From the NCBI GenBank assembly GCA_016187945.1, contig JACPIT010000001.1, positions 186,001 to 250,000 on the forward strand: a DNA stretch of 64,000 bases, in the 5' to 3' direction. The translations under genes and the position numbers were made by a program. The notes under the pieces are model-generated. The model was not told the origin of the DNA and did no database searches. It worked only from the letters and a program-made list of their open reading frames with translations. This DNA comes from Opitutia bacterium (GTDB lineage: Bacteria; Verrucomicrobiota; Verrucomicrobiia; Opitutales; Opitutaceae). Below, in pieces: positions 1 through 64,000 of this stretch (the first letter of the stretch is position 1; every line of letters begins with the position of its first letter).

Positions 1-584
1 AGTCGGCGCGTCCAAGCGCACATGCGGACGGGCGTGCCGCGTTGGGCGATGAAGGGCGAGGCGCTGTTCTTCAGCTCGTCGATCTCGCGCAACGCGCGCA
101 CGGCTTCGAGCCCGGCGCACGTGGCGTCGGCGAGGGCCTGGAGCCAGTCAACCGTGGCGCGATCGGGTTCGCGCGGTTCCGCCCAATAAACGCCGATCGC
201 GCCGAACGGCTCGCGGCTGCGGATCGGCACCATCACCAGCGAGCGCACGAAGGTGGCGCGATAGGCGTCCTGCGGCACGCGCACATCCGTGCGCACGTCG
301 GGGATCACGACGGCGGCGCGATGCTGCATCGCCCAACCGCTGACGCAGTGCGCCATCGGAAAGCGGCGCCCTTTCCAAAGCGGGGCGATGGCGTCCTCGT
401 CGACGTAGTAGCACAGATCGCCGTCGGGCAGGACGAAGCTCGCGCCATCGGCGTTCGCGCCGACGCGCGCGGTGTGTTTCACGATCTCGACGATCTCGCT
501 GACGGTCCGGCAAGTCGACAGGCGTTGCACCGCGTCGATGAGCAGACGCGCGCGATCCTCCGCAGGCGATAAGGTGACGGGCAT
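1..584 (-). CDS. GAF-domain signalling protein (C-terminal part beyond window)
   Basis: An open frame runs from an ATG at 584 to the window edge, giving at least 194 residues with no stop. Residues about 15-165 form a GAF sensor fold. The recognisable stretch is GWAMQHRAAVVIPDV, followed by DVRVPQDAYR and then SLVMVPIRSREPFGAIGVYW. GAF domains bind small ligands or act as dimer modules in kinases and cyclase proteins. No output domain is visible because the gene leaves the window; a histidine kinase or GGDEF domain would be usual. The last visible residues begin a helix that could be the linker to it. Confidence 0.8.
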   Translation of the reverse strand, partial: MPVTLSPAEDRARLLIDAVQRLSTCRTVSEIVEIVKHTARVGANADGASFVLPDGDLCYYVDEDAIAPLWKGRRFPMAHCVSGWAMQHRAAVVIPDVRTDVRVPQDAYRATFVRSLVMVPIRSREPFGAIGVYWAEPREPDRATVDWLQALADATCAGLEAVRALREIDELKNSASPFIAQRGTPVRMCAWTRR

Positions 585-703
585 TGCGCTGGGGAACACC
601 GGAAAGATACCTCCTTTCCTCGAGTCGCGATAGAGGGAAATCGGGATTTCTTCCCGATGGCGGATTTTTGCGGCTGGTGTGGTGCGCCGCCCGACACGGC
701 GGC

Positions 704-1183
704 TCAGGCAACCACCGCGATCTGGTTCTCCGCTTTTCGCCCGCCGACGTCGAGCAGCAGCACGTCGCCTTGCTTGCGGCCCAGCAACTGGCGGCCGAGC
801 GGCGACTGCGGGGTGACGACCATCACGGACCCGCCGTCCACGGCCACCTCGGTGCCACCGGCGCGCGGGCCGATGAAGTAGCGGGATTTACCCGCCTTGC
901 CTTCGAGCGTGACGAGCGCGCCGAGGCCGATCGGGTCGGCGGCGGCGAAATCGCGGACGGGGAGCACGCGAAATTGCGCGACGGCCTGTGCGGCTTCTTC
1001 GGCGGCCTTCGACTGGCCGTGGGCGAGGTAGGAGGCCTCGAGGCCGCGCGTGTCGTATTTGTCCTCGGCCTTATTCTCGTCGTCCGTCGCCTCGGCGTGC
1101 GTGGCGAGGGCGGCTTGGGTCATCGCTTCCAACTCGGCAGTGAGGTGGGCGAGGAGTTGATCGAGCAGAGCGCGTTTGGTCAT
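704..1183 (-). CDS. GreA/GreB-family transcription elongation factor-like protein
   Basis: The product has 159 residues, the size of GreA/GreB. The C-terminal half carries the Gre FKBP-like fold signature, with VMVVTPQSPLGRQLLGRKQGD matching the SPLGRALLGKKVGD motif of the family. The N-terminal half is helical and acidic (DDENKAEDKYDTRG), resembling the Gre coiled coil but without close match. Family members bind in the RNA polymerase secondary channel and stimulate cleavage of backtracked RNA. It may be a divergent Gre paralogue rather than the housekeeping GreA. It is a single gene in a minus-strand run. Confidence 0.7.
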   Translation of the reverse strand: MTKRALLDQLLAHLTAELEAMTQAALATHAEATDDENKAEDKYDTRGLEASYLAHGQSKAAEEAAQAVAQFRVLPVRDFAAADPIGLGALVTLEGKAGKSRYFIGPRAGGTEVAVDGGSVMVVTPQSPLGRQLLGRKQGDVLLLDVGGRKAENQIAVVA

Positions 1184-1216
1184 GCGGGAAGTCGTGGGGC
1201 GACGGCGGGGAAATTT

Positions 1217-2275
1217 TCAGCGCGGTTCGTCGCCGTAGATCGCGACGACGGGCGGCTGGCCGGCGATGTGGTAAGCGCGATACATGCCTTCGGAGTTGAA
1301 ATCGGTCATCACGTTGCCGCGCGCATCGATGCCGATCACGCCGCCGTCGCCGCCGAGTTTGGCGACTTTGGCGAGGGTCGCGGCGGCGGCGGCGCGCAGG
1401 TCTTTGCCCTGGTATTCCATCTGGGCGGAGATGTCGTGCGCGACGACGCTGCGGATGAAAAACTCGCCCCAGCCGGTCGAGCTGACGGCGCAGGTGGCGT
1501 TGTTGGCGTAGGTGCCGGCGCCGATCACAGGGACGTCGCCGACGCGGCCGAATTTCTTGTTCGTCATGCCGCCGGTAGAAGTGCCGGCGGCGAGGTCGCC
1601 GTGCTGGTCGAGCGCGGCGCAGCCGACAGTGCCGTATTTTTGCTCGCGCTTGAAGTGCTCGTCGCGGAGTCCACCGGGCGAGGCGGGACCGAGGGGGACG
1701 GAGGCGGTGCCGTTGTCTTTCTTGGCTTCGAGTTGCTTGGCGCGCTCGAGCTGTTGGCGGCGAAAATCGGTTTGGAAATACTCGCGCGGCGTATGCTCGT
1801 AGCCGAGTGACTCGGCGAATTTCTCCGCGCCGTCGCCGATGAGGAAGACGTGCTTGGATTTCTCCATGACGTCGCGCGCGAGGTGCAGCGGGTTTTTGAT
1901 GTGTTGCACGCCGGCGATGGCGCCGGCTTGGAGCGTGGCGCCGTTCATGATCGCGGCATCCATCTCGCAGAAACCGTCGGCGTTGAGCACGGCGCCCTTG
2001 CCGGCGTTGAAGAGCGGGGAGTCCTCCATGACCGTGACAGCGGCGATCACGGCGTCGAGTGCGGGGCCGTTTTTCTCCAAGACCGCATAGCCGGCGTCGA
2101 GCGCGCGCTGGAGCGTGGCGCGGTATTCGGCGTCGAGTTCGGGCGACATGGCTTTGCGCTCGATGACGCCGGCGCCGCCGTGGATGACGAGACCGAAGGG
2201 TTTCATGGGCGCGGAGGTTTGCGCGAGGGCGGAGGCCGCGGACGCGAGCAGGGCAAACGAGAGTGGGAGTTTCAT
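1217..2275 (-). CDS. Isoaspartyl peptidase / plant-type L-asparaginase (Ntn hydrolase), secreted
   Basis: The protein has 352 residues from an ATG at 2275, chosen because it begins a good signal peptide (MKLPLSFALLASAASALA); an upstream ATG at 2311 would bury it. The family autocleaves before a threonine, here Thr216 in YGTVGCAALD, and uses the new N-terminus as nucleophile. The conserved motifs FGLVIHGGAGV, NAGKGAVLN and GTSTGGMTNKKFGRVGD are all present. It removes isoaspartyl dipeptides or asparagine amide, probably in the periplasm. It lies just downstream of the oligopeptidase gene, separated by a GGAG-type hairpin repeat. Confidence 0.88.
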   Translation of the reverse strand: MKLPLSFALLASAASALAQTSAPMKPFGLVIHGGAGVIERKAMSPELDAEYRATLQRALDAGYAVLEKNGPALDAVIAAVTVMEDSPLFNAGKGAVLNADGFCEMDAAIMNGATLQAGAIAGVQHIKNPLHLARDVMEKSKHVFLIGDGAEKFAESLGYEHTPREYFQTDFRRQQLERAKQLEAKKDNGTASVPLGPASPGGLRDEHFKREQKYGTVGCAALDQHGDLAAGTSTGGMTNKKFGRVGDVPVIGAGTYANNATCAVSSTGWGEFFIRSVVAHDISAQMEYQGKDLRAAAAATLAKVAKLGGDGGVIGIDARGNVMTDFNSEGMYRAYHIAGQPPVVAIYGDEPR

Positions 2276-2285
2276 CGTTCTTCGC

Positions 2286-2309
2286 GGCCCGGCGGGAGCC
2301 GGGCCCTCC
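2286..2309 (-). repeat. GGAG-type REP hairpin between ptrB-like and asparaginase genes
   Basis: Read on the minus strand this begins GGAGGGCCCGGC and folds back on GCCGGGCC. It belongs to the GGAG class of REP foldbacks, like those flanking the RAYT gene at 23.4 kb. Confidence 0.6.
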
Positions 2310-2311
2310 AA

Positions 2312-4414
2312 TTATTTGGCGAGGCCCAAGGCACTCAGAAAAAACGCGTAGTCGCGTGCGGTGTCGTGCAGGGCGTCGTAACGGCCGGAGGCGCCGCCGT
2401 GACCGGCGCCGAAGTTCGTGTGGAGAAGCGTGGCGGTTCCTTTCGCTTGATTGAGCGTGCGGAGCTTCGCGAGGTATTTGGCGCCTTCCCAATACGGCAC
2501 CTGGCTGTCGTAGAACGAGACGTTGACGAGGACGTTCGGGTAGGAAGCGGGCTTCAGGTTGTCGTAGGGGCTGTAGGCGCGCATCCAGAGGTATTGCTCG
2601 CGGATGTTCGGGTTGCCCCACTCGACGTATTCCTCGGTGGTGAGCGGGAGCGTGGCGTCGAGCATGGTGTTGAGCACGTCGACGAACGGGACGACGACGA
2701 GCGCGGCCTTGAAAAGATCGGGACGCTGGTTGAGCACGGCGCCCATGAGCAGGCCGCCGGCGCTGCCGCCGGAGGTGACGAGTTGCGTCGGCGTGGTCCA
2801 CTTGTTGTCCACGAGCCACTGTGCGCAGTCCACGAAATCGTTGAACGTGGTCATCTTTTTTTCCATGCGGCCGGCTTCGCGCCACTCTTCGCCGAGTTCG
2901 CCGCCGCCGCGGATGTGCGCGATGGCGAAAACGACGCCGCGGTCGAGGAGGCTGAGGCGGTTGCCACTGAAAGTGATCGGCATGCTGATGCCGTAGGAAC
3001 CGTAGCCGTAGAGCCAGAACGGTTGCGGCTTCGAGCGGTCGATGTCGGCGCGGTAGACGATCGAGAGCGGCACTTTCACGCCGTCGCGCATCGTGGCCCA
3101 GATGCGTTCGGCGCGGTAGTTTTTCGGATCGAAGCCGCCGAGGACTTCCTGCTGCTTCACGAGCGTGCGCTGGCCGGTGGCGAGATTGGCGGAGAACGTC
3201 GAGCGCGGGCGGACCATCGACTGGTATTCGAAGCGGAATTCGTCGGTGTCGAACTGCCAGTTGCTGCTCTCGCTGACTTCGTAGGCGGCCTCGGGCATGT
3301 CGAGGCGGGCGGATTTGCCGTCGGCGAAATTGTAGACGCGCAGGTGCGGCAGGCCGTTCTCGCGTTCCTCGATCACCAGGTAGCGTGCGAGCGGGGTGAG
3401 GCCTTCGATCTTCACGGCCGGGTTGTGGGGGATGACGTCCTCGGTCTGCGTCGGGGCGGACTCGGGCGCGCGGACGACTTTGTAGTTCTTCGCGTCGCGG
3501 TTGGTGACGAAGTAGAAATGGTCGCCGTGGTGCTCGGCTTGGACTTTCACGTCTTCGATGCGCGGTTGGAGCGAGCGGAAGGCACCCTTCGCGTCGGCGG
3601 CGGGGAGCGCGAAGACTTCGGCGGTGACTTTGCTCTCGGCGGTGCTGAAGAGCCAGCGGCCGTCCTGCGACTTGGCGACGTCGATGTTGTAGAGTTCGTC
3701 GTTTTCCGTGCGGAGCAGTTCGTGCGCGGCGGCGCTGAGCGTCCAGCGGTGAAGTTTGTCGGAGCGTTTCGCTTCGTTTTCGGTGACGTAGTAGAGGACG
3801 TCGTGGCCGGCGCCCCACTCGAGGTCGGCGACCTTGCCGATTTGTTGCGGGACAAGTTGCTTTGTCGCGAGGTCCATGACGTAGACCTCGTATTGGCGGT
3901 AGCCGGTCCAATCGATCGAGTAGGCGAGACGCGTGCCGTCGTCGCTGACGCGGTAGTGGCCGATGGCGACGTAGGGTTTGCCTTCGCCGAGTTTGTTGAG
4001 GTCGAGGATGATTTCCTCGGCGGCGCCAGGCAGATCGGCGATGCGGCAGAAGATCGGATACTGTTTATCCTTCTCGGTGCGCGTGTAGTAGAGCCAGCCA
4101 AGGTAGGGGACTTTCGCGCCGGTGTCGTCTTCCTTGATGCGCCCGCGCATTTCCTTGAAGAGCGCGGCGCGCAACTCCTTCGCGGGCGCCAGCGCGGCCT
4201 CGGTGTAGGCGTTCTCCTGCTCGAGGTAGGTTTTCACCTCGGGGTTCTCTTTTTCGCGGAGCCAGAAGTAGTCGTCGATGCGCTTGTCCTCGTGGACGGT
4301 GACGTCCTTCGGTTTCTTGGTGGCGACGGGGGCCTTCGGCGTGGCGAGGTCGAATTGGGCGGGAAGCGAGACAGCGAGCATAAGCGACAGAACGAGCGTG
4401 GCGGGGGATTTCAT
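2312..4414 (-). CDS. Oligopeptidase B-like prolyl oligopeptidase (S9A)
   Basis: The 701-residue protein starts at an ATG at 4414 with a probable signal peptide (MKSPATLVLSLMLAVSLPA). An N-terminal seven-bladed propeller precedes a C-terminal alpha/beta-hydrolase domain. The catalytic serine is Ser551 in SGGSAGGLLMG, the aspartate lies in SFYDSQVPYWE and the histidine in FGAGHGGASGR. YGYGSYG is the oxyanion-loop signature of the family. Oligopeptidase B cleaves short peptides after basic residues; substrate preference here is inferred from family membership only. The signal peptide suggests periplasmic peptide degradation beside the asparaginase gene. Confidence 0.9.
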   Translation of the reverse strand: MKSPATLVLSLMLAVSLPAQFDLATPKAPVATKKPKDVTVHEDKRIDDYFWLREKENPEVKTYLEQENAYTEAALAPAKELRAALFKEMRGRIKEDDTGAKVPYLGWLYYTRTEKDKQYPIFCRIADLPGAAEEIILDLNKLGEGKPYVAIGHYRVSDDGTRLAYSIDWTGYRQYEVYVMDLATKQLVPQQIGKVADLEWGAGHDVLYYVTENEAKRSDKLHRWTLSAAAHELLRTENDELYNIDVAKSQDGRWLFSTAESKVTAEVFALPAADAKGAFRSLQPRIEDVKVQAEHHGDHFYFVTNRDAKNYKVVRAPESAPTQTEDVIPHNPAVKIEGLTPLARYLVIEERENGLPHLRVYNFADGKSARLDMPEAAYEVSESSNWQFDTDEFRFEYQSMVRPRSTFSANLATGQRTLVKQQEVLGGFDPKNYRAERIWATMRDGVKVPLSIVYRADIDRSKPQPFWLYGYGSYGISMPITFSGNRLSLLDRGVVFAIAHIRGGGELGEEWREAGRMEKKMTTFNDFVDCAQWLVDNKWTTPTQLVTSGGSAGGLLMGAVLNQRPDLFKAALVVVPFVDVLNTMLDATLPLTTEEYVEWGNPNIREQYLWMRAYSPYDNLKPASYPNVLVNVSFYDSQVPYWEGAKYLAKLRTLNQAKGTATLLHTNFGAGHGGASGRYDALHDTARDYAFFLSALGLAK

Positions 4415-4430
4415 GCGAAAAGTTTGCGGG

Positions 4431-5174
4431 TCAGCGGGCGGCGCCGATCGTCTTCGGCACCTGGATGCGGTTCGCCAGCTCGACGAGTCGCGCGCGGAGG
4501 ATTTCGTTTTCCTGCTCCGGGGTCTTCTGAAACGCGGAGCGCTGTGTGACGCGCTCGGCGAGCTCGGAGGTGAGGATGAAGATGCAGTTGTTCTGGACGA
4601 AAACCAGCGTGCCGCGCTTGGCGACGGCGGGGGCGTTCGCCGGGGCGTCGAGCACGCTGGCGCGCGACTCGAACGCCGAGCCGCCGGGCAGGAGCGAGAA
4701 GACGAAGAGCGCGCCGTCGCGGAGCTGCGGGCTGTAGAGGCTCGCCTCGTTGCTCGCGCCGGGGAAGCGCTGGGCAAAATCCGGGAAGACGAATTCCTTG
4801 AAGAAATGCTCGAGGTAGTCGCGGATGCCGCGCGTATCGAGTTCCCACTTGTTCGACAGATCGAGCGGGAAGCACGCGACGCTCACGTGCGTGCTCACGG
4901 GGTCGTCGAACGTCACGACGTTTTCCGTGTCGTGAATCTGGCCGCCGAGCTCGGGCAGCACGGGGATCGTCATGCGAAACCGGCCGGCCGGCGCGACGTA
5001 GTGGGTGCCCTTGATTTCGCCGTAGAGCGACGGCGGAGGCGTGGCGACTTGGGCGCGCGCCGACGCGAAGGCGAGCAAGCCGAGGCAGCAGGCGGCGAGG
5101 CGGCGGATGCGCGTAGTGGGGACCACGAAGCTTTCGACTGTGCGGGTGCGGAGCCGGATTTCAAGCGCGGGCAT
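4431..5174 (-). CDS. Secreted hypothetical protein
   Basis: The protein has 247 residues. A basic N-terminus is followed by a hydrophobic stretch (LAACCLGLLAFASARAQ), a likely signal peptide ending at AQ. The mature part begins with a Pro-rich segment and contains no catalytic motif that I recognise. It ends with a helical segment rich in Glu and Arg. The gene lies 16 bp upstream of the oligopeptidase gene on the same strand, so the two are probably cotranscribed. The exact start is uncertain because internal starts downstream would still leave a hydrophobic leader. Confidence 0.7.
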   Translation of the reverse strand: MPALEIRLRTRTVESFVVPTTRIRRLAACCLGLLAFASARAQVATPPPSLYGEIKGTHYVAPAGRFRMTIPVLPELGGQIHDTENVVTFDDPVSTHVSVACFPLDLSNKWELDTRGIRDYLEHFFKEFVFPDFAQRFPGASNEASLYSPQLRDGALFVFSLLPGGSAFESRASVLDAPANAPAVAKRGTLVFVQNNCIFILTSELAERVTQRSAFQKTPEQENEILRARLVELANRIQVPKTIGAAR

Positions 5175-5239
5175 GACGGGAGGGGATGGCGGTCGGAAAG
5201 GCCGCGCGACGGGCCGCGCGCGACGGAGCGACCGAAGCG

Positions 5240-6064
5240 TTAGACGCGCAACCGCTGCCAGAGTGCCACGGGAATCTGCTCAGGCCGCGCGCGGGCATCG
5301 AGGCCGGCTTCGGGCAGGAGCGCCAGCCACGCGGCGCCGCCGTCGGACAATTTGCCGCGCAAGAGCGAGCCGATCTGCTTCCGCCGCTGCTGAAAACACT
5401 CGCGAATCACCCGTTTCACCGCCGGCGCGAAGATGAACGGCTCCGGGCGCCGCGCGAGGTTGAGCAGGTAGGACTCGACGTCGGGTGCGGGGAAAAAACA
5501 CGAAGCGGGAACCTTGTGACCTCGGTCGGTCAGGAAGGCCGACTGCACGAAGATTGAGATCGCGCCGAACTGTTTCGTGCCCGGCTCGGCGACGTAGCGC
5601 TGGGCCGCCTCCTGCTGGAGCATCAGGACCATGCGCTGCGGCAGCGGCCCGCCGAGCACGGCGTCCATCCATGGCGTGGAGATCGCGTAGGGGAGGTTGG
5701 CGACGATCTTGAAATTTGCCGCGCGCTCGGCCGGCAGATCGGCGATCGGGTGCGCGACGGCGTCCTCCTCGATCAGGTGGAGTCTGCCCGGATGCTCGAC
5801 CGCGAGCGTGGCGCGCAGGTGCGCGGCCATCGTGGCGTCTTTCTCGACGGCGAACACCTCCGCGCCCGCCGCGAGCAGCGCCGAGGTCAGCGTGCCGAGG
5901 CCGGGGCCGACTTCGACGACGGTGTCGCCGGGCGCGACCGCGCCGAGCTCGACGGATTTGCGGACGATGTTGCCGTCGACGAGAAAATTCTGCCCGAGAA
6001 AACGCTTCGGCGAATGACCGAGGCGCGCGAGGAGTTCACGAGTGCCGGTGAGCGTGAGCGGCAT
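5240..6064 (-). CDS. rsmA: 16S rRNA (A1518/A1519-N6)-dimethyltransferase
   Basis: The product has 274 residues, typical for RsmA/KsgA. The SAM-binding motif VEVGPGLGTLTSALL is followed by an acidic VFAVEKD, the catalytic motif is NLPYAIST, and the N-terminal FLGQNFLVD is diagnostic. The enzyme dimethylates two adjacent adenines near the 3' end of 16S rRNA during small-subunit maturation. It starts only three bases after the stop of the DUF5069 gene, forming a tight trpC-DUF5069-rsmA unit. Confidence 0.95.
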   Translation of the reverse strand: MPLTLTGTRELLARLGHSPKRFLGQNFLVDGNIVRKSVELGAVAPGDTVVEVGPGLGTLTSALLAAGAEVFAVEKDATMAAHLRATLAVEHPGRLHLIEEDAVAHPIADLPAERAANFKIVANLPYAISTPWMDAVLGGPLPQRMVLMLQQEAAQRYVAEPGTKQFGAISIFVQSAFLTDRGHKVPASCFFPAPDVESYLLNLARRPEPFIFAPAVKRVIRECFQQRRKQIGSLLRGKLSDGGAAWLALLPEAGLDARARPEQIPVALWQRLRV

Positions 6065-6067
6065 GCC

Positions 6068-6496
6068 TCAAGGCTTGCGACCTTCGTCGACGTCCCAGAA
6101 CTCGAAGAACGTCCGCAAGTCCGCGCGATGGCCGACGCCGGATTCGGCTTTCTGCTTCTCGAGGACGGGCGTCGCCTGGTCGTTCCAGCCGCGTTTGCTG
6201 ACGAAATCGTTCCAGATGATGACGTCGTCGGCGTTGAGGCGGCGGCCTTGTTGCGCGCACCACTCGAAAACCTGTTCGTCGCTCGAGCCGGCGAGCGTGA
6301 AGTCCTTGAGCACCGCGTAGTCGACATGCAGAAAATTGCACAGGCGGCTGTCCATGCCCTTGCCCATGTTCGGCAGGTATTCGTCGCGCAACTCTCCGCG
6401 CGCGTGCTTGCGGATCTTGTCGAGCATGCGGCCGAAGTAGAGGAGGCCGCCGACGGGCGTGCGCGGTTCGCAGGGAAATTGTTTGGTGGTGCTCAT
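6068..6496 (-). CDS. DUF5069 family protein
   Basis: The protein has 142 residues from the ATG at 6496. The motif PRTPVGGLLYFGRMLDKIR and the following aspartate- and tryptophan-rich segments match DUF5069, a small protein family common in Verrucomicrobiota and Planctomycetota. No enzymatic function is established. Its start overlaps the trpC stop as ATGA, so it is translationally coupled to trpC. There is no signal peptide or membrane segment. Confidence 0.82.
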   Translation of the reverse strand: MSTTKQFPCEPRTPVGGLLYFGRMLDKIRKHARGELRDEYLPNMGKGMDSRLCNFLHVDYAVLKDFTLAGSSDEQVFEWCAQQGRRLNADDVIIWNDFVSKRGWNDQATPVLEKQKAESGVGHRADLRTFFEFWDVDEGRKP

Positions 6497-7290
6497 GCCG
6501 TGGAAAATTCGTGGATCAACACCGCCGGGTCGTCCGCGCGCATCAGCGCCTCGCCGACGAGCACGGCTTGCGCGCCCGCAGCGCGGACACGCGCGGCGTC
6601 GCGTGCCGTGAAAATCCCGCTCTCGCTCACGGCGATGACGTCCTTCGGAAATTGCGGGATGAGTCGCTCCGAGAGCGCGAGGTCGCACTTGAAGATCGCA
6701 AGGTCGCGGTTGTTCACGCCGATGATCGCGGCGCCGTGTTTCACGGCCCGCTCCAGGTCTTTCTCGTCGTGAATCTCGAACAGCGCGGCCATGCCCGCGG
6801 CCTTGGCGCTGGCGTGGAGTTGAGAAATCTCCGAGTCGTCCAGCGCGCGCACGATGATGAGGATCGCACTCGCGCCGGCTTCGCGCGCCTGCAGCACCTG
6901 CACCGGGTGCACCATGAAATCCTTCCGCAGGCACGGCAGCGCCGGCACCTGCTGCTGGAAAAACTGCGTGACCTCCTCGAGGTCCGTCATGCGGCCGCCG
7001 AAGAATTTCTCGTCGGTCAGCACCGACAGCGCGCTCGCGCGGGCGGCGAAGTAGCGCTTGGCCTGATCGACCGCCCGCGTGTTCTCGCTGATCGCACCGG
7101 CGGAGGGCGAGCGGCGCTTGATCTCGGCGATGACGGCGAGCTTGCCGTCGCCGCGGCGCAGCGCGGTGGCGAACGACGGCACGGGCGGCCGCGAGCCGTT
7201 GAGGCGCGCCAATTCCTCTTCGAATACCGGTCGGAGGAGCGGAGCGATTTCGCGCCGCTTGTGCGCCATGATTTCGGCCAGTTTGTCCAT
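6493..7290 (-). CDS. trpC: Indole-3-glycerol phosphate synthase
   Basis: The protein has 265 residues, the normal length for a monofunctional TrpC. Conserved stretches include AVIAEIKRRSPSAG with the catalytic lysine, CLRKDFMVH, IIGVNNRDLAIF and AVSESGIFTARD. It closes the ring of carboxyphenylaminodeoxyribulose phosphate to indole glycerol phosphate in tryptophan synthesis. No other trp gene is nearby, so the pathway genes are dispersed in this genome. The start at 7290 is the family start; the frame stays open further upstream only by chance. Confidence 0.96.
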   Translation of the reverse strand: MDKLAEIMAHKRREIAPLLRPVFEEELARLNGSRPPVPSFATALRRGDGKLAVIAEIKRRSPSAGAISENTRAVDQAKRYFAARASALSVLTDEKFFGGRMTDLEEVTQFFQQQVPALPCLRKDFMVHPVQVLQAREAGASAILIIVRALDDSEISQLHASAKAAGMAALFEIHDEKDLERAVKHGAAIIGVNNRDLAIFKCDLALSERLIPQFPKDVIAVSESGIFTARDAARVRAAGAQAVLVGEALMRADDPAVLIHEFSTA

Positions 7291-7299
7291 GAGGGAAGC

Positions 7300-7377
7300 A
7301 CCACGAAACAGACGAAACCCACGAAAAGGAACAGAAAATTCCCCGGCTTTTTTGGTGTATTTCGTGTCTTTCGTGGT
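7300..7377. repeat. CACGAAA inverted-iteron repeat between trpC and mazG
   Basis: The left arm has CACGAAA-type units (CCACGAAACAGACGAAACCC) and the right arm the inverse (TTTCGTGTCTTTCGTGG). It lies in the divergent trpC-mazG spacer. A degenerate relative lies near 26602-26692. Confidence 0.65.
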
Positions 7378-7394
7378 TACTGCAAACGCCTCAA

Positions 7395-8063
7395 ATGAGC
7401 GCCATCGACGACTTGCGCCGCACCATGGCCCGCCTCCGCGCTCCGGACGGCTGCCCTTGGGACCGCGAGCAAACCCACCAAACCCTCGCCCGGCACCTGA
7501 TCGACGAATGCAGCGAACTGCTCGACACGATCGATCGCGGTGATGTCCCGCACATGCGCGAAGAGCTCGGCGACGTGCTGCTCCAGGTCGTGTTTCACGC
7601 GCAGCTCGCGGCGGAGCGGGGCGATTTCGACTTCGACGACGTGGCACGCGAGATCAACGAGAAACTCGTCCGCCGCCACCCGCACGTATTTGGCGATGCC
7701 ACCGCCGGCAACGCCGACGAGGTGATCGACGTGTGGGAGGGCATCAAGGCGCAGGAGAAAGCCGCCGCGGGAAAGAGCGAGTCGCAAGTTTTCAAGAAGC
7801 TGCCGCCGCGGCTCCCCGCACTGATGTTCGCCGAGGATCTCGCCAAGCGCATCGAAAAACAGAAGCTGCCCGCGGATGGCGTGGTCAACGCGGCCGCGAT
7901 CCAGCGCCGCAGCGGCGCGCTCACGTCAGATGCGGTCGGCCGTGAACTGTTCGAGATCGCCGCGGCGTGTCGCGCGCGCGGCATCGATCCCGAGATGGCG
8001 CTGCGTCGCGAGTGCGATCGCGTGATGCGCGAGGTCGAGGCGCGAGTGAGCGCCGGGGCCTGA
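7395..8063 (+). CDS. mazG: Nucleoside triphosphate pyrophosphohydrolase MazG
   Basis: The product has 222 residues. The MazG signature starts with CPWDREQTHQTLARHLIDE, with metal-binding EECSE-like (DECSELLD) and EELGDVLLQVVFHA motifs. The region about 70-100 (FDFDDVAREINEKLVRRHPHVFGD) is typical of the first MazG repeat. The protein is shorter than the E. coli two-domain enzyme by a few dozen residues but keeps a second, weaker helical region. MazG hydrolyses non-canonical NTPs to NMP and pyrophosphate. It lies six bases upstream of the xerC start. Confidence 0.93.
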   Translation: MSAIDDLRRTMARLRAPDGCPWDREQTHQTLARHLIDECSELLDTIDRGDVPHMREELGDVLLQVVFHAQLAAERGDFDFDDVAREINEKLVRRHPHVFGDATAGNADEVIDVWEGIKAQEKAAAGKSESQVFKKLPPRLPALMFAEDLAKRIEKQKLPADGVVNAAAIQRRSGALTSDAVGRELFEIAAACRARGIDPEMALRRECDRVMREVEARVSAGA

Positions 8064-8068
8064 GCGCG

Positions 8069-9019
8069 ATGGTCGAAGACACCCCAGCGCCCGCGCCGAA
8101 AATCCCGCCCGAGGTGGCGGGCGAGTGGCTCGAGCCATTTCTGGATTTCCTCGCGAAGGAGCGGCGCTACTCCGCCTACACGGTCCGCAACTACCGGCAG
8201 GCGTTCGAGGATTTCTATGCCTGGGCGCAAATCGACGCACGTTGGCAGCGCGGACTTGCCGGGCTCACGACCCGCGACATGCGCGACTTCGTGATCGAAG
8301 GGCAGCGGCGCTTCAGCCGCCGCACGCTGCACAATCACGTGTCCGGCCTGCGCATGTTCTTCCGCTACTGGCAGCGTCGCGGTCGGCTCGCGCGAAATCC
8401 ATTCACGGGCGTGCCGCTGCCGAAACTCCAGCAGACGCTCCCGAAATTTCTGACCGAAACCCAAGTCACCACGCTGCTCGCCGGACCGCAGAAACTGCTC
8501 GAGCGGGGAGAGGCGGACAAATTCACGGCCTGGCGCGACCGGCTCGTGCTCGAACTGCTCTACGGCGGCGGATTGCGTGTGAGCGAGCTTGTCGGCCTCA
8601 ACTACGGCGCGATCGACTTCGGCGCCGGCAGCGCGCGCGTGCTCGGCAAAGGCCGGAAGGAGCGCATCTGCCCGCTCGGCGCGGTCGCGATGGCGGTGCT
8701 GCAAAAATTCCGCGACGACTTCGATCCGGCGGCGAAACCGGGCAGTCCTGTGCTCATCACCCCGCGACACGAGCGCCTGACCGTGCGCGCCGTGCAACTG
8801 CTCGTGAAGCGCTACCTCGCGCTCGCCGAGCTGCCCATGGATCTCTCGCCGCACAAGCTCCGGCATTCCTTCGCCACGCACCTGCTGAACTCCGGCGCCG
8901 ACCTGCGTGCGGTGCAGGAACTGCTCGGCCACGCGAACCTCGCGACGACGCAAATCTACACGCACACGAGCGTCGCGCGGCTGAAAGAAATCTACGCCAA
9001 GGCGCACCCGCGGGCTTAG
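8069..9019 (+). CDS. xerC: Tyrosine recombinase XerC/XerD
   Basis: The protein has 316 residues from the ATG at 8069. The N-terminal SAM-like domain (about 15-110) is followed by the catalytic domain with Arg170, Lys194, His262-x-x-Arg265, His288 and nucleophile Tyr297, all present. The motif SPHKLRHSFATHLLNSGADL is classical. Xer recombinases resolve chromosome dimers at dif. The absence of a neighbouring phage module and the mazG linkage favour a housekeeping role. It is relevant to the dif-like site and inovirus at 55.5 kb. XerC versus XerD cannot be decided from sequence alone here. Confidence 0.92.
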   Translation: MVEDTPAPAPKIPPEVAGEWLEPFLDFLAKERRYSAYTVRNYRQAFEDFYAWAQIDARWQRGLAGLTTRDMRDFVIEGQRRFSRRTLHNHVSGLRMFFRYWQRRGRLARNPFTGVPLPKLQQTLPKFLTETQVTTLLAGPQKLLERGEADKFTAWRDRLVLELLYGGGLRVSELVGLNYGAIDFGAGSARVLGKGRKERICPLGAVAMAVLQKFRDDFDPAAKPGSPVLITPRHERLTVRAVQLLVKRYLALAELPMDLSPHKLRHSFATHLLNSGADLRAVQELLGHANLATTQIYTHTSVARLKEIYAKAHPRA

Positions 9020-9026
9020 GACGGAC

Positions 9027-9134
9027 GTTTCACCCGCAGAGCGAAGCACGCGACGCGGCGTGGTAGCGGAATGCGTGAGAATTTCGCCGCTGCCGAGGCG
9101 CGAAAACCTCACGGTTTCCGCTACGCCGTGAAAT
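9027..9134 (-). repeat. 108-bp dispersed element, copy 1 (inverted)
   Basis: The sequence is closely matched by the reverse complement of 54395-54502, both 108 bp. Its ends are themselves inverted (TTTCACCCG and CGCCGTGAAA), so it can fold as a long hairpin. It sits in the 315-bp xerC-regulator spacer. Confidence 0.75.
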
Positions 9135-9273
9135 GTCCGCGTTGGGACGGGACTCCCGCGTTCACTGCAGAACGTCCCCGCCGCCGCGCGAATGGCCGTG
9201 GCGCCGCCTCTTGGGTTTCCCGGACGAAAAGTGACTCATCTGAGCTATCTAGCGCGCAGGAATACTCCTTATT

Positions 9274-9301
9274 TTGTCGGCCTAACTCACTATTTTATAG
9301 A
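9274..9301 (+). promoter_or_regulatory. Candidate sigma-70 promoter for the 9.3-12.0 kb signalling operon
   Basis: An unusually AT-rich patch lies just upstream of the response regulator. TTGTCG (9274-9279) and TATAGA (9296-9301) are spaced by 16 bases, each matching the consensus at four of six positions. The ATG follows 33 bases later. An imperfect palindrome with arms CACTA and TAGTG spans the -10 region and could be an operator. Confidence 0.4.
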
Positions 9302-9334
9302 TAATTAGTGCTGTTTTAGCAGAAGTGCGGGCGG

Positions 9335-10030
9335 ATGATACGCCCCTCCGATAAAGCTGCGAAGGTCTGCCGCGTTTTGATCGTCGAAGACCATACGATG
9401 CTGAGCCAGTTGTTTGCCGAAGTGGTTAACTCGCTGCCCGGTTTCGTGGTGGTCGGCCGATCCTTCGGCGAGGCCGACGCGCTGAGACTCTGCGAGCAAC
9501 ACAACCCGGACGTGCTGATCCTCGACCTCGTGCTCGCCGACGCCTCGGGGCTCTCGTTGATGAGAAAAATCCGGGCGAAGGGCCCGCTGCCGAAGGTGCT
9601 CGTGTGCTCCGGCAATCTGACGCCGGAAATCGTGCGCGAGGCGCTGGAGATCGGCGCGGTCGGCCTCGTCGACAAAACGGCGCGTCTCGAGGAGTTCCGC
9701 TCCGCCGTGTTTGCCGTCGCGGAAGGGCGCACCTATTTCGGCTCGGAGGTCGCGACCATGCTCAAAGGCCTGGTGATCGAACAGCCCGCGCCGGATCTTC
9801 CGCGCCCGCGTCCGTTGACACGCCGGGAGCAAACCGTGTTGAGCTACGTCGTCCAAGGGCTGACCTCGCGCGAGATCGCGAAGGCGCTAGGCGTCAGCTT
9901 CTACACCGTGGCCAACCACCGCAGTCGCCTGCTGCGGAAATTCGGCCTGCACCGCGCCACCCAGCTTCCGCTCTACGCGACGCGGCGAAACCTCCTGCCG
10001 CGATCTGCGGCCGTCCCTCCGAAAGAATGA
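9335..10030 (+). CDS. NarL/FixJ-type response regulator
   Basis: The protein has 231 residues: an N-terminal receiver (about 12-130) with phosphoacceptor Asp64 in LILDLVLAD and switch lysine in GLVDKTA, followed by a LuxR-type helix-turn-helix (about 160-220: LTRREQTVLSYVVQGLTSREIAKAL, with SFYTVANHRSRLLRKFG). It should bind DNA when phosphorylated. The next gene overlaps its stop by ATGA and encodes a kinase, its likely partner. An AT-rich region with a candidate promoter precedes it. Confidence 0.9.
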   Translation: MIRPSDKAAKVCRVLIVEDHTMLSQLFAEVVNSLPGFVVVGRSFGEADALRLCEQHNPDVLILDLVLADASGLSLMRKIRAKGPLPKVLVCSGNLTPEIVREALEIGAVGLVDKTARLEEFRSAVFAVAEGRTYFGSEVATMLKGLVIEQPAPDLPRPRPLTRREQTVLSYVVQGLTSREIAKALGVSFYTVANHRSRLLRKFGLHRATQLPLYATRRNLLPRSAAVPPKE

Positions 10031-10845
10031 GTCGCATGCCACCCGATTCCGCCACCGCATCGTCCACTCTCAAGCCGGCCGCCGGCTCCGGTCGCTTCTC
10101 GGCGCTGCAAGGCGCCGCCAGCATCGCGCCGGAGCGGCTGCGCGAATTGCAGCGTCTCGTCGCGCAAGGCGAACTCGCGGCGTCGGCCGTGCACGAGATC
10201 AGCAATCTCATCACGCTCGTGCTGCTGAACGCCGGGTTGCTGCGCCAGAAGCACGGCCAGGAACCGGAGATCGCCCGCTACGTCGATCCGATGCTGCATG
10301 CCTGCGACGCCGCGAGTTCGCTCTGCGGCCAGTTGCGCAACTTGTCGCGCCCGCCCGAGGCCCAGCCGCGCGAGTTCGACCTCGTCGCGCGGGTGCAAGA
10401 CACGCTCCGCCTGCTGCAACAAGTCCTCGCGCGCGAACTGGTCTGCGCCCTGCCGTCGCTCCCGCTGCCGGTGTTCGCCGATCCGGCGCACATCGACCAA
10501 ATCCTCATCAACCTCGTGCTGAATGCGCGCGACGCCACCACCGAGGACGGCCGGATTGTCGTCCGCGTCGGAGCGGTGGGCGAGGCCGCTCCGCATCGCC
10601 AACCGCGGTTTCTCGAAGTCGAGGACAACGGCCGCGGCATGGACGCGAACACCCAGCGCCAGCTCTTCCGTCTCTTCTTCACGACGAAACCGGCCGGTCG
10701 CGGCTCCGGCATCGGCCTGGCGACGGTGCAATATCTCACCGAGCAGTCCCGCGGCACGATCGAACTCGACAGCGCGGTGGGCCGCGGGACGCGCCTGCGC
10801 ATCGTGTTCCCGCCGCCCGAAGTGCCGCATGCCGCCCCGACATGA
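10027..10845 (+). CDS. Soluble sensor histidine kinase
   Basis: The 272-residue protein has no membrane segment. A HisKA-like helix carries the phosphorylatable His56 in ASAVHEISNLITL. The C-terminal HATPase has the N box (NLVLNARDA), G1 (DNGRGMD), F box and G2 (GSGIGLATV). The H-box is of the HEISNL type seen in NtrB-like kinases. There is no sensory domain beyond the N-terminal 40 residues, so input probably comes from a partner. It overlaps both neighbours as ATGA, making a regulator-kinase-hybrid operon. Confidence 0.88.
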   Translation: MSRMPPDSATASSTLKPAAGSGRFSALQGAASIAPERLRELQRLVAQGELAASAVHEISNLITLVLLNAGLLRQKHGQEPEIARYVDPMLHACDAASSLCGQLRNLSRPPEAQPREFDLVARVQDTLRLLQQVLARELVCALPSLPLPVFADPAHIDQILINLVLNARDATTEDGRIVVRVGAVGEAAPHRQPRFLEVEDNGRGMDANTQRQLFRLFFTTKPAGRGSGIGLATVQYLTEQSRGTIELDSAVGRGTRLRIVFPPPEVPHAAPT

Positions 10846-12020
10846 ACGCGTCCGCTTTCAACTTCCCCGCGCGATCACACGAAGAGCCGGCGATGATCGC
10901 GCCGCAACCCACCCGGATGTCGCTCATCCAGATCGTCGAAGACGATCTCCCGCTCGCCGCCACGCTCGCGGCCGGACTCGAGTCGCGCGGCTACCGCGCC
11001 GTGTGCTCCGCCAACGCCGCCGACGCGATGGAGCAGGCGCGCCGACAGCGGCCCGATCTTTTGCTCTGCGACATCAACATGCCGCGGCGAAACGGGCACC
11101 AGCTCCTGCGCGATTTCCGCGCCGATCCCGCGCTCGCCGATTGCCAGATCGTCCTCATGACCGGCAATGCGATGCACGCGCAGCCCCGCGCGGGGATGGA
11201 CCTCGGCGCCGACGATTTTCTCCTGAAACCCTTCACGCTCGACACGCTGGCGAACTGCGTCGCCGCACGCCTGGAGCGCGCCGGACACCAACGCCGCGCC
11301 GAGGAAAGGCTGCTGCGCGAGCTGCGCGCGAGTCTCGGCGAAACCCTGCCGCACGAACTGTTCACGCCGCTGGGCGGCATCATCGGATTTTCCGAAATGC
11401 TCGCGGAAGAATCGCGGACGAAAAACCAGGACGACGCGCACTCGGCCGCCCACCACATTCTCCGCTCGGGCGAGCGCCTCCACCGCACGCTGCGCAATTA
11501 CCTCGCCGTGCTCGGACTCGGCGCCGGCGACTCGAACAGTTCCGTGGAAACGCTCGCGGCCGCCTCGGTCGGGCAGGTGATCGCTCGCGGCGTGCGCACG
11601 GCCGCCGTGCGCCGCGAACGCACGGCCGACGTCGTGCTCGAACTATCCCCCGCGCCGCTGCGAGCGACCCCGGACGATCTCACCGTGATCGTCGACGAAC
11701 TCACGGACAACGCGCTGAAATTTTCCCCGCGCGGCAGCCCGGTGCGCGTGAACGTCGCCGAAGATGCGGGCCGCTTGACGCTGACCTTCATCGACCGCGG
11801 CCGCGGCCTGACCGCTTCCCAGATACAGGCGATCGGGATGTTCCGGCAGTTCGACCGACGCAAGTTCGAGCAACAGGGACTCGGCCTCGGGCTCGCGGTC
11901 GTCCGGCAGGCCCTTCACCGCCTCGACGGCGAACTGAAATTCGCCAGTGCCGTGGGCGAGGGCACGACCGTGCAAGTCCACCTGCCGATCCACCGCCCGC
12001 CGGCCGAGGACGGCCGCTAG
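10842..12020 (+). CDS. Hybrid protein: receiver followed by histidine kinase
   Basis: The protein has 392 residues. A receiver (about 27-145) has Asp77 in LLLCDINMP and a lysine in FLLKPF. A kinase module follows, with His171 in LPHELFTPLGGIIGFSEML and a HATPase domain (ELTDNALKFSPRG, DRGRGL, QGLGLGLAV). The HisKA motif reads HELFTP instead of the usual HELRTP. Receiver-first kinases usually work as intermediates in phosphorelays. It is the last gene of the operon that begins at 9335. Confidence 0.87.
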   Translation: MNASAFNFPARSHEEPAMIAPQPTRMSLIQIVEDDLPLAATLAAGLESRGYRAVCSANAADAMEQARRQRPDLLLCDINMPRRNGHQLLRDFRADPALADCQIVLMTGNAMHAQPRAGMDLGADDFLLKPFTLDTLANCVAARLERAGHQRRAEERLLRELRASLGETLPHELFTPLGGIIGFSEMLAEESRTKNQDDAHSAAHHILRSGERLHRTLRNYLAVLGLGAGDSNSSVETLAAASVGQVIARGVRTAAVRRERTADVVLELSPAPLRATPDDLTVIVDELTDNALKFSPRGSPVRVNVAEDAGRLTLTFIDRGRGLTASQIQAIGMFRQFDRRKFEQQGLGLGLAVVRQALHRLDGELKFASAVGEGTTVQVHLPIHRPPAEDGR

Positions 12021-12073
12021 AGCCCGCCTCGTGTCGTCAGGACAGGCTGCCTGGACGGTGCCGCCAGCGTGCG

Positions 12074-12928
12074 TTACTGCCGGTCCGCGGGGCCGGCGAG
12101 GCGGATGCCGCGCGGCTCGATCACGATGCGGCGATCGCGATAGAGCGCGCCGATGGCTTGCTTGAACGCTTTTTTGCTCACGCCGAACGCATCGCGGATT
12201 TCTTCGGGAATGCTGTTGTCGCCGTAAGGCAGACTGCCGCCTTTCGCTTCGAGTGCGGCGAGGATTTGGTCCGTGAGCGCGGCGATGCGCCGATAGCCGG
12301 CTTTGCCGAGCGCGAGGTCGAGTTTGCCGTCGGGCCGGATCGCGCGGATGTAGCCTTCGACCAACTCGCCGATCGCGAGGGTGCGCCCGCCGAGGTCCGT
12401 GTGATAGAGCAGGCCGGTGTGCGCGTTGTTCACGACCATGTTGTAGCCGATCGGGCTGCGGCTCGCGACCAGCAGGCGGACCGATTCGCCTTCGTGGTAG
12501 GGCGCGGGTGTCTTGTTCAGGAAGCGGTTGAAGCGCGCGGTGGCGATCAGGCGGTCCGTGTGCGGATCGACCATCACGCGCACGACGATTTTGTCGCCTG
12601 GCTGCACCGGGCCGGACATCTCGCGAATCGGCAGCAGAAGGTCTTTCTCCAGGCCCCAGTCGAGAAACACGCCGATGCGCGGCGTCAGGCTCACGACGCG
12701 CAGCGCGGCGCACTCGTCGGCGTAGGCGAGGGGTTTCTCGGTCGTCGCGACGAGCCGGTCCTCGGTGTCGCGGTAGATCATCACGTCGATCTGATCGCCG
12801 GGTGTCGTGCCGGCCGGGATGTAGCGGCTCGGCAGGAGAATTTCGCCGTGACTGCCACCGTCGAGGTAGTAGCCGGGCGTCGCGAAACGCACGATGCGGA
12901 GCCGGTTGAGTTTGCCGAGGAGAGCCAT
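12074..12928 (-). CDS. CvfB/YitL-family S1-like RNA-binding protein
   Basis: The protein has 284 residues from the ATG at 12928. Repeated S1-like OB folds are visible, for example PRIGVFLDWGLEKDLLLP and then a second S1-like unit (YNMVVNNAHTGLLYHTDL). The C-terminal winged helix (SIPEEIRDAFGVSKKAFKQAIGALYRDRRI) with the final EPRGIRL is diagnostic of CvfB (conserved virulence factor B, YitL). Members bind RNA and affect gene expression in Firmicutes; the role here is unknown. It stands alone between two convergent transcription units. Confidence 0.85.
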   Translation of the reverse strand: MALLGKLNRLRIVRFATPGYYLDGGSHGEILLPSRYIPAGTTPGDQIDVMIYRDTEDRLVATTEKPLAYADECAALRVVSLTPRIGVFLDWGLEKDLLLPIREMSGPVQPGDKIVVRVMVDPHTDRLIATARFNRFLNKTPAPYHEGESVRLLVASRSPIGYNMVVNNAHTGLLYHTDLGGRTLAIGELVEGYIRAIRPDGKLDLALGKAGYRRIAALTDQILAALEAKGGSLPYGDNSIPEEIRDAFGVSKKAFKQAIGALYRDRRIVIEPRGIRLAGPADRQ

Positions 12929-12987
12929 GAAGCGGCGACCGTGAATGGTTTTCCCGGGAATAGGGAGCGAATTTCGCGCGGGATCGA

Positions 12988-13068
12988 GTCGTCTGGCGTA
13001 GCGGGGCCGTGAGGCTTTCGCGAGGCGCGGATGGCGAAATTCTAACAAATTCCGCCACGACGCCGCCG
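12988..13068 (+). repeat. Degenerate third copy of the 108-bp element
   Basis: The segment GGCGTAGCGGGGCCGTGAGG, then a GGCGAAATTCT block, then ATTCCGCCACGACG, parallels 54402-54475 in order and spacing but with many changes. The right end is eroded. Confidence 0.6.
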
Positions 13069-13114
13069 GAACCCTGTGTCCCGCGCGCAAGAAATGCCGA
13101 CTGCGCGACCGCCG

Positions 13115-15400
13115 CTACTTCAGCGGCAGGCGGCGGGCGACGCTGTTGCCGGATTTGTCGTAGAGCGTGATCTCGACCGAGGTCGCGCCGGAGGCTTTGG
13201 CGTCGAGGAACTCGGCGACAAAGGTCTCGCGACGGCTGTCGAGGATGCCGTCGGCCGGTTGTTCGAGCGTGGCGCGCGCGCCGTTGTTGAGCACGAACTC
13301 GGCGCCTTCGAGCAGGCTGAGCGCGTCTCGGCCTTCGATGCTAACGCGCCAGGCGCCGGCGACGTGTTCGACATTGGCGTCGAGGATTTCGGGCGGCGTG
13401 CGGTCGACCGTGAGGTAGTCGGTTTCGAAGGTGTAGCTGAGGCGTTGCGCCTCGGGGCGCGGGGCTTCCTCGCGGGCGATCAGCCGCGAGCGATAGCGAC
13501 CTTCGGGCAGATGGCCGATGTCGAATTGCACGTAGGAATCCGGCGTGTCGATTGCGAGGTCGGTCCACTCGTCCTTGCCTTCGGGACTGATCGAGAAGGT
13601 CGCGGCGACGTTGTCGTCGTCGGCGTCGGTGAGCGTCCAGTAAACGATCTGCGCGCCGGGCGCGGGGACGACCGGGCTGTTGAGCAGGCCGCCTTTGCGT
13701 TTGCCGCTGCCAACGTCGTCCTTGCCGTCGCGCTGGCTCGGGAAGAGGAGCTGGCCGAGCGTCATGCTCGGGTTGACGGCGCCGGTCTCGGGCACGGGCA
13801 CGAGGCCGAGGTTGGCGGGGAAGATGCGGAAGTCGGTGAGCTGCGGGCGGCGATTCTGCGGGAGGTAGAACAAAGTCGCTTTGTCGATCGATGGCTCGGC
13901 GCCGAGCTTGAACTGCCACGTCACGCGGAGCTGCACGTAGCGGCCGCGCAAGCCGGGCGCAAACCAGCCGCCGTCGGTGAGTTTCAGATCGGTCCACGGA
14001 CCCCAGCCTTCGAGTTCGTCGCTGCCGAAACTCGTGCGCAGCGCGACGCGCACGCGGTCCGCGGCGGCGTCGTCGAGGCGCGAGAGGCGGAGTTGGCCGA
14101 GGTCGGCGGCGACGCCGAGGTCGAGCTTGCGCGTCTCGAGCGAGCGGTCGACCGATTCGGCGAAGTTGAGCTGCGAGAGACCGCCGGCGTTGTTGCGGAG
14201 CAGATGAAACGTGCCGCTGGCGCCGGCGTGGCTCGGGAGAATCGCGTTCACTTGCGCGGAAGCGACGGCGCCGAGGTTGAGGCTGCGGCGTTCGCCGGGG
14301 GAGTAAGCGACGATTTCGCCCTGCTCGCCGCCGCTGATGAGCACCCAGCGGACGTTCGCGTCGTCGCGCCACGCGAGGCGGTAGAACGCGGTGTTCGGGC
14401 GCGAGACGACGGTTTCGGGGAGCGCGTCGGTGGGGAAATAAACGAGCTGTGCGCGGCCGGTGAATTTTTCGGTGCGCGCGGGATCGTTGTCGTTCGCCTC
14501 GTCGGGCTTCGCCGCGGCGGCGGGCGGCGTGCCGGGCGTGCGATTCACGCGCGCTTCGCCCGTGGTGCCGGAGAGCGTGACGGCGGCGTAGAACGCGCCG
14601 TCGCGATCGGCGAGGAGGTCGGTCACCTCTGCGTCGCGATTTTCGAGGAGCAGCAGCGGCGCTCCGCCGGCGGCGGGGAACGCGTAGACGTTGCCCTTCG
14701 GCGAGGAGCCGGCGATGACGCGGCCGTCGGCGAGCGGGAGGAGACGGCGGACGTTGCGGTCGCGAATCTCGCCGAAGAGCGTCAGGCCGTGTTTCGCGAG
14801 GTCGGCGGGCGCGGTGAGCTTGGTTTTCGCTTCGCCGGCGGCGGCGAATTTCTCGAGGTCGACACGATAGACGCGGCCGGGATTGCCGGTGGCGACGAGA
14901 GCGGTCGGCGTTTTTCCCGGGAGCTTCACGATGTCGAAAACCGAATCGGCGGGCAGCACGGCGGAGGCGACGACTTTGCCGCCGCGCACGAGTGACAGCG
15001 TGCCTTGGGGCGACGTGCCGGCGAGGAACGCATCGCCGTCGAGCGCGCAGAGGGCGAAGACGTGCGTCGCGTCGAGGTCGGCGGCGAGCTCGGGTTTGAA
15101 GTCGGTGCGCACGTCGGTGTTCACGCGAAAGATTTTTCCCTCGGGGCCCGTGCCGACGAGCCAGGCCTTGTCGTCGCCGGCGCGCACGAACGTCCAGAGC
15201 AGGTCCGCCGGGATCGCGCCGGGCAGATCGCGAAGCGTCGGTCCGACGAGCAGGCGGCCGTCGGAGCGGACGGCGAGCGCCTTCAGGTTGCGGCTCGGGA
15301 CTTCGCGGTAGAAATCGATCTCGAGCGATTTCGAGAGCGGGTCGGCGGAGAGCGTGGCGGCGGCGGCGAGAGCGAGCGCGAAAACGGTGAAGAGGCGCAT
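13115..15400 (-). CDS. Large secreted protein, probable beta-propeller with C-terminal Ig-like part
   Basis: The protein has 761 residues with a signal peptide (MRLFTVFALALAAAATLSA). The N-terminal 300 residues contain repeated short units of the type DGRLLVG, GPEGKIFRV, SPQGTLSLV and SPKGNVYAF, suggesting propeller blades. The centre resembles a carbohydrate- or protein-binding beta-sandwich, and the last 250 residues have PPEILDANVEH and ITLYDKSGN, resembling Ig-like folds. No catalytic motif was found. It lies directly downstream of the S55-like protein gene on the same strand, separated by a GTAG repeat pair. Function unknown. Confidence 0.75.
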   Translation of the reverse strand: MRLFTVFALALAAAATLSADPLSKSLEIDFYREVPSRNLKALAVRSDGRLLVGPTLRDLPGAIPADLLWTFVRAGDDKAWLVGTGPEGKIFRVNTDVRTDFKPELAADLDATHVFALCALDGDAFLAGTSPQGTLSLVRGGKVVASAVLPADSVFDIVKLPGKTPTALVATGNPGRVYRVDLEKFAAAGEAKTKLTAPADLAKHGLTLFGEIRDRNVRRLLPLADGRVIAGSSPKGNVYAFPAAGGAPLLLLENRDAEVTDLLADRDGAFYAAVTLSGTTGEARVNRTPGTPPAAAAKPDEANDNDPARTEKFTGRAQLVYFPTDALPETVVSRPNTAFYRLAWRDDANVRWVLISGGEQGEIVAYSPGERRSLNLGAVASAQVNAILPSHAGASGTFHLLRNNAGGLSQLNFAESVDRSLETRKLDLGVAADLGQLRLSRLDDAAADRVRVALRTSFGSDELEGWGPWTDLKLTDGGWFAPGLRGRYVQLRVTWQFKLGAEPSIDKATLFYLPQNRRPQLTDFRIFPANLGLVPVPETGAVNPSMTLGQLLFPSQRDGKDDVGSGKRKGGLLNSPVVPAPGAQIVYWTLTDADDDNVAATFSISPEGKDEWTDLAIDTPDSYVQFDIGHLPEGRYRSRLIAREEAPRPEAQRLSYTFETDYLTVDRTPPEILDANVEHVAGAWRVSIEGRDALSLLEGAEFVLNNGARATLEQPADGILDSRRETFVAEFLDAKASGATSVEITLYDKSGNSVARRLPLK

Positions 15401-15407
15401 GGGAAAA

Positions 15408-15470
15408 GTAGCGCCGGTCTCAGACCGGCGGAGCGAATAGCAAACAACGCCGGTCGAAGACCGGCGCTAC
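15408..15470. repeat. Paired GTAG REP (BIME), GCCGGTC class
   Basis: GTAGCGCCGGTCTCAGACCGG faces the inverse CCGGTCGAAGACCGGCGCTAC across an 18-20 bp spacer. The same class occurs at 34609 and at 50003-50153. Confidence 0.8.
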
Positions 15471-15501
15471 GACAGGCAGCGGACGCGGGAACTCATCCAT
15501 T

Positions 15502-17313
15502 TCAATCCGTGATCTTCAACGGACGGCGCGCGTTCGCGCTGAAGAGGCGGCCGGGGAGCAGGTGCGTTTCCCAGAGCGGGACCGCGGCGTCGCGGCGCTG
15601 GTAACGCGAGGCGTCGGCCGAGCGCGCGATGCGCTCGAACGAACTCGGCAGCTCGACGGTCGTCGCGGTGTTGTCGGTGAAGAGGGCGGTGCGTTCGACG
15701 ACGGCGAGGTAGAGCCCGTCGGCGTCGCGCGCGTCGCGGAGCATGCCGAGGTATTCGTCGAAGTTGCGGAGCTGGTTGACGCTCACGGAGCGCGAGCGGC
15801 CGGTGAGTTCGTCGAGCTGGCGGCCGTTGGCGAGGACGACTTCGAGTTCCTTGCCGGTCCAGTCGGCGGGGACGGGAATTTCGACGGTGTCGATCGACTT
15901 GTCGGCTTGGAAACCGCGCCAACTGATCGTGGCCGTGAGCTTTTCGCCGGCGGCGGCGGTGGCGCGGGAGACTTGGAAGAGTTCGACGTAGCCGACGGGC
16001 GTCTCGCTCGTCTCCTCGACGGCGAAGCGGATTTTTTCCGGGAAAGTGCGCTCGTAGGGATTGAAGAGCCACTGCTGGAGATTTTGCGTGAACTCGCCGA
16101 CGCCCTGCGCGAAGCCCTGCGGGCCGGGATAGAGGCGGCTGAACTCGACCGGCTCCCGGCCGGCGTATTCGACGGTGGCGCGAAGGCGGAAGCCGCGCGT
16201 GAGACCGGCCTCGTTGGAGCCGAGCACGGCTTGCGTCAGGCCGGTGGCGGCGATCGCGGGAAGCAGCATTTCGTGCTGAATGACGGAGAAGTGGAGGCTC
16301 TTGCGGTTGAGGCGCGCCGGGAGATCGATTTCGACCGGGACGAGATGCGGCATGCGGCCGACTTCGCCGTAGATCGCGGAAAGGCGGTCTTGGGAAAACG
16401 TGCCGATCACGCGGCCGGTGTTGGCGACTTTGATCGAGTTCAGCGTGCTCGGGAGGATCGTGACGATCTCGGCCTCGGCCATCGGCACTTCGGTGGCGCC
16501 GAGCGTCATGAGCGGGTGACCGAAGGCGAGGACGTGCGCGCCGTCGACGTGCGAGACGGTGCCGCTCGCGGCCATCGTCACGTCGCCGACGGCGAGCGCA
16601 GCCGCGACGACGCCGCCGGGTTTCAACTCCGGCGCGGGCGCGTCCCTCGTCTCGGTGGCGGCGGAGCCGAGATTGCCGCCGAGCGTGTTCGCACTGAGGC
16701 CGAGCGCTTCGAATTGTGGGGCCATCACCTCGGCCACTTGCGGCGCGATGCCGCCGAGCGAGAAGACGGGACGGAAAGGTTGAAAATCGCCGCTGCCGCT
16801 CGCGCGTTGCGCCGGGCGATCGTCGCGCGCGCGCGGGCCGGATTTGACGGGAATCGGCAGCGTCGTCGCAGGCGCGGGCAGGCTCGCGGGGAGCGCGCTG
16901 ACTTCGAGCATGTCGGCGATGGGGGTGAAGCCGGCATAGCGGACGGTCTCGAAGCGTTGGATCTGGTAGGAGAGGACGCCGACGATTTTGCCGTCGATGT
17001 AGAGCGGGCTGCCGCTCATGCCGGCGACGGCGCCCATCGGCTGCACGCGCGGGTCGGTGAGTTCGCAGAGGATGAGGCTCTTGCCGGGGCCGAGCGCGTT
17101 TTGGAGCACGCCGGTGACTTGCACGGCGAACGGCTCCGACTCGGTGCCGCGGAAAACGGTCCAGACTTCGCCCTTCATGCCGGGATGCAGCTCGCTCAGC
17201 GGGAGCACCGGGGCGTTGGCCGGCTGCGCGTGCGCCGCGAGAGCGAGGAGCAACGCGGCGACGACGAGTGCGCAAGCGTCGGCGGCGGTGGCGTGGAGGC
17301 GGAGAAAGCGCAT
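15502..17313 (-). CDS. Secreted SpoIVB/S55 peptidase-like protein
   Basis: The protein has 603 residues with a signal peptide (hydrophobic LVVAALLLALAAHAQ). An N-terminal domain has LHPGMKGEVWTVFRGTE and then VAGMSGSPLYIDGKIVGVLSYQ, which matches the GMSGSP serine motif of the S55 (SpoIVB) peptidases. A conserved GAHVLAFGHPLMTLG lies about 160 residues later and could supply the histidine. Similar proteins are annotated in Acidobacteria and Deltaproteobacteria as S55-domain proteins; protease activity is not shown. It is probably periplasmic or outer-membrane associated. A beta-propeller-like secreted protein is encoded just downstream. Confidence 0.75.
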   Translation of the reverse strand: MRFLRLHATAADACALVVAALLLALAAHAQPANAPVLPLSELHPGMKGEVWTVFRGTESEPFAVQVTGVLQNALGPGKSLILCELTDPRVQPMGAVAGMSGSPLYIDGKIVGVLSYQIQRFETVRYAGFTPIADMLEVSALPASLPAPATTLPIPVKSGPRARDDRPAQRASGSGDFQPFRPVFSLGGIAPQVAEVMAPQFEALGLSANTLGGNLGSAATETRDAPAPELKPGGVVAAALAVGDVTMAASGTVSHVDGAHVLAFGHPLMTLGATEVPMAEAEIVTILPSTLNSIKVANTGRVIGTFSQDRLSAIYGEVGRMPHLVPVEIDLPARLNRKSLHFSVIQHEMLLPAIAATGLTQAVLGSNEAGLTRGFRLRATVEYAGREPVEFSRLYPGPQGFAQGVGEFTQNLQQWLFNPYERTFPEKIRFAVEETSETPVGYVELFQVSRATAAAGEKLTATISWRGFQADKSIDTVEIPVPADWTGKELEVVLANGRQLDELTGRSRSVSVNQLRNFDEYLGMLRDARDADGLYLAVVERTALFTDNTATTVELPSSFERIARSADASRYQRRDAAVPLWETHLLPGRLFSANARRPLKITD

Positions 17314-17348
17314 GTTTGCCCTAAATAACGGCACAGGAGTGCCGTTTC

Positions 17349-18626
17349 TTAGAGCGACGTAAGGGCCTTCGAGATGACTTCGCAAGCCCGCGTAATTGCT
17401 TTTCCTTCGTGCGCGGTGCTGAGGAACCACGATTCGTAGGCGCTGGGCGGCAAATAGACGCCGCCGTCGAGACACGCGTGGAAAAAACGACCGAAAAGTT
17501 TCGCGTCGGACGTCAGTGCCGTCGGCATGTCGCGCACGGGCGTGGGCGTGAAAAACAGGCTGAACATCGAGCCGACTTGCGGCGCTTGCAGCGGGATGCC
17601 TTTCGCGGCGGCGGCGGATTTCGCGGCGTCGACGACCTGGCGGCCGAGCTCGTCGAGGCGCGCGTAGGGGTTCAGCTCGTCGAGCATCTTGAGCGACGCG
17701 ATGCCGGCGGCCATGGCGAGCGGGTTGCCGCTGAGCGTGCCGGCCTGATAGACGGGGCCGAGTGGCGCGAGGTAGTCCATGATCTCGGCGCGTCCGCCGA
17801 AAGCGCCGACGGGCAGACCGCCGCCGATGATTTTGCCGAGCGTCGTGAGGTCGGGCGTGATTTTTTCGAGTTCCTGCACGCCGCCGCGCGCGAGGCGGAA
17901 GCCGGTCATGACTTCGTCGAAGATCAGGACGGTGGCGTGCGCGGCGGTGATTTGGCGGACGAACTGAAGGTAGCCCGCGTCGGGTTTGATGAAGCCGACG
18001 TTGCCGATGTAGGGTTCGAGGATGACGCACGCGATCTGGCCGGAGTTCGCGGCGAAGGCGGCTTGGAGCGCGGCCTGGTCGTTGTAGGGCAGGACGATCG
18101 TCTCGCGCGCGAAGGCGGCAGGGACGCCGGCGCTGTCGGGGTGGCCATGCGTGAGGGCGCCGCTGCCGGCGGCCACGAGCAGCGAGTCGCTGTGGCCGTG
18201 GTAGCAGCCGGCGAATTTGATGATCTTGTCGCGCTTCGTGTAGCCGCGCGCGAGGCGGATGGCGGACATCGTCGCCTCGGTGCCGCTGGAGCACATGCGG
18301 ACTTTCTGGATCGACGGGAAAAATTTCACGATCAGCTCGGCCATCTCGACCTCGAGCGGATTCGGCGTGCCGAACGACGTGCCGCGCTCGAGCGCGTCGG
18401 CGATGGCGGCTTTGATGCGCGGGTGGTTGTGGCCGTGGATCGCCGGGCCCCAGGTGCAGACGAAGTCGATCAACTCGCGTCCGTCGGCCGTGGTGAGCGT
18501 GGCGCCTTGCGCGGAGCGGGTGAAGAACGGCGCGCCGCCGACGGAGCGGAAGGCGCGCACGGGGGAATTCACGCCGCCGGGGATGAGCTGCTTGGCGCGT
18601 TCGAAGAGTTGGTCGGAGGGGGACAT
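17349..18626 (-). CDS. hemL: Glutamate-1-semialdehyde 2,1-aminomutase
   Basis: The protein has 425 residues, the normal HemL length, from the ATG at 18626. Diagnostic motifs are [14 protein letters not shown] at the N-terminus, GGAPFF, the PLP-binding segment [18 protein letters not shown] with its lysine, and [13 protein letters not shown]. The enzyme makes 5-aminolevulinate from glutamate semialdehyde in tetrapyrrole synthesis. It is followed on the same strand by the secreted S55-like gene after 35 bp. The upstream extension of the frame to 18725 is ignored because HemL proteins begin near [10 protein letters not shown]. Confidence 0.95.
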
Positions 18627-18649
18627 GCGGGATGGGAAGGCGAGGGGAC

Positions 18650-18678
18650 CACTAATGGACACTGATGAGACACTAATT
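18650..18678 (+). repeat. CACTAAT iterons, left of GxxExxY gene
   Basis: CACTAATGGACACTGATGAG and a further CACTAATT are arrayed directly. Inverted versions lie on the other side of the gene at 19073-19104. Confidence 0.65.
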
Positions 18679-18681
18679 AGG

Positions 18682-19062
18682 TCAGAGCACCATGCGCTTC
18701 CATTCAAGCTTCGGGAATGCGCCAAAATTGACGAGATAGCCTACTTTCTTGCGCGTCGCCTTCAGGTAGTTGAGCAGTTGCGCATCGTGCTCCGGTGCGA
18801 GCGCGCGCACGGCTTTGAGTTCAACCACGATTTCGCCGACGATGATTAGGTCCGCTTGGTAACGTTTCTGAAGCGGTCGCCCTTTGTAGAAAATGGGCAA
18901 GGTCGGTCGCGAAACGAAAGGGATACCACGATCGATCAACTCGAACTCGACACTCTCGTGGTAGACCTCCTCGAGAAATCCGTTCCCCATCTCGTTGTAG
19001 ACGGCAAAAGCAGCCGCCATGAAATCATACCCTTCTTGCTGAAACAGGCCATTCGCGCTCAT
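18682..19062 (-). CDS. GxxExxY protein (PD-(D/E)XK nuclease superfamily)
   Basis: The protein has 126 residues. The name-giving motif is Gly28-Phe-Leu-Glu31-Glu-Val-Tyr34, and a nuclease-like core follows ([17 protein letters not shown], with D and ExK). Members are small, frequently found as isolated genes between housekeeping genes, and their function is unknown. The gene is bracketed by inverted CACTAAT iterons, which suggests that it moved in as a cassette between hemL and nadE. No partner gene is present. Confidence 0.88.
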
Positions 19063-19072
19063 AGGTTCTCCT

Positions 19073-19104
19073 CATTAGTGGCCCGTTAGTGTGGATTAGT
19101 GGTT
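19073..19104 (-). repeat. CACTAAT iterons, right of GxxExxY gene (inverted)
   Basis: ATTAGTG units appear at 19074-19080 and near 19096, with a CGTTAGTG variant between them. They are inverted relative to the left block at 18650-18678. Confidence 0.65.
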
Positions 19105-19124
19105 TCCTGTCCGGTGACCGAAAT

Positions 19125-20780
19125 TCAGCTCACGTATTTTTGCACGATCGGGATGCGGCGGCCGACGCCGAAGGCGAGGGGGGTGATCTTCAGGCCGGGG
19201 GCGGCTTGCTTGCGTTTGTATTCGCTGAGGTCGACCTTGCGCACGACATCGTTCACGACCGCGGACGGGAATCCTTGTGCGACGAGGTCGGCGCGCGAGC
19301 GGCCGTCCTCGACGTAGCCTTTGAGGATCGCGTCGAGCTGATCGTAGGGCGGCAGGCTGTCCTGGTCCGTCTGGTTCGGGCGCAGCTCGGCGCTCGGGGC
19401 CTTGTCGATCGTGTTCTGCGGAATGATCTCGCCGTTGCGATTGATCCAGCGGGAGAGGGCGTAGACCTGCGTCTTGAACACGTCCGAGATGACGGCGAGG
19501 CCGCCGCACATGTCGCCGTAGAGCGTGCAGTAACCGACGGCGATCTCGCTCTTGTTGCCGGTGGTGAGGAGGAGCGAGTTGAACTTGTTCGACATCGCCA
19601 TGAGCAACAGACCGCGCGCGCGCGCCTGGATGTTTTCCTCGGCGATGTCGCGTGCGGTGCCGGCGAAGAGCGGCGCGAGCTTCTTTTCCGCTCCGGCAAC
19701 GACGTCGGCGATCGAGACCGTGTGGAAATGGATGCCAAGGGCGCGCGCGAGCGTGGCGGCGTCGTCTTTCGAATGCTGGCTCGAAATGACCGACGGCAGG
19801 CTGACGCCGGTGACGTTTTCCTTGCCGAGCGCTTCCGCCGCGAGCACGGCGACGAGAGCGGAATCGATGCCGCCGGAGAGGCCGATGAGCGCTTTCTTGA
19901 AACCGGTCTTGTGCGCGTAGTCGCGCACGCCGAGCACGAGCGCGTCGAACACGTCGGCGAGTTCCTCTTGATCGTAGGTCGAATGTGCGGCGGTCGGCGC
20001 GGGCGCGGGCGCCGCGGCGAGATCGACAACGTGCAACTCCTCGCGAAACGCCGCGAGCCCGCCGAGCAGCCGGCCGCCGGCGGCGCAGACGATGCTGCGG
20101 CCGTCGAAGATCAGCTCGTCGTTTCCGCCCACGGAATTCACGTAGACCACCGGCGCGCCGATGGCGCGCGCCGTGTCGGCCACAAGCGTCTCGCGCACGC
20201 GGCCCTTGCCGCAATTCCATGGGCTCGCAGAGAGATTGAGCAGGAGGTCGCAGCGCTGAGTCGCGAGTTGGGCGACGGGCGTCTGCGCGCCGTAGAGGCG
20301 GCGCGTGGAGATCATCTCGTGCGTCCAGATGTCCTCGCAAATCGTGAGGCCGATGCGCCGCCCGCCGAACTCCACGATGGTCGGCGCGCTCGCCGGCTCG
20401 AAATAGCGGTCCTCGTCGAACACGTCGTAGGTCGGCAGCAGGCACTTGTGCGCCGAGTGGAGAATTTCCCCGCGGTGGCAGAACGCCGCGGCGTTGAACG
20501 CGGGGCGGCCGTGGCCGGTCTGGTTCGCCTCGACGGTGCCGATCACCGCCGCCACATCGCCGATCTCGGCGGCGATGGCGCGAGTGGATTCTTCGACGTC
20601 GTGCACGAAGCGCTGCTTGAACAGCAGGTCGCGCGGGGGATAGCCGCAGACGATCAGCTCCGGGAACAGCACGAGTTCGGCGCCTTGGGCGACCAGGGCG
20701 CGGTAGGCGTCGAGGATGCGGCGGCGGTTGCCCGCGAGGTCGCCGACGATGGTGTTGAGCTGGGCCAATCCGATGCGCAT
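19125..20780 (-). CDS. nadE: Glutamine-dependent NAD+ synthetase
   Basis: The protein has 551 residues with two domains. The N-terminal nitrilase-type glutaminase (about 1-250) has the Glu in [14 protein letters not shown], Lys in [11 protein letters not shown] and Cys in GLTICEDIW. The C-terminal synthetase has the PP-loop [13 protein letters not shown] and [19 protein letters not shown]. It amidates nicotinic acid adenine dinucleotide to NAD+ using glutamine. The start at 20780 overlaps nothing and leaves 94 bp to the divergent maf gene. Confidence 0.96.
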
Positions 20781-20874
20781 GCGGCGTGCAACGTTGGCGG
20801 CGGCCCGCGCGACTGCAACCCGAAGCTGCCACTTCCCGCTAGCCGCGCGCCGAAAAGCCTGCCAACTGTGCGGC

Positions 20875-21447
20875 GTGTCGCGTCTCATTCTTGCCTCCGC
20901 CTCGCCTCGCCGCCGCGAATTGCTCGCGCAGCTCGGCGTGTCGTTCGACATCGTGACGGCCGCCGTCACCGAGCACGAGGCGCACGACTCCGATCCGCGC
21001 CACCTCGTGCAACACAACGCCGCGATCAAAGCCGAGTGGGTGAGCGCGCGCCATCCCGAGGCGCTCGTGCTCGGCGCCGACACGACAGTGTGCATCGACG
21101 GTCACGTGCTCAACAAACCGGCCGACCTCGCCGACGCGCGCGCGATGCTGCGGCGGTTGAGCGGACGCGCGCACTCGGTATTCACGGGGCTCGCGCTGCG
21201 CCGCAGCGCGGACGGCTGGCGCGCGGACGCGATCGTGGAGAGCCAGGTGACTTTCAAACCGCTCGAGGAGGCTTCCATCACGGATTATCTGGCGCGCGTC
21301 CACACGCTCGACAAAGCGGGCGGTTACGCGATCCAGGAGCATCCGGAGCTGATCATCGCGTCATACTCGGGTTCGTTGACCAACATCGTCGGCCTGCCGG
21401 TGGAAGAAACCAGAACACTTTTGACTCGCGCGGGTCTGATGCGCTGA
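20875..21447 (+). CDS. maf: Maf-like nucleoside triphosphate pyrophosphatase
   Basis: The protein has 190 residues if the GTG at 20875 is used, which places the family N-terminus ([19 protein letters not shown]) at residue 3. Other motifs are [28 protein letters not shown] and [16 protein letters not shown]. Maf proteins hydrolyse dTTP, UTP and modified nucleotides. The next gene starts 15 bp downstream. The longer frame beginning at 20716 would overlap nadE and is not supported. Confidence 0.93.
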
Positions 21448-21462
21448 ATCCGCCCTCGACAC

Positions 21463-22581
21463 GTGCCCACGTTGACCCAATCCCCGCGCCCCGCCGCGCC
21501 TTCCCGCTCCGAATTCCCCGGAAAGGAATCCGGCAGCCGTTCCATCGCCATCGGTGTTCTGGGCACGCTGCTGTTTCACATCCTGCTACTCTGCCTCGCG
21601 CCGCTGATTCCGATGGAGAAACTGACGGGCGTGCAGACGAGCTTCGATCTCGCGAAGGCGAATCAGGGCAAGGAATTCAATTTCGAGCTGACGCCCGCCG
21701 AGCAGCCCAAGCAGCCCGATCCGTTCAAGTTCGTCGAAACGAATCCCGACGCGCCGGAAAACACGCCCGACAAAACGAACAATTTTTCCAACCGCAACCA
21801 GCAGTCCGCGCAGAAGGAAAAACCGGCCGAGATCGATCCCGAAAACCGCCCGAGCGTGAAAGGGCAGGACGAGATCAAGAACGAGTCTTCGATCGTCTCC
21901 GGCGACATGGCGCGCCCGCAGGAAGGCGCAGCCGTCACCGCAATGCAGAACGCGCAGGAAAACGCCACGCCGCAAGCCGCCCAGCAGGCGCGCGCCGAGC
22001 AAGTGCCGTTGCAAGGGACGGAGAAGATCGAAGGCAAATCCGAGGACGGCGTCGGCAGCAACATCTCGCAAAGCCAGAGCCCGTCGAACCAGGCGGAAAA
22101 ATTTCTCGAAGGCGCCAAGAACGGCAAGAGTGCGACCGGCGGCTTGACCGAGAGCGCCGAAGTCGAGGCGCAACGCCCGAAACCGAAAGCGCGTCCGCGG
22201 CTCACGCAAGCGCGGCCGAACATCCTGCAAAACCGCATCGCCGGCGTGCAGAACATCGGCATCCTCGGCATCGACGCGCGCTGGAGCGAATACGGCGAAT
22301 ACATGCAGGAGTTCATCGAGATCGTGCAGGCGTCGTGGTATTCGATTCTCGACGAGTCGCGCATCGCGCCGAAGTCCGGCACGCACGTCTTCGTCACCTT
22401 CACACTGAACTCCGACGGCGAAGTCTCGATCGTCACCACCGAAGAAACCGCCGGCAAACAAGGTGTCTACGCGTGCACCAACGCACTCACCGTCCGCCAG
22501 CCTTACCGCAAGTGGACCGATCAGATGATCAACATCCTCGGCAAGCAGCAGACGATGACGTTCAGTTTCTATTATCAGTGA
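21463..22581 (+). CDS. TonB-like inner-membrane/periplasmic protein
   Basis: The protein has 372 residues from a GTG start. A single membrane helix (about 28-48, IAIGVLGTLLFHILLLCLAP) anchors a long charged linker rich in Gln, Lys, Pro and Asn. The last 100 residues (SEYGEYMQEFIEIVQASWY to the C-terminus) resemble the TonB/TolA C-terminal domain, with VFVTFTLNSDGEVSIV as a core strand. It should link an inner-membrane motor to the envelope, but no ExbB/ExbD pair is beside it; one lies at 38.3-39.5 kb. It overlaps the next gene's start. Confidence 0.7.
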   Translation: MPTLTQSPRPAAPSRSEFPGKESGSRSIAIGVLGTLLFHILLLCLAPLIPMEKLTGVQTSFDLAKANQGKEFNFELTPAEQPKQPDPFKFVETNPDAPENTPDKTNNFSNRNQQSAQKEKPAEIDPENRPSVKGQDEIKNESSIVSGDMARPQEGAAVTAMQNAQENATPQAAQQARAEQVPLQGTEKIEGKSEDGVGSNISQSQSPSNQAEKFLEGAKNGKSATGGLTESAEVEAQRPKPKARPRLTQARPNILQNRIAGVQNIGILGIDARWSEYGEYMQEFIEIVQASWYSILDESRIAPKSGTHVFVTFTLNSDGEVSIVTTEETAGKQGVYACTNALTVRQPYRKWTDQMINILGKQQTMTFSFYYQ

Positions 22582-23339
22582 GCGCCCCCGCCGCAGAATT
22601 CTGGACCACGCTCCCTCTCGGACCGGGCGTTGAACTCCTGACCAGCGACTCGAACGGTCTCGCCGCGTTCAACAAACCCGCCGGCGTCCTCTCGCACCCG
22701 AACGATCGCTACGACAACCCGCGCTCGCTCCTCACGTGCGACTACAACGCGCGCGACGAATGCTGGGTCTGGCAGGACGACACCGGCGCGGAGCAACGCC
22801 TCTGGCTGCTCAACCGCCTCGATAGCGCGACCTCGGGCGTGATCCTCGCGTGCGGCAACGCCGAGCTCGCCCGCGCGGCGAAAGAACTCTTCGCCCGGAA
22901 GAAAATCCGGAAAATCTACGCCGCACTCGTCTTCGGCAAACCGTCCGAGCGAAACCAATTTTGGCGCGATCTGTTGACGGTCGAAAAGCGCGGCGGCCAG
23001 ATTCGCACGAGTGCCGGAGCCGGTAACATCCCGGCGGCGACGCAGTTCAATTTCGTCGACCACAAGCAGGGAAATTTCTCGACGTCGCTCGTGAAACTCG
23101 AGCCGCACACCGGCCGCAGTCACCAACTCCGCGCGCAATGCGCGAAGCGTCGCCTGCCGATCGTGGGCGACCAGACCTACGGCGACTTCATGCTCAACCG
23201 CGAGTTCACGCGCCTCACGCGCGAGAAGCGGCTCTTTCTCCACTCGCAGGAAACGAACTTCGCCTACGAATTCGCCGGCGCCAGCCACTTCTTCCGCGCC
23301 ACCGCGCCACTCCCGCCAGAATTCACGCGGAAGTATTGA
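22578..23339 (+). CDS. RluA-family pseudouridine synthase
   Basis: The protein has 253 residues from a GTG at 22578 overlapping the preceding stop. The catalytic motif LLNRLDSATSGVILAC contains the active aspartate, and the C-terminal motif LEPHTGRSHQLRAQCA is the RluA signature. There is no S4 domain. Such enzymes isomerise specific uridines in rRNA or tRNA. Which site is modified cannot be told from sequence. Confidence 0.9.
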   Translation: MSAPAAEFWTTLPLGPGVELLTSDSNGLAAFNKPAGVLSHPNDRYDNPRSLLTCDYNARDECWVWQDDTGAEQRLWLLNRLDSATSGVILACGNAELARAAKELFARKKIRKIYAALVFGKPSERNQFWRDLLTVEKRGGQIRTSAGAGNIPAATQFNFVDHKQGNFSTSLVKLEPHTGRSHQLRAQCAKRRLPIVGDQTYGDFMLNREFTRLTREKRLFLHSQETNFAYEFAGASHFFRATAPLPPEFTRKY

Positions 23340-23340
23340 G

Positions 23341-23349
23341 CGGGCCCTC
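23341..23349 (-). repeat. Half REP (GGAGGGCCC, inverted) upstream of the RAYT gene
   Basis: GGGCCCTCC is the reverse complement of the first nine bases of the repeat at 23904. It may be the left remnant of the cognate REP unit. Confidence 0.5.
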
Positions 23350-23420
23350 CGACATCGAGGTAGTAGGAATGGACTCGCGTCGTTCGGCTATTCGGCGACG
23401 ATTGCGACCCGGGCCGCTCG

Positions 23421-23900
23421 ATGACTGAAGACGCATCGTCCGCATTGCCTGATCGCCGCCGCCCGGTGCATTTGCCGCTGCTCGACGCCGACACCCGGTC
23501 CAACCTCGTGTTTCTCACCGTCTGCACAAAGGCTCGGCGGCCGCTGCTCGCGAACGCACGACTGCACGAGATTCTGCGCACGGAATGGCAAGCCGCCGGC
23601 AACTGGCGCGTCGGACGCTATGTTGTCATGCCGGATCACGTGCATCTATTCTGCTCACCGGGCACGCTGCCGGCCAGCGGTCTACGCGCCTGGGTGGGAT
23701 ACTGGAAGCGGCTGGTGACGCAGGCGAGTGGCGAGGAAATCTGGCAAAAGAATTTCTGGGACACGCAGCTTCGCCGGCACGAAAGCTACGGCGCAAAGTG
23801 GGAATACGTGCGGCAGAACCCGGTGCGGGCCGGGCTCGCCTCGCGAGCGGAGGGCTGGCCTTATCAAGGCGAGTTGAACACGCTGTATTGGCTGGAATAA
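23421..23900 (+). CDS. REP-associated tyrosine transposase (RAYT, Y1/HUH)
   Basis: The protein has 159 residues and belongs to the Y1_Tnp superfamily. The HUH motif is MPDHVHLF (His73 and His75), and the C-terminal region ESYGAKWEYVRQNPVRAGL carries the candidate nucleophile Tyr123 or Tyr129. RAYTs cut single-stranded REP hairpins and are thought to spread them. GGAG-type REPs in inverted pair follow its stop by three bases, and a half REP precedes it, so the gene with its repeats is a typical REPtron. It looks intact. Confidence 0.9.
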   Translation: MTEDASSALPDRRRPVHLPLLDADTRSNLVFLTVCTKARRPLLANARLHEILRTEWQAAGNWRVGRYVVMPDHVHLFCSPGTLPASGLRAWVGYWKRLVTQASGEEIWQKNFWDTQLRRHESYGAKWEYVRQNPVRAGLASRAEGWPYQGELNTLYWLE

Positions 23901-23903
23901 CGC

Positions 23904-24011
23904 GGAGGGCCCGCGTCCCCGCGGGCCGCGTTTCGCGCGCGGCAAAGGATCAACCCGTTCGCACGACAGGACGGCTTCGGAAATTTCGGCCCGCGGGGAC
24001 GCGGGCCCTCC
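23904..24011. repeat. Paired GGAG REP (BIME) flanking the RAYT gene
   Basis: GGAGGGCCCGCGTCCCCGCG at the left faces the exact inverse CGCGGGGACGCGGGCCCTCC at the right, with a spacer of about 60 bp. It fills the convergent RAYT-mutS junction and could also terminate both transcripts. Confidence 0.85.
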
Positions 24012-24013
24012 CA

Positions 24014-26587
24014 TCACAGCAGACTCAACTGCGAATCGTCGCTCGGCGTGACCGTGATTTTCTTCTTCGGTTTCGCCTGCGGCGCGGCGGGCAACGTCAC
24101 CGTGACTTCGTCAGACTCGAGCTGAGTCAGGATCGTCTTCGCGCGGTCGATCACCGTCAGCGGCAGGCCGGCGAGGCGGGCGACTTGGATGCCGTAGCTG
24201 CGATCCGCCGCGCCTTCGACCACCCGACGGACGAACACGATGTCGTCGTTCCATTCCTTCACCGCGACGGAGTAGTTGCGCAGGCGCGGCAGGTGTTTCT
24301 CGAGCTGCGTCAGCTCCTGGTAATGCGTCGCGAACAGCGTGCGCGGTCCGCGATCGCTCGCGCGGTGCAGGTGCTCCACGACGGCCCACGCGATCGAGAG
24401 GCCGTCGTAGGTCGAGGTGCCGCGGCCGATTTCGTCGAGGATGATGAGCGAGCGGTCGGTGGCGTTGTTGAGGATGTTGGCTGTCTCGTTCATCTCGACC
24501 ATGAACGTCGAGTTGCCGCGCGCGAGGTCGTCGCTGGCGCCGACGCGCGAGAAAATCCGGTCGACGAGTCCGATGCGGCAGGCCTTCGCGGGCGCCCAGC
24601 AGCCGATCTGCGCCATGAGCGTGATGAGCGCGACTTGGCGGATGTAAGTCGATTTGCCGGCCATGTTCGGGCCGGTGATGAGGATGATCTGCGCGTCCGT
24701 CGCGGAGAGCGCGCTGTCGTTCGGCACGAACGTGTAGCTGCCGGCGAGACCGAGGCGCTCCTGTTTCATCATCTGCTCGACCACCGGGTGGCGGCCGTCG
24801 GTGATCGTGAGCGAGTCGCCTTCGTCGAGATCGGGGCGGCAGTAATCCCACTCGCGCGCCAGCACGGCCCAGCCGCCGAGCACATCGAGTTCCGCGAGCG
24901 CTTCCGCTGTGCGCGTAAGCGCGGCCGCTTCGGCGAGCACGGCGCCAACGAGGTAGGCAAACAGCTCTTGCTCGCGCGCCAGGGATTTTTCCTCGGCGGA
25001 GAAGATTTCCTTTTCCTTCAGCTTGAGGTCTTCGGTGACGTAGCGCTCGCCATTCACCGTCGTCTGCTTGCGCACGTAGTCGGCGGGCACGAGGTGGACG
25101 TTGGCCTTGGTGACTTCGATGTAGTAGCCGAACACCGACGTGAAGCGGACCTTGAGGCTCTTGATGCCGGTGCGTTCCTGCTCGCGGCGTTCGAGTTCGG
25201 CGAGCCAGCCTTTGTTGTCGGTCGTGAGGCTGCGCAGGCGGTCGAGCTCGGCGTCGTAGCCGGCGCGGATGTAGTTGCCGTCGGCGAGGTCGTTCGGGAG
25301 CTCGTCGGCGAGCGCCTGGCCGAGCAACTCGCGCAACGCCGGCAAGTCCGTGAGCCGCGCGCGGATTTTCGAAATTTCGCCGCCGTGGCTGCCGACGAGG
25401 TGCGAGTCGAGCAAGTCCAGGCACGCGATGATCGCCGGGATTTGCGCGAGCGTGTCGCGCACGCCGCCGAGTTCGCGCGGATTGCGCAGGCGATTTTGCA
25501 GGCGGCCGAGGATGCGCGGGATGTCGCGCACCTTGTTGAGCAACTCGCGGACGTTCGCGAGGTCGCTCGGCTGCGCGACGAACTCGCCGACCGCCGTCTG
25601 GCGGCGGCGGATTTCCTTCACGTCGAGTCCCGGCGCCGCGAGCCAGCGCTCGAGCAAGCGCGCACCGGACGCGATCGTGGTGCGGTCGATCGCGCCGAGG
25701 AGAGAGGCGTCGCGCGTGCCGCGGATCGATTGAAAAATCTCGAGGTTGCGCAGCGTCGCCGGGTCGAGCAGCAGAGTCTGTGCGCTGCGGTATTCCTGGA
25801 GCGAGCGGAGATTCTCGGGTTTCGCGCAGAGGTTTTCCGTGGCGTAGTGGACGACCGCGCCGGCCGCACCGAGAGCGGCGTGGGTGTGGGCGAGACCGAA
25901 GCCCTGGAGGTTCAGCACGCCGAGCGCGTCCATCACGGTTTTCGCGCCGCCTGCGACTTCAAAGTGGTAGCCGGGCAACTCGGTGATGAGTCGCTCGGCG
26001 CAGAAATGCTGGAGGTTGTGCGTGACGTGGTCGTCGTGCGGCGCGGCCTTCCACTTTTCGAGATCGCCTTCGATCAGGACGAGTTCGGCGGGATCGAGCG
26101 CGGTCAGGACGGGCAGGAGGTTCTCGGGGCGGGCGTCGGTCGCGACGCGGAACTCGCCGGTGGAGACGTCGAGCCACGCGGCGTGCAGGCCGTGCTTGTT
26201 CAGCTCGAGGGCGCAGAGGTAGTGGTTTTTCGCGGCGTCGAGTTGGTTCGCGGCGAGCGTCGTGCCGGGCGAGAGGATGCGCGTGAGCTGGCGCTTGACG
26301 AGTTTGCCGGCCTTTGCGGGTTCGGCTTGGTCGCAGATCGCGACTTTTTTCCCGGCGGCGAGCAGCTTGGTGACGTAGTTGTCGGCGGCGTGAAACGGGA
26401 TGCCGGCCATCGGGTAATCCTGGCGCTTCGTCAGCGTGATGCCGAGCAGGCGCGACGCCATCTCGGCGTCCTCGTAGAACATCTCGTAGAAATCGCCGAG
26501 GCGGAAGAGCAGCAGCGTGTTCGCCGGGAGGCCGCGTTTGACCTCGAAATATTGCTGCATCATCGGCGTGAGCTTTTCGGACGACAT
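24014..26587 (-). CDS. mutS: DNA mismatch repair protein MutS
   Basis: The protein has 857 residues, the length of bacterial MutS. The mismatch-binding domain begins LTPMMQQYFEVKRGLPANTLLL, with the Phe-x-Glu motif in RLGDFYEMFYEDAE. The ATPase has Walker A GPNMAGKST, Walker B LIILDEIGRGTSTYDG and the HYQELTQLE signature. It recognises mismatches and recruits MutL. It is transcribed alone, convergent with the RAYT gene. Confidence 0.97.
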   Translation of the reverse strand: MSSEKLTPMMQQYFEVKRGLPANTLLLFRLGDFYEMFYEDAEMASRLLGITLTKRQDYPMAGIPFHAADNYVTKLLAAGKKVAICDQAEPAKAGKLVKRQLTRILSPGTTLAANQLDAAKNHYLCALELNKHGLHAAWLDVSTGEFRVATDARPENLLPVLTALDPAELVLIEGDLEKWKAAPHDDHVTHNLQHFCAERLITELPGYHFEVAGGAKTVMDALGVLNLQGFGLAHTHAALGAAGAVVHYATENLCAKPENLRSLQEYRSAQTLLLDPATLRNLEIFQSIRGTRDASLLGAIDRTTIASGARLLERWLAAPGLDVKEIRRRQTAVGEFVAQPSDLANVRELLNKVRDIPRILGRLQNRLRNPRELGGVRDTLAQIPAIIACLDLLDSHLVGSHGGEISKIRARLTDLPALRELLGQALADELPNDLADGNYIRAGYDAELDRLRSLTTDNKGWLAELERREQERTGIKSLKVRFTSVFGYYIEVTKANVHLVPADYVRKQTTVNGERYVTEDLKLKEKEIFSAEEKSLAREQELFAYLVGAVLAEAAALTRTAEALAELDVLGGWAVLAREWDYCRPDLDEGDSLTITDGRHPVVEQMMKQERLGLAGSYTFVPNDSALSATDAQIILITGPNMAGKSTYIRQVALITLMAQIGCWAPAKACRIGLVDRIFSRVGASDDLARGNSTFMVEMNETANILNNATDRSLIILDEIGRGTSTYDGLSIAWAVVEHLHRASDRGPRTLFATHYQELTQLEKHLPRLRNYSVAVKEWNDDIVFVRRVVEGAADRSYGIQVARLAGLPLTVIDRAKTILTQLESDEVTVTLPAAPQAKPKKKITVTPSDDSQLSLL

Positions 26588-26601
26588 GGAGCGCTTTTCT
26601 T

Positions 26602-26692
26602 GGACGACGAAGGCGGGGAGGGCACGAAGAAAATCGCACCCAGGGTGAGGGCGACTTCGCGCTGGTTTCGGGGCGGTTCGTGTGCTTCGTGG
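26602..26692. repeat. Degenerate CACGAAA-type inverted repeat
   Basis: The left arm has ACGACGAAGGC and GGCACGAAGAAAA; the right arm has GGTTCGTGTGCTTCGTGG. It resembles 7300-7377 and lies in the divergent mutS-hydrolase spacer. Confidence 0.45.
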
Positions 26693-26697
26693 GAGGC

Positions 26698-27474
26698 GTG
26701 GTTAAGCTCTTCCATGTCGATCTCGGTGGCGCCGGCAAACCGCCCATGCTCGTCCTGCACGGGTTGCTCGGCTCGTCGCGCAACTGGCAGACCACCGGCC
26801 GCGACCTCGCGGCGCATTATCACGTCGTCGCGCTCGACGCGCGCAATCACGGCCGCTCGCCGCACGCCGACGGCATGAGCTACGAACTCATGGTCGACGA
26901 CGTGCTCGCGTGGATGGAGGCGCAGGCAATGCCACGCGCGACGATCGTCGGCCACAGTATGGGCGGGAAGATCGCGATGCTGCTCGCGTGCCGGCATCCG
27001 GACCGCGTCGAGCGGCTCGTGGTCGTGGACGTCGCGCCGCGCGACTACAGTTGGCAGGGACATCGCGCGGAGTTCATGGCGATGCATGAGCTGAACTTGG
27101 CCAGCCTGCAGTCGCGCCAGGAAGCCGAGATGCGCTTCGAGGCGCGCGTGCCCGACCTCGGCATGCGAAAATTCCTCGCGACCAATCTCGCGCGCGACGA
27201 CGCGGGCGATTGGTCGTGGGCGATCAATCTGCCGGTGCTCACCGAAGCGCTGCCGCGCCTCGAAAAGGATGCGCTTGCGCCCGACGACCGCTACGAAGGT
27301 CCGACGCAGTTCATTCTCGGCGGTCGCTCGCGCTACGTGCAGGAGAGCGACCACGACGCGATCCGGCGGCATTTTCCGCGCGCGACGCTGAGCACGATCC
27401 CCGAATCCGGCCACAACCCGCACATGGATTGTCGCGCGCAATTCGTCGAGCTGCTGCTCAGACCGGCCGAATAA
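26698..27474 (+). CDS. Alpha/beta hydrolase (YbfF-like esterase)
   Basis: The protein has 258 residues if the GTG at 26698 is used; another GTG at 26680 would add six residues. Motifs are LVLHGLLGSSRNWQ (oxyanion region), VVALDARNHGRSPHA, the nucleophile elbow VGHSMGGK, and the late GHNPHMD histidine. This pattern matches the esterase/acylglycerol-lipase group that includes E. coli YbfF. The natural substrate is unknown. The upstream end overlaps a degenerate CACGAAA repeat, which makes the start uncertain. Confidence 0.85.
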   Translation: MVKLFHVDLGGAGKPPMLVLHGLLGSSRNWQTTGRDLAAHYHVVALDARNHGRSPHADGMSYELMVDDVLAWMEAQAMPRATIVGHSMGGKIAMLLACRHPDRVERLVVVDVAPRDYSWQGHRAEFMAMHELNLASLQSRQEAEMRFEARVPDLGMRKFLATNLARDDAGDWSWAINLPVLTEALPRLEKDALAPDDRYEGPTQFILGGRSRYVQESDHDAIRRHFPRATLSTIPESGHNPHMDCRAQFVELLLRPAE

Positions 27475-27852
27475 CGGGCCGCTCGAGAAAGCCGCGGGCG
27501 GTGGACTCGGAGGCGATTATTCGTCCCGCCGCGTGCGCTGGCAGCCCGTTGCACCGCCGGCCGGCCCGATGGCGGGAACATAAGGCGCGACATCGCGGCC
27601 TTGCCGTGCATACTACAGGCGAAAGCCGGAGCATTCGGGCCGATGATCCGGAGCGGAGCGGTAACCCCGTTGCGACTGTTCGATGCATCACCGAATCCCT
27701 CGTTGGTCGGAGATCGGCGGCCCTTGGCTCGCTGCGGTGAGTGACTCTGCGCCGCTCTTCAGGTCCGGCGCCGCTCCTCCCGCGGCGTCGGTTTCCCCTC
27801 CTGGATCGCTCGGATGCGACCGAGCCAACCACCTCGCTTCGGTGTTGCCCCT
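27475..27852. other. 378-bp spacer without a recognised gene
   Basis: There is no credible ORF, no GTAG repeat and no tRNA. It should hold the promoter of the six-PAS kinase operon, but no clear -35/-10 pair stands out. The sequence was compared by eye with cyclic-di-GMP riboswitches and did not fit. Confidence 0.5.
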
Positions 27853-30908
<3,056 letters not shown>

Positions 30909-30912
<4 letters not shown>

Positions 30913-31307
30913 AACCGCCCGTCACAATCCTCGTGGTGGATGACAATCCCACGAACCTCAAGCTGGCCGCCGATGTGCTCGCATTCGAGGGCTACACCAT
31001 GCTGCGCGCGCACGACGCCACTGAAGCGCAGGCCGTGCTCGCGCAGACGCTGCCCGCGCTCATCCTCATGGACATCCAGATGCCCGGCATGGATGGGCTG
31101 ACGCTCACGCGGCTGCTGAAGAAAAATCCCGTTTACGCCGCCATCCGCATTGTCGCGCTCACCGCCTTCGCGATGAAGGGCGACGATCGCAAGGCCTACG
31201 AGGCCGGCTGCGACGGCTACATCAGCAAACCGATCGAAGCCCGCAAACTGCCGGGCCAGATCGCCGAGATTCTTCAACGCGTCCAATCCCCCCAGGAAAT
31301 CCCATGA
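30909..31307 (+). CDS. Stand-alone receiver (DivK/CheY-like)
   Basis: The protein has 132 residues and is a single receiver with Asp-Asp pair in LVVDDNPTN, phosphoacceptor in LILMDIQMPGMDG and lysine in YISKPIEAR. There is no output domain. Its sequence is of the DivK/PleD-receiver type that relays phosphate to another protein. It overlaps both neighbours by ATGA. Confidence 0.92.
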
Positions 31308-31699
31308 AAATCCTCATCATCGAAGACGATCCCGTCAGCCTGAAACTCGCCAGCGAAGTCCTGCAGACCGGAGGCCATGTGATCATGCTCGCGGCTTCGG
31401 CGGATCAGGCGATCCGCTCCATCAACGCGGTCTTGCCCGACGTCATTCTGCTGGATTTGCGCCTGCCGGGCATTAAAGGCCTCGGCGTCGCGCGGCAATG
31501 CCGCGAGGAACCCGCCACGCACGATGTCCCAATCATCGCCGTCACCGCGTTTTCGAACGACTACGGAAGGGCGGACGCGCTGAAGGCCGGGTGCGACGCC
31601 TACCTCGTCAAGCCCATCAACACCCGCACGCTGCTGCAGCAAGTCGAGGAAGTCGTCGCCACCAAGGCCCGCACGACCGCTGCGACCCTCAGGCCGTGA
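31304..31699 (+). CDS. Stand-alone receiver
   Basis: The protein has 131 residues: IIEDDPVSLKL, phosphoacceptor in VILLDLRLPGIKG and lysine in YLVKPINTRTLL. No output domain. It is a second lone receiver in the phosphorelay operon and is overlapped by the GTG start of the next gene. Confidence 0.9.
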   Translation: MKILIIEDDPVSLKLASEVLQTGGHVIMLAASADQAIRSINAVLPDVILLDLRLPGIKGLGVARQCREEPATHDVPIIAVTAFSNDYGRADALKAGCDAYLVKPINTRTLLQQVEEVVATKARTTAATLRP

Positions 31700-32499
31700 A
31701 TATTCTCGTCGCCGACGACCACCCCACGAATCGAAAACTCCTTCGCGCCCAGCTCGAGGCGAAGGGATTTGGGGTGACCGAGGCCGCTGACGGTGTCGAG
31801 GCGCTGCAAATCCTCGCGGACGGCTCCTTCGACGCCGTCATTTCCGACATTCTGATGCCCCGAATGGATGGCTACCGCTTCTGCCACGAAGTGCGCAGGA
31901 GCGCCGCGTGGTCCAGCCTGCCGTTCATCCTTTACAGCAGCACCTACAACTCTCCCGCGGACGTGAAGCTGAGCAGCACCGTCGGGGCCAATCAATTCAT
32001 CGCCAAGCCAGCGCCCGTGGATGCGCTCGTCGGTGCGTTGCAGCTCGCGATCGGACGGCGCGCCTCCCGGTCCTCGGAACTGCCTGGCGAGACCACGGTG
32101 CTCAAGCAATACAGCGCGGTGCTCGTGGCCAAGCTGGAGGAAAAGAACCGCGAACTCCAGGAGACGCTCGAAGTCCTGCAACGCGCGCATGATCGGATTG
32201 CGGGGTTGAACGCCGAGCTCGAACGCCGCGTGGCGGAGCGCACGGCCGAGCTTTCCGCGGCGAACACCGTCCTGCAACGTGCACTCGACGAGGTCAAACA
32301 GTTGTCCGGACTCATCCCGATCTGCGCCGGCTGCAAAAAAATCCGCGACGAAAAGGACTACTGGCTGAGCGTGGAGGCCTACCTCAGCGCCCACACGCAC
32401 GCGAAATTCAGCCACGGACTGTGCCCCGATTGTTACGCCCGGCAGGTGGCAGACATCAACCGGTTGCTGAATGGCCCCCCGCCTGCAATGTCATCATGA
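31696..32499 (+). CDS. Receiver, coiled coil and Cys-rich C-terminal domain
   Basis: The protein has 267 residues from a GTG start overlapping the previous stop. The receiver (1-125) has Asp51 in ISDILMPRMDG and lysine in FIAKPAPV. A coiled coil spans about 135-210 (KLEEKNRELQETLEVL and similar). The tail contains ICAGCKKIRDEKDYWLSVE and SHGLCPDCYARQV, a four-cysteine module that occurs at the ends of many bacterial signalling proteins and probably binds zinc. Its receiver is paralogous to that of the next gene. Confidence 0.85.
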   Translation: MNILVADDHPTNRKLLRAQLEAKGFGVTEAADGVEALQILADGSFDAVISDILMPRMDGYRFCHEVRRSAAWSSLPFILYSSTYNSPADVKLSSTVGANQFIAKPAPVDALVGALQLAIGRRASRSSELPGETTVLKQYSAVLVAKLEEKNRELQETLEVLQRAHDRIAGLNAELERRVAERTAELSAANTVLQRALDEVKQLSGLIPICAGCKKIRDEKDYWLSVEAYLSAHTHAKFSHGLCPDCYARQVADINRLLNGPPPAMSS

Positions 32500-33620
32500 A
32501 GATCCTCGTCGCCGACGATCACGCCACCAATCGCAAGCTGCTCGGTATCCAGCTTGAGGCGGAGGGACACACGATCCTCGAGGCCTCTGACGGTCGCGAA
32601 GCACTCGCGTTGCTCGAACGCGAGACGGTCGACGCGATCATTTCCGACATCCTGATGCCGAACATGGACGGCTTCCTCTTCTGTCACGAGGTCCGCCGCA
32701 ACAAGAAATGGCACAACGTCCCCATCATCATCTATACGGCCACCTATACCTCACCGGGCGATGAGAAGCTTGCGCGGATACTGGGCGCGGACAAATACCT
32801 GCGAAAACCGAGCACGCCGGGAGAGATCATGGCTGCGCTGCATGATGTCACGCGGACCGGGCTTTCGCACCAGCCAGCCCCGGCCGAAACGATGGACGAA
32901 CTCACCGTCATGCGGGATTACAACGCCCGGCTTGTTGATAAATTGGAAGACAGGAACATCGAGCTCGAGAGTGCCACCGCTAGATTGGAAAAGGAGAAGG
33001 ATCGCTTCCGTCAATTGGCCGACCACATCGACGAACTGTTCTGGGTGATGGCGCTCGACCGCCGGGAATTGCTCTATGCGAGTCCAGCCTATGAAAAAAT
33101 CATGGGACGCCCTTTGCGCGAACTTCAGGCCAAACCGGCTGTTTGGTTCGATGCGATCTGGGCGGAGGACCGGCCGCTCGTGGTAGCCAGTCTGGAGCGG
33201 ATCGCGGCGGGTGAGAACACCCAGCTCGAATGTCGGATCGTGCGGCCGGATGGCACGCTTCGTTGGGTCCGCAGCCGGGGCTTTCCCGTGCGCGATGAAG
33301 ACGGGGCGATCAGCCGCTGCGTCGGCATTCTGTCCGACATCACCGAGCGAAAAGTGCTGGAGGAAAAATTTCGCCGAGCCCAGCGGTTGGAAGCCATCGG
33401 CATGTTGTCCAGCGGTGTCTCCCACGACCTGAACAACATCCTGGCGCCGATTCTCATGGCCGCTGGGCTTCTGAAGGCGAAACTGACCGAACCGCGCGAC
33501 CGCGATATCCTGGCGTTGGTGGAGCGGGGGCGCAGCGCGGCGCGAGCGTGGTCCGGCAATTGTTGGCTCTCAGTCGAGGCGCCGAGGGGGCGCCCATCAG
33601 CCTCCAGCCGCAACACCTGA
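32496..33620 (+). CDS. Hybrid kinase, N-terminal part (receiver, PAS, HisKA); frameshifted
   Basis: The frame gives 374 residues. Receiver 1-125 has Asp51 in ISDILMPNMDG; a coiled coil precedes PAS (about 185-290: MALDRRELLYASPAYEKIMGR, then GTLRWVRSRGFPV). HisKA follows with SSGVSHDLNNILAPILMA, an H-D-x-N type box. After VERGRSAA the frame degenerates and ends in unrelated sequence, while the expected continuation ([10 protein letters not shown]) is found in another frame from 33548. A one-base loss near 33530-33545 would explain this. It may be a real lesion or an assembly error. Confidence 0.8.
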   Translation: MKILVADDHATNRKLLGIQLEAEGHTILEASDGREALALLERETVDAIISDILMPNMDGFLFCHEVRRNKKWHNVPIIIYTATYTSPGDEKLARILGADKYLRKPSTPGEIMAALHDVTRTGLSHQPAPAETMDELTVMRDYNARLVDKLEDRNIELESATARLEKEKDRFRQLADHIDELFWVMALDRRELLYASPAYEKIMGRPLRELQAKPAVWFDAIWAEDRPLVVASLERIAAGENTQLECRIVRPDGTLRWVRSRGFPVRDEDGAISRCVGILSDITERKVLEEKFRRAQRLEAIGMLSSGVSHDLNNILAPILMAAGLLKAKLTEPRDRDILALVERGRSAARAWSGNCWLSVEAPRGRPSASSRNT

Positions 33621-34537
33621 TCAAGGAACTGGTGCATTTGATGGAGGAGACCTTCCCGCGTAACCTTACGATCGAGCACCACGCGTCCGCCGGAGTTTGG
33701 AACGTGGTGGCCGACGCGACGCAACTGCACCAAGTGCTGTTGAACCTCTGCGTCAACGCCCGCGACGCCATGCCCGCCGGCGGACGGTTGTCGCTCACCG
33801 CGGAGAATCGGCAATTGGAAGCGGCCGAAACCCGATTCCAAGGCGGCGCCGAGCCGGGCCCCTATGTGGTGCTGACTGTCGCCGACACCGGTTGCGGCAT
33901 CGCACCGGAAATCACATCCAAGATCTTCGATCCCTTCTTCACCACCAAGCCCCCGGGCATCGGCACCGGACTCGGCCTGGCCACCGTCATGGACATTGTC
34001 GTCCACTATAATGGATTCGTGACCGTGGACAGCGAACCCGGGCGGGGCACGACGTTTCGGGTCCACCTGCCAGCGACGGCGATCGCTGCCGACGCGACAC
34101 CGAGCACGCCGGCGGCCCCGATCACCGCCGGACGAAACGAACTCATCCTGATCGTCGATGACGAGGCGTCCATCCGGGAGACTCTACAGTTGATTCTCGA
34201 AGGTCATCGCTACCGGGTGTTGACCGCCGTCAACGGCGAGGAGGCGATCAAATGCTTCCTCCTGCATCGTGGCGAAGTGCGGGCCGTGGTGGCTGACGTG
34301 ATGATGCCCGTCATGGGCGGAGTGGAAATGATCCACGCGCTCCGCATTCTTGAACCCGGCCTCAGAGTGATCGCCACCAGCGGGCTGGAGCAGGCGAACG
34401 CCTGCCGCGACATGGCAGCATTGGGCGTCACGGAATTTCTGGCCAAACCGGTCACACCTCTGCTGCTGATGGGGGCGATCGCCCGGGTGCTGGCGAAGAG
34501 CGCTTCCGAAACGCGCGCGTCACCCGTCGTCGCCTGA
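33548..34537 (+). CDS. Hybrid kinase, C-terminal part (HATPase and receiver); frameshifted
   Basis: The frame gives 329 residues from a GTG at 33548. It begins inside what should be the HisKA domain ([13 protein letters not shown]) and contains HATPase boxes [45 protein letters not shown] and then a receiver with [11 protein letters not shown], phosphoacceptor in [12 protein letters not shown] and lysine in FLAKPVTPL. With the previous gene it would make a receiver-PAS-HisKA-HATPase-receiver protein of about 680 residues. It cannot work alone as a kinase because the histidine lies in the other part. Confidence 0.82.
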
Positions 34538-34608
34538 GGAGCGTTACGACCACGGCGCGATCCGCCGGCGTTTTCCGCAAGCGCCGCGTGCGTGCCTGCG
34601 GTGCGGGA

Positions 34609-34635
34609 GTAGGGCCGGTCTCCGACCGGCGTTAC
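34609..34635 (+). repeat. Single GTAG REP hairpin, GCCGGTC class
   Basis: GTAGGGCCGGTC and its partner GACCGGCGTTAC form one hairpin at the convergent end of the kinase operon and the MATE gene. Confidence 0.7.
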
Positions 34636-36027
34636 TCACACTTCCGCCACCATCGGCAGCACGCCGCCCTTTGCCACTGCGTCGCGGCTGCGCTGCGCGT
34701 GGGGCAGCCAAGAACGCTTACGCCAGCGCTGAAGCATGATGAGGCCGCGCGCCCATTCCTCGACCATCATCGCGATCCAGACGCCCGGCAGACCCCACCC
34801 GAGTTTCAAGCCGAAGAGCCAGCACAGCGGCACGCTGAAGCACCATTGCGAGAAGATGGCGATCGAGATCGGGAAGCGTGCATCGCCCGTGGCGCGAAGC
34901 GCGTTGATGATGACGATATTCAGGACGCGTCCGGGTTCGTAGGGAATCGAAAGCCGCAGCAACAACACGCCGCCCGCGATCACGATCGGGTCGTGCGAGA
35001 ACAGGCCCAGGAGTTGCGAGCCGAACAGCGCCACCGCCACGATCGCGGTCGTCGCGATCGCGAAGCCGATGCGCACGCTTCGCAGCACCTCACGATACGC
35101 CCGGGCGAAATCGCCCGCGCCGACGAGGCGGCCGACGTAGAGCTCAGTGCCGAGGCCGAGCGCGATCGAGAAGAGGATCACGAGCAACTGCACCTGCCGC
35201 GTGTAAGTCATCATCGCCAGACTCTCGGAACCCATGCGCGCCACGAAGCTCGTGATGACCATCAGCGATACCCAGTAACTCATGTGCTCGCCCGCCGCCG
35301 GCAGGCCGATGTGCAGGATGCGTTTGATGCGATCGAGGTTGAACTCGACGAAATCCTTCGCGCGCAGCATCAGGTGCAGGCGGCGATCGAGCAGAATCCA
35401 CAGGATGACGCTGGCGACCACACGGCTGAAGACCGACGCCAGCGCGACGCCGGTCACGCCCATCTTCGGCGCGCCGAACAGCCCGAAGAGCAGCACGCAA
35501 CTGCATGCGATATTGATGATGTTCTGGAGCGTGGTGACCACCATCGCGTCGCGCGTGTGGCCGTGCGCGCGCAGCGACGCGCCGAGCGAGACGTTCATCG
35601 ACTCCATGAACAGCGTGCCGCCCATCAGCGTGAGGAACGGCCGCGCGTGCACCATCAACTCGTCCGGCAACTGCATCAGCCGCAGCAACGGCGTCGCGCA
35701 CGTGAACGCCACAATGCTCAACACGAGACCGATCCACGTGTTCACGGCGATGGCGGTCGTGACGATCTTCTCCGCGCCCTTCGCGTCGCCGGCGCCGACG
35801 TGATGCGTGATGACGACGCTCGCACCGACGCCGATGAAATTGAAGCAGATCAGCGCCAGCACCACGAACTGGTTGGCGACGCCGAGCGCCGCCACCGCGC
35901 CGTCCGAGACATGGCTGACCATGAACGTGTCGACGACGCCGATGAGAATGCGCAACGACTGCTCGATGAAGATCGGCCAGGCGATCTGCAACAGAGTCGG
36001 CGCCGGTTTGGTGCTGGTTGAGTTCAT
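34636..36027 (-). CDS. MATE-family efflux transporter
   Basis: The protein has 463 residues and about twelve hydrophobic helices. The MATE fold is recognised from LLQIAWPIFIEQSLRILIGVVDTF near the start, SDGAVAALGVANQ, HHVGAGDAKGAEKIV and, in the second half, MSYWVSLMVITSFVARMGSE. Members export drugs or metabolites in exchange for Na+ or H+. The substrate is unknown. It is monocistronic and upstream lie three palindromic repeats. Confidence 0.92.
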   Translation of the reverse strand: MNSTSTKPAPTLLQIAWPIFIEQSLRILIGVVDTFMVSHVSDGAVAALGVANQFVVLALICFNFIGVGASVVITHHVGAGDAKGAEKIVTTAIAVNTWIGLVLSIVAFTCATPLLRLMQLPDELMVHARPFLTLMGGTLFMESMNVSLGASLRAHGHTRDAMVVTTLQNIINIACSCVLLFGLFGAPKMGVTGVALASVFSRVVASVILWILLDRRLHLMLRAKDFVEFNLDRIKRILHIGLPAAGEHMSYWVSLMVITSFVARMGSESLAMMTYTRQVQLLVILFSIALGLGTELYVGRLVGAGDFARAYREVLRSVRIGFAIATTAIVAVALFGSQLLGLFSHDPIVIAGGVLLLRLSIPYEPGRVLNIVIINALRATGDARFPISIAIFSQWCFSVPLCWLFGLKLGWGLPGVWIAMMVEEWARGLIMLQRWRKRSWLPHAQRSRDAVAKGGVLPMVAEV

Positions 36028-36132
36028 CCCGCGGGAGAAACCACAGACAGCCAGCGCCGCGCCAAGACAAGGCGAATTCCCGTCAAGGGGTAGAGCGCGG
36101 ACGGACGATCGTCGGCGCGGAGCGCTTTCGGT

Positions 36133-36205
36133 GTAGCAGCCGACGTGAGGAAGCTGGCGGGAGAATCGCGCCCGTCGACTCCAGCCTCCTTACGTCGGCT
36201 GCTAC
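36133..36205. repeat. Paired GTAG REP, GCAGCCGACGT class
   Basis: GTAGCAGCCGACGTGAGGAAG faces the inverse CCTTACGTCGGCTGCTAC. It is the first of three repeat blocks that fill the 374-bp MATE-holB spacer. Confidence 0.8.
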
Positions 36206-36247
36206 GACCAAAGCACGATACGGCCGGACGTCGCCGGCGGTCCGGTT

Positions 36248-36405
36248 GTAGGAGCGGCTTTATGCCGCGATTCGGACGCGGCGCGCGCTGCGCAGCAATC
36301 GCGGCGTAAAGCCGCTCCTACAGTTCACGCTGCGATCGCTCGGAGTAGCGCGGTGCTTCAGCCTGCGCCGGGCGATTTTCGACGCGGGCTGAAGCACCGC
36401 GCTAC
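36248..36405 (-). repeat. 158-bp composite REP element, copy 1 (inverted)
   Basis: It contains a TGTAGGAGCGGCTTTA-class pair (36248-36321) and a GTAGCGCGGTGCTTCAGC-class pair (36345-36405). In inverted orientation it matches 40423-40580 and 45651-45808 in order, linker and exact length. Its last bases provide the TAG stop codon of holB (36402-36404). Confidence 0.8.
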
Positions 36406-37334
36406 CGCCGGCTCCATATCCGCAGCGAGCTCAGCAGGAAATTCTCCAGCGCAGCCGCTTCGTTCAGGTTCAGGCGCAGCAGGCCGACGTCGTGCTCGAG
36501 TTGCGCGATCGCGGCGACCACCGCGCGACGCGCGACTTCGTCGCCAGTCGCGAGGCGCGCTTGGGCGAACTGCCGCGTCGCGTGTTCGAGTTCGGCGAAG
36601 AGTTTCAGACGGATGCCGTTCGTGATGCCGGTCTGGATCGCGTCGACTTCGTCGTCGTCGAGATCGTCGGGGAGTTTTTCCTTCTGCTGTTTCCACGCCT
36701 GGTCGGTGGCGGCGGAAAGCACGGCGTTGAAGCGCGTCACGAGGCCGTAGACGCTGAGCACCTGGTCGGCGACGGCGCGTTTGTCGGCGGCGCCTTCGGC
36801 GAGTTTGCCGAGCCACGCGGCGTAATCCGCCCGGGCGGACTTCCATTTTTCGACGAGGTCGGGCTCGCAACCGGCAAGCGCCTCGGCGCCGGAGTCGGTG
36901 AAGCGGAAGTGCAGGCAGCGGCTGCGGATCGTCGTGAGCAGCGAATAGGGGCGCGTCGTGAGCAGCAGGATCGCGGTGCTCGCGGGCGGCTCTTCGAGCG
37001 TCTTGAGGAAAATGTTCGCCGCGGCGACGTTCATGCGGTCGGCCTCGTAGACGACGGCGACTTTGCGGTGCGAGACTTGTGGCGAGACCTGGATGCGGTT
37101 GATGAGGTCGCGCGTGGCGTCGGCGCCGATCTGGCGCATTTTGCCGGCGGGGCGGAGCGCGAAGAAATCCGGGTGGTGCTTCGGCGCGAAATACTGGCTG
37201 GGGTCGCGCGGATCGTTGAGCAGGCGGTCGGCGATGCCGTGGGCGACGTTGGCGAGCGTGCCGAGGTTCTCGCCGTGGAGCAGCAGGCTGTTGGCGAGGC
37301 GGCGGCGCTCGATGGCGCGCTCGATCACCGACAC
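36402..37334 (-). CDS. holB: DNA polymerase III delta-prime subunit
   Basis: The protein has 310 residues, a clamp-loader AAA+ protein. Features are LLLHGENLGTLANVA in place of a strict Walker A, KHHPDFFALRP, KVAVVYEADRMNVAAANIFLKTLEEPP (the typical delta-prime segment) and ILLLTTRPYSLLTTIRSRC with the SRC arginine finger. It helps load the sliding clamp. The stop codon lies inside a palindromic repeat. The tmk gene is the next upstream gene on the same strand, a common pairing. Confidence 0.9.
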   Translation of the reverse strand: MSVIERAIERRRLANSLLLHGENLGTLANVAHGIADRLLNDPRDPSQYFAPKHHPDFFALRPAGKMRQIGADATRDLINRIQVSPQVSHRKVAVVYEADRMNVAAANIFLKTLEEPPASTAILLLTTRPYSLLTTIRSRCLHFRFTDSGAEALAGCEPDLVEKWKSARADYAAWLGKLAEGAADKRAVADQVLSVYGLVTRFNAVLSAATDQAWKQQKEKLPDDLDDDEVDAIQTGITNGIRLKLFAELEHATRQFAQARLATGDEVARRAVVAAIAQLEHDVGLLRLNLNEAAALENFLLSSLRIWSRR

Positions 37335-37455
37335 GGCAGGCGTGCCGACGAGGGCTTCGGGCCAGGGAGTTGGTGCAGCGGAGGACAGGGGAGGTCGGAG
37401 GACGGTGGACTGAGGACGGAGTGCGAAAGCTGAGATCGGAGGCTCGCGGCTTGTT

Positions 37456-37524
37456 GTAGGAGCGGCTTTATGCCGCGATTCGATCGCGAGGGCGGCTGCG
37501 GTCGCGGCGTAAAGCCGCTCCTAC
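37456..37524. repeat. Paired GTAG REP, GAGCGGCTTTA class
   Basis: TGTAGGAGCGGCTTTATGCC faces GGCGTAAAGCCGCTCCTAC. It is the half-element of the 158-bp composite, standing alone between holB and tmk. Confidence 0.8.
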
Positions 37525-37549
37525 AGGCACGCACCGATCGCCGAGCGCA

Positions 37550-38212
37550 TCACGCCGGCTGGAGATCGAGGAGGCGCAGTTGCACGGCGCCCCAGATTTG
37601 CTCTTCGAGGGCGTTGGGCGATTGGGTGCCGTCGATCACGACGACGCGCTCGGGCCATTGGCGGGCGAGGAGCAGGTAGCCTTCGCGGACCTTGTCGTAG
37701 AACTCGATGTTCTCGCGCTCCATGCGGTCGGGCAGGTCGGAGGCGCGCTGGCGGACGCGTTGCAAGCTCACCTCGGTCGGCACGTCGATCACGATCGTGA
37801 GGTGCGGCATGACGTTGCCCACGGCGAAGCGGTTGATCTGGTTCACCGGGTCGGGCGCGAGGTTGCGCGCGACGCCCTGGTAGACGGTCGACGAGTCGAG
37901 GTAACGATCGCTCAGCACGACGGCGCCGCGGAGGAGGGCCGGGGCGATGACTTCGCGGACGAGCTGCGCGCGGGCGGCGGTGAAGAGCAGCAGCTCCGTC
38001 TCGGCGCACATCTCGTCGCCGCGGTGATTGTGGATGAGAATGTTTCGGATCTGCTCGCCGATCTCGGTGCCGCCGGGCTCGCGGGTGGCGACGACTTCGC
38101 GGCCGAGTTTCTGGAGGTGTTCGGCGAGACGGGCGATCTGCGTGGATTTGCCGGCGCCCTCGGAGCCCTCGAACGAGATGAGTTTGCCGGCGAGTTTGTT
38201 CTTCGTGGCCAT
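37550..38212 (-). CDS. tmk: Thymidylate kinase
   Basis: The protein has 220 residues from the ATG at 38212. The P-loop is FEGSEGAGKSTQ, the DRY-type motif is LSDRYLDSSTVYQGVARNL, and REPGGTEIGEQIR is the usual TMP-binding segment. It phosphorylates dTMP to dTDP. It is upstream of holB on the same strand with one palindromic repeat pair between them. The next gene on the other side is divergent (exbB-like). Confidence 0.95.
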   Translation of the reverse strand: MATKNKLAGKLISFEGSEGAGKSTQIARLAEHLQKLGREVVATREPGGTEIGEQIRNILIHNHRGDEMCAETELLLFTAARAQLVREVIAPALLRGAVVLSDRYLDSSTVYQGVARNLAPDPVNQINRFAVGNVMPHLTIVIDVPTEVSLQRVRQRASDLPDRMERENIEFYDKVREGYLLLARQWPERVVVIDGTQSPNALEEQIWGAVQLRLLDLQPA

Positions 38213-38332
38213 AAAATTGGGAGTGCCGGATACGAAACCTTTCACGCCGATTCTCGGCAACCAGAATTCCGTGCGCCAGCGGGAGGAAACCCCTTGATTG
38301 CGCCGGAGAATCGCGCCAACACTCGGCCCGTC

Positions 38333-39040
38333 ATGCTCAGCCTTGCCTCGGCTCCGCTTTTTCTCGCCACCACCAACATCGTCGAAGTCTTCGCCCGCTG
38401 CGATCCCGTCGGACAAGTCATCACCACCGTGCTGCTGATCTTCAGCGTGTTCGCGTGGTCGGTGATGCTCGGGAAAAACTCCGAGCTGAACAAGCTGCGC
38501 CACCGCAATCACCAGTTCGAGCAACGCCTCCGCGAAGAGCGCAAGCTGCTCGATCTGCCCGAGTCGTTCCGCAACATGCGGGCGATCCCCTACGCGGACC
38601 TGTTCGCCGACGGTTCGGAATCCTACTGGCGCGCCGCCGCCATCGGCAAAGAGAAGGGCGACGACTCGCTGCACGCGCGCCTCGAGCACGCGGAAAACGG
38701 CATCGCCCGCGCGCTCGCGCGCCAGGTGCTCCGCTACGAGGAGAACATGGTGTGGCTCGCGACGATGGTCACCGTCGCGCCGTTCATGGGACTGCTCGGC
38801 ACCGTGTGGGGCGTCATGGAGGCCTTCAGCGCTGTCTCGGTCATGCAGACCGCGAGCATCCAGACGCTCGCGCCCGGCGTCTCCGCCGCGCTCCTCACGA
38901 CGATCGCCGGCCTCGTGGTGGCGATCCCGTCCGTCGTGGGCTACAATGTCCTGTTGAACAAAACCAAGACGCTCACGACCGAGATCGAGAATTACGCGAG
39001 CTCGCTCGCCGACCGCATCGAACTCGAGATGCAGAAGTAA
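38333..39040 (+). CDS. ExbB/TolQ-family proton channel protein
   Basis: The protein has 235 residues with three membrane helices: one near 25-45 and two near 140-205 (VWLATMVTVAPFMGLLGTVWGVMEAF and ISAALLTTIAGLVVAIP-like). The conserved GLLGTVWGV and SAALLTTIAGL motifs mark the MotA/TolQ/ExbB family. With ExbD-like and TonB/TolA-like proteins downstream it should form a proton-driven motor in the inner membrane. TolQ versus ExbB cannot be decided. Confidence 0.9.
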   Translation: MLSLASAPLFLATTNIVEVFARCDPVGQVITTVLLIFSVFAWSVMLGKNSELNKLRHRNHQFEQRLREERKLLDLPESFRNMRAIPYADLFADGSESYWRAAAIGKEKGDDSLHARLEHAENGIARALARQVLRYEENMVWLATMVTVAPFMGLLGTVWGVMEAFSAVSVMQTASIQTLAPGVSAALLTTIAGLVVAIPSVVGYNVLLNKTKTLTTEIENYASSLADRIELEMQK

Positions 39041-39053
39041 GGGAGCAACCGCC

Positions 39054-39482
39054 ATGGCCCGCACCTTCCGCCGCCCGCGCGCTGCGCATCCGATCTCGGA
39101 GCTGAACGTCACCAACCTCATCGACCTGGCGTTCACGCTCCTGATCATCTTCATGATCTCGACGCCGCTGATCCAGTCGGAGCAGACCGTCGCCGTTAAC
39201 CTGCCCGTGGAGTCGAAGAGCGAGCAATCGCGCCCGGACAAGGATACGCGTTTCGAGACGATCACGATCAAGTCCGACGGCACCTGCACGCTCGCCGGCA
39301 AGACCGTGCTCATCGCCAATCTCAAGAAATCCCTCGCCACTTACGCCGCCGAGGCGAAGCCGCCGGTCTTCCGCATCCGCATGGACCAGAAGGCCACCGC
39401 GCAGCACTTCATCAGCGTCATGGACGCGCTGAAACAAAACGGCCTCTCGAAAATCACCTTCGACACCCAGACCGGCTCCTGA
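39054..39482 (+). CDS. ExbD/TolR-family protein
   Basis: The protein has 142 residues with one membrane helix near 18-42. The family motif NVTNLIDLAFTLLIIFMISTPL carries the proton-binding Asp. The periplasmic part (about 45-142) has a typical ExbD/TolR fold (ITIKSDGTCTLAGKTV). It lies 13 bp after the ExbB-like gene and 6 bp before the TonB/TolA-like gene. Confidence 0.92.
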   Translation: MARTFRRPRAAHPISELNVTNLIDLAFTLLIIFMISTPLIQSEQTVAVNLPVESKSEQSRPDKDTRFETITIKSDGTCTLAGKTVLIANLKKSLATYAAEAKPPVFRIRMDQKATAQHFISVMDALKQNGLSKITFDTQTGS

Positions 39483-39488
39483 GCGCCG

Positions 39489-40412
39489 ATGCGCGCGAAC
39501 TCGCCCAGTGCCATCTTCGCCTCGCTGCTGCTGCACGCAACGGTGGCCGGGATCATTGCGGGACTTTCGTTCTACATTGCGCAGGTGCAGCAACAGCAGC
39601 GTCCGCCGGTCATCTTCGATCTCGTCGCCGGTCCGCCGACCGCGCCCGAGCAACTCGTCGCGCCCGCGCTCGGCAACACGCTCACGGCGCCGAAGGTCGC
39701 GCCGAAGATTAACGAGCCGATGCGCCAGCCGGAAGTCGCGCCCGAGCCCGAGCCGGAGCAGACGGTCGAAACGGTGAAAGCCGCGCCGGTCGAAGAATCC
39801 GTTCCGACGCCGCCGAAGGAAACGCCGAAGCCGAAGCAAAAGGTGAAGGAAGTCCCGAAGCCGAAACAGCCGCTCTCGAAGGACGCGAAGGCGGTGGCAA
39901 ACCAGCTCGACCGCAAGCGGATGGTTTCCTACCTGAACGAGAAGAAGAAAATCGACCGCGAGATCGCGAAGCAGGAAGCCGCCCGCCGAGCCGCCGAAGC
40001 GCGCGCCGCGAAGGCCGCCGCCGGCGTGAAAGGCGTCGACGTCGAAGGCATCCGCGAAGGCGTCATCGGCGGCTCGCCGACAAACAAGAAAGGCGGCGGC
40101 AGCGGCAAAGCGCTCTCGCGCGAGGAAGCCGACGCGTTGCGCGTTTATCAGGCTCTGCTGAAAAACGAGCTGCAGGGAATCTTCGACGAATTGAAACCGA
40201 CCGGCCTGGCCGACTCGCTGAATGCCGACGTGTCCTTTCTCGTCGCTGCGAGCGGCGAAGTGGGCAACGTGCGCATCACACGCTCGTCGGGCAATGCGGA
40301 GTTCGATCAAGCGGTGCTCGCCACTTTCCGAAAACTGGTGTGGAGCAAACGCCGCCCCGACGGACGCAGCAACACCTGGGAGCTGACGTTCCGCATGCGC
40401 GACCTCGACTGA
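39489..40412 (+). CDS. TonB/TolA-like energy transducer
   Basis: The protein has 307 residues. One N-terminal helix (SLLLHATVAGIIAGLSFYIA) is followed by a Pro/Glu/Lys-rich linker with PEPEPEQTVE and PKPKQKVKEVPKPKQ, an Ala/Lys-rich helical part, then a C-terminal TonB-like domain (SFLVAASGEVGNVRITRSSGNAEFDQAVLATF). The Ala/Arg/Lys-rich helix resembles TolA. It completes an ExbB-ExbD-transducer operon. A second TonB-like protein is encoded at 21.5 kb without a motor pair. Confidence 0.88.
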   Translation: MRANSPSAIFASLLLHATVAGIIAGLSFYIAQVQQQQRPPVIFDLVAGPPTAPEQLVAPALGNTLTAPKVAPKINEPMRQPEVAPEPEPEQTVETVKAAPVEESVPTPPKETPKPKQKVKEVPKPKQPLSKDAKAVANQLDRKRMVSYLNEKKKIDREIAKQEAARRAAEARAAKAAAGVKGVDVEGIREGVIGGSPTNKKGGGSGKALSREEADALRVYQALLKNELQGIFDELKPTGLADSLNADVSFLVAASGEVGNVRITRSSGNAEFDQAVLATFRKLVWSKRRPDGRSNTWELTFRMRDLD

Positions 40413-40422
40413 GGATGGCGAC

Positions 40423-40580
40423 GGAGCGCGGTGCTTCAGCCCGCGCTCAGCATTTCCGGCGCGGGCTACAGCACCGCGCTACTCCAATCCCTCGCTCGCG
40501 TGAACTGTAGGAGCGGCTTTACGCCGCGATTGCAGCGAGGCGCATGCCGCGTCCGAATCGCGGCGTAAAGCCGCTCCTTG
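40423..40580 (+). repeat. 158-bp composite REP element, copy 2
   Basis: A GGAGCGCGGTGCTTCAGC-class pair is linked by TCCAATCCCTCGCTCGCGTG to a GTAGGAGCGGCTTTA-class pair. Same order and length as 45651-45808. The right terminus is slightly eroded. Confidence 0.85.
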
Positions 40581-40624
40581 TTGCTACAAGTTCAACACCT
40601 CTGGCGTTGCGCCGCGCGCCGCTC

Positions 40625-43018
40625 TCAATCCGCTCGCAGCGCCAGCAGCGGATCGAGCCGCGACGCGCGGCGCGCGGGAATCCAACACGCCAGCGTGGCC
40701 GCGCCGAGCACGGCCACGGCGCCCAGTAGCAATGGCACGACGCTGAGTCCGTCCATCCCGTAGACGACCGATTTCAGCAGCGTGCCGCCGCTGAGCACGC
40801 CTGCGGTGCCGATGAGCAGACCGATCAGCACCCAGCGTCCGCCTTGCAGGAAGACGAGGCGCAGGATGCTCGCCTTGCCCGCGCCGATCGCGAGGCGCAC
40901 GCCGATCTCGCGCGTGCGTTGCTGCACGAGGTAGGAGAGGGTGCCGTAGAGTCCGACCGCGAGCAGGCCCAGCGCGAGCGTCATGAATGCGTTCACGAGT
41001 CCCGCCATCGTCCGCTGGCCGCGCGTCGAATCCTTCACGACCCGCTGCAGCGTGCGGATGCGCTCGACGCCGAGTTCCGAGTCGAGCGCCGCCACCTGCG
41101 CACGCAACGCCGCCGTCAGCGCAGCCGCGGGTTGCTGCGAGCGAATCAGCACGTAGAGCGAGCGTCCCCAGTGACCTTCGGGCGTCGTATACATTTCGGG
41201 TTGGACCTTGTCGGCGGCGCTGAACTGGCGCACGTCCTCGACCACGCCGACCACGCGCACCGTATACCACGGCTTGCCTGGATTGTTGCCGCGGATGAGT
41301 TCGCCGAGCGGATTCTTGTTCGGCCACGCTTTCGCGACCAAGGACAGATTCACCACGACGCCGCGCACGTCGCCGATGCGATCCTCGGCGTTGAGCATGC
41401 GGCCTTGGATCAGCGTGAGTCCCGCGGCGGCGAAGTAGTCCTCGGTCACCGACGAGCGCTCGACGAGCATGCGGCGTTGCTTCGGATCGTAGGTCTCGTC
41501 GTTCACGAGCGCATTCGTGTTACTGCCGCCTTCAAGCGGGAGTTTCGACGTGAGACCGACGCTCACGACGCCCGGGAGGCTTTTCAAGCGCTCCTCCAGC
41601 GCGCGCCAGAAACGAACGCGATCGGCGTCCTCGTCGTAGCGCTTGCCGCGCAGGTTCACGCGTCCGACGAGCACATTGTCCGTTGCGAGCTGTTGGTTCT
41701 CCTCGAGCAGCTTCAGGTAACTGCGGGAGAAAATCGCCGCGCCGTTCGCGAGGATGAAGGCGAGCGCGATCTGCCCGATGAGCAGGCCCTGGAGCAAGCG
41801 GTGGCGCGACGAGGTGCTGTTGCGCGAGTCGCTGCGGATCACCGAGGCGAGTCCGATGCGCGAGCCCGCCAGCGCCGGGGGCAGGCCGGCGATCAGCGCC
41901 GTCAGCACGGTCGCCCCGAGCACGAAGAGCAGCACCGGCGCGTCGAGGGCGATGGCGGCTTTGCGCGCGGCAGTCGTCGGCGCGATGACGCGCATGATTT
42001 GGATGCCGCCGAGCGAGAGCGCGAGTCCGAGTGCGGCGCCCGCGAACGCGATCGCGAAACTCTCCGCCAGGGCGAGCCGCACGAGCGCACCGCGCGTGGC
42101 GCCGAGCGCGAGCCGCACGCCGAACTCCCCGGCGCGCCGCGCGCCGCGAGCGAGGAGCATGGCGGCGACGTTCGCGCACGCGACGAGCAGCACGAGAGCG
42201 ACGGCGGTGAAGAGCACCCAGCCTTGGCGTGCGGTGTTGGCCGTCATCTGCTCGTGGAGCGAGATGACGAGAAGCGGCTTCCGCAGGTTGCTATCCGGAT
42301 AGGTTTCCGCGAGGCGCTTGCCGAGAGCTTTGGCCTCTGCATCGGCGGTGGCGACGGCGACACCGGGCTTGAGCCGGGCGAGCCCGCAGAGCCAATGCGA
42401 GTCGCGCTGGAGTTTCGCCGGATCGAACTGGAGCGGCAGCCACACGTGGCAGTCCGTCGTTTGCAGCCACGGCCCGGCGAACTCGAAGTCCGGCGGCATG
42501 ATGCCGACGACGGTGACGTTGCCGCCGTTGAGGCGGATTTCGCGGCCGATGAGAGCGGGATCGCCGGCGAAGGATTGTTGCCAGAGCGAGTAGGAGAGGA
42601 CCGCGACTTGGGGCGCGCCGAACTTGTCGTCGTCCGCCGTGAAGAGGCGCCCGTGCAGCGGTGCGACGCCGAACGCGCGCAGCACGCCCGAGGTGACGCT
42701 CGCGCCGGAGACCGCCTGCGCGTTTTCCTGGCCGACGTTGAACGACTGCGGCGTGTAGACGCCGAACTCCGTGAAGCATGTCAGCTCCTTCTTGAGATCG
42801 GTGTAGTCCGCGGACGAGAGCGGCCACTGCCGGTCGGACCACACCATGGCGAGCTGCTCCGGTGAGGGATAGCGCAGCGGCGAGAGCACGAGCGCACGGA
42901 GCGTGCTGAACATCGTTGTCGTCGCCGCGAGGCCGACGGCGAGTGTGAGAACCGCGACTGCGGTGAAGCCGCGCGATTTGAGGAGGTTTCGGACCGCGAG
43001 CCGGAGATCGGAAAGCAT
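40625..43018 (-). CDS. MacB/FtsX-like ABC transporter permease
   Basis: The protein has 797 residues from the ATG at 43018, a double-sized permease. It begins with the typical LRLAVRNLLKSRGFTAVAVLTLAVGLAATTT helix, then a MacB-type periplasmic core (SDRQWPLSSADYTDLKKEL, SYSLWQQSFAGDPALIGREI). FtsX domains with about four helices each lie near 280-430 and 680-790. This is the permease-only type (no ATPase fused, none adjacent). Such proteins work with a separate ATPase and often a membrane-fusion protein. Substrate unknown. Confidence 0.88.
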   Translation of the reverse strand: MLSDLRLAVRNLLKSRGFTAVAVLTLAVGLAATTTMFSTLRALVLSPLRYPSPEQLAMVWSDRQWPLSSADYTDLKKELTCFTEFGVYTPQSFNVGQENAQAVSGASVTSGVLRAFGVAPLHGRLFTADDDKFGAPQVAVLSYSLWQQSFAGDPALIGREIRLNGGNVTVVGIMPPDFEFAGPWLQTTDCHVWLPLQFDPAKLQRDSHWLCGLARLKPGVAVATADAEAKALGKRLAETYPDSNLRKPLLVISLHEQMTANTARQGWVLFTAVALVLLVACANVAAMLLARGARRAGEFGVRLALGATRGALVRLALAESFAIAFAGAALGLALSLGGIQIMRVIAPTTAARKAAIALDAPVLLFVLGATVLTALIAGLPPALAGSRIGLASVIRSDSRNSTSSRHRLLQGLLIGQIALAFILANGAAIFSRSYLKLLEENQQLATDNVLVGRVNLRGKRYDEDADRVRFWRALEERLKSLPGVVSVGLTSKLPLEGGSNTNALVNDETYDPKQRRMLVERSSVTEDYFAAAGLTLIQGRMLNAEDRIGDVRGVVVNLSLVAKAWPNKNPLGELIRGNNPGKPWYTVRVVGVVEDVRQFSAADKVQPEMYTTPEGHWGRSLYVLIRSQQPAAALTAALRAQVAALDSELGVERIRTLQRVVKDSTRGQRTMAGLVNAFMTLALGLLAVGLYGTLSYLVQQRTREIGVRLAIGAGKASILRLVFLQGGRWVLIGLLIGTAGVLSGGTLLKSVVYGMDGLSVVPLLLGAVAVLGAATLACWIPARRASRLDPLLALRAD

Positions 43019-43184
43019 GGCTGGCTCAGATAACCCCGCTGGCGCGGCGCGGTTTCTAAAAATCCTCAAAACCGCGCGGCATGCCCGCACCCAGCGCGCG
43101 CCGGAAAAGCAGAAACCCGAGAGGCCATGCGGCGCTCTCGGGTTTCGTTAACTTGTTCAAAGGCCGCGATTCGCGGCGGGAAAG

Positions 43185-43260
43185 TGGTGGACCCGATCAG
43201 GTTCGAACTGACGACCTCCTCAATGCCATTGAGGCGCTCTGCCAACTGAGCTACGAGCCC
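43185..43260 (-). tRNA. tRNA-Ala (GGC anticodon)
   Basis: The 76-nt gene reads GGGCTCGTAGCTCAGTTGG at the 5' end, has anticodon loop ATGGCAT (anticodon GGC) within the stem CCTCA/TGAGG, a T loop GTTCGAAC and ends in encoded CCA. The acceptor stem includes a G3:U70 wobble, the alanine identity element. It is transcribed in the same direction as the M50 gene upstream of it. Confidence 0.97.
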
Positions 43261-43335
43261 ACAAAGAACGGTGAAGGGCCAAAAAGTAAGCTTTGCCGGG
43301 CGAATGCAAGGCCTTTTTGGAAATGAGGCGGAGAA

Positions 43336-44151
43336 CTAGTTCGGACCGTGCAAAATCAGCGGCGGAGGCGGCGGCGAAGGGTCGTCGGGGTTCTGCGGCG
43401 GCGTGGCGGCTTGCGCGGCCGCGAGGCGCTTCGCCCAAGCGGCCCAGTGCTCCGCCTCGCGCTCGCGGCGGAGCAGCAGGCGATACTCGGCGTCGCCGGC
43501 AAAGAAAATGAAGATGAAGAGCACGGTGACGAACGGGTTTTTGAAATAAACCGCCGCGACACACGCGAGCACGCCCGCGAGGATCTTGCCGATCAGCGCC
43601 GCCCAATACGTGGCGCGCAGGTAGTCGAGCTTGCGCGCGAGCAAGGCGCGGAAGATGCGTCCGCCGTCCATCGGGAACACGGGCAGGAGGTTGAACGTGC
43701 CCATGATCGCGTTCCAGTAGAGCAGGAGATGGCCGACGCCGGTGAGCGAGTCCTCGAACTCCACGTGCAGCGGAAAGCCATGCGGCAGGCCCAGCGCGAC
43801 CACCAGCACCGCCACGATGGCAAAATTGACCGCCGGCCCCGCCGCCGTGATGAGCAGCTCCGCGCGCGGTTGGCGCGGGATGCGATCGAATTCCGCCATG
43901 CCGCCGATCGGCATCAGCAGGATGCGAGGCACTTGCACGCCGTAGCGTCGCGCCGTAAGCGAGTGGCCCAGTTCGTGCAGCACGACGCACACGAAAAATG
44001 CCACGACGAGCAGCATATTCACCACCGCGCCGAACCAGCCGCCTTCCGTCCAGCCATCGTAGCCGACGTAGGCGAGCAGCAGCAGAAAGCTCACATGCAT
44101 CGCGAGCTGTATGCCAAACACACGGAACAGATTAATTGACCAGCCGAGCAT
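43336..44151 (-). CDS. Site-2 protease family (M50) membrane protein
   Basis: The protein has 271 residues and about six membrane helices. The zinc-binding HELGH motif is in VVLHELGHSLTARRYGV, and the second metal motif is NLLPVFPMDGGR. A short Pro-rich C-terminus ends the protein. Small M50 proteases of this type cleave membrane-bound substrates, but without CBS or PDZ domain no target can be suggested. It starts 45 bp from the divergent NtrC-like gene. Confidence 0.92.
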   Translation of the reverse strand: MLGWSINLFRVFGIQLAMHVSFLLLLAYVGYDGWTEGGWFGAVVNMLLVVAFFVCVVLHELGHSLTARRYGVQVPRILLMPIGGMAEFDRIPRQPRAELLITAAGPAVNFAIVAVLVVALGLPHGFPLHVEFEDSLTGVGHLLLYWNAIMGTFNLLPVFPMDGGRIFRALLARKLDYLRATYWAALIGKILAGVLACVAAVYFKNPFVTVLFIFIFFAGDAEYRLLLRREREAEHWAAWAKRLAAAQAATPPQNPDDPSPPPPPLILHGPN

Positions 44152-44196
44152 CGGGTCTAAGTAGAACCATCGCTCTCGAAAGCGCTAACACAATCC

Positions 44197-45630
44197 ATGT
44201 CCACCGACGCTCCAGCACCGACCATCCTCGTCATCGATGACGACACCGAGGTGCGCTACTCGCTCAACCGCGTGCTCAGCTCGCAACGCTACCGCGTGCA
44301 GGAAGCCGCGAGCGGCGAGGAGGGCGTCGCCGCGGTGAAGAAACAGGCGCCGGACGTCGTGCTACTCGACAACCGCATGACCGGCATGACCGGACTCGAG
44401 ACGCTCCAGCACATCCGCGCGGCGAGCCCGCGGCAGTTGGTGATTTTCATGACGGCCTACGGCACGGCGCAGACCGCCATCGAGGCGATGAAGTTCGGTG
44501 CCTACGATTACGTCGTAAAGCCGTTCGATCCGCCGAAGCTCATCGCGCTCGTCGAAAGCGCGCTGCGCACGCAAGCCGACAGCAAGTCCGCCAGCGCCTA
44601 CCAGCCGGTCGTCAACTCCGACGAACACAAGGAAGGCATCGTCGGCACATCGCCCGCGATGCAGGAAGTTTTCAAGGCGATCGGCCAATTCGCGGCCTCC
44701 GACGCCTCGGTGATGATCACGGGCGAGAGCGGCACGGGCAAAGAACTCGTCGCGCGCGCCATCCATCGCCACAGCCACCGCTCGGCGAAGCCGTTCGTCG
44801 CGGTCAACTGCGCGGCGATTCCGGAAAACCTGATCGAGAGCGAACTCTTCGGTCACGAGCGCGGCTCGTTCACCGGCGCCACGGCACAGCGTCTCGGCAA
44901 ATTCGAGCAATGTGACGGCGGCACGATCTTCCTCGACGAAATCGGCGACATGACGCCGACGACGCAGACAAAGATTCTCCGCGTTCTTCAGGAAGGCGAG
45001 ATTCAGCGCGTCGGCGGCGTGGAGACGATCAAGGTCAACGTCCGCGTCGTCGCCGCCACAAACAAAAATCTCGAGGTGCTGGTGCAGGAGAAGAAGTTCC
45101 GCGAGGATCTCTACTACCGCCTGAACGTCGTGCGCGTGAAGCTGCCGCCGCTGCGCGGCCGCGTGGAAGATGTGCCGCAGATCGTGGATTTCTTCCTGCA
45201 AGGCCTCGTAAAGGGCAAGAAGGCGAAAGCCCGCAAAGTCTCGCCCGAAGCGCTCGCGCTGCTCTGCCGCTACCGCTGGCCGGGCAACGTGCGCGAACTC
45301 GAGAACGTCGTCTACCGCAGCGCCGTCGCCGCGACGGGCGATGCGATTTTGCCACGCGATTTGCCCGACGAAGTGCGCCAGGCGGGCGAGCGCGAAGACG
45401 CGGCGCTGCCGCCCGACTCGAGCACGACGGCGACTCCGGCCGCGAGTGAGGCTCAAGCCGCGACTGCCGGCACCGTCGATTCCCTCGAGCAACTCGCCGC
45501 GCGCCTGCTCGCCGCCGTCGCCGCCGCGCATCCGGGGCAAGAGCGCGAGACGCTCGCGACGCTCCTCGGAGACAAATTCCCCGCCGCTGACGAAGCCGCG
45601 CCGAAGAAAGCGCGCCCGAAGAAAGCCTGA
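44197..45630 (+). CDS. NtrC-type sigma-54 response regulator lacking a clear Fis helix-turn-helix
   Basis: The protein has 477 residues. A receiver (about 8-125) has the acceptor in [13 protein letters not shown] and lysine in YVVKPFDPP. The AAA+ domain has Walker A GESGTGKE, the sigma-54 loop GSFTGA (in place of GAFTGA), Walker [13 protein letters not shown] and the [15 protein letters not shown] sensor. The last 80 residues are Ala/Pro-rich and end in a KKARPKKA tail; I see no Fis-type HTH. It may act without DNA binding or through a partner. It stands alone and is followed by a REP composite. Confidence 0.9.
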
Positions 45631-45650
45631 ACGAGCAGGCCGTAAAGAGA

Positions 45651-45808
45651 GTAGCGCGGTGCTTCAGCTCGCGCCGGAAATGCTGAGCGTGGGCTAAAGC
45701 ACCGCGCTACTCCAATCCCTCGCTCGCGTGAATTGTAGGAGCGGCTTTACGCCGCGATTGGTTCGACGCGCGTGCCACGTCCGAATCGCGGCGTAAAGCC
45801 GCTCCTAC
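45651..45808 (+). repeat. 158-bp composite REP element, copy 3
   Basis: GTAGCGCGGTGCTTCAGC-class pair (45651-45710), the linker TCCAATCCCTCGCTCGCGTG and a GTAGGAGCGGCTTTA-class pair (45735-45808). It fills the NtrC-galE spacer. Confidence 0.85.
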
Positions 45809-45847
45809 AATTTTCGCTCGCCGAAATTTGCGTGCGGACGCGCGCGC

Positions 45848-46843
45848 TTACTTCCGATCGCCGTAGCCCTTCGGCTTCGCTTGGTGCCAGCGCCAGGCCG
45901 TCTCGATGATCGGCTCGATGCTCATGAACTTCGGCGTCCAGTTGAGTTCGGTCTTCGCCTTCGTCGAATCGGCGAAGAGCGCGGGCGGGTCGCCGGCGCG
46001 GCGCGGCGCGTAGGCGACGGGCACCTTGAGGCCACTGACTTTTTCGACGGCGTTGATGACTTCCTTCACGGACGTCGGCGTGCCGGTGCCGAGGTTGTAG
46101 AAAAACTGGGAGCCGGGCGCGGCGAGTTTCTCGAAGACGGCGATGTGCGCGCGGCTGAGATCGTCGACGTGCACGTAATCGCGCAGGCAGGTGCCGTCCG
46201 GCGTCGGATAATCCGTGCCGAAAACCTGGAGGGCAGGGCGGAGGCCTTGCACGGCGCCGATCGCGAGCGGGATGAGATGCGTCTCGGGCTCGTGATCTTC
46301 GCCGATCTTGCCGTCCTCGGAGGCGCCGGCGGCGTTGAAGTAGCGGAACGCGGCAAAACTCAGGCCGTGGGAGCGGGCGAGGGCCTTGAGGAGATTTTCG
46401 ACGTCGAGCTTGGTCTGGCCGTAGGGATTGATCGGCGCCTGTGGCAGATCCTCGGTGATCGGCAAGCGCGCGGGCACGCCGTAGGTCGCGCAAGTGGACG
46501 AGAAGACGAATTTCTTCACGTCGTGCTTGAGCATCGTCTCGAGCAGCGTGAGCGGCGCGGCGAGGTTGTTGCGGTAGTATTTGATCGGATTCGTGACCGA
46601 CTCGCCGACGTAGGCGTAGGCGGCAAAGTGCATCACGACGTCGATGCGGTGCTCGGCGAACACGCGTTCGATGCCGGCCGCGTCGCCGAAATCGACGTCG
46701 TAGAACGGAATCTCGGGCGCGACCGCCGCGCGATGACCGTAGACGAGATTGTCGACGACGACGGGTTGATGACCAGCGGCGACGAGCTGCCGCACGCAGT
46801 GACTTCCGATGTAGCCGGCTCCGCCAGCAACGAGAACTTTCAT
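45848..46843 (-). CDS. galE: UDP-glucose 4-epimerase
   Basis: The protein has 331 residues. The Rossmann motif is VLVAGGAGYIGSHCVRQL, the catalytic Ser/Tyr/Lys are in SSTCATYG and NPYGQTKLDVE (Y-x-x-x-K), and DYVHVDDLSRAH is typical of GalE. It interconverts UDP-glucose and UDP-galactose for polysaccharide precursors. It is divergent from the lipid cluster with 76 bp between the starts. The start at 46843 is chosen because the NAD-binding motif must begin within the first residues. Confidence 0.95.
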   Translation of the reverse strand: MKVLVAGGAGYIGSHCVRQLVAAGHQPVVVDNLVYGHRAAVAPEIPFYDVDFGDAAGIERVFAEHRIDVVMHFAAYAYVGESVTNPIKYYRNNLAAPLTLLETMLKHDVKKFVFSSTCATYGVPARLPITEDLPQAPINPYGQTKLDVENLLKALARSHGLSFAAFRYFNAAGASEDGKIGEDHEPETHLIPLAIGAVQGLRPALQVFGTDYPTPDGTCLRDYVHVDDLSRAHIAVFEKLAAPGSQFFYNLGTGTPTSVKEVINAVEKVSGLKVPVAYAPRRAGDPPALFADSTKAKTELNWTPKFMSIEPIIETAWRWHQAKPKGYGDRK

Positions 46844-46919
46844 AGGGCGAGTCAGGTTTCTATTGGGGTTGCTTTCCGGGTGGCTAGGCAATTCCGTGTC
46901 CATTTTCCTGTATCGTCAC

Positions 46920-48158
46920 ATGAAGCAAACGCGCATCGTCATCACCGGAGTCGGCCTGACCGCACCGAACGGCAACACGCTGGCCGAGTTTCGCCAGAAT
47001 CTCCTCAACGGCGTCTCGGGCATCACGACCGTCGACGTGCGCTACATGGGGCGTTGGCCGGCGGGCATGTGCACGTTCGATCCGCTGAAATACCAAAAGA
47101 AGAAGGACGTCCGCATCGGCACGCGCGCGGGCAGCATCAGCGTCTACTGCGCCCGCGAGGCCCTGGCCGACGCCGGCGTGAACCTCGACACGCGGGACAA
47201 GAGCCGCGTCGGCATCTACGTTGGCATCACCGAGCACGGCAACGTCGAGACCGAGAACGAGGTCTTCAACATTTCGCAGTTCAAATACGACACGAAATTC
47301 TGGACGCACCACCACAACCCGCGGACGGTCGCGAACAACCCGGCCGGCGAAGCGTCGCTCAACCTCGGCGTCACCGGACCGGCTTACACGATCGGCGCCG
47401 CGTGCGCCGCGGGTAACATGGGCCTGATCCACGCCGCGCAGATGCTGCGGCTCGGCGAAGTCGATTTCGCGATCGCCGGCGGCATCAGCGAGAGCCCGCA
47501 GACCTTCGGCATTTTCGCCGGCTTCAAGAGCCAGAACGCCCTCGCGTCGCACGCCGACCCGACGAAGGCCAGCCGTCCGTTCGACAAGGCCCGCAACGGC
47601 ATCGTCATCTCCGAAGGCGGCTGCCTCTACATCATCGAGCGCCTCGAAGACGCGCAAGCGCGCGGCGCCAAGATCTACGGCGAGATCGCCGGCTACTGCG
47701 TCAACTCCGACGCCACCGACTACGTGTTGCCCAATCCCGAGCGTCAGGCCGAGTGCGTGCGCAAGGCCCTCGCGCACGCCGGCATGACCGTCGACGACAT
47801 CGACATCGTGAACACCCACGCCACCTCCACGCCGCAAGGCGACATCCAGGAGTGCCAGGCCATCGCGGCCGTGTTCAAGGACCGCAAGGAGCCGGTCGCG
47901 ATCAACAATACCAAGAGCTTCATCGGCCACGCAATGGGCGCCGCCGGCGCGCTCGAGCTGGCCGGCAACTTGCCGAGCTTCGACGACCTCGTCGTTCACC
48001 CGACGATCAACGTCGATGAACTTGATCCTCAGTGCGATATCCCGGGATTGGTCATCAACCAACCGCGGGCGGTTAAACGGGTTGACGCCATCCTGAATAA
48101 CTCCTTCGGTATGCTCGGAATAAATTCCACTCTGATCATCAAGCGATTTACTGCCTGA
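46920..48158 (+). CDS. Beta-ketoacyl-ACP synthase (FabF-like), cluster-specific
   Basis: The protein has 412 residues, a full KAS II-type condensing enzyme. The catalytic residues are Cys162 (IGAACAAGNMG), His300 (VNTHATSTPQGD), Lys332 and His337 (KSFIGHAMGAAGA). It starts with RIVITGVGLTAPNGNT. It condenses malonyl-ACP with an acyl-ACP. The adjacent ACP and the absence of fabD/fabG suggest a specialised elongation system rather than the main FAS. It is the first gene of the hydrocarbon cluster. Confidence 0.92.
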   Translation: MKQTRIVITGVGLTAPNGNTLAEFRQNLLNGVSGITTVDVRYMGRWPAGMCTFDPLKYQKKKDVRIGTRAGSISVYCAREALADAGVNLDTRDKSRVGIYVGITEHGNVETENEVFNISQFKYDTKFWTHHHNPRTVANNPAGEASLNLGVTGPAYTIGAACAAGNMGLIHAAQMLRLGEVDFAIAGGISESPQTFGIFAGFKSQNALASHADPTKASRPFDKARNGIVISEGGCLYIIERLEDAQARGAKIYGEIAGYCVNSDATDYVLPNPERQAECVRKALAHAGMTVDDIDIVNTHATSTPQGDIQECQAIAAVFKDRKEPVAINNTKSFIGHAMGAAGALELAGNLPSFDDLVVHPTINVDELDPQCDIPGLVINQPRAVKRVDAILNNSFGMLGINSTLIIKRFTA

Positions 48159-48175
48159 CCTCACCTCTGCACACC

Positions 48176-48430
48176 ATGACGAAAGACGCCTGCAAGAAGC
48201 TGGTTATCGACATCATCTCCGACATCGCCCCGGACGAGGATCTCTCGGCCATCAAGCCCGACGTTCGCCTGCGTGACCAGCTCCAGCTCGATTCGATGGA
48301 CTTCCTCGACATCGTCATGGAACTCCGCAAGCGCCACGGCATCGAGGTTCCGGAAGCTGACTACATGCAGCTCGCCTCGCTCGATAGCTGCGCCGACTAC
48401 CTGACGCCGAAGTTCCAGGCCAAAGCCTAA
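48176..48430 (+). CDS. Acyl carrier protein
   Basis: The protein has 84 residues. The phosphopantetheine serine is Ser40 in LQLDSMDFLD. The flanking helices are acidic, and the DSM variant differs from the DSL of housekeeping AcpP, as in dedicated carrier proteins. It follows the ketosynthase by 17 bp. It should carry the growing chain for this cluster. A REP hairpin downstream could act as a terminator. Confidence 0.92.
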   Translation: MTKDACKKLVIDIISDIAPDEDLSAIKPDVRLRDQLQLDSMDFLDIVMELRKRHGIEVPEADYMQLASLDSCADYLTPKFQAKA

Positions 48431-48452
48431 ACTTCCAGCGCTCGGTTCCTTT

Positions 48453-48484
48453 GTAGGGCGGGGTCGCTGACCCCGCCTTTTCGT
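48453..48484 (+). terminator. GTAG REP hairpin acting as likely terminator after ACP gene
   Basis: GTAGGGCGGGGTCGCTGACC then CCCGCC forms a nine-base stem with GGCGGGGTC/GACCCCGCC, followed at once by TTTTCG and TTTTC. It resembles an intrinsic terminator while keeping the GTAG signature. Confidence 0.65.
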
Positions 48485-48489
48485 TTTCA

Positions 48490-48545
48490 CACCAAGATCG
48501 CGAAGACAGCAAAGTTGCTCCGACTCTTTGCGCCCTTTGCTTCCT
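48490..48545. repeat. GCGAAGACAGCAAAG inverted-iteron repeat
   Basis: Left arm GCGAAGACAGCAAAG, right arm CTTTGCGCCCTTTGCTTC. It lies before the first CrtI-like gene and leaves no clear ribosome-binding site. Confidence 0.55.
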
Positions 48546-48578
48546 CCGCGTAAACCCGAGCGATCCTTGGCCATTCCG

Positions 48579-50006
48579 GTGAAAGCCTCTCACTACGACG
48601 CAGTCATCATCGGTGCCGGCATGTCCGGCCTCGCCGCCGGTATCCGCCTCGCGCATTTCGGCAAGAAGGTCTGCATCTTCGAACGCCACAACGCGCCCGG
48701 CGGTCTGAACAGTTTCTACAGCATCGCCGGCCGGAAGTTCGACGTCGGCCTGCACGCGATGACCAACTTCGTGCTGCCGGGCGTCAAAGGCACGCCGCTC
48801 ACGAAGCTCCTGCGCCAGCTCCGCATCGACCGCGAGGAATTCGCGCTCTGCCCGCAAAAGCAGTCGAAGATCGCCTTCGGCCCGCGCGGCGAGACGAAGC
48901 TGAAGTTCACGAATGACTTCGCCGTGCTCGACGCCGAAGTGCGCGCGAAATTCCCGCGCGAAGCGGACGGGTGGGGCGCTCTCGTCCAGCTCGTCCGCAC
49001 CTACGACGACGTCTCGCTCGACGCGAGGCCCCGCTCGGCCCGCGCAGTCGTCGCGCAACACCTCCGCGACCCGCTGCTCACCGACATGCTGTTCTGCCCG
49101 GTGATGTATTACGGCAGCGCGCAGGAGCGCGACATGGAGTTCGGCCAGTTCGTGATCATGTTCAAGGCGCTCTACCTCGAAGGCTTCGCCCGGCCGCTCG
49201 ACGGCGTGCGCGTGATCATTCGCGTGTTGCTGGAAAAATTCCGCCAAGCCGGCGGCGAGCGCCGCATGAAGTGCGGCGTCGCGCGCATTATCGAGTGCGA
49301 CGGTCGCGCTGCCACGCTCGTGCTCGACGACGGCTCGGAAGTCACCGCCGACCACGTGATCTCGTCCGCCGGCTACCCGGAAACGATGCGCCTTTGCGAG
49401 CCCGCGCACACCGCCGAAGCCGACGCCAACACCGGCGCGCTTTCGTATGCCGAGACGATTTCCGTCTTCCGGCAACCGCCCGCGACGTGGGGCTGGGGCG
49501 ACGACACGATCATCTTTTTCAACGACTCGGGAAAATTCGCCTACGAGCGCGCCACCGAGCCGGTCGACTTGCGCAGCGGCGTGATCTGTTTCCCGAACAA
49601 CTTCGCGTATCCCGACGGCGCGGACCTGCCCGAAGGCCTCCTGCGCGTGACCTGTCTTGCCAATTACGAGCGCTGGGCGAGCCTGCCCGAAGAAGCCTAC
49701 CAAGCCGAGAAACGCCGCTGGTTCGACGCGATCCAGCGCAGCGCGCGGCGCTTCCTGCCTTCGGTCGACGATGCCGCGCTCGCCGCGAATCTGCTCACGA
49801 CCGACATGTTCACGCCGCGCACCGTGAAGAAATTTACCGGCCACCTGAACGGCGCGATCTACGGCGCGCCGCGCAAAATCCGCGACGGCCGCACCCACCT
49901 GAGCAACCTCTACCTCTGCGGCACCGACCAAGGTTTTCTAGGCATCGTCGGCGCCATGCTCAGCGGCATCTCGATGGCGAACTACCACGTGCTGCAAGGG
50001 AAGTAG
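48579..50006 (+). CDS. CrtI-like FAD oxidoreductase 1 (phytoene desaturase family)
   Basis: The protein has 475 residues from a GTG at 48579; a TTG at 48567 would add four. The FAD dinucleotide motif is [19 protein letters not shown], followed by [10 protein letters not shown]. The C-terminal motif [20 protein letters not shown] is that of the CrtI/retinol-saturase family. These enzymes desaturate, saturate or isomerise lipid chains. No carotenoid gene is near; the ACP and FAS genes around it point to an acyl chain. The stop codon TAG is the TAG of a GTAG repeat. Confidence 0.85.
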
Positions 50007-50153
50007 CGCCGGTCTCCGACCGGCGTCGGTGAGTTGCGATCCTCGAACGCGCCCAAGTGGTAGAACAGCAGCCGTTCGGTTGAAGAGCGAAACATGCCCA
50101 ATTCGCACCTTCAACCCGCGCGTTCCGCCTCGCCGGTCGCAGACCGGCGCTAC
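50003..50153. repeat. Paired GTAG REP, GCCGGTC class, between the two CrtI-like genes
   Basis: GTAGCGCCGGTCTCCGACCGG faces CGCCGGTCGCAGACCGGCGCTAC-type sequence at the right (50129-50153). The first repeat overlaps the stop codon of CrtI-like 1 (TAG at 50004-50006). Confidence 0.8.
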
Positions 50154-50208
50154 TGCCAAACTTCCCGGTTGCCCTGCCTCGGCGCGCACTCTTACTTGGG
50201 CCGCTTTC

Positions 50209-51648
50209 ATGGCCTACGACTGGCTCAAAGGAATCCACGATCACTACGACGTTATCGTCATCGGCAGCGGCCTCGGCGGCCTCACCGGCGCCAACGTGCT
50301 GGCCAAGTGCGGGCACAAGGTTCTGTTGCTCGAGCACCATTACCAGCTCGGCGGCCTCGCGACGTGGTTCACGCGCAAGGGCGGGCACATCTTCGACATC
50401 TCTTTGCACGGTTTTCCGCACGGCATGATCAAGTCCTGCCGCAAGTATTGGAGCCAGGACATCGCCGACGCCATCGTGCAGCTCAAGGGCGTGCGGTTCA
50501 TCAACCCGCAGTTCCAGATCGACACGACGTTCGACCGCGACGACTTCACGCGCCAGCTCATCGAGACGTTCAAGATCCCCGTCGAAACCGTGGAGAAATT
50601 CTTCACGGACCTCCGCGCGATGAATTTCTACGACAACTCGACCGAGACGACGGGCGAGATGTTCGAACGCTATTTTCCGGGCCGCGACGACGTGAAGCGC
50701 CTGCTCATGGAGCCGATCGCCTACGCCAACGGCTCCACGATGGACGACCCGGCGATCACGTTCGGCATCGTGTTCTCGAATTTCATGAGCAAGGGCGTCT
50801 TCACGTTCCAAGGCGGCACGGACGTCCTCATCAAGCGCATGGCGGAGGAGCTGAAGAAGAACGGCGTCGAGATTCGCAAGCACGTGCTCGTCGAAAAAAT
50901 CCTCACCGAGGAAGTCGACGGCCGCAAACGCGTCACCGGCGTCGTCGCCAACGGCAAGACGATCCGCTGCAGCGCGGTGCTCTCGAATTCCAACATCAAG
51001 AACACCGTCCTGCGCATGGCGGGCGAGGATAACTTCGCGCCGGATTTCGTCGCCGCGACGAAGGCCGTGCGCGTGAACAGCAGCTCCTGCCAGGTCTACC
51101 TCGGCATCAAGAAGGGCGAGACGCTCCCGCACATCGGCGACCTCGTGTTCACGTCGGACGAGCCGAGGTTTTCCAGCGAGAAGCTCGTCGATTTGCACAC
51201 CACGAGCCGGACGTTCTCGCTCTACTATCCTGACACGCGCCCCGGCAGCGATCGCTACACTGTCGTCGTGTCGATCAACGCCCGCTATCAGGATTGGGCC
51301 GGCATGTCCGACGAGGACTACGCGAAGCACAAGGAGCGGCTCATCGAGGAATCGATCACGTCGCTCGAGCGCTTCATCCCCGACGTGCGTGGCAAGATCG
51401 AGTGGAAGGAAGCCGCCACCCCGCGCACCGTCGAATACTACACGAAACACTGGCACGGCACGTCGTTCGGCACGAAGTTCGAGGGCCTGAAAATCTCGAT
51501 GGATCTGCCGACGCAACTGCCCGGCCTCTACCACGCCGGCTCGGTCGGCATCATCATGTCGGGCTGGCTCGGCACGATTAACTACGGCGTGATCGTCGCC
51601 AACCAGATCGACAAGGCCCTCGCCGCGTCGAAGCGCACCGCCGCTTGA
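50209..51648 (+). CDS. CrtI-like FAD oxidoreductase 2
   Basis: The protein has 479 residues from the ATG at 50209. FAD-binding [19 protein letters not shown] is followed by [15 protein letters not shown]. The C-terminal [22 protein letters not shown] replaces the GTDQGF-type motif. It is a clear but divergent paralogue of the preceding gene. Family chemistry is FAD-dependent (de)saturation or isomerisation of polyenes or acyl chains. The two are separated only by a REP pair. Specific reaction unknown. Confidence 0.85.
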
Positions 51649-51654
51649 GAACCG

Positions 51655-51788
51655 CCCGCGAATCCACGCGAATGTCCGCGAATCAAACCCATCGCTGTAG
51701 GGCCGGCGCTCGTCGCCGGGCCGCGATCTCGTTGACAGCCGAAACGCCGGTTGCGCGATTCGCGTTCATTCGCGCCCATTCGCGGGCC
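51655..51788. repeat. CGCGAATG inverted-iteron repeat with internal GTAG hairpin
   Basis: The left arm has GCGAATCCACGCGAATG and GTCCGCGAATC; the right arm has the inverse GATTCGCGTTCATTCGCG. A GTAGGGCCGGCGCTCGTCGC hairpin lies at 51697-51720 inside. It fills the spacer before the dehydratase gene. Confidence 0.65.
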
Positions 51789-51811
51789 ACCGCCTTTTCC
51801 ACTCTCTCCCT

Positions 51812-52261
51812 GTGAACGAAGTCGAGAAACTCATCCCGCACCGCCCGCCGTTCCTGTTCGTCGACGAGATCGTCTCGCGCACGGACACCACGCTCGTCTC
51901 GCGCCGCACCTGGCGCGCCGAGGAGGATTTCTACAAGGGCCACTATCCGGGCGCGCCGATCACGCCGGGCGTGCTGCTGTGCGAGGCCGTTTTTCAAACC
52001 GGCGCGCTGCTCCTCGCGGGCAAATTCAACACCGGCGCCGGCAAACCCAACGGCGTGCCGCTCCTCGCCAAGGTGGAAAACGTCCGCTTCCGCACGCCCG
52101 TCTATCCCGGCGACACGATCACCATCGAAGTGAAGATCAACGAAGTCGCCGGCGGTTTTTATCTGATGTCCGGCGCGATGAAGTCCGGCGACAAGCGCGT
52201 GCTGAACGTCGATTTCTCCGTCGCGTGGAAAACGCCCGAGGGCCAGCAGACGACCGCATGA
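51812..52261 (+). CDS. FabZ-like 3-hydroxyacyl-ACP dehydratase
   Basis: The protein has 149 residues from a GTG start. Hot-dog fold with LIPHRPPFLFVDEI, then His44 (YKGHYPGAPITPG) and Glu58 (LCEAVFQTGALLL), the catalytic pair of FabZ. It dehydrates 3-hydroxyacyl-ACP to the enoyl form. A ketoreductase for this cycle is not in the cluster and must come from elsewhere. It lies between the CrtI-like and FabI-like genes. Confidence 0.9.
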   Translation: MNEVEKLIPHRPPFLFVDEIVSRTDTTLVSRRTWRAEEDFYKGHYPGAPITPGVLLCEAVFQTGALLLAGKFNTGAGKPNGVPLLAKVENVRFRTPVYPGDTITIEVKINEVAGGFYLMSGAMKSGDKRVLNVDFSVAWKTPEGQQTTA

Positions 52262-52284
52262 ATCGGCGCGGGCATTTCTCCGTC

Positions 52285-52356
52285 GTGGGCCAGCGCGCTT
52301 GCGCGCGCCTTATCCACGCCCGCAACGTTCCGGCCCGCGCAAGCGCGCTGACCCAC
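52285..52356. repeat. Inverted repeat, GCGCGCTTGCGCG class
   Basis: GTGGGCCAGCGCGCTTGCGC faces GCGCAAGCGCGCTGACCCAC, without a GTAG tetranucleotide. It lies immediately before the FabI-like gene. Confidence 0.7.
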
Positions 52357-52364
52357 ATTGCGTC

Positions 52365-53219
52365 ATGACCGATTTCCTCCAAGTCGCGGGCAAAACGTTT
52401 CTCGTTCAAGGCGTCGCCAACAAGAAGAGCGTCGCCTGGCTGATCGCAAAATCGCTCGAGGAGCAGGGCGCTCGCGTCGTCTACGCCGTGCGTTCCGAGG
52501 GGCGCAAGAAATCGCTCGAGGCGTTACTCGCCGACCGTCCGGTGTTCGTGTGCGACGCCGAACAGGAAGGCGCGTGCGACAAGCTCGCCGCCGAGGTCGC
52601 GGCCGCCGGTTTCGCGCCGCTGCACGGCCTCGTGCACTCGATCGCGTTCGCGAACTACAGCGAAGGTTTCAAAACGTTCGCCGAAACGAAGCGCAGCGAT
52701 TTTCTGCAGGCGACCGCGATCTCGGCGTTTTCGCTCGTGGAACTCACGCGCGCATTCAAGCCGCACCTCGCGCGCGATGCGTCCGTCGTGACGATCGGCA
52801 TCTCGTCGTTGCTCGTGACGCCCGACAACTACGGCTACATGGGCCCGATCAAGGCCGCGCTGGAATCGTGCGCGCGTTTCCTCGCGAAATCGCTCAGCGC
52901 CGACACCGCGATCCGCGTGAACGTGCTCGGCAGCGGCCCGCTCAAGACGAGCGCGTCGGCCGGCATCCCCGGCTATCTCGAGAGTTACCTCTACGCGGAG
53001 AAAATGACGTTCCGCAAACGCGCGCTCGATACGCAAGAGGTCGCGAACGTCGCCCTGTTTCTCCTCAGCCCGCGCAGCAGCGGCGTGAACGGCACGACAC
53101 TCGTCGTCGACGCGGGACTCGGTTCAAACTATTTCGACAAGGACATCATTCGCCTCGCGATGCGGCCGGAGGCGCCGACGGCGCAAACGCCAAATTCCAA
53201 AACCCAGACGCCAAAGTGA
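52365..53219 (+). CDS. FabI-like enoyl-ACP reductase with altered active site
   Basis: The protein has 284 residues. The NAD-binding start (KTFLVQGVANKKSVAWLIAKSL) and the SDR catalytic Tyr156-x6-Lys163 (NYGYMGPIKAALE) match FabI numbering. The tyrosine at 146 of E. coli FabI, conserved in the family, is Ile146 here (VVTIGISS). The C-terminal ALDTQEVANVALFLLSPRSSGVNG is typical. The last 14 residues (TAQTPNSKTQTPK) are encoded by an intergenic repeat. It should reduce the enoyl bond of the chain, or have a changed specificity. Confidence 0.85.
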   Translation: MTDFLQVAGKTFLVQGVANKKSVAWLIAKSLEEQGARVVYAVRSEGRKKSLEALLADRPVFVCDAEQEGACDKLAAEVAAAGFAPLHGLVHSIAFANYSEGFKTFAETKRSDFLQATAISAFSLVELTRAFKPHLARDASVVTIGISSLLVTPDNYGYMGPIKAALESCARFLAKSLSADTAIRVNVLGSGPLKTSASAGIPGYLESYLYAEKMTFRKRALDTQEVANVALFLLSPRSSGVNGTTLVVDAGLGSNYFDKDIIRLAMRPEAPTAQTPNSKTQTPK

Positions 53220-53277
53220 AAGACTCAGAGACTCAGCAGATTTTGGCGTTTGGAATTTGGCGTTTGGGATTTCGAAA
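53188..53277. repeat. CCAAATTCC inverted-iteron repeat overlapping 3' end of FabI-like gene
   Basis: CGCCAAATTCCAAAACCC faces GGCGTTTGGAATTTGGCG and GTTTGGGATTTCG. It covers the last 32 bases of the FabI-like frame and ends at the OleA start codon. Confidence 0.7.
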
Positions 53278-54315
53278 ATGAAGTTTTCGCGCGCCTGCAT
53301 TGAATCCATCGCCGCCGTCGAGCCGGACGAAGTCTGGTCGTCAGCCGACATCGAAGCGCGCCTCAAGCCGATGTATGAGCGCCTGCGCCTGCCAGAAGGG
53401 CGTCTCGAGCTCATGTCCGGCATCCGCGAGCGCCGCATGTGGCCGGCGGGCACGCGTCCTTCCGACGCCAGCGCTGCGGCCGGACGCAAGCTGCTTGGCC
53501 TTTCGAAAATTCCCGCTGCGAAACTGCAGGTGCTGATGCACAGCGCCGTGTGTCGCGACATGCTCGAACCGGCGACGGCGACGTTCGTGCATCACAAAAT
53601 GGGACTGAGCGGCGCCATGCAGGTGTTCGACGTCTCGAACGCGTGCCTCGGTTTCCTCAATGGCCTCGTGCTGCTCGGTTCGATGATCGATGCCGGCCAG
53701 ATCCGCGCCGGCATCGTCGTCTCGGGCGAGAACGGTCGTCCGCTCGTCGAGCGCACGATCCAGCATTTGCTCGCGGCCAATCTCGATCGCAACGCCATCA
53801 AGCCGTTCTTCGCGAATCTCACCATCGGCTCGGCCGCCGTCGCGGCGGTGGTGTGTCACGAAGACGAGTTGCCCGCCGGTGCGCCGCGGCACCGTCTGGT
53901 CGCGGGTGCCGCGCTCGCCGACACGAGCCACAGCGATCTTTGCCAAGGCGACAGCGCGGGCGACGGACTCGCGATGGAAACCGATTCGGAGCAATTGCTC
54001 ATCGCCGGCGTGGAGGTCGCGCGTCGCACCTGGGCGGATTTCAAACGCGAGAGCGGCTGGAACGAGACGACGCCCGACCGTTTCATCTGCCACCAGGTCG
54101 GCAGCGCGCACCGCCGGAAGCTCTACGAAACGCTCGGTCTCGATCTCGCGAAGGATTTTTCGTCGTTCGAGACGCTCGGCAACACCGGTTCCGCCGCGCT
54201 GCCGACGACGCTCGCACGCGCGGCCGAGCAGGGCGCAGTGTGCGCCGGTCAAAAGGTCGCGCTGCTCGGCATCGGCAGCGGCATCAACAGTCTGATGCTT
54301 GCCCTCGAATGGTAA
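53278..54315 (+). CDS. oleA: OleA: acyl-CoA head-to-head condensing thiolase
   Basis: The protein has 345 residues. The thiolase fold has catalytic Cys123 (VFDVSNACLGFLNG), His272 (FICHQVGSAHRRKL) and Asn302 (LGNTGSAALPTTLA). Glu97 lies 26 residues before the cysteine, the same spacing as the OleA-specific Glu117 to Cys143 of Xanthomonas OleA. OleA condenses two acyl-CoA to a beta-ketoacid. The flanking OleB supports the assignment. Here the acyl donor may be ACP-bound because the FAS-type genes lie upstream. Confidence 0.93.
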   Translation: MKFSRACIESIAAVEPDEVWSSADIEARLKPMYERLRLPEGRLELMSGIRERRMWPAGTRPSDASAAAGRKLLGLSKIPAAKLQVLMHSAVCRDMLEPATATFVHHKMGLSGAMQVFDVSNACLGFLNGLVLLGSMIDAGQIRAGIVVSGENGRPLVERTIQHLLAANLDRNAIKPFFANLTIGSAAVAAVVCHEDELPAGAPRHRLVAGAALADTSHSDLCQGDSAGDGLAMETDSEQLLIAGVEVARRTWADFKRESGWNETTPDRFICHQVGSAHRRKLYETLGLDLAKDFSSFETLGNTGSAALPTTLARAAEQGAVCAGQKVALLGIGSGINSLMLALEW

Positions 54316-54339
54316 TGCACAAGACAGGCCGATTCCATT

Positions 54340-54537
54340 GTAGGGGCGCAGTCTTGCTGCGCCCGTCATTGCCTCGGGCGAAACTAGCCCAGATATTTCA
54401 CGGCGTAGCGGAAACCGTGAGGTTTTCGCACCTCAGCAGCGGCGAAATTCTCACGAATTCCGCTACCACGCTGCGTCGCGCGCTGCGCTCTACGGGTGAA
54501 ATAGCCGGGCTAGGGCGCAGCAAGTTTGCGCCCCTAC
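54340..54537. repeat. Paired GTAG REP (GGGCGCAG class) enclosing the 108-bp element
   Basis: GTAGGGGCGCAGTCTTGCTG faces CAGCAAGTTTGCGCCCCTAC. Between them CTAGCCC and GGGCTAG arms surround the 108-bp element at 54395-54502. This is a nested arrangement. Confidence 0.8.
54395..54502 (+). repeat. 108-bp dispersed element, copy 2
   Basis: It starts ATTTCACGGCGTAGCGGAAA and ends CTACGGGTGAAAT, giving inverted termini. It matches the reverse complement of 9027-9134 with few differences and 12988-13068 partly. Confidence 0.8.
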
Positions 54538-54558
54538 AGGTAGAACAGGAGCACGTTT

Positions 54559-55443
54559 ATGCCTGATTCGCTCCCGGACTGGCTGCGGAAATTGTATCCG
54601 TTCGAGCCGCAGCGCTTCGCGACGGCCGCAGGCGAGATGAGCTATCTCGACGAAGGTCCGCGCAGCGACGAGGCGGTCGTGATGGTGCACGGCAATCCGA
54701 CGTGGTCGTTTTTCTACCGCGACGTCGTGCTCGCTTTGCGCGGTCAGATGCGGTGCATCGTGCCGGACCACCTTGGTTGCGGCCTCAGCGACAAGCCCCA
54801 GCAGTGGGACTACACGCTGCCAAATCACATCGCGAATCTGCGCGCGCTGCTCGATTCGCTTCGGCTGAGGAAAATCCATCTCGTCGTGCACGATTGGGGC
54901 GGTCCGATCGGGCTCGGCGCGCTGCTGCCACAGCCGGAGAAGCTCGGACGCGTCGTTATCCTCAACACCGCTGCGTTCGCCGACACCGTCGTGCCGCTGC
55001 GCATCCGGCTGTGCCGCGCACCGCTGATCGGCGAGGTGATCGTGCGCGGCTTCAACGGCTTCGCGTGGCCAGCGACGTGGATGGCCGTTTCGAAGCCGCT
55101 GCCAGCCGATGTGAAGCGGGGTTTTCTGTTTCCTTACGATTCGTGGGCGAACCGTATCGCGACGCACCGTTTCGTCGTGGACATCCCGAGCGGGCAGGGC
55201 AGCGCGTCCGACCGCGCGCTCGCCGAGATCGAGCGCCGTTTGGCAACGCTGCGCGAACGCGACGTGACGCTACTCTGGGGCGCCGACGATTTCTGCTTCA
55301 ACCGGCATTATTTTCATCGTTGGAGCGAACTGTTGCCGGACGCGCCGAAGAGTCTGCTAGCCGGCGTCGGTCACTACCTGATCGAGGACGGCGGGGCGGA
55401 AGTGGTCGGGCGGGTCAGGCGCGCCGTTTTGGGAGACATCTGA
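54559..55443 (+). CDS. oleB: OleB: beta-lactone decarboxylase (haloalkane dehalogenase-like fold)
   Basis: The protein has 294 residues. Oxyanion motif MVHGNPTWSFFYRD, nucleophile Asp112 in VVHDWGGPIG, and late His272 (GVGHYLIEDGG). OleB converts the beta-lactone made by OleC to a cis-olefin. The position right after oleA supports the call; a true haloalkane dehalogenase cannot be excluded by fold alone. The dif-like site and prophage follow at once. oleC and oleD are not found in the window. Confidence 0.88.
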   Translation: MPDSLPDWLRKLYPFEPQRFATAAGEMSYLDEGPRSDEAVVMVHGNPTWSFFYRDVVLALRGQMRCIVPDHLGCGLSDKPQQWDYTLPNHIANLRALLDSLRLRKIHLVVHDWGGPIGLGALLPQPEKLGRVVILNTAAFADTVVPLRIRLCRAPLIGEVIVRGFNGFAWPATWMAVSKPLPADVKRGFLFPYDSWANRIATHRFVVDIPSGQGSASDRALAEIERRLATLRERDVTLLWGADDFCFNRHYFHRWSELLPDAPKSLLAGVGHYLIEDGGAEVVGRVRRAVLGDI

Positions 55444-55479
55444 ACCTCGTTTTCAGAGGGGATTTCGTCTTCGTTTAAT

Positions 55480-55507
55480 TAGAGACATAATGCTTATTGT
55501 GCGATGA
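55480..55507 (-). other. dif-like XerCD site, left prophage junction (attL)
   Basis: Read on the plus strand it contains ACATAAT, a TGCTT-type centre and ATTGTGCG, matching the reverse complement of E. coli dif at 15 of 28 positions including both conserved cores. It contains the 13-bp repeat TGCTTATTGTGCG (55491-55503) that recurs at 62477-62489. If the right-hand XerC arm is restored from the right junction, the match to dif rises to 17 of 28. Confidence 0.7.
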
Positions 55508-55525
55508 CGGCCAAATAAACCGGCT

Positions 55526-56041
55526 ATGAGGAACGGCTTACAAGTCGTGTCTTCCTCGAAAGTTCCTCAAACCATCGCAGATAGCGCCACTCTTGCGCAC
55601 CCCGCAGACGGAGCAAGCGCCCCGTCATTGGCACAGAAGTTGAACCGCTCGCGCCGTCCGCGCAGGCGGGCGCTCTCCGTCAAACTGCCTCACCTGTTCA
55701 TCCACGAGTGGGAGGAAAAGTTTGAGGCGTTGATTGCGGAGCGCTCGCCGCACCCGCACGCCTGCTATCCGAATTTTGCGTGTTGGCTCGGGGCACAGAT
55801 CACCGAAGGCCAGCGGATGGATTCGGGTTCGTTCGAGGCCCTTTTGCATGCGGTCGCGCGAATCTCCTACAACGACGGCTTCCGCGACGGCCTCCGCCAC
55901 CGTGAGCAGCCTTCGGAAAAATTGTCGCCTAGCGACTGTCCGCCCGCCCGCGTTGAGGAACCGGGCGAAAGCGCGGACCGCCAAACGACCGGTCTCGGCG
56001 TTACGACCGCCGGGGCCGGTCAACCGGAGGCGCGGACGTGA
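55526..56041 (+). CDS. Phage hypothetical protein, first gene
   Basis: The protein has 171 residues from an ATG at 55526, only 19 bp after the dif-like site. The N-terminal third is basic (NRSRRPRRRALSV), and a helical part follows (HEWEEKFEALIAE). The tail is acidic and disordered-looking. No family recognised. Its stop overlaps the GTG start of rep, so it is translated with it. Position suggests an early replication or regulatory factor. Confidence 0.7.
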   Translation: MRNGLQVVSSSKVPQTIADSATLAHPADGASAPSLAQKLNRSRRPRRRALSVKLPHLFIHEWEEKFEALIAERSPHPHACYPNFACWLGAQITEGQRMDSGSFEALLHAVARISYNDGFRDGLRHREQPSEKLSPSDCPPARVEEPGESADRQTTGLGVTTAGAGQPEART

Positions 56042-57348
56042 CCGTGCAAAATCCGCTGCAAATCGCCAAGGAACCCGCCGCAGCGGTTGCGGCGCAGCCG
56101 CCCCGCGCGGCGGGTTCCCTTGGTAATAATGCGGATTTTGTCCTCACCCCGTCAGCCGGGTGTTGCGCATCAGCCACTTGCGAAAGCGAAAGCCCTGCAG
56201 TCGATTCGCCCGTTTTCGACATTCACTCGGTTTTGCCCCCGCCGGGGACGGTCAAAGCGTGGTATCAGCGGAGCGTCGCACGCGATCTGCTGAAGTCCCA
56301 CGGCATCACGCGGCGCATGCGTTGGTGCGGCTCGCGGATTGCTCGTGGGCATGATGGCGTGAACGTCTACGCGCGGCCTGACCGTGCTTATGGTCGCCTC
56401 GGCGGGGTCTGCGTTTGTGGGCAGTCGATCTGCTGTCCGGTGTGCGCTCCGCGCATCGCGGCGCGTCGTGCCGAAGAGGTCGCGCTGGCGTATCAGCGGG
56501 CCATGGATGCCGGCTGGGAGCCTCGGCTGGAGACGTTCACGAAGCCGCACGTTCTCGACCGTTCCCCGCGCGCGCTGCTGCGCGAGTTCGAGAAGTTCTC
56601 CGACCTTTGGCGCTCGTTTCAGAAGAACGCCGACCGGCGCGAGCGCGGCACCGAGGGCCATCACCTCGCGCGCGAAATCACGTGGGGTGATCGCAATGGC
56701 TGGCACTACCACCACCACCGGCTGCGGTATGATCGACCGGGCAGCTACGACGCTGACCGCTCGCGCGCGCAGTGGCTTGCGACGTTGGAAGGCTTCGGCC
56801 TGCGCACGGAGGGCGCGGATGAACACGCCTACGACTGTGAGCCCGTGACGAGCGAAGCGGGCGCGCGTTACTGCGCGAAGCTGTCAACGTCGGTCGAAGC
56901 TCAGGCGCGCGCGATCTCGTCTGAGGTCGCGTCGTCGGCGACGAAGGGCCGCAACATCAACTCTCTCCTTGCGGACTACATTCGCGGCGATCTGCAAGCG
57001 GGCGCGGTCTGGGTGAACGGTGCGGCGTGCGTTACTGCGACGAAGATTTCATCCGTCCGTTGGTCGCGTGGCCTGCGCTACAAGCTCGGTCTCGACGTGG
57101 AAAAAACTGACGCGGTGCTCGCGCAGGAAGAAGTCACCGCAACGGACGAATTTCTCGGCTCGCTCAATCCGACGCAGTGGCGCGGCGTGCTCGCGCTCAA
57201 AGCGGAGTTCGCGCTGCTGTGCGCGGCGAATCGTGGCGGCGATGCCGTGAACGAATTTCTTGCCGGGCTCTCGCTCGGCCAGCTCAACGACGAAGACCCG
57301 CATCGTCTTTGGACTGCCCAACGCAAAGCGGGTCATCCCGGAGATTAA
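56038..57348 (+). CDS. Phage rolling-circle replication initiator (Rep)
   Basis: The protein has 436 residues from a GTG overlapping the previous stop. A zinc-ribbon-like CVCGQSICCPVCAPRIAARR is at 125-144. The HUH motif is GWHYHHH (221-227) and the candidate nucleophile Tyr278 is in ARYCAKLS. This order matches the Rep_1-type initiators of rolling-circle plasmids and several inoviruses. It should nick the double-stranded origin to start replication. The origin itself was not located; it may lie in the leader or within rep. Confidence 0.88.
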   Translation: MTVQNPLQIAKEPAAAVAAQPPRAAGSLGNNADFVLTPSAGCCASATCESESPAVDSPVFDIHSVLPPPGTVKAWYQRSVARDLLKSHGITRRMRWCGSRIARGHDGVNVYARPDRAYGRLGGVCVCGQSICCPVCAPRIAARRAEEVALAYQRAMDAGWEPRLETFTKPHVLDRSPRALLREFEKFSDLWRSFQKNADRRERGTEGHHLAREITWGDRNGWHYHHHRLRYDRPGSYDADRSRAQWLATLEGFGLRTEGADEHAYDCEPVTSEAGARYCAKLSTSVEAQARAISSEVASSATKGRNINSLLADYIRGDLQAGAVWVNGAACVTATKISSVRWSRGLRYKLGLDVEKTDAVLAQEEVTATDEFLGSLNPTQWRGVLALKAEFALLCAANRGGDAVNEFLAGLSLGQLNDEDPHRLWTAQRKAGHPGD

Positions 57349-57352
57349 TCCA

Positions 57353-57634
57353 ATGCTAGTATTCAAAGCGTCGCAGGTCATCGCCGCCACGGCGGTCTCG
57401 AATAAACCCTACTCGTTCGAAGACGAGCGCGGCAAAACCAAGTCCGGCACGTCGATTTATTCGGACGTTACCGTTCTCTCCGCAAACGGCTCCGTCGCGG
57501 TGATTCGCATCAAGGGCAAGACGGAGGAGGAAGTGAAAACGCGAGTCGCGAAGTTGGCCGTCGGCAAGTCGGCCGAAATCGAGATTCGGCCCGACGAGAG
57601 CACGCGCGGTGTGTGCATCCTTAACGCGATGTGA
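57353..57634 (+). CDS. Small phage protein, probable ssDNA-binding protein (gV-like)
   Basis: The protein has 93 residues; start ATG at 57353 preceded by GGAG. It is predicted to be mostly beta strands (SIYSDVTVLSANGSVAVIRIKG) with charged loops. Size and position right after rep match the ssDNA-binding proteins (pV) of filamentous phages, but sequence similarity is not evident to me. It would coat progeny ssDNA before coat exchange. Confidence 0.6.
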   Translation: MLVFKASQVIAATAVSNKPYSFEDERGKTKSGTSIYSDVTVLSANGSVAVIRIKGKTEEEVKTRVAKLAVGKSAEIEIRPDESTRGVCILNAM

Positions 57635-57642
57635 GGTGCGCC

Positions 57643-57891
57643 ATGACCTCGGATAAATACGGAGAGTTGGCGCAGGACTACTGCGAGCATCACTCGTTGC
57701 CTCACGAGTCCGGCTACGTGCTGTTCTGGCGCGGTGAGCCGTTTGCTTGGTCGTCGGCGTTGCGTCCGGAGATGTTTGTGCCGGGCGTGGTCGCGTGCTC
57801 CGCCGACGGTTTCCTCCTGCTGCTCGCGACGGGCGGCAATGCCGATGACGGTGCGCGCGAGTTCCGCTCTTACGACTCGGAGGCGTCATGA
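57643..57891 (+). CDS. Small phage protein of unknown function
   Basis: The protein has 82 residues, start ATG at 57643 with GAGG upstream. It has acidic ends and a hydrophobic middle (GYVLFWRGEPFAW, FLLLLATGG). No motif or homologue recognised. It overlaps the next gene by ATGA. Confidence 0.6.
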   Translation: MTSDKYGELAQDYCEHHSLPHESGYVLFWRGEPFAWSSALRPEMFVPGVVACSADGFLLLLATGGNADDGAREFRSYDSEAS

Positions 57892-58094
57892 CACGCGAAG
57901 AATTCCACAAGCTCGCGAGGATGGATGCTGAGGAACTGCAGTTCGTTCTCGGCGTCGTCGAAGCGAATCGCGCCCGCCTCCTCGGCGAAACCGTGAAGCT
58001 AGCCGATCAACTCGCGGAGTGCGTGGAGGACATCGACCTCCTGCGCGAGCACATCCGCACGCGTCGCCGCGAACGGCAACTCGTCATGCTCTGA
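57888..58094 (+). CDS. Small helical phage protein
   Basis: The protein has 68 residues, all helical with many charged residues (EELQFVLGVVEANRARLLGE). The C-terminal part is basic (RTRRRERQ). It has GGAGG upstream of the ATG. Unknown function; size is that of accessory DNA-binding or regulatory proteins of inoviruses. Confidence 0.6.
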   Translation: MTREEFHKLARMDAEELQFVLGVVEANRARLLGETVKLADQLAECVEDIDLLREHIRTRRRERQLVML

Positions 58095-58095
58095 C

Positions 58096-58224
58096 ATGAG
58101 CATTCTCGACCTCCATCTCGCAGTTGTGGCGCAGTTCCTCGGCCTCGGAGTCGCGGTCTATGCGCTGTTCTACGGCGCGGGATGGCTGGTCCGCGTCTTC
58201 CGCGTGTTCGCGGAGGACGATTGA
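58096..58224 (+). CDS. 42-residue phage membrane protein
   Basis: The small frame ATG at 58096 to TGA at 58224 gives a peptide with one membrane helix (VVAQFLGLGVAVYALFYGAGWLV) and an acidic end. It lies just before the coat gene, the place of pVII/pIX-like minor tip proteins in Ff phages. The assignment to that role is an inference from size, helix and position. Confidence 0.55.
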   Translation: MSILDLHLAVVAQFLGLGVAVYALFYGAGWLVRVFRVFAEDD

Positions 58225-58308
58225 TTTTCGCCCACTCGGGCAAACGTCACGGTGCAGTGCCTCGGGCCCCGCGATGAATTTCAGAGGCAAATCGAAAGGG
58301 AAAAGGAA

Positions 58309-58482
58309 ATGAACCTCGTCGTTGCTACGATCGATCTCACCGCCGTCACGGACGGCGTTGGGGAACTGAAAACCGCGCTGCTCGCGGCGGCCGCTCTGGC
58401 CATCGCGGCGGGCCTCGCCGTGTTCGCCGTCAAGTTCGGCGGCAAGTGGGTTGTGAAGGTGTGGAAATCCTTCGCGAGCTGA
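58309..58482 (+). CDS. Major coat protein (pVIII-like)
   Basis: The protein has 57 residues. A short acidic N-terminus (DLTAVTDGVGEL) precedes a 19-residue membrane helix (23-41, ALLAAAALAIAAGLAVFAV) and a basic C-terminal helix with Lys42, Lys46, Lys50 and Lys53 on one face. This is the classic pattern of filamentous phage coat proteins. There is no cleavable leader, as in Pf3. A strong purine-rich ribosome-binding site (GAAAGGGAAAAGG) precedes the ATG. A terminator follows, as expected for a highly expressed coat gene. Confidence 0.88.
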   Translation: MNLVVATIDLTAVTDGVGELKTALLAAAALAIAAGLAVFAVKFGGKWVVKVWKSFAS

Positions 58483-58490
58483 CGCCCTCT

Positions 58491-58534
58491 CCCCTCGCCT
58501 CGCGGTCCGCTGCGGGGCGAGGGGAAACTTTTCT
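58491..58534 (+). terminator. Terminator after the coat gene
   Basis: CCCCTCGCC (58491-58499) pairs with GGCGAGGGG (58516-58524) and is followed by AAACTTTTCT. Filamentous phages have a central terminator after gene VIII, in the same place. The T-tract is weak, so some read-through to the pIII-like gene is likely. Confidence 0.6.
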
Positions 58535-58536
58535 CC

Positions 58537-59037
58537 GTGAAAATTCGCACTCTCGTCGTCGTTGTCCTGGCCGTCGTCGCTTTCGCGGTCGCGTCGCGTG
58601 CCGCGGTCTTCGAGTTCAAAAACGCGGGTCCGTCAGGTGGCCCGGTGATTTACGTCTACGGCGATGTGACGCCCGACGGTGCGCCGGTGTGGCCGTTTTT
58701 TCGCGCAGTGCTCCCGGGCGAGGTCGTTCGTGACGTTTGGGACGGCACCGGCTCGTATAATTTTTCGGTTCTGGGGATCGATGCGAACGGCGACACGAGC
58801 GGGGTGCAGACCGGTGTTGTTTCTGGCCCCTTCGACGAGACGAAGCGCATCAGCGCTTGGTGGACTTTCGGTGCAACGGTTACCAGTGCGTCCTTCGGTG
58901 AGACGAACGAGAGCCAGTTGAGTTCTTCGGAGCGTGCGGACCCGATTGAATGGTCTGCGGTGTTCGCGGCCGCTGTGGTCGCGTGGTTCGTGATGTGGTG
59001 CGCGCGCGCGGGAGCACGTGATGGCGCGTCGGAGTGA
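58537..59037 (+). CDS. Phage secreted/membrane minor structural protein
   Basis: The protein has 166 residues from a GTG. Signal peptide (MKIRTLVVVVLAVVAFAVASRA), a central beta-rich domain (DGTGSYNFSVLGIDANGD) and a C-terminal helix (WSAVFAAAVVAWFVMWCA). A protein with leader and C-terminal anchor before the pIII-like gene could be a second tip protein. No family recognised. Confidence 0.65.
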   Translation: MKIRTLVVVVLAVVAFAVASRAAVFEFKNAGPSGGPVIYVYGDVTPDGAPVWPFFRAVLPGEVVRDVWDGTGSYNFSVLGIDANGDTSGVQTGVVSGPFDETKRISAWWTFGATVTSASFGETNESQLSSSERADPIEWSAVFAAAVVAWFVMWCARAGARDGASE

Positions 59038-59041
59038 TCCT

Positions 59042-60211
59042 ATGAAAACTCGAATTCGCTTTCTCCTGGCTGCGCTCTTTTCGCTCGCGCCGTTGTGCGC
59101 GGTCGCCGTCGTGCAGCAGACTCTCACCGGCACGGCCGGGACGTCGTTCACTTTCGCGTGGGACGGTGCGACGCTCTCGCTCTCCGGCGAGGCGCATGAC
59201 TATAACTCGGCTGACTATAGCGCCGACGGTTCGTCGTGGAGCTCCTTCTCCGCCGTGCCGCAGAGCGTGCCGTTCTCGGCAGCGAAGGCCTACATCCGCA
59301 TCTCGCGCAACGGCGGGACGCTCGCCTCCTCGTCGATGGACAACCCGGCGAACGCGCAGAAATACAAAGTCACGGTGAGTCTTTTCAACTCTCACGACTA
59401 TCCGGTTTCCTACAAGCTGATGCAGGGCACGACGGTTCTCGGGCAGGTGACGCTCTCTGCACATGAAGGGCTGATTCAGAGTTTCATCACGGACAACCCG
59501 GACCCGATCACCGTCTTCGAGCAGGTGAGCGGTATCAGTTATGACGGCGGTCAGTGGATTGCGGTCGAGGGCGCGGTGCACGAGTCGGCGGTGAAGACCG
59601 CGACGCCGACTCTGGTCCCGAACGACACGACGCCGGTCAACGAGACGATCGTGCCCGAGGATGTGAATTTGCCCGATGATATTTCGCCGACTCCCGCGCC
59701 CGAGTCGCAGCCAGTGTGGAAACCGCGTCCGTCCGGTCCGTCGCCGACGTGGACACCGTCGACGCCGAACACCGATCCCGGTAACCAGACCGATCTGCTC
59801 ACGAATGCGACCTACCGTCAGGGCATCGAGAATATTATGACGGGTCAGGCGGCTTTGGTGCAGGGTTCGGAATACCGCGAGGGCACTGACAAGATCGTGT
59901 CCGCCTTAAACGGCACTGCTCTGACGCCGCCGGCGGAGCTGGCTGCGCTTGATGTCGTCGATCTGAATCAGAAGACGGTTGCGTCGAAGCTCCTGAGCAA
60001 ACTGCCGACGGCTCCGACTGTGGAGACGCCGGGCACGGTCACGCAATTTTCGGCGACGGTGAAGGTGCCGGGTATCCAGGACGAATACGCGTTGGCGTTC
60101 GATCTCGCCGACTACCCGGCAGTCTCCGTTTTCCGAGCGCTCGTTCTCGCGGCACTCTCGCTCTCTTTTTTCTTTCTGACCCTCAAAGCCGTTAAGGAGG
60201 CATTCGCATGA
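59042..60211 (+). CDS. Phage adsorption/minor coat protein (pIII-like)
   Basis: The protein has 389 residues from the ATG at 59042. Signal peptide (RFLLAALFSLAPLCAVA), an N-terminal beta domain (GTAGTSFTFAWDGATLSLSG), a Pro/Thr/Ser-rich linker (near residues 200-250, PVWKPRPSGPSPTWTP) and a C-terminal membrane helix (VFRALVLAALSLSFFFL). This domain order is that of pIII. It would bind the host receptor and end the particle. Host receptor unknown. It overlaps the next gene by ATGA. Confidence 0.8.
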   Translation: MKTRIRFLLAALFSLAPLCAVAVVQQTLTGTAGTSFTFAWDGATLSLSGEAHDYNSADYSADGSSWSSFSAVPQSVPFSAAKAYIRISRNGGTLASSSMDNPANAQKYKVTVSLFNSHDYPVSYKLMQGTTVLGQVTLSAHEGLIQSFITDNPDPITVFEQVSGISYDGGQWIAVEGAVHESAVKTATPTLVPNDTTPVNETIVPEDVNLPDDISPTPAPESQPVWKPRPSGPSPTWTPSTPNTDPGNQTDLLTNATYRQGIENIMTGQAALVQGSEYREGTDKIVSALNGTALTPPAELAALDVVDLNQKTVASKLLSKLPTAPTVETPGTVTQFSATVKVPGIQDEYALAFDLADYPAVSVFRALVLAALSLSFFFLTLKAVKEAFA

Positions 60212-60522
60212 TCGCCGCTCTGAATTGGATAATGACGTTTCTGAGGAACACGAATCCCGTCGTTACGTCGGTCTTCGTCGGCGCGTCCGCCGTCGGGACC
60301 GTCTGGCAGCTTTTCAGCTCGCTCTGGCCGACGCTGTTCGCGCGCATCGACGCGCTGACCGTCAACGCGACGGGTGGCGCGCTGTCGTTCCAGCCGTGCG
60401 GGCTGATCAACGCGATTTTCCCCCTCGCGGAACTGCTCAACTTCCTCGTCGCCTACGGTGCGCTGCGTCTCGCGGCCGCGGGCATCCGCATCGTGAAGAG
60501 CTTCGTTCCCACGATCGCGTGA
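60208..60522 (+). CDS. Phage pVI-like minor coat protein
   Basis: The protein has 104 residues and three hydrophobic helices (VVTSVFVGASAVGTVW, AIFPLAELLNFLVAYGALRL). It sits between the pIII-like and Zot genes, the usual place of gene VI (DUF2523-type). The start overlaps pIII as ATGA, the stop is overlapped by the GTG of zot. Confidence 0.75.
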   Translation: MIAALNWIMTFLRNTNPVVTSVFVGASAVGTVWQLFSSLWPTLFARIDALTVNATGGALSFQPCGLINAIFPLAELLNFLVAYGALRLAAAGIRIVKSFVPTIA

Positions 60523-61268
60523 ACGGGAAAATCTGGGCAGTCACGGGCACGCTCGGCGGCGGCAAGACGACGTTCGGCGCGGAGGTGGGGCTTATTCACC
60601 AGCGCGGCGGCGGGTGGATGTTTACTAACGTCGCTTTTTTTGCGGACCGCGTCCGCGACTGGATGGCGTCTTGCGGTGTTCGGTTCGATCCTTCGCGGCT
60701 CGTCATGCTGACGGGCGAGCTTTCGGAATTTCATAAGCAGGTTTTTCGCGGCACGCCGGAGCAGCCGGTTCTTGTGCTGATTGATGAAGCGTCGCTGGAC
60801 TTTAACGCGCGCGACTATCGAGACACGAGTCGCGACCTTCTCGCTTTTGTGAACTTCGTTCGGAAGCTCGACATTCACCTCGTTTTCATCACGCAGCGTT
60901 TCGAGGATTTGGACAAACAATTCCGCGCACGCGTGGCGGAGCTGTTCGTTTGCCGGAACATGAAGGCCCTGAAAATCTGGGGCCTCATCCCCTGCCCGCT
61001 CCCGTTCTACTTTCGCGTTCGCTTCGACAACACGCGCGGCAACGGCCGTCCGGTGAAGCTCGACAGCGAAGTGGTGTTCCGTTCGTGGGCGTGGGGGCTC
61101 TTCGACTCGAACGCGCTCACCGGAAAAGGACACGAGCAATTCTTGGCGATGCAGACCGCGCACGCATCGCCCCTCGAAAAAATCGAACGGCCGGCGAAAT
61201 CGTCGGCATCCCCGCTATGGCCCTACCTGTTGGCCGCGTTCTCCGCGGTGCTCTTCTCTTCGTTGTAG
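60519..61268 (+). CDS. zot: Zot/pI assembly ATPase
   Basis: The protein has 249 residues. Walker A is GTLGGGKT (10-17) and Walker B is VLVLIDEAS (84-92), followed by RKLDIHLVFITQRFEDLDKQ, all as in Zot. A C-terminal membrane helix (LWPYLLAAFSAVLFSSL) ends the protein abruptly. The Zot protein of most inoviruses continues with a periplasmic domain; here such a domain is in the next, overlapping frame. A run of six A (61177-61182) lies in the region where a -1 shift would join them. It drives virion extrusion. Confidence 0.9.
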   Translation: MNGKIWAVTGTLGGGKTTFGAEVGLIHQRGGGWMFTNVAFFADRVRDWMASCGVRFDPSRLVMLTGELSEFHKQVFRGTPEQPVLVLIDEASLDFNARDYRDTSRDLLAFVNFVRKLDIHLVFITQRFEDLDKQFRARVAELFVCRNMKALKIWGLIPCPLPFYFRVRFDNTRGNGRPVKLDSEVVFRSWAWGLFDSNALTGKGHEQFLAMQTAHASPLEKIERPAKSSASPLWPYLLAAFSAVLFSSL

Positions 61269-61882
61269 CCTCCGCTGCCGGTGCAGCCGTGGCGCGATTC
61301 TTTCCGCGTTCAGAACGCGCGCCGGACGCGGCGAGGGTCACGACTACCCCCGCGGCTGCGAACGCGCCACGAGGCGAAAGCGCGGCCGCTGCTGTGCCCG
61401 CGGCCGTGAAGGCACCGGAGCCGGAAGTCTGGCCGGTGGGTCACATCGTTCGCGGTTCGCGCGTCATTGTGCTGATGTCGGACGGCACCCGCCGGACGGA
61501 GCGCGACCGCGAACTCGAAGCGGTCGAAATTAACTCGGTGACTTTGAGCGGGCGCAAAATCTATCGACGCCCGCACCCGGGGTCTGGGGCCGGATCGGCC
61601 CCAGTTAGCTCGGACGGCTTGCCGCCGAGCGTAGTCATGCGGGGACAGACCGGCCGACAGTCGGCCGCGGGGACGGACGCCGACGGCACGCGGGCCGTGC
61701 GCCCCTCCGCGTCCCCCGCTCCGTCAACAGCCACCTTCACGCACGCAGGCGGCACCGTGACGCCGGCGCTAGCCGAGGACTCGTCTGCGTGGTATGTCGA
61801 TGCCTACGGCGTCAGTCGGCTGCGCGAGAAGCCGACGTTCACCGGCTTCGGCCGCAGCGACGTTTCCGAGGCCCGTAAATGA
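61217..61882 (+). CDS. Membrane-anchored periplasmic phage protein, possible second half of pI
   Basis: The protein has 221 residues from the ATG at 61217, overlapping zot by 52 bases in another frame. One helix near the start (LLFVVASAAGAAVARFF) precedes an Ala/Pro-rich linker and a small domain (VIVLMSDGTRRTERDRELE and AVEINSVTLSGRKIYR) resembling the periplasmic end of Zot proteins. The frame is open upstream to 60950, so translation could also arrive by a -1 frameshift. It overlaps the next gene by ATGA. Confidence 0.7.
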   Translation: MALPVGRVLRGALLFVVASAAGAAVARFFPRSERAPDAARVTTTPAAANAPRGESAAAAVPAAVKAPEPEVWPVGHIVRGSRVIVLMSDGTRRTERDRELEAVEINSVTLSGRKIYRRPHPGSGAGSAPVSSDGLPPSVVMRGQTGRQSAAGTDADGTRAVRPSASPAPSTATFTHAGGTVTPALAEDSSAWYVDAYGVSRLREKPTFTGFGRSDVSEARK

Positions 61883-62181
61883 GTCTGCCGCGCTGGAGGT
61901 GGGTGCTGACTACCCCCGCGCCGTCCGAACGCTCTGATGTGCCCGCAATCCTGCGCCAGTGGCATTCGGCGTCGCGTCTTGGTCTGCGTCTCGCGTCGCT
62001 GGAAATCGACGGCGTGCCGGTGGACGCGCGACAACTCGAGTTGCTCAACGACTGGATAGGCGTCGGCGGCGCGTTCAACGCCTCGCGGCAGAATTATTTC
62101 GAGGCGTGGGCGCGCCTCGATCGCGTGCTCAAGTCAACTTACCGGCGGCCTCGTCCGTCGGGCGGCCGGGCAGGCCCTTGA
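61879..62181 (+). CDS. Phage hypothetical protein, last gene of the plus-strand operon
   Basis: The protein has 100 residues, starting with ATGA overlap. It has Trp-rich and Arg-rich segments (SLPRWRWVLTTPAP, YRRPRPSGG). No family recognised. Its end overlaps by 53 bases the 3' end of the convergent regulator gene. Confidence 0.55.
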   Translation: MSLPRWRWVLTTPAPSERSDVPAILRQWHSASRLGLRLASLEIDGVPVDARQLELLNDWIGVGGAFNASRQNYFEAWARLDRVLKSTYRRPRPSGGRAGP

Positions 62182-62371
62182 GGATTTCGGGCGGAAGCGA
62201 CGTGAGCGCGGTCAGTGCGTGCCCGCGTTTCACCCGGCGAATTTGGCCGAACCACAGTTGCAGGTAGCCGGAACGATCGACCCCAGCTTCGCGCGCGAGT
62301 AGGTCGAAATCGCGGACGGCGTCGGCGTCGATGCGGACGACGACGGTGGTAGTTGGTGGCTTAGGCGGCAT
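62129..62371 (-). CDS. Ribbon-helix-helix phage regulator
   Basis: The protein has 80 residues. The segment TTVVVRIDADAVRDFDLLAREAGVDRSGYLQLWFGQ fits a ribbon-helix-helix fold (beta strand then two helices). It is the only gene on the opposite strand, the usual arrangement of the repressor at the end of inovirus prophages (compare RstR of CTX phage in position, not sequence). An inverted repeat upstream at 62433-62459 could be its operator. Confidence 0.65.
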   Translation of the reverse strand: MPPKPPTTTVVVRIDADAVRDFDLLAREAGVDRSGYLQLWFGQIRRVKRGHALTALTSLPPEILKGLPGRPTDEAAGKLT

Positions 62372-62432
62372 TAGCGGAGTTTAATCGATGGGAATCCTAC
62401 GGGAAACCCCGATGTTTTGAATCGACTTTGTT

Positions 62433-62459
62433 GCGTCGTATCACAATTGAATACGACGC
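62433..62459. promoter_or_regulatory. Perfect inverted repeat upstream of the regulator
   Basis: GCGTCGTAT and ATACGACGC, nine bases each with a nine-base spacer, 62 bp from the regulator start. It could bind the regulator, or be the phage hairpin (packaging signal or minus-strand origin). Confidence 0.55.
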
Positions 62460-62476
62460 TGTTGGAACGTCCAGAT

Positions 62477-62489
62477 TGCTTATTGTGCG
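62477..62489 (-). other. Right prophage junction (attR) core repeat
   Basis: TGCTTATTGTGCG repeats the left core. It is followed by CTAC, which fits a XerC arm, but preceded by CCAGAT, which does not fit a XerD arm. That asymmetry is expected for a CTX-type XerC-mediated insertion. Confidence 0.65.
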
Positions 62490-62904
62490 CTACAGCAAAG
62501 GCAAATCCGCGCCATCGAAATCCCACCTGGATCTGCATTGTGGATCGGCGTCGGCTCTCGCTTGGCTTGCCAGATCGCTCCTCGTCTCGCCGGAACTTTC
62601 GCGCGCAGTTTTGCCGTAGCCCTTTCCCGGAAATCCCACCGAGCGAATTTCTGGGCGCGGCGTTGCAGTCGCCCTGCTTTGGGTCAAGGAATGCGCCAAA
62701 AGATTTCTCAATCCGTGCGCAGTCAGCGCACCGCGGTTGCGCGATAGTTAGCCACGTCGACCGCGCGCGCATCCAGCTCCGCCGGTCTGAGGCCGTTCCC
62801 CTCGCCACCATGAACACCGTGCGTGCGATCACCGCCTGCCATGCGGCGCGATTTCTTGTCGTTGTCCGCACCTGCACGTCGCGCGTCCCAACCCGTCCAC
62901 GATT
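62490..62904. other. 415-bp chromosomal spacer beside the prophage
   Basis: No credible gene, REP or tRNA was found. Short frames exist on both strands but have no family resemblance. Before phage insertion this stretch followed the dif-like site. Confidence 0.5.
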
Positions 62905-63627
62905 ATGAGCACAGCGATTCTCCACACCACCGAACTCGACCTCGATCTTTCGGACGCACGGCTCGAGGCCGAGTTCTCGATTCCGCCGAACGCCCTCGGC
63001 TTCGTCATCTTCGCCCACGGCAGCGGCAGTTCGCGGCATACTTACCGCAACTGCGATGTCGCGGCTCATCTTCAGTCCGTCGGCTTTGCGACGTTGCTGT
63101 TCAATCTTCTGACTCGCGCCGAAGAAGCCCAGGAATGCATCGAACCGCGCCTGCGCTACGATGTGCCGTTCCTCGCACGCCGCCTCGTCCTCGCCGTCCG
63201 ATCGCTGCAACAGCACCCGGCAATCCAAGGTCTGCGCTTCGGGCTTTTCGGCGGCAGCACGGGTGCGACGGCGGCCATCATCGCCGCCGCGCAGATGCCG
63301 GAGTTGATCGACGCCGTCGTCTCGCGCGGCGGACGCCCCGACCTCGCCGGCGACGCGCTTCGACGAACTCTCGCGCCGACGCTGCTGCTCGTCGGCGGCT
63401 GGGACGACGCGACGCTTCAGGCCAACCGTGCCGCGCTCTCGTTGATGCGTTGCGAAAAACACCTCGAAGTCATCCCCCAAGCCACGCACCGGTTCATCGA
63501 GCCGGGCGCGATTCCGCGCGTGGCCGAGCTCGCCGCCGCGTGGTTCCAGACGCACCTCGCGCGTCCGCCTCTGCCGTCGCGTGCCAGCATCGTCACTCCG
63601 ACCGATCGCAGTCTTTCAACACCGTGA
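62905..63627 (+). CDS. Dienelactone-hydrolase-like alpha/beta hydrolase
   Basis: The protein has 240 residues. FVIFAHGSGSSRHT is the oxyanion region, the nucleophile elbow is GLFGGSTGATAA (Ser in GGSTG), and an Asp in VGGWDDAT and His in IPQATHRF complete a triad. This set is seen in phosphoribosyltransferase-associated and dienelactone hydrolase-like proteins. Substrate unknown. Its stop is overlapped by the GTG of the next gene. Confidence 0.85.
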   Translation: MSTAILHTTELDLDLSDARLEAEFSIPPNALGFVIFAHGSGSSRHTYRNCDVAAHLQSVGFATLLFNLLTRAEEAQECIEPRLRYDVPFLARRLVLAVRSLQQHPAIQGLRFGLFGGSTGATAAIIAAAQMPELIDAVVSRGGRPDLAGDALRRTLAPTLLLVGGWDDATLQANRAALSLMRCEKHLEVIPQATHRFIEPGAIPRVAELAAAWFQTHLARPPLPSRASIVTPTDRSLSTP

Positions 63628-64000
63628 ACCTCTACCCGCACTTCCGCATTCTCCAACGCACTCACCCGCGCCGCGCATGCACGCTCGAGCTCTCGCGCGA
63701 CGAACTGCGCAAAACCTGGAACGTCCCACACGGTCCGCCGCTTCATCCGCACGAGCGTCACCTCGCCGTCGAACTCGCGGGCGATCCGTCGGCGTCGCCG
63801 ACGGTCGCCGGTTGCTGGGATGCCGGCCCTGCCGAGGTCCGCAAATGGACACCTCGGCAGATCGTCGTCGTGCTGCACGGGGCCAAGCTCCGCGGCTGCT
63901 TTTCCTTCGTTCGTTTCCGCAACACCGGCCAGCCGCATTGGCTCTGGGTGCGCGTGACACCGCGTGCGCGCACACCACGGCGCCGACCCGCTCTGGCAAA
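63624..64000 (+). CDS. LigD 3'-phosphoesterase-domain-like protein (C-terminus beyond window)
   Basis: About 125 residues are visible from a GTG at 63624. RKTWNVPHGPPLHPHERHLAVEL and VVVLHGAKLRGCFSFVRFR resemble the LigD phosphoesterase motifs that read KSWAVPKGPSLDP and ELHGEKLKGRWALVR. The N-terminal H-D-A-R-R-L-H-Y-D block of the family appears as THPRRACTLEL, so only part of the metal ligands is kept. It may be a divergent or inactive relative. The gene runs off the window. Confidence 0.55.
   Translation, partial: MNLYPHFRILQRTHPRRACTLELSRDELRKTWNVPHGPPLHPHERHLAVELAGDPSASPTVAGCWDAGPAEVRKWTPRQIVVVLHGAKLRGCFSFVRFRNTGQPHWLWVRVTPRARTPRRRPALA

Follow-up and report, generated by a model that had tools for sequence, protein, structure and literature searches.

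A six-gene set of fatty-acid-building enzymes in an Opitutia bacterium is coupled to the olefin-forming thiolase OleA, a coupling that is well supported by a conserved gene order and by co-inheritance with OleA in two phyla. The set encodes a ketosynthase (KS), an acyl carrier protein (ACP), two CrtI-like flavoproteins (CrtIa and CrtIb), FabZ and FabI. We propose that it probably acts as a type II synthase that provides OleA with a special, most likely polyunsaturated, acyl chain in place of a Pfa synthase.

Results

An intact eight-gene cluster

The window, meaning the whole stretch of DNA analyzed here, comprises 64,000 nt of the Opitutia bacterium assembly GCA_016187945.1 (JACPIT010000001.1, positions 186,001–250,000, forward strand); its genome is designated G000. 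The cluster lies at 46920–55443, with all eight open reading frames on the plus strand and none containing an internal stop. It begins with a FabF-like KS (46920–48158), which has an active Cys-His-His and a module-specific loop, SFGMLGIN, followed by a dedicated ACP (48176–48430) with a DSM phosphopantetheine site. Two CrtI/CrtISO-superfamily flavoproteins of separate families come next: CrtIa (48579–50006), whose reading frame opens at 48528 and whose start at 48579 was chosen by comparison with relatives, and CrtIb (50209–51648). They carry C-terminal motifs of 16 and 12 residues, respectively (letters not shown). A FabZ-like 3-hydroxyacyl-ACP dehydratase (51812–52261) and a FabI-like enoyl-ACP reductase (52365–53219) complete the module; the cluster contains no ketoreductase gene. 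These are followed by OleA, the head-to-head acyl condensing thiolase (53278–54315; nearest solved chains 3row, 3s21 and 5vxf, E ≤ 2e-59), and OleB (54559–55443), an alpha/beta hydrolase that we take, by analogy, to be a beta-lactone decarboxylase. Directly 3′ of oleB, a plus-strand XerC/D site that we regard as dif-like (55484–55503) forms the downstream boundary of the cluster and stands outside the pathway; a search of the genome at up to three mismatches found no attR-like second copy of it.

Pfam assigned the N- and C-terminal ketoacyl-synt domains to KS, PP-binding to ACP, Amino_oxidase/NAD_binding_8 to both CrtIa and CrtIb, a FabA-like domain to FabZ, enoyl-ACP reductase to FabI, ACP_syn_III_C to OleA and abhydrolase to OleB, and it identified no radical-SAM protein among the eight. 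When the best 25 NCBIfam models per protein were compared, only OleA scored above a cut-off (NF006720, 437.6 vs 285 bits). The best scores of the others fell below theirs: KS, 322 vs 494 (fabF); ACP, 37 vs 83; FabZ, 102 vs 113; FabI, 170 vs 370; OleB, 134 vs 466, also under the haloalkane dehalogenase cut-offs; and CrtIa and CrtIb, 81.5 and 102 vs 587 bits (carotenoid isomerase). Thus, these seven proteins are divergent members of their superfamilies. The residues to which we assign catalytic roles (numbered as in the ORFs used for the alignments) are all present and at least 97% conserved: C162/H300/K332/H337 of KS (51 rows), S40 of ACP (42 rows), H44/E58 of FabZ (66 rows), Y157/K164 of FabI (56 rows), E100/C126/H275/N305 of OleA (101 rows) and D112/H272 of OleB (72 rows). 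The gating loop of KS, compared with what we take to be its FabF form, is altered in at least 97% of the 51 rows. The eight genes from KS to OleB are real and intact, as had been predicted from the sequence.

The original prediction had recognized the first two or so enzymes of head-to-head olefin synthesis. OleA and OleB are indeed in the cluster, but the set encoded by the genome is wider: oleC (632.9 bits vs a cut-off of 478) lies side by side with an oleD-like gene elsewhere (G000:C9, 564.4–567.5 kb), the latter being named from its position and its similarity to genes in the OleD position in other genomes rather than from a family scan. No OleC or OleD was recognized among the ORFs read beyond the prophage downstream of the cluster. 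A conserved NtrC-type neighbor prompted a search for a sigma-54 promoter 5′ of KS, where 46780–46960 gave no match; in the window, 18 matches were observed against 22 expected by chance.

Conserved gene order and co-inheritance with OleA

Relatives repeat the order KS-ACP-CrtIa-CrtIb-FabZ-FabI, as do Planctomycetota, five of whose loci also hold oleABCD. Since the same order occurs in distant genomes, the grouping is more than chance. Among loci of at least 7 kb, to which some genomes contribute two, KS and ACP were adjacent in 20/20 and ACP and CrtIa in 20/20 of those where both were seen; the corresponding counts were 37/37 for FabZ-FabI, 26/28 for CrtIb-FabZ, 13/18 for CrtIa-CrtIb and 32/41 for FabI-OleA. 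FabZ and FabI are not always near OleA, and FabI was absent from 8 of 40 neighborhoods. All ten genes, including oleABCD, were found in 5 of the 99 loci (for example, L281 and L282).

We then counted the genes genome by genome, using cut-offs of our own choosing (OleA, 1e-40 and 1e-25; CrtIb, 1e-40 and 1e-30; CrtIa, 1e-30). In the window's phylum (288 genomes), OleA was present in 77, CrtIa in 78, CrtIb in 76 and all three in 70, often at unlinked positions. Among 246 Planctomycetota genomes, CrtIa and CrtIb occurred in the identical 50 genomes, every one of which had OleA, and OleA occurred in 86; the 50 strong CrtIb matches were set apart from 7 of the 57 that scored about 1e-31 and were anammox-like. 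The genomes inspected in detail were hand-picked for unlinked genes, compact loci or OleA without the CrtI pair, and module genomes include single-contig assemblies (for example, G035, G114 and G126). Together, the conserved order and the co-occurrence in two phyla bear out the earlier proposal that the elongation set, the CrtI-like enzymes and OleA form one system.

CrtI genes without OleA were uncommon in the 288 genomes (CrtIa in 5, CrtIb in 4, both in 3). G065, 99% complete, has CrtIa, CrtIb, oleC and oleD and no OleA at 1e-40; both CrtI genes but not OleA are present in G388 (91% complete) and G292 (86%); and CrtIa is the only one of the three in G261 (93%, one contig) and G373 (94%).

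Most OleA genomes without the CrtI pair have PfaD

The original prediction had also named, as evidence against itself, related genomes in which oleAB and the upstream genes occur apart. Genomes with oleA but no CrtI pair do exist, but 36 of 38 of these had PfaD (TIGR02814) above the cut-off, as compared with none of the 42 pair-bearing genomes, G000 among them (Fisher, 1e-20, taken without regard to the relatedness of the genomes). The 80 genomes were our selection, 79 of the 163 OleA genomes plus G065. They took in every one of the 36 planctomycetes that have OleA without the pair, 24 of the 50 that have the pair, and 20 genomes from the window's phylum, namely 17 with all three genes, G065 (the pair, no OleA) and two with OleA and neither CrtI gene. 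In a control, TIGR02814 matched 3 of 14 named genomes, one of them above the cut-off. Genomes with both OleA and PfaD were found in both phyla, and in 21 of the 36 the two genes were on one contig, mostly 13–15 kb apart. In G404 and G541, OleA comes with neither PfaD nor the CrtI pair. G583 has the pair and a TIGR02814 match (E 2.5e-4) far below the cut-off.

An OleA tree resolved two main lineages, with roughly one deep split between the Pfa lineage and the rest; it was built from 62 of 100 rows, with every second "CrtI" row omitted and 5 of the 39 "CrtI" rows labeled by default, without a CrtI test in that genome. One PfaD-positive genome, G406, had its OleA outside the Pfa branch. Since the tree has a nearly single split, 36/38 versus 0/42 does not amount to 80 independent observations.

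Discussion

In the pathway that we favor, KS, ACP, CrtIa, CrtIb, FabZ and FabI would build a special acyl chain on their own ACP as a discrete-enzyme (type II) synthase, with elongation by KS, FabZ, FabI and a housekeeping ketoreductase. The chain would be handed from this ACP to OleA, which would join two chains head to head, and OleB, together with the OleC and OleD encoded elsewhere, would turn the product into a long-chain olefin. A Pfa synthase requires two isomerizations. For double-bond placement, the strongest candidates are CrtIa and CrtIb: they may be two flavin-dependent enoyl isomerases, matching those two steps, or oxygen-independent desaturases. If the module does for its OleA what the Pfa synthase does for the other lineage, the expected product is a highly unsaturated hydrocarbon of the C31:9 type. 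As the module seems to stand in for the known polyunsaturated-fatty-acid synthase, it would be a new route to polyunsaturated chains. We put forward more tentatively, at a little under even chances, the broader idea of a second, independently evolved polyunsaturated-fatty-acyl synthase, made of FASII enzymes and two new CrtI-superfamily families, that uses neither a Pfa megasynthase nor oxygen and serves polyunsaturated membrane hydrocarbons in many Verrucomicrobiota and Planctomycetota.

Coupling to OleA points to a supplier and leaves the product unspecified. The module could thus give OleA a chain modified otherwise than by methylene-interrupted polyunsaturation, such as one that is conjugated, mono-unsaturated at an unusual position or of unusual length. 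Consistent with such a product are the altered gating loop of KS and the finding that, among curated families, both flavoproteins score best against carotenoid isomerase, which acts on conjugated chains; we nevertheless consider it rather unlikely, given that the module stands where the sister OleA lineage has PfaD and that a pfa-free bacterium with FASII/phytoene-dehydrogenase-like clusters is described as making C31:9. CrtI relatives work on long hydrocarbons, and co-occurrence does not set the order of steps, so that CrtIa and CrtIb might act after OleA, desaturating or saturating a long olefin or ketone, with KS, ACP, FabZ and FabI merely feeding OleA. In one locus (L132), CrtIb is indeed 3.4 kb from oleC-oleD. 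Yet of the 21 wide loci with CrtIa, 20 have ACP and KS next to it (the exception being L276), and CrtIb adjoins FabZ in 26 of the 28 loci where both occur, which makes a late role quite improbable.

Superfamily membership also invites the reading that ordinary carotenoid genes lie by chance beside fatty-acid genes. We rejected this as scarcely credible: the two proteins are far under the carotenoid CrtI/CrtISO/CrtD cut-offs among the models compared (586.9 bits for TIGR02730; crtI_fam, 63 for CrtIa and 81.5 for CrtIb vs 238 bits), their clades are apart from both crtI genes taken from a carotenoid cluster, and they track OleA through two phyla. A ladderane-like or cyclized lipid pathway akin to that of anammox bacteria, a parallel raised in the original prediction, seems highly improbable. 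Anammox loci do hold the same kinds of genes, with FabZ-KS-KS-CrtI in a row, and their CrtI-adjacent KS corresponds to Kuste3606 in the table of Rattray; likewise, FabZ, KS and a CrtI-superfamily flavoprotein are neighbors in the ladderane-candidate FASII cluster (Kuste3603–3608 type). However, the anammox CrtI is 25–31% identical over its length to CrtIa and CrtIb and keeps a C-terminal motif that both lack. In our tree, CrtIa and CrtIb formed clades with 100/100 support, and the anammox rows fell across a 98/94 branch with the outgroups, whose branches are long. The KS beside the anammox CrtI has V/N/K/E at the catalytic positions, whereas the single KS of our cluster has C/H/K/H, with no degenerate second KS in the window cluster. 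OleA was not found at 1e-25 in the seven genomes of the Planctomycetota draw with anammox-like CrtI, and Rattray reports several radical-SAM proteins in anammox clusters, as against none among our eight. We therefore rejected orthology with the tested anammox enzyme; CrtIa and CrtIb each form a separate family. When the anammox genes were expressed in E. coli, no ladderanes resulted (PMC4790861).

How does the proposed supply of a polyunsaturated chain to OleA compare with known systems? OleA in other bacteria acts on ordinary acyl-CoA, as in the OleABCD systems of Xanthomonas and Micrococcales, which are not known to have a dedicated FASII/CrtI module. The window system shares with these the OleA active-site residues, presumably a Cys-His-Asn (C126, H275 and N305) and a partner-tunnel Glu (E100), and the OleABCD set, since OleB, OleC and an OleD-like protein are all encoded in the genome. 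In pfa-ole clusters, a dedicated acyl-building machine is likewise genetically coupled to OleABCD; in Geobacter bemidjiensis, a C31:9 producer, the pfa and ole genes lie in tandem (PMC4882568, PMC3098273). Those clusters are PfaD-positive and have a multidomain Pfa megasynthase, whereas the module has single-function FASII enzymes, two CrtI-like flavoproteins and no PfaD, and the OleA lineages of the two types are distinct with few exceptions. Olefins of Verrucomicrobia were reported in Sukovich 2010, as cited in a passage of PMC7158056. In the literature examined, no lipid of a CrtI-module organism was found, and none of the matches listed, judged by titles and abstract openings, described a CrtI-FASII-OleA module.

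How bacteria that lack a Pfa synthase make C31:9-like polyunsaturated hydrocarbons is a question raised in 2009 in PMC2649909, where Desulfotalea and anammox bacteria are proposed to use a route that combines FASII with phytoene-dehydrogenase-like enzymes. Desulfotalea psychrophila is described there as making C31:8/C31:9 without pfa and as carrying phytoene-dehydrogenase-like genes (DP1860, DP2405 and DP2406) within FASII clusters. Our system resembles it in being Pfa-free and having CrtI-like genes, with a polyunsaturated hydrocarbon seen in Desulfotalea, a likeness drawn from the published description rather than from its sequences. The module, compact at six genes and strongly conserved, comes with a built-in natural control in the sister genomes that use Pfa instead, and offers two new flavoenzyme families as candidate acyl isomerases or desaturases.

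Results

All eight genes of the predicted lipid cluster have open reading frames and run in one direction, on the plus strand, and domain and family scans assign them as KS (46920-48158), ACP (48176-48430), CrtIa (about 48579-50006), CrtIb (50209-51648), FabZ (51812-52261), FabI (52365-53219), OleA (53278-54315) and OleB (54559-55443). We refer to the first six as the module and to CrtIa and CrtIb, two flavoproteins of the CrtI/CrtISO superfamily, as the CrtI pair. Alignment showed that the catalytic residues of the cluster enzymes are intact and conserved among relatives, as is a KS loop, SFGMLGIN, at the place held in FabF by a GFGGTN-type gate. Among the models shown, OleA alone of the eight proteins passed a curated NCBIfam cut-off; the other seven do not look like housekeeping copies. 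An oleC gene and an oleD-like gene lie together on a different contig, and the genome therefore has a full OleABCD set. Upstream of KS are a reversed galE (45848-46903, minus strand; above its own NCBIfam cut-off) and, beyond it, a sigma-54 NtrC-type response regulator (44197-45630). The same two genes precede KS in several relatives (loci L043, L046, L048, L052 and L082), and in L131 a sigma-54 regulator lies directly ahead of KS; the NtrC-type gene may encode a conserved module regulator.

Of 132 genomes from the window's order, 104 have OleA at an E value of 1e-60 or lower; 128 give a match at 1e-3, and the weak matches resemble FabH. Forty neighbourhoods of up to 20 kb fetched around OleA contained FabI in 32 cases, CrtIb in 19 and KS, ACP and CrtIa together in 6. 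Across 99 loci with any module or ole gene, counting only loci where both genes were seen, KS and ACP were always neighbours (20 of 20), as were ACP and CrtIa (20 of 20) and FabZ and FabI (37 of 37); CrtIb adjoined FabZ in 26 of 28. The module and ole genes are often dispersed in other families of the phylum; in G301 and G316, KS-ACP-CrtIa diverges from OleA and CrtIb is located elsewhere. Two planctomycete loci (L281, L282) carry the compact order OleA-OleB-OleC-OleD-KS-ACP-CrtIa-CrtIb-FabZ-FabI, and a third (L272) has the ole and module halves back to back. The planctomycete G505 is non-compact, with CrtIa, CrtIb and OleA apart and neither KS nor ACP within 20 kb around CrtIa.

We then compared gene presence. 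Among 288 genomes of the window's phylum (thresholds 1e-40 for CrtIb and OleA, 1e-30 for CrtIa), CrtIb was found in 76, OleA in 77, CrtIa in 78 and all three in 70. OleA was missing from the CrtIb-bearing genomes G065, G292, G339 and G388, and from the CrtIa-bearing genomes G065, G261, G292, G373 and G388; conversely, OleA occurred without CrtIb in G172, G242, G276, G326 and G367, and without CrtIa in G172, G242, G311 and G323. In a set of 246 Planctomycetota sampled around Brocadia pituitae, 86 had OleA (threshold 1e-25) and 50 had CrtIa; strong CrtIb matches fell in the identical 50, all of which had OleA. Fisher values of about 1e-56, which ignore relatedness, show that the pattern is non-random and nothing more. 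G065, a 99%-complete genome of 1.7 Mb with no OleA at 1e-40, keeps CrtIa, CrtIb, oleC and oleD (L132, G065:C4:299000-318900); there, a MarR-like gene and others, apparently unrelated as judged by eye, lie between CrtIb and oleC.

OleA of the 36 OleA-only planctomycetes is 37-47% identical to the window's protein, and that of the 50 with the CrtI pair 46-55%. We predicted that the OleA-only planctomycetes use a Pfa synthase and ran its PfaD marker model, TIGR02814, on 80 chosen genomes. PfaD scored above the cut-off in 34 of the 36 and in G172 and G242, members of the window's phylum with OleA and neither CrtI gene, but in none of the 42 genomes that carry the CrtI pair, among them the window's. 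PfaD and OleA share a contig in 21 of the 36 PfaD-positive genomes, at gaps of 3.6 to 37 kb (17 at 13-15 kb). The two planctomycetes having OleA without PfaD or the CrtI pair are G404, whose OleA is strongly divergent, and G541 (L291, L292).

In an OleA tree of 62 of 100 rows, one long, fully supported branch holds 20 of 21 Pfa rows plus the exception G541, and the opposite side holds all 39 "CrtI" rows (five of which, L025, L032, L038, L041 and L075, bear that label without a CrtI test of the genome) together with the PfaD-positive G406 and G404, both attached on long branches. This topology indicates that the partition tracks an old split in OleA, with both kinds in both phyla. The partition supports well a separate supplier for each OleA lineage, but it does not amount to many independent replacements.

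For the anammox comparison, ten records were drawn with a 16S probe (five titled Brocadia or Kuenenia, the remainder Planctomycetota or Planctomycetia), and ten regions from nine genomes were fetched around the best CrtIb relatives. FabZ-KS-KS-CrtI was present in all but L165, including L164, where the KS and CrtI frames are broken. In eight loci compared, the catalytic positions read V (I in one), N, K, E in the KS adjoining CrtI and C, H, K, H in the second KS. Rattray (PMC2649909) lists V, N, K and E for Kuste3606, a match that makes this very probably the published candidate locus. The ladderane parallel of the original prediction holds for the kinds of genes but not for orthology: the anammox CrtI is 25-31% identical to CrtIb across its length and falls in a separate clade. 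OleA was found in none of the seven genomes with anammox-type CrtI among the 246 Planctomycetota at 1e-25. According to Javidpour (PMC4790861), the two anammox CrtI homologs did not make lycopene.

CrtIa and CrtIb form two clades (support 100/100 each) separate from the rows of anammox, carotenoid and further superfamily members, in a tree where several very long outgroup branches leave the joining order of the outgroups uncertain. CrtIb is 53-88% identical to the window's protein among 17 relatives and 55-64% in six Planctomycetota rows. CrtIa ends in a GTDQGFLGI(V/I)GAMLSG-like motif and CrtIb in one of 12 residues; anammox rows and four of five outgroup rows (the fifth, Streptomyces, was left out) have instead a PG-rich motif (PGPG, PGSG, PGIG or PGGG). 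The closest solved chain is distant (4rep, E 1e-9).

Discussion

In the Pfa route, the building of polyunsaturated chains is coupled to OleA, as in Geobacter bemidjiensis, for which two reports describe C31:9 and pfa and ole genes in tandem (PMC4882568, PMC3098273). Desulfotalea, which has no pfa, produces C31:8 and C31:9 and has phytoene-dehydrogenase-like genes in FASII clusters (PMC2649909). Taken with the mutual exclusion of PfaD and the CrtI pair, these cases suggest, as the simplest reading, that the module makes polyunsaturated acyl chains, which would pass to OleA. We found no description of this module in the literature searched, whose scope excluded most subscription journals. Pfa synthases carry out two isomerisations, and the need for two flavoproteins may, as a guess, mirror these.

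Directly after oleB is a 20-mer (55484-55503) that we take to resemble the XerC/D site dif; it is single-copy in the window's genome, and a search of that genome for it found no second att copy. In the congener G278 the identical 20-mer also comes after oleB (L315, 2080), and in G288 it lies about 2.9 kb beyond oleB (L316, 4874); the stretch past oleB in the window does not match its counterpart in either genome. The ole cluster seems to lie next to a hot spot of integration at the terminus of the chromosome. Beside the site is an inovirus-like prophage (55520-62200) with an M13 protein I/Zot-like frame (60225-61268, by family matches) and a 436-residue frame, perhaps for replication, that matches phrog_11698, of unknown function; its other scanned frames had no Pfam or PHROG match.

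Finally, KS and CrtI are paired once more on a Streptomyces plasmid, which encodes a CrtI-superfamily oxidoreductase (L312, 5989-7665) directly behind a ketosynthase-domain gene, with a large adenylation-domain gene close by and no carotenoid gene annotated adjacent.
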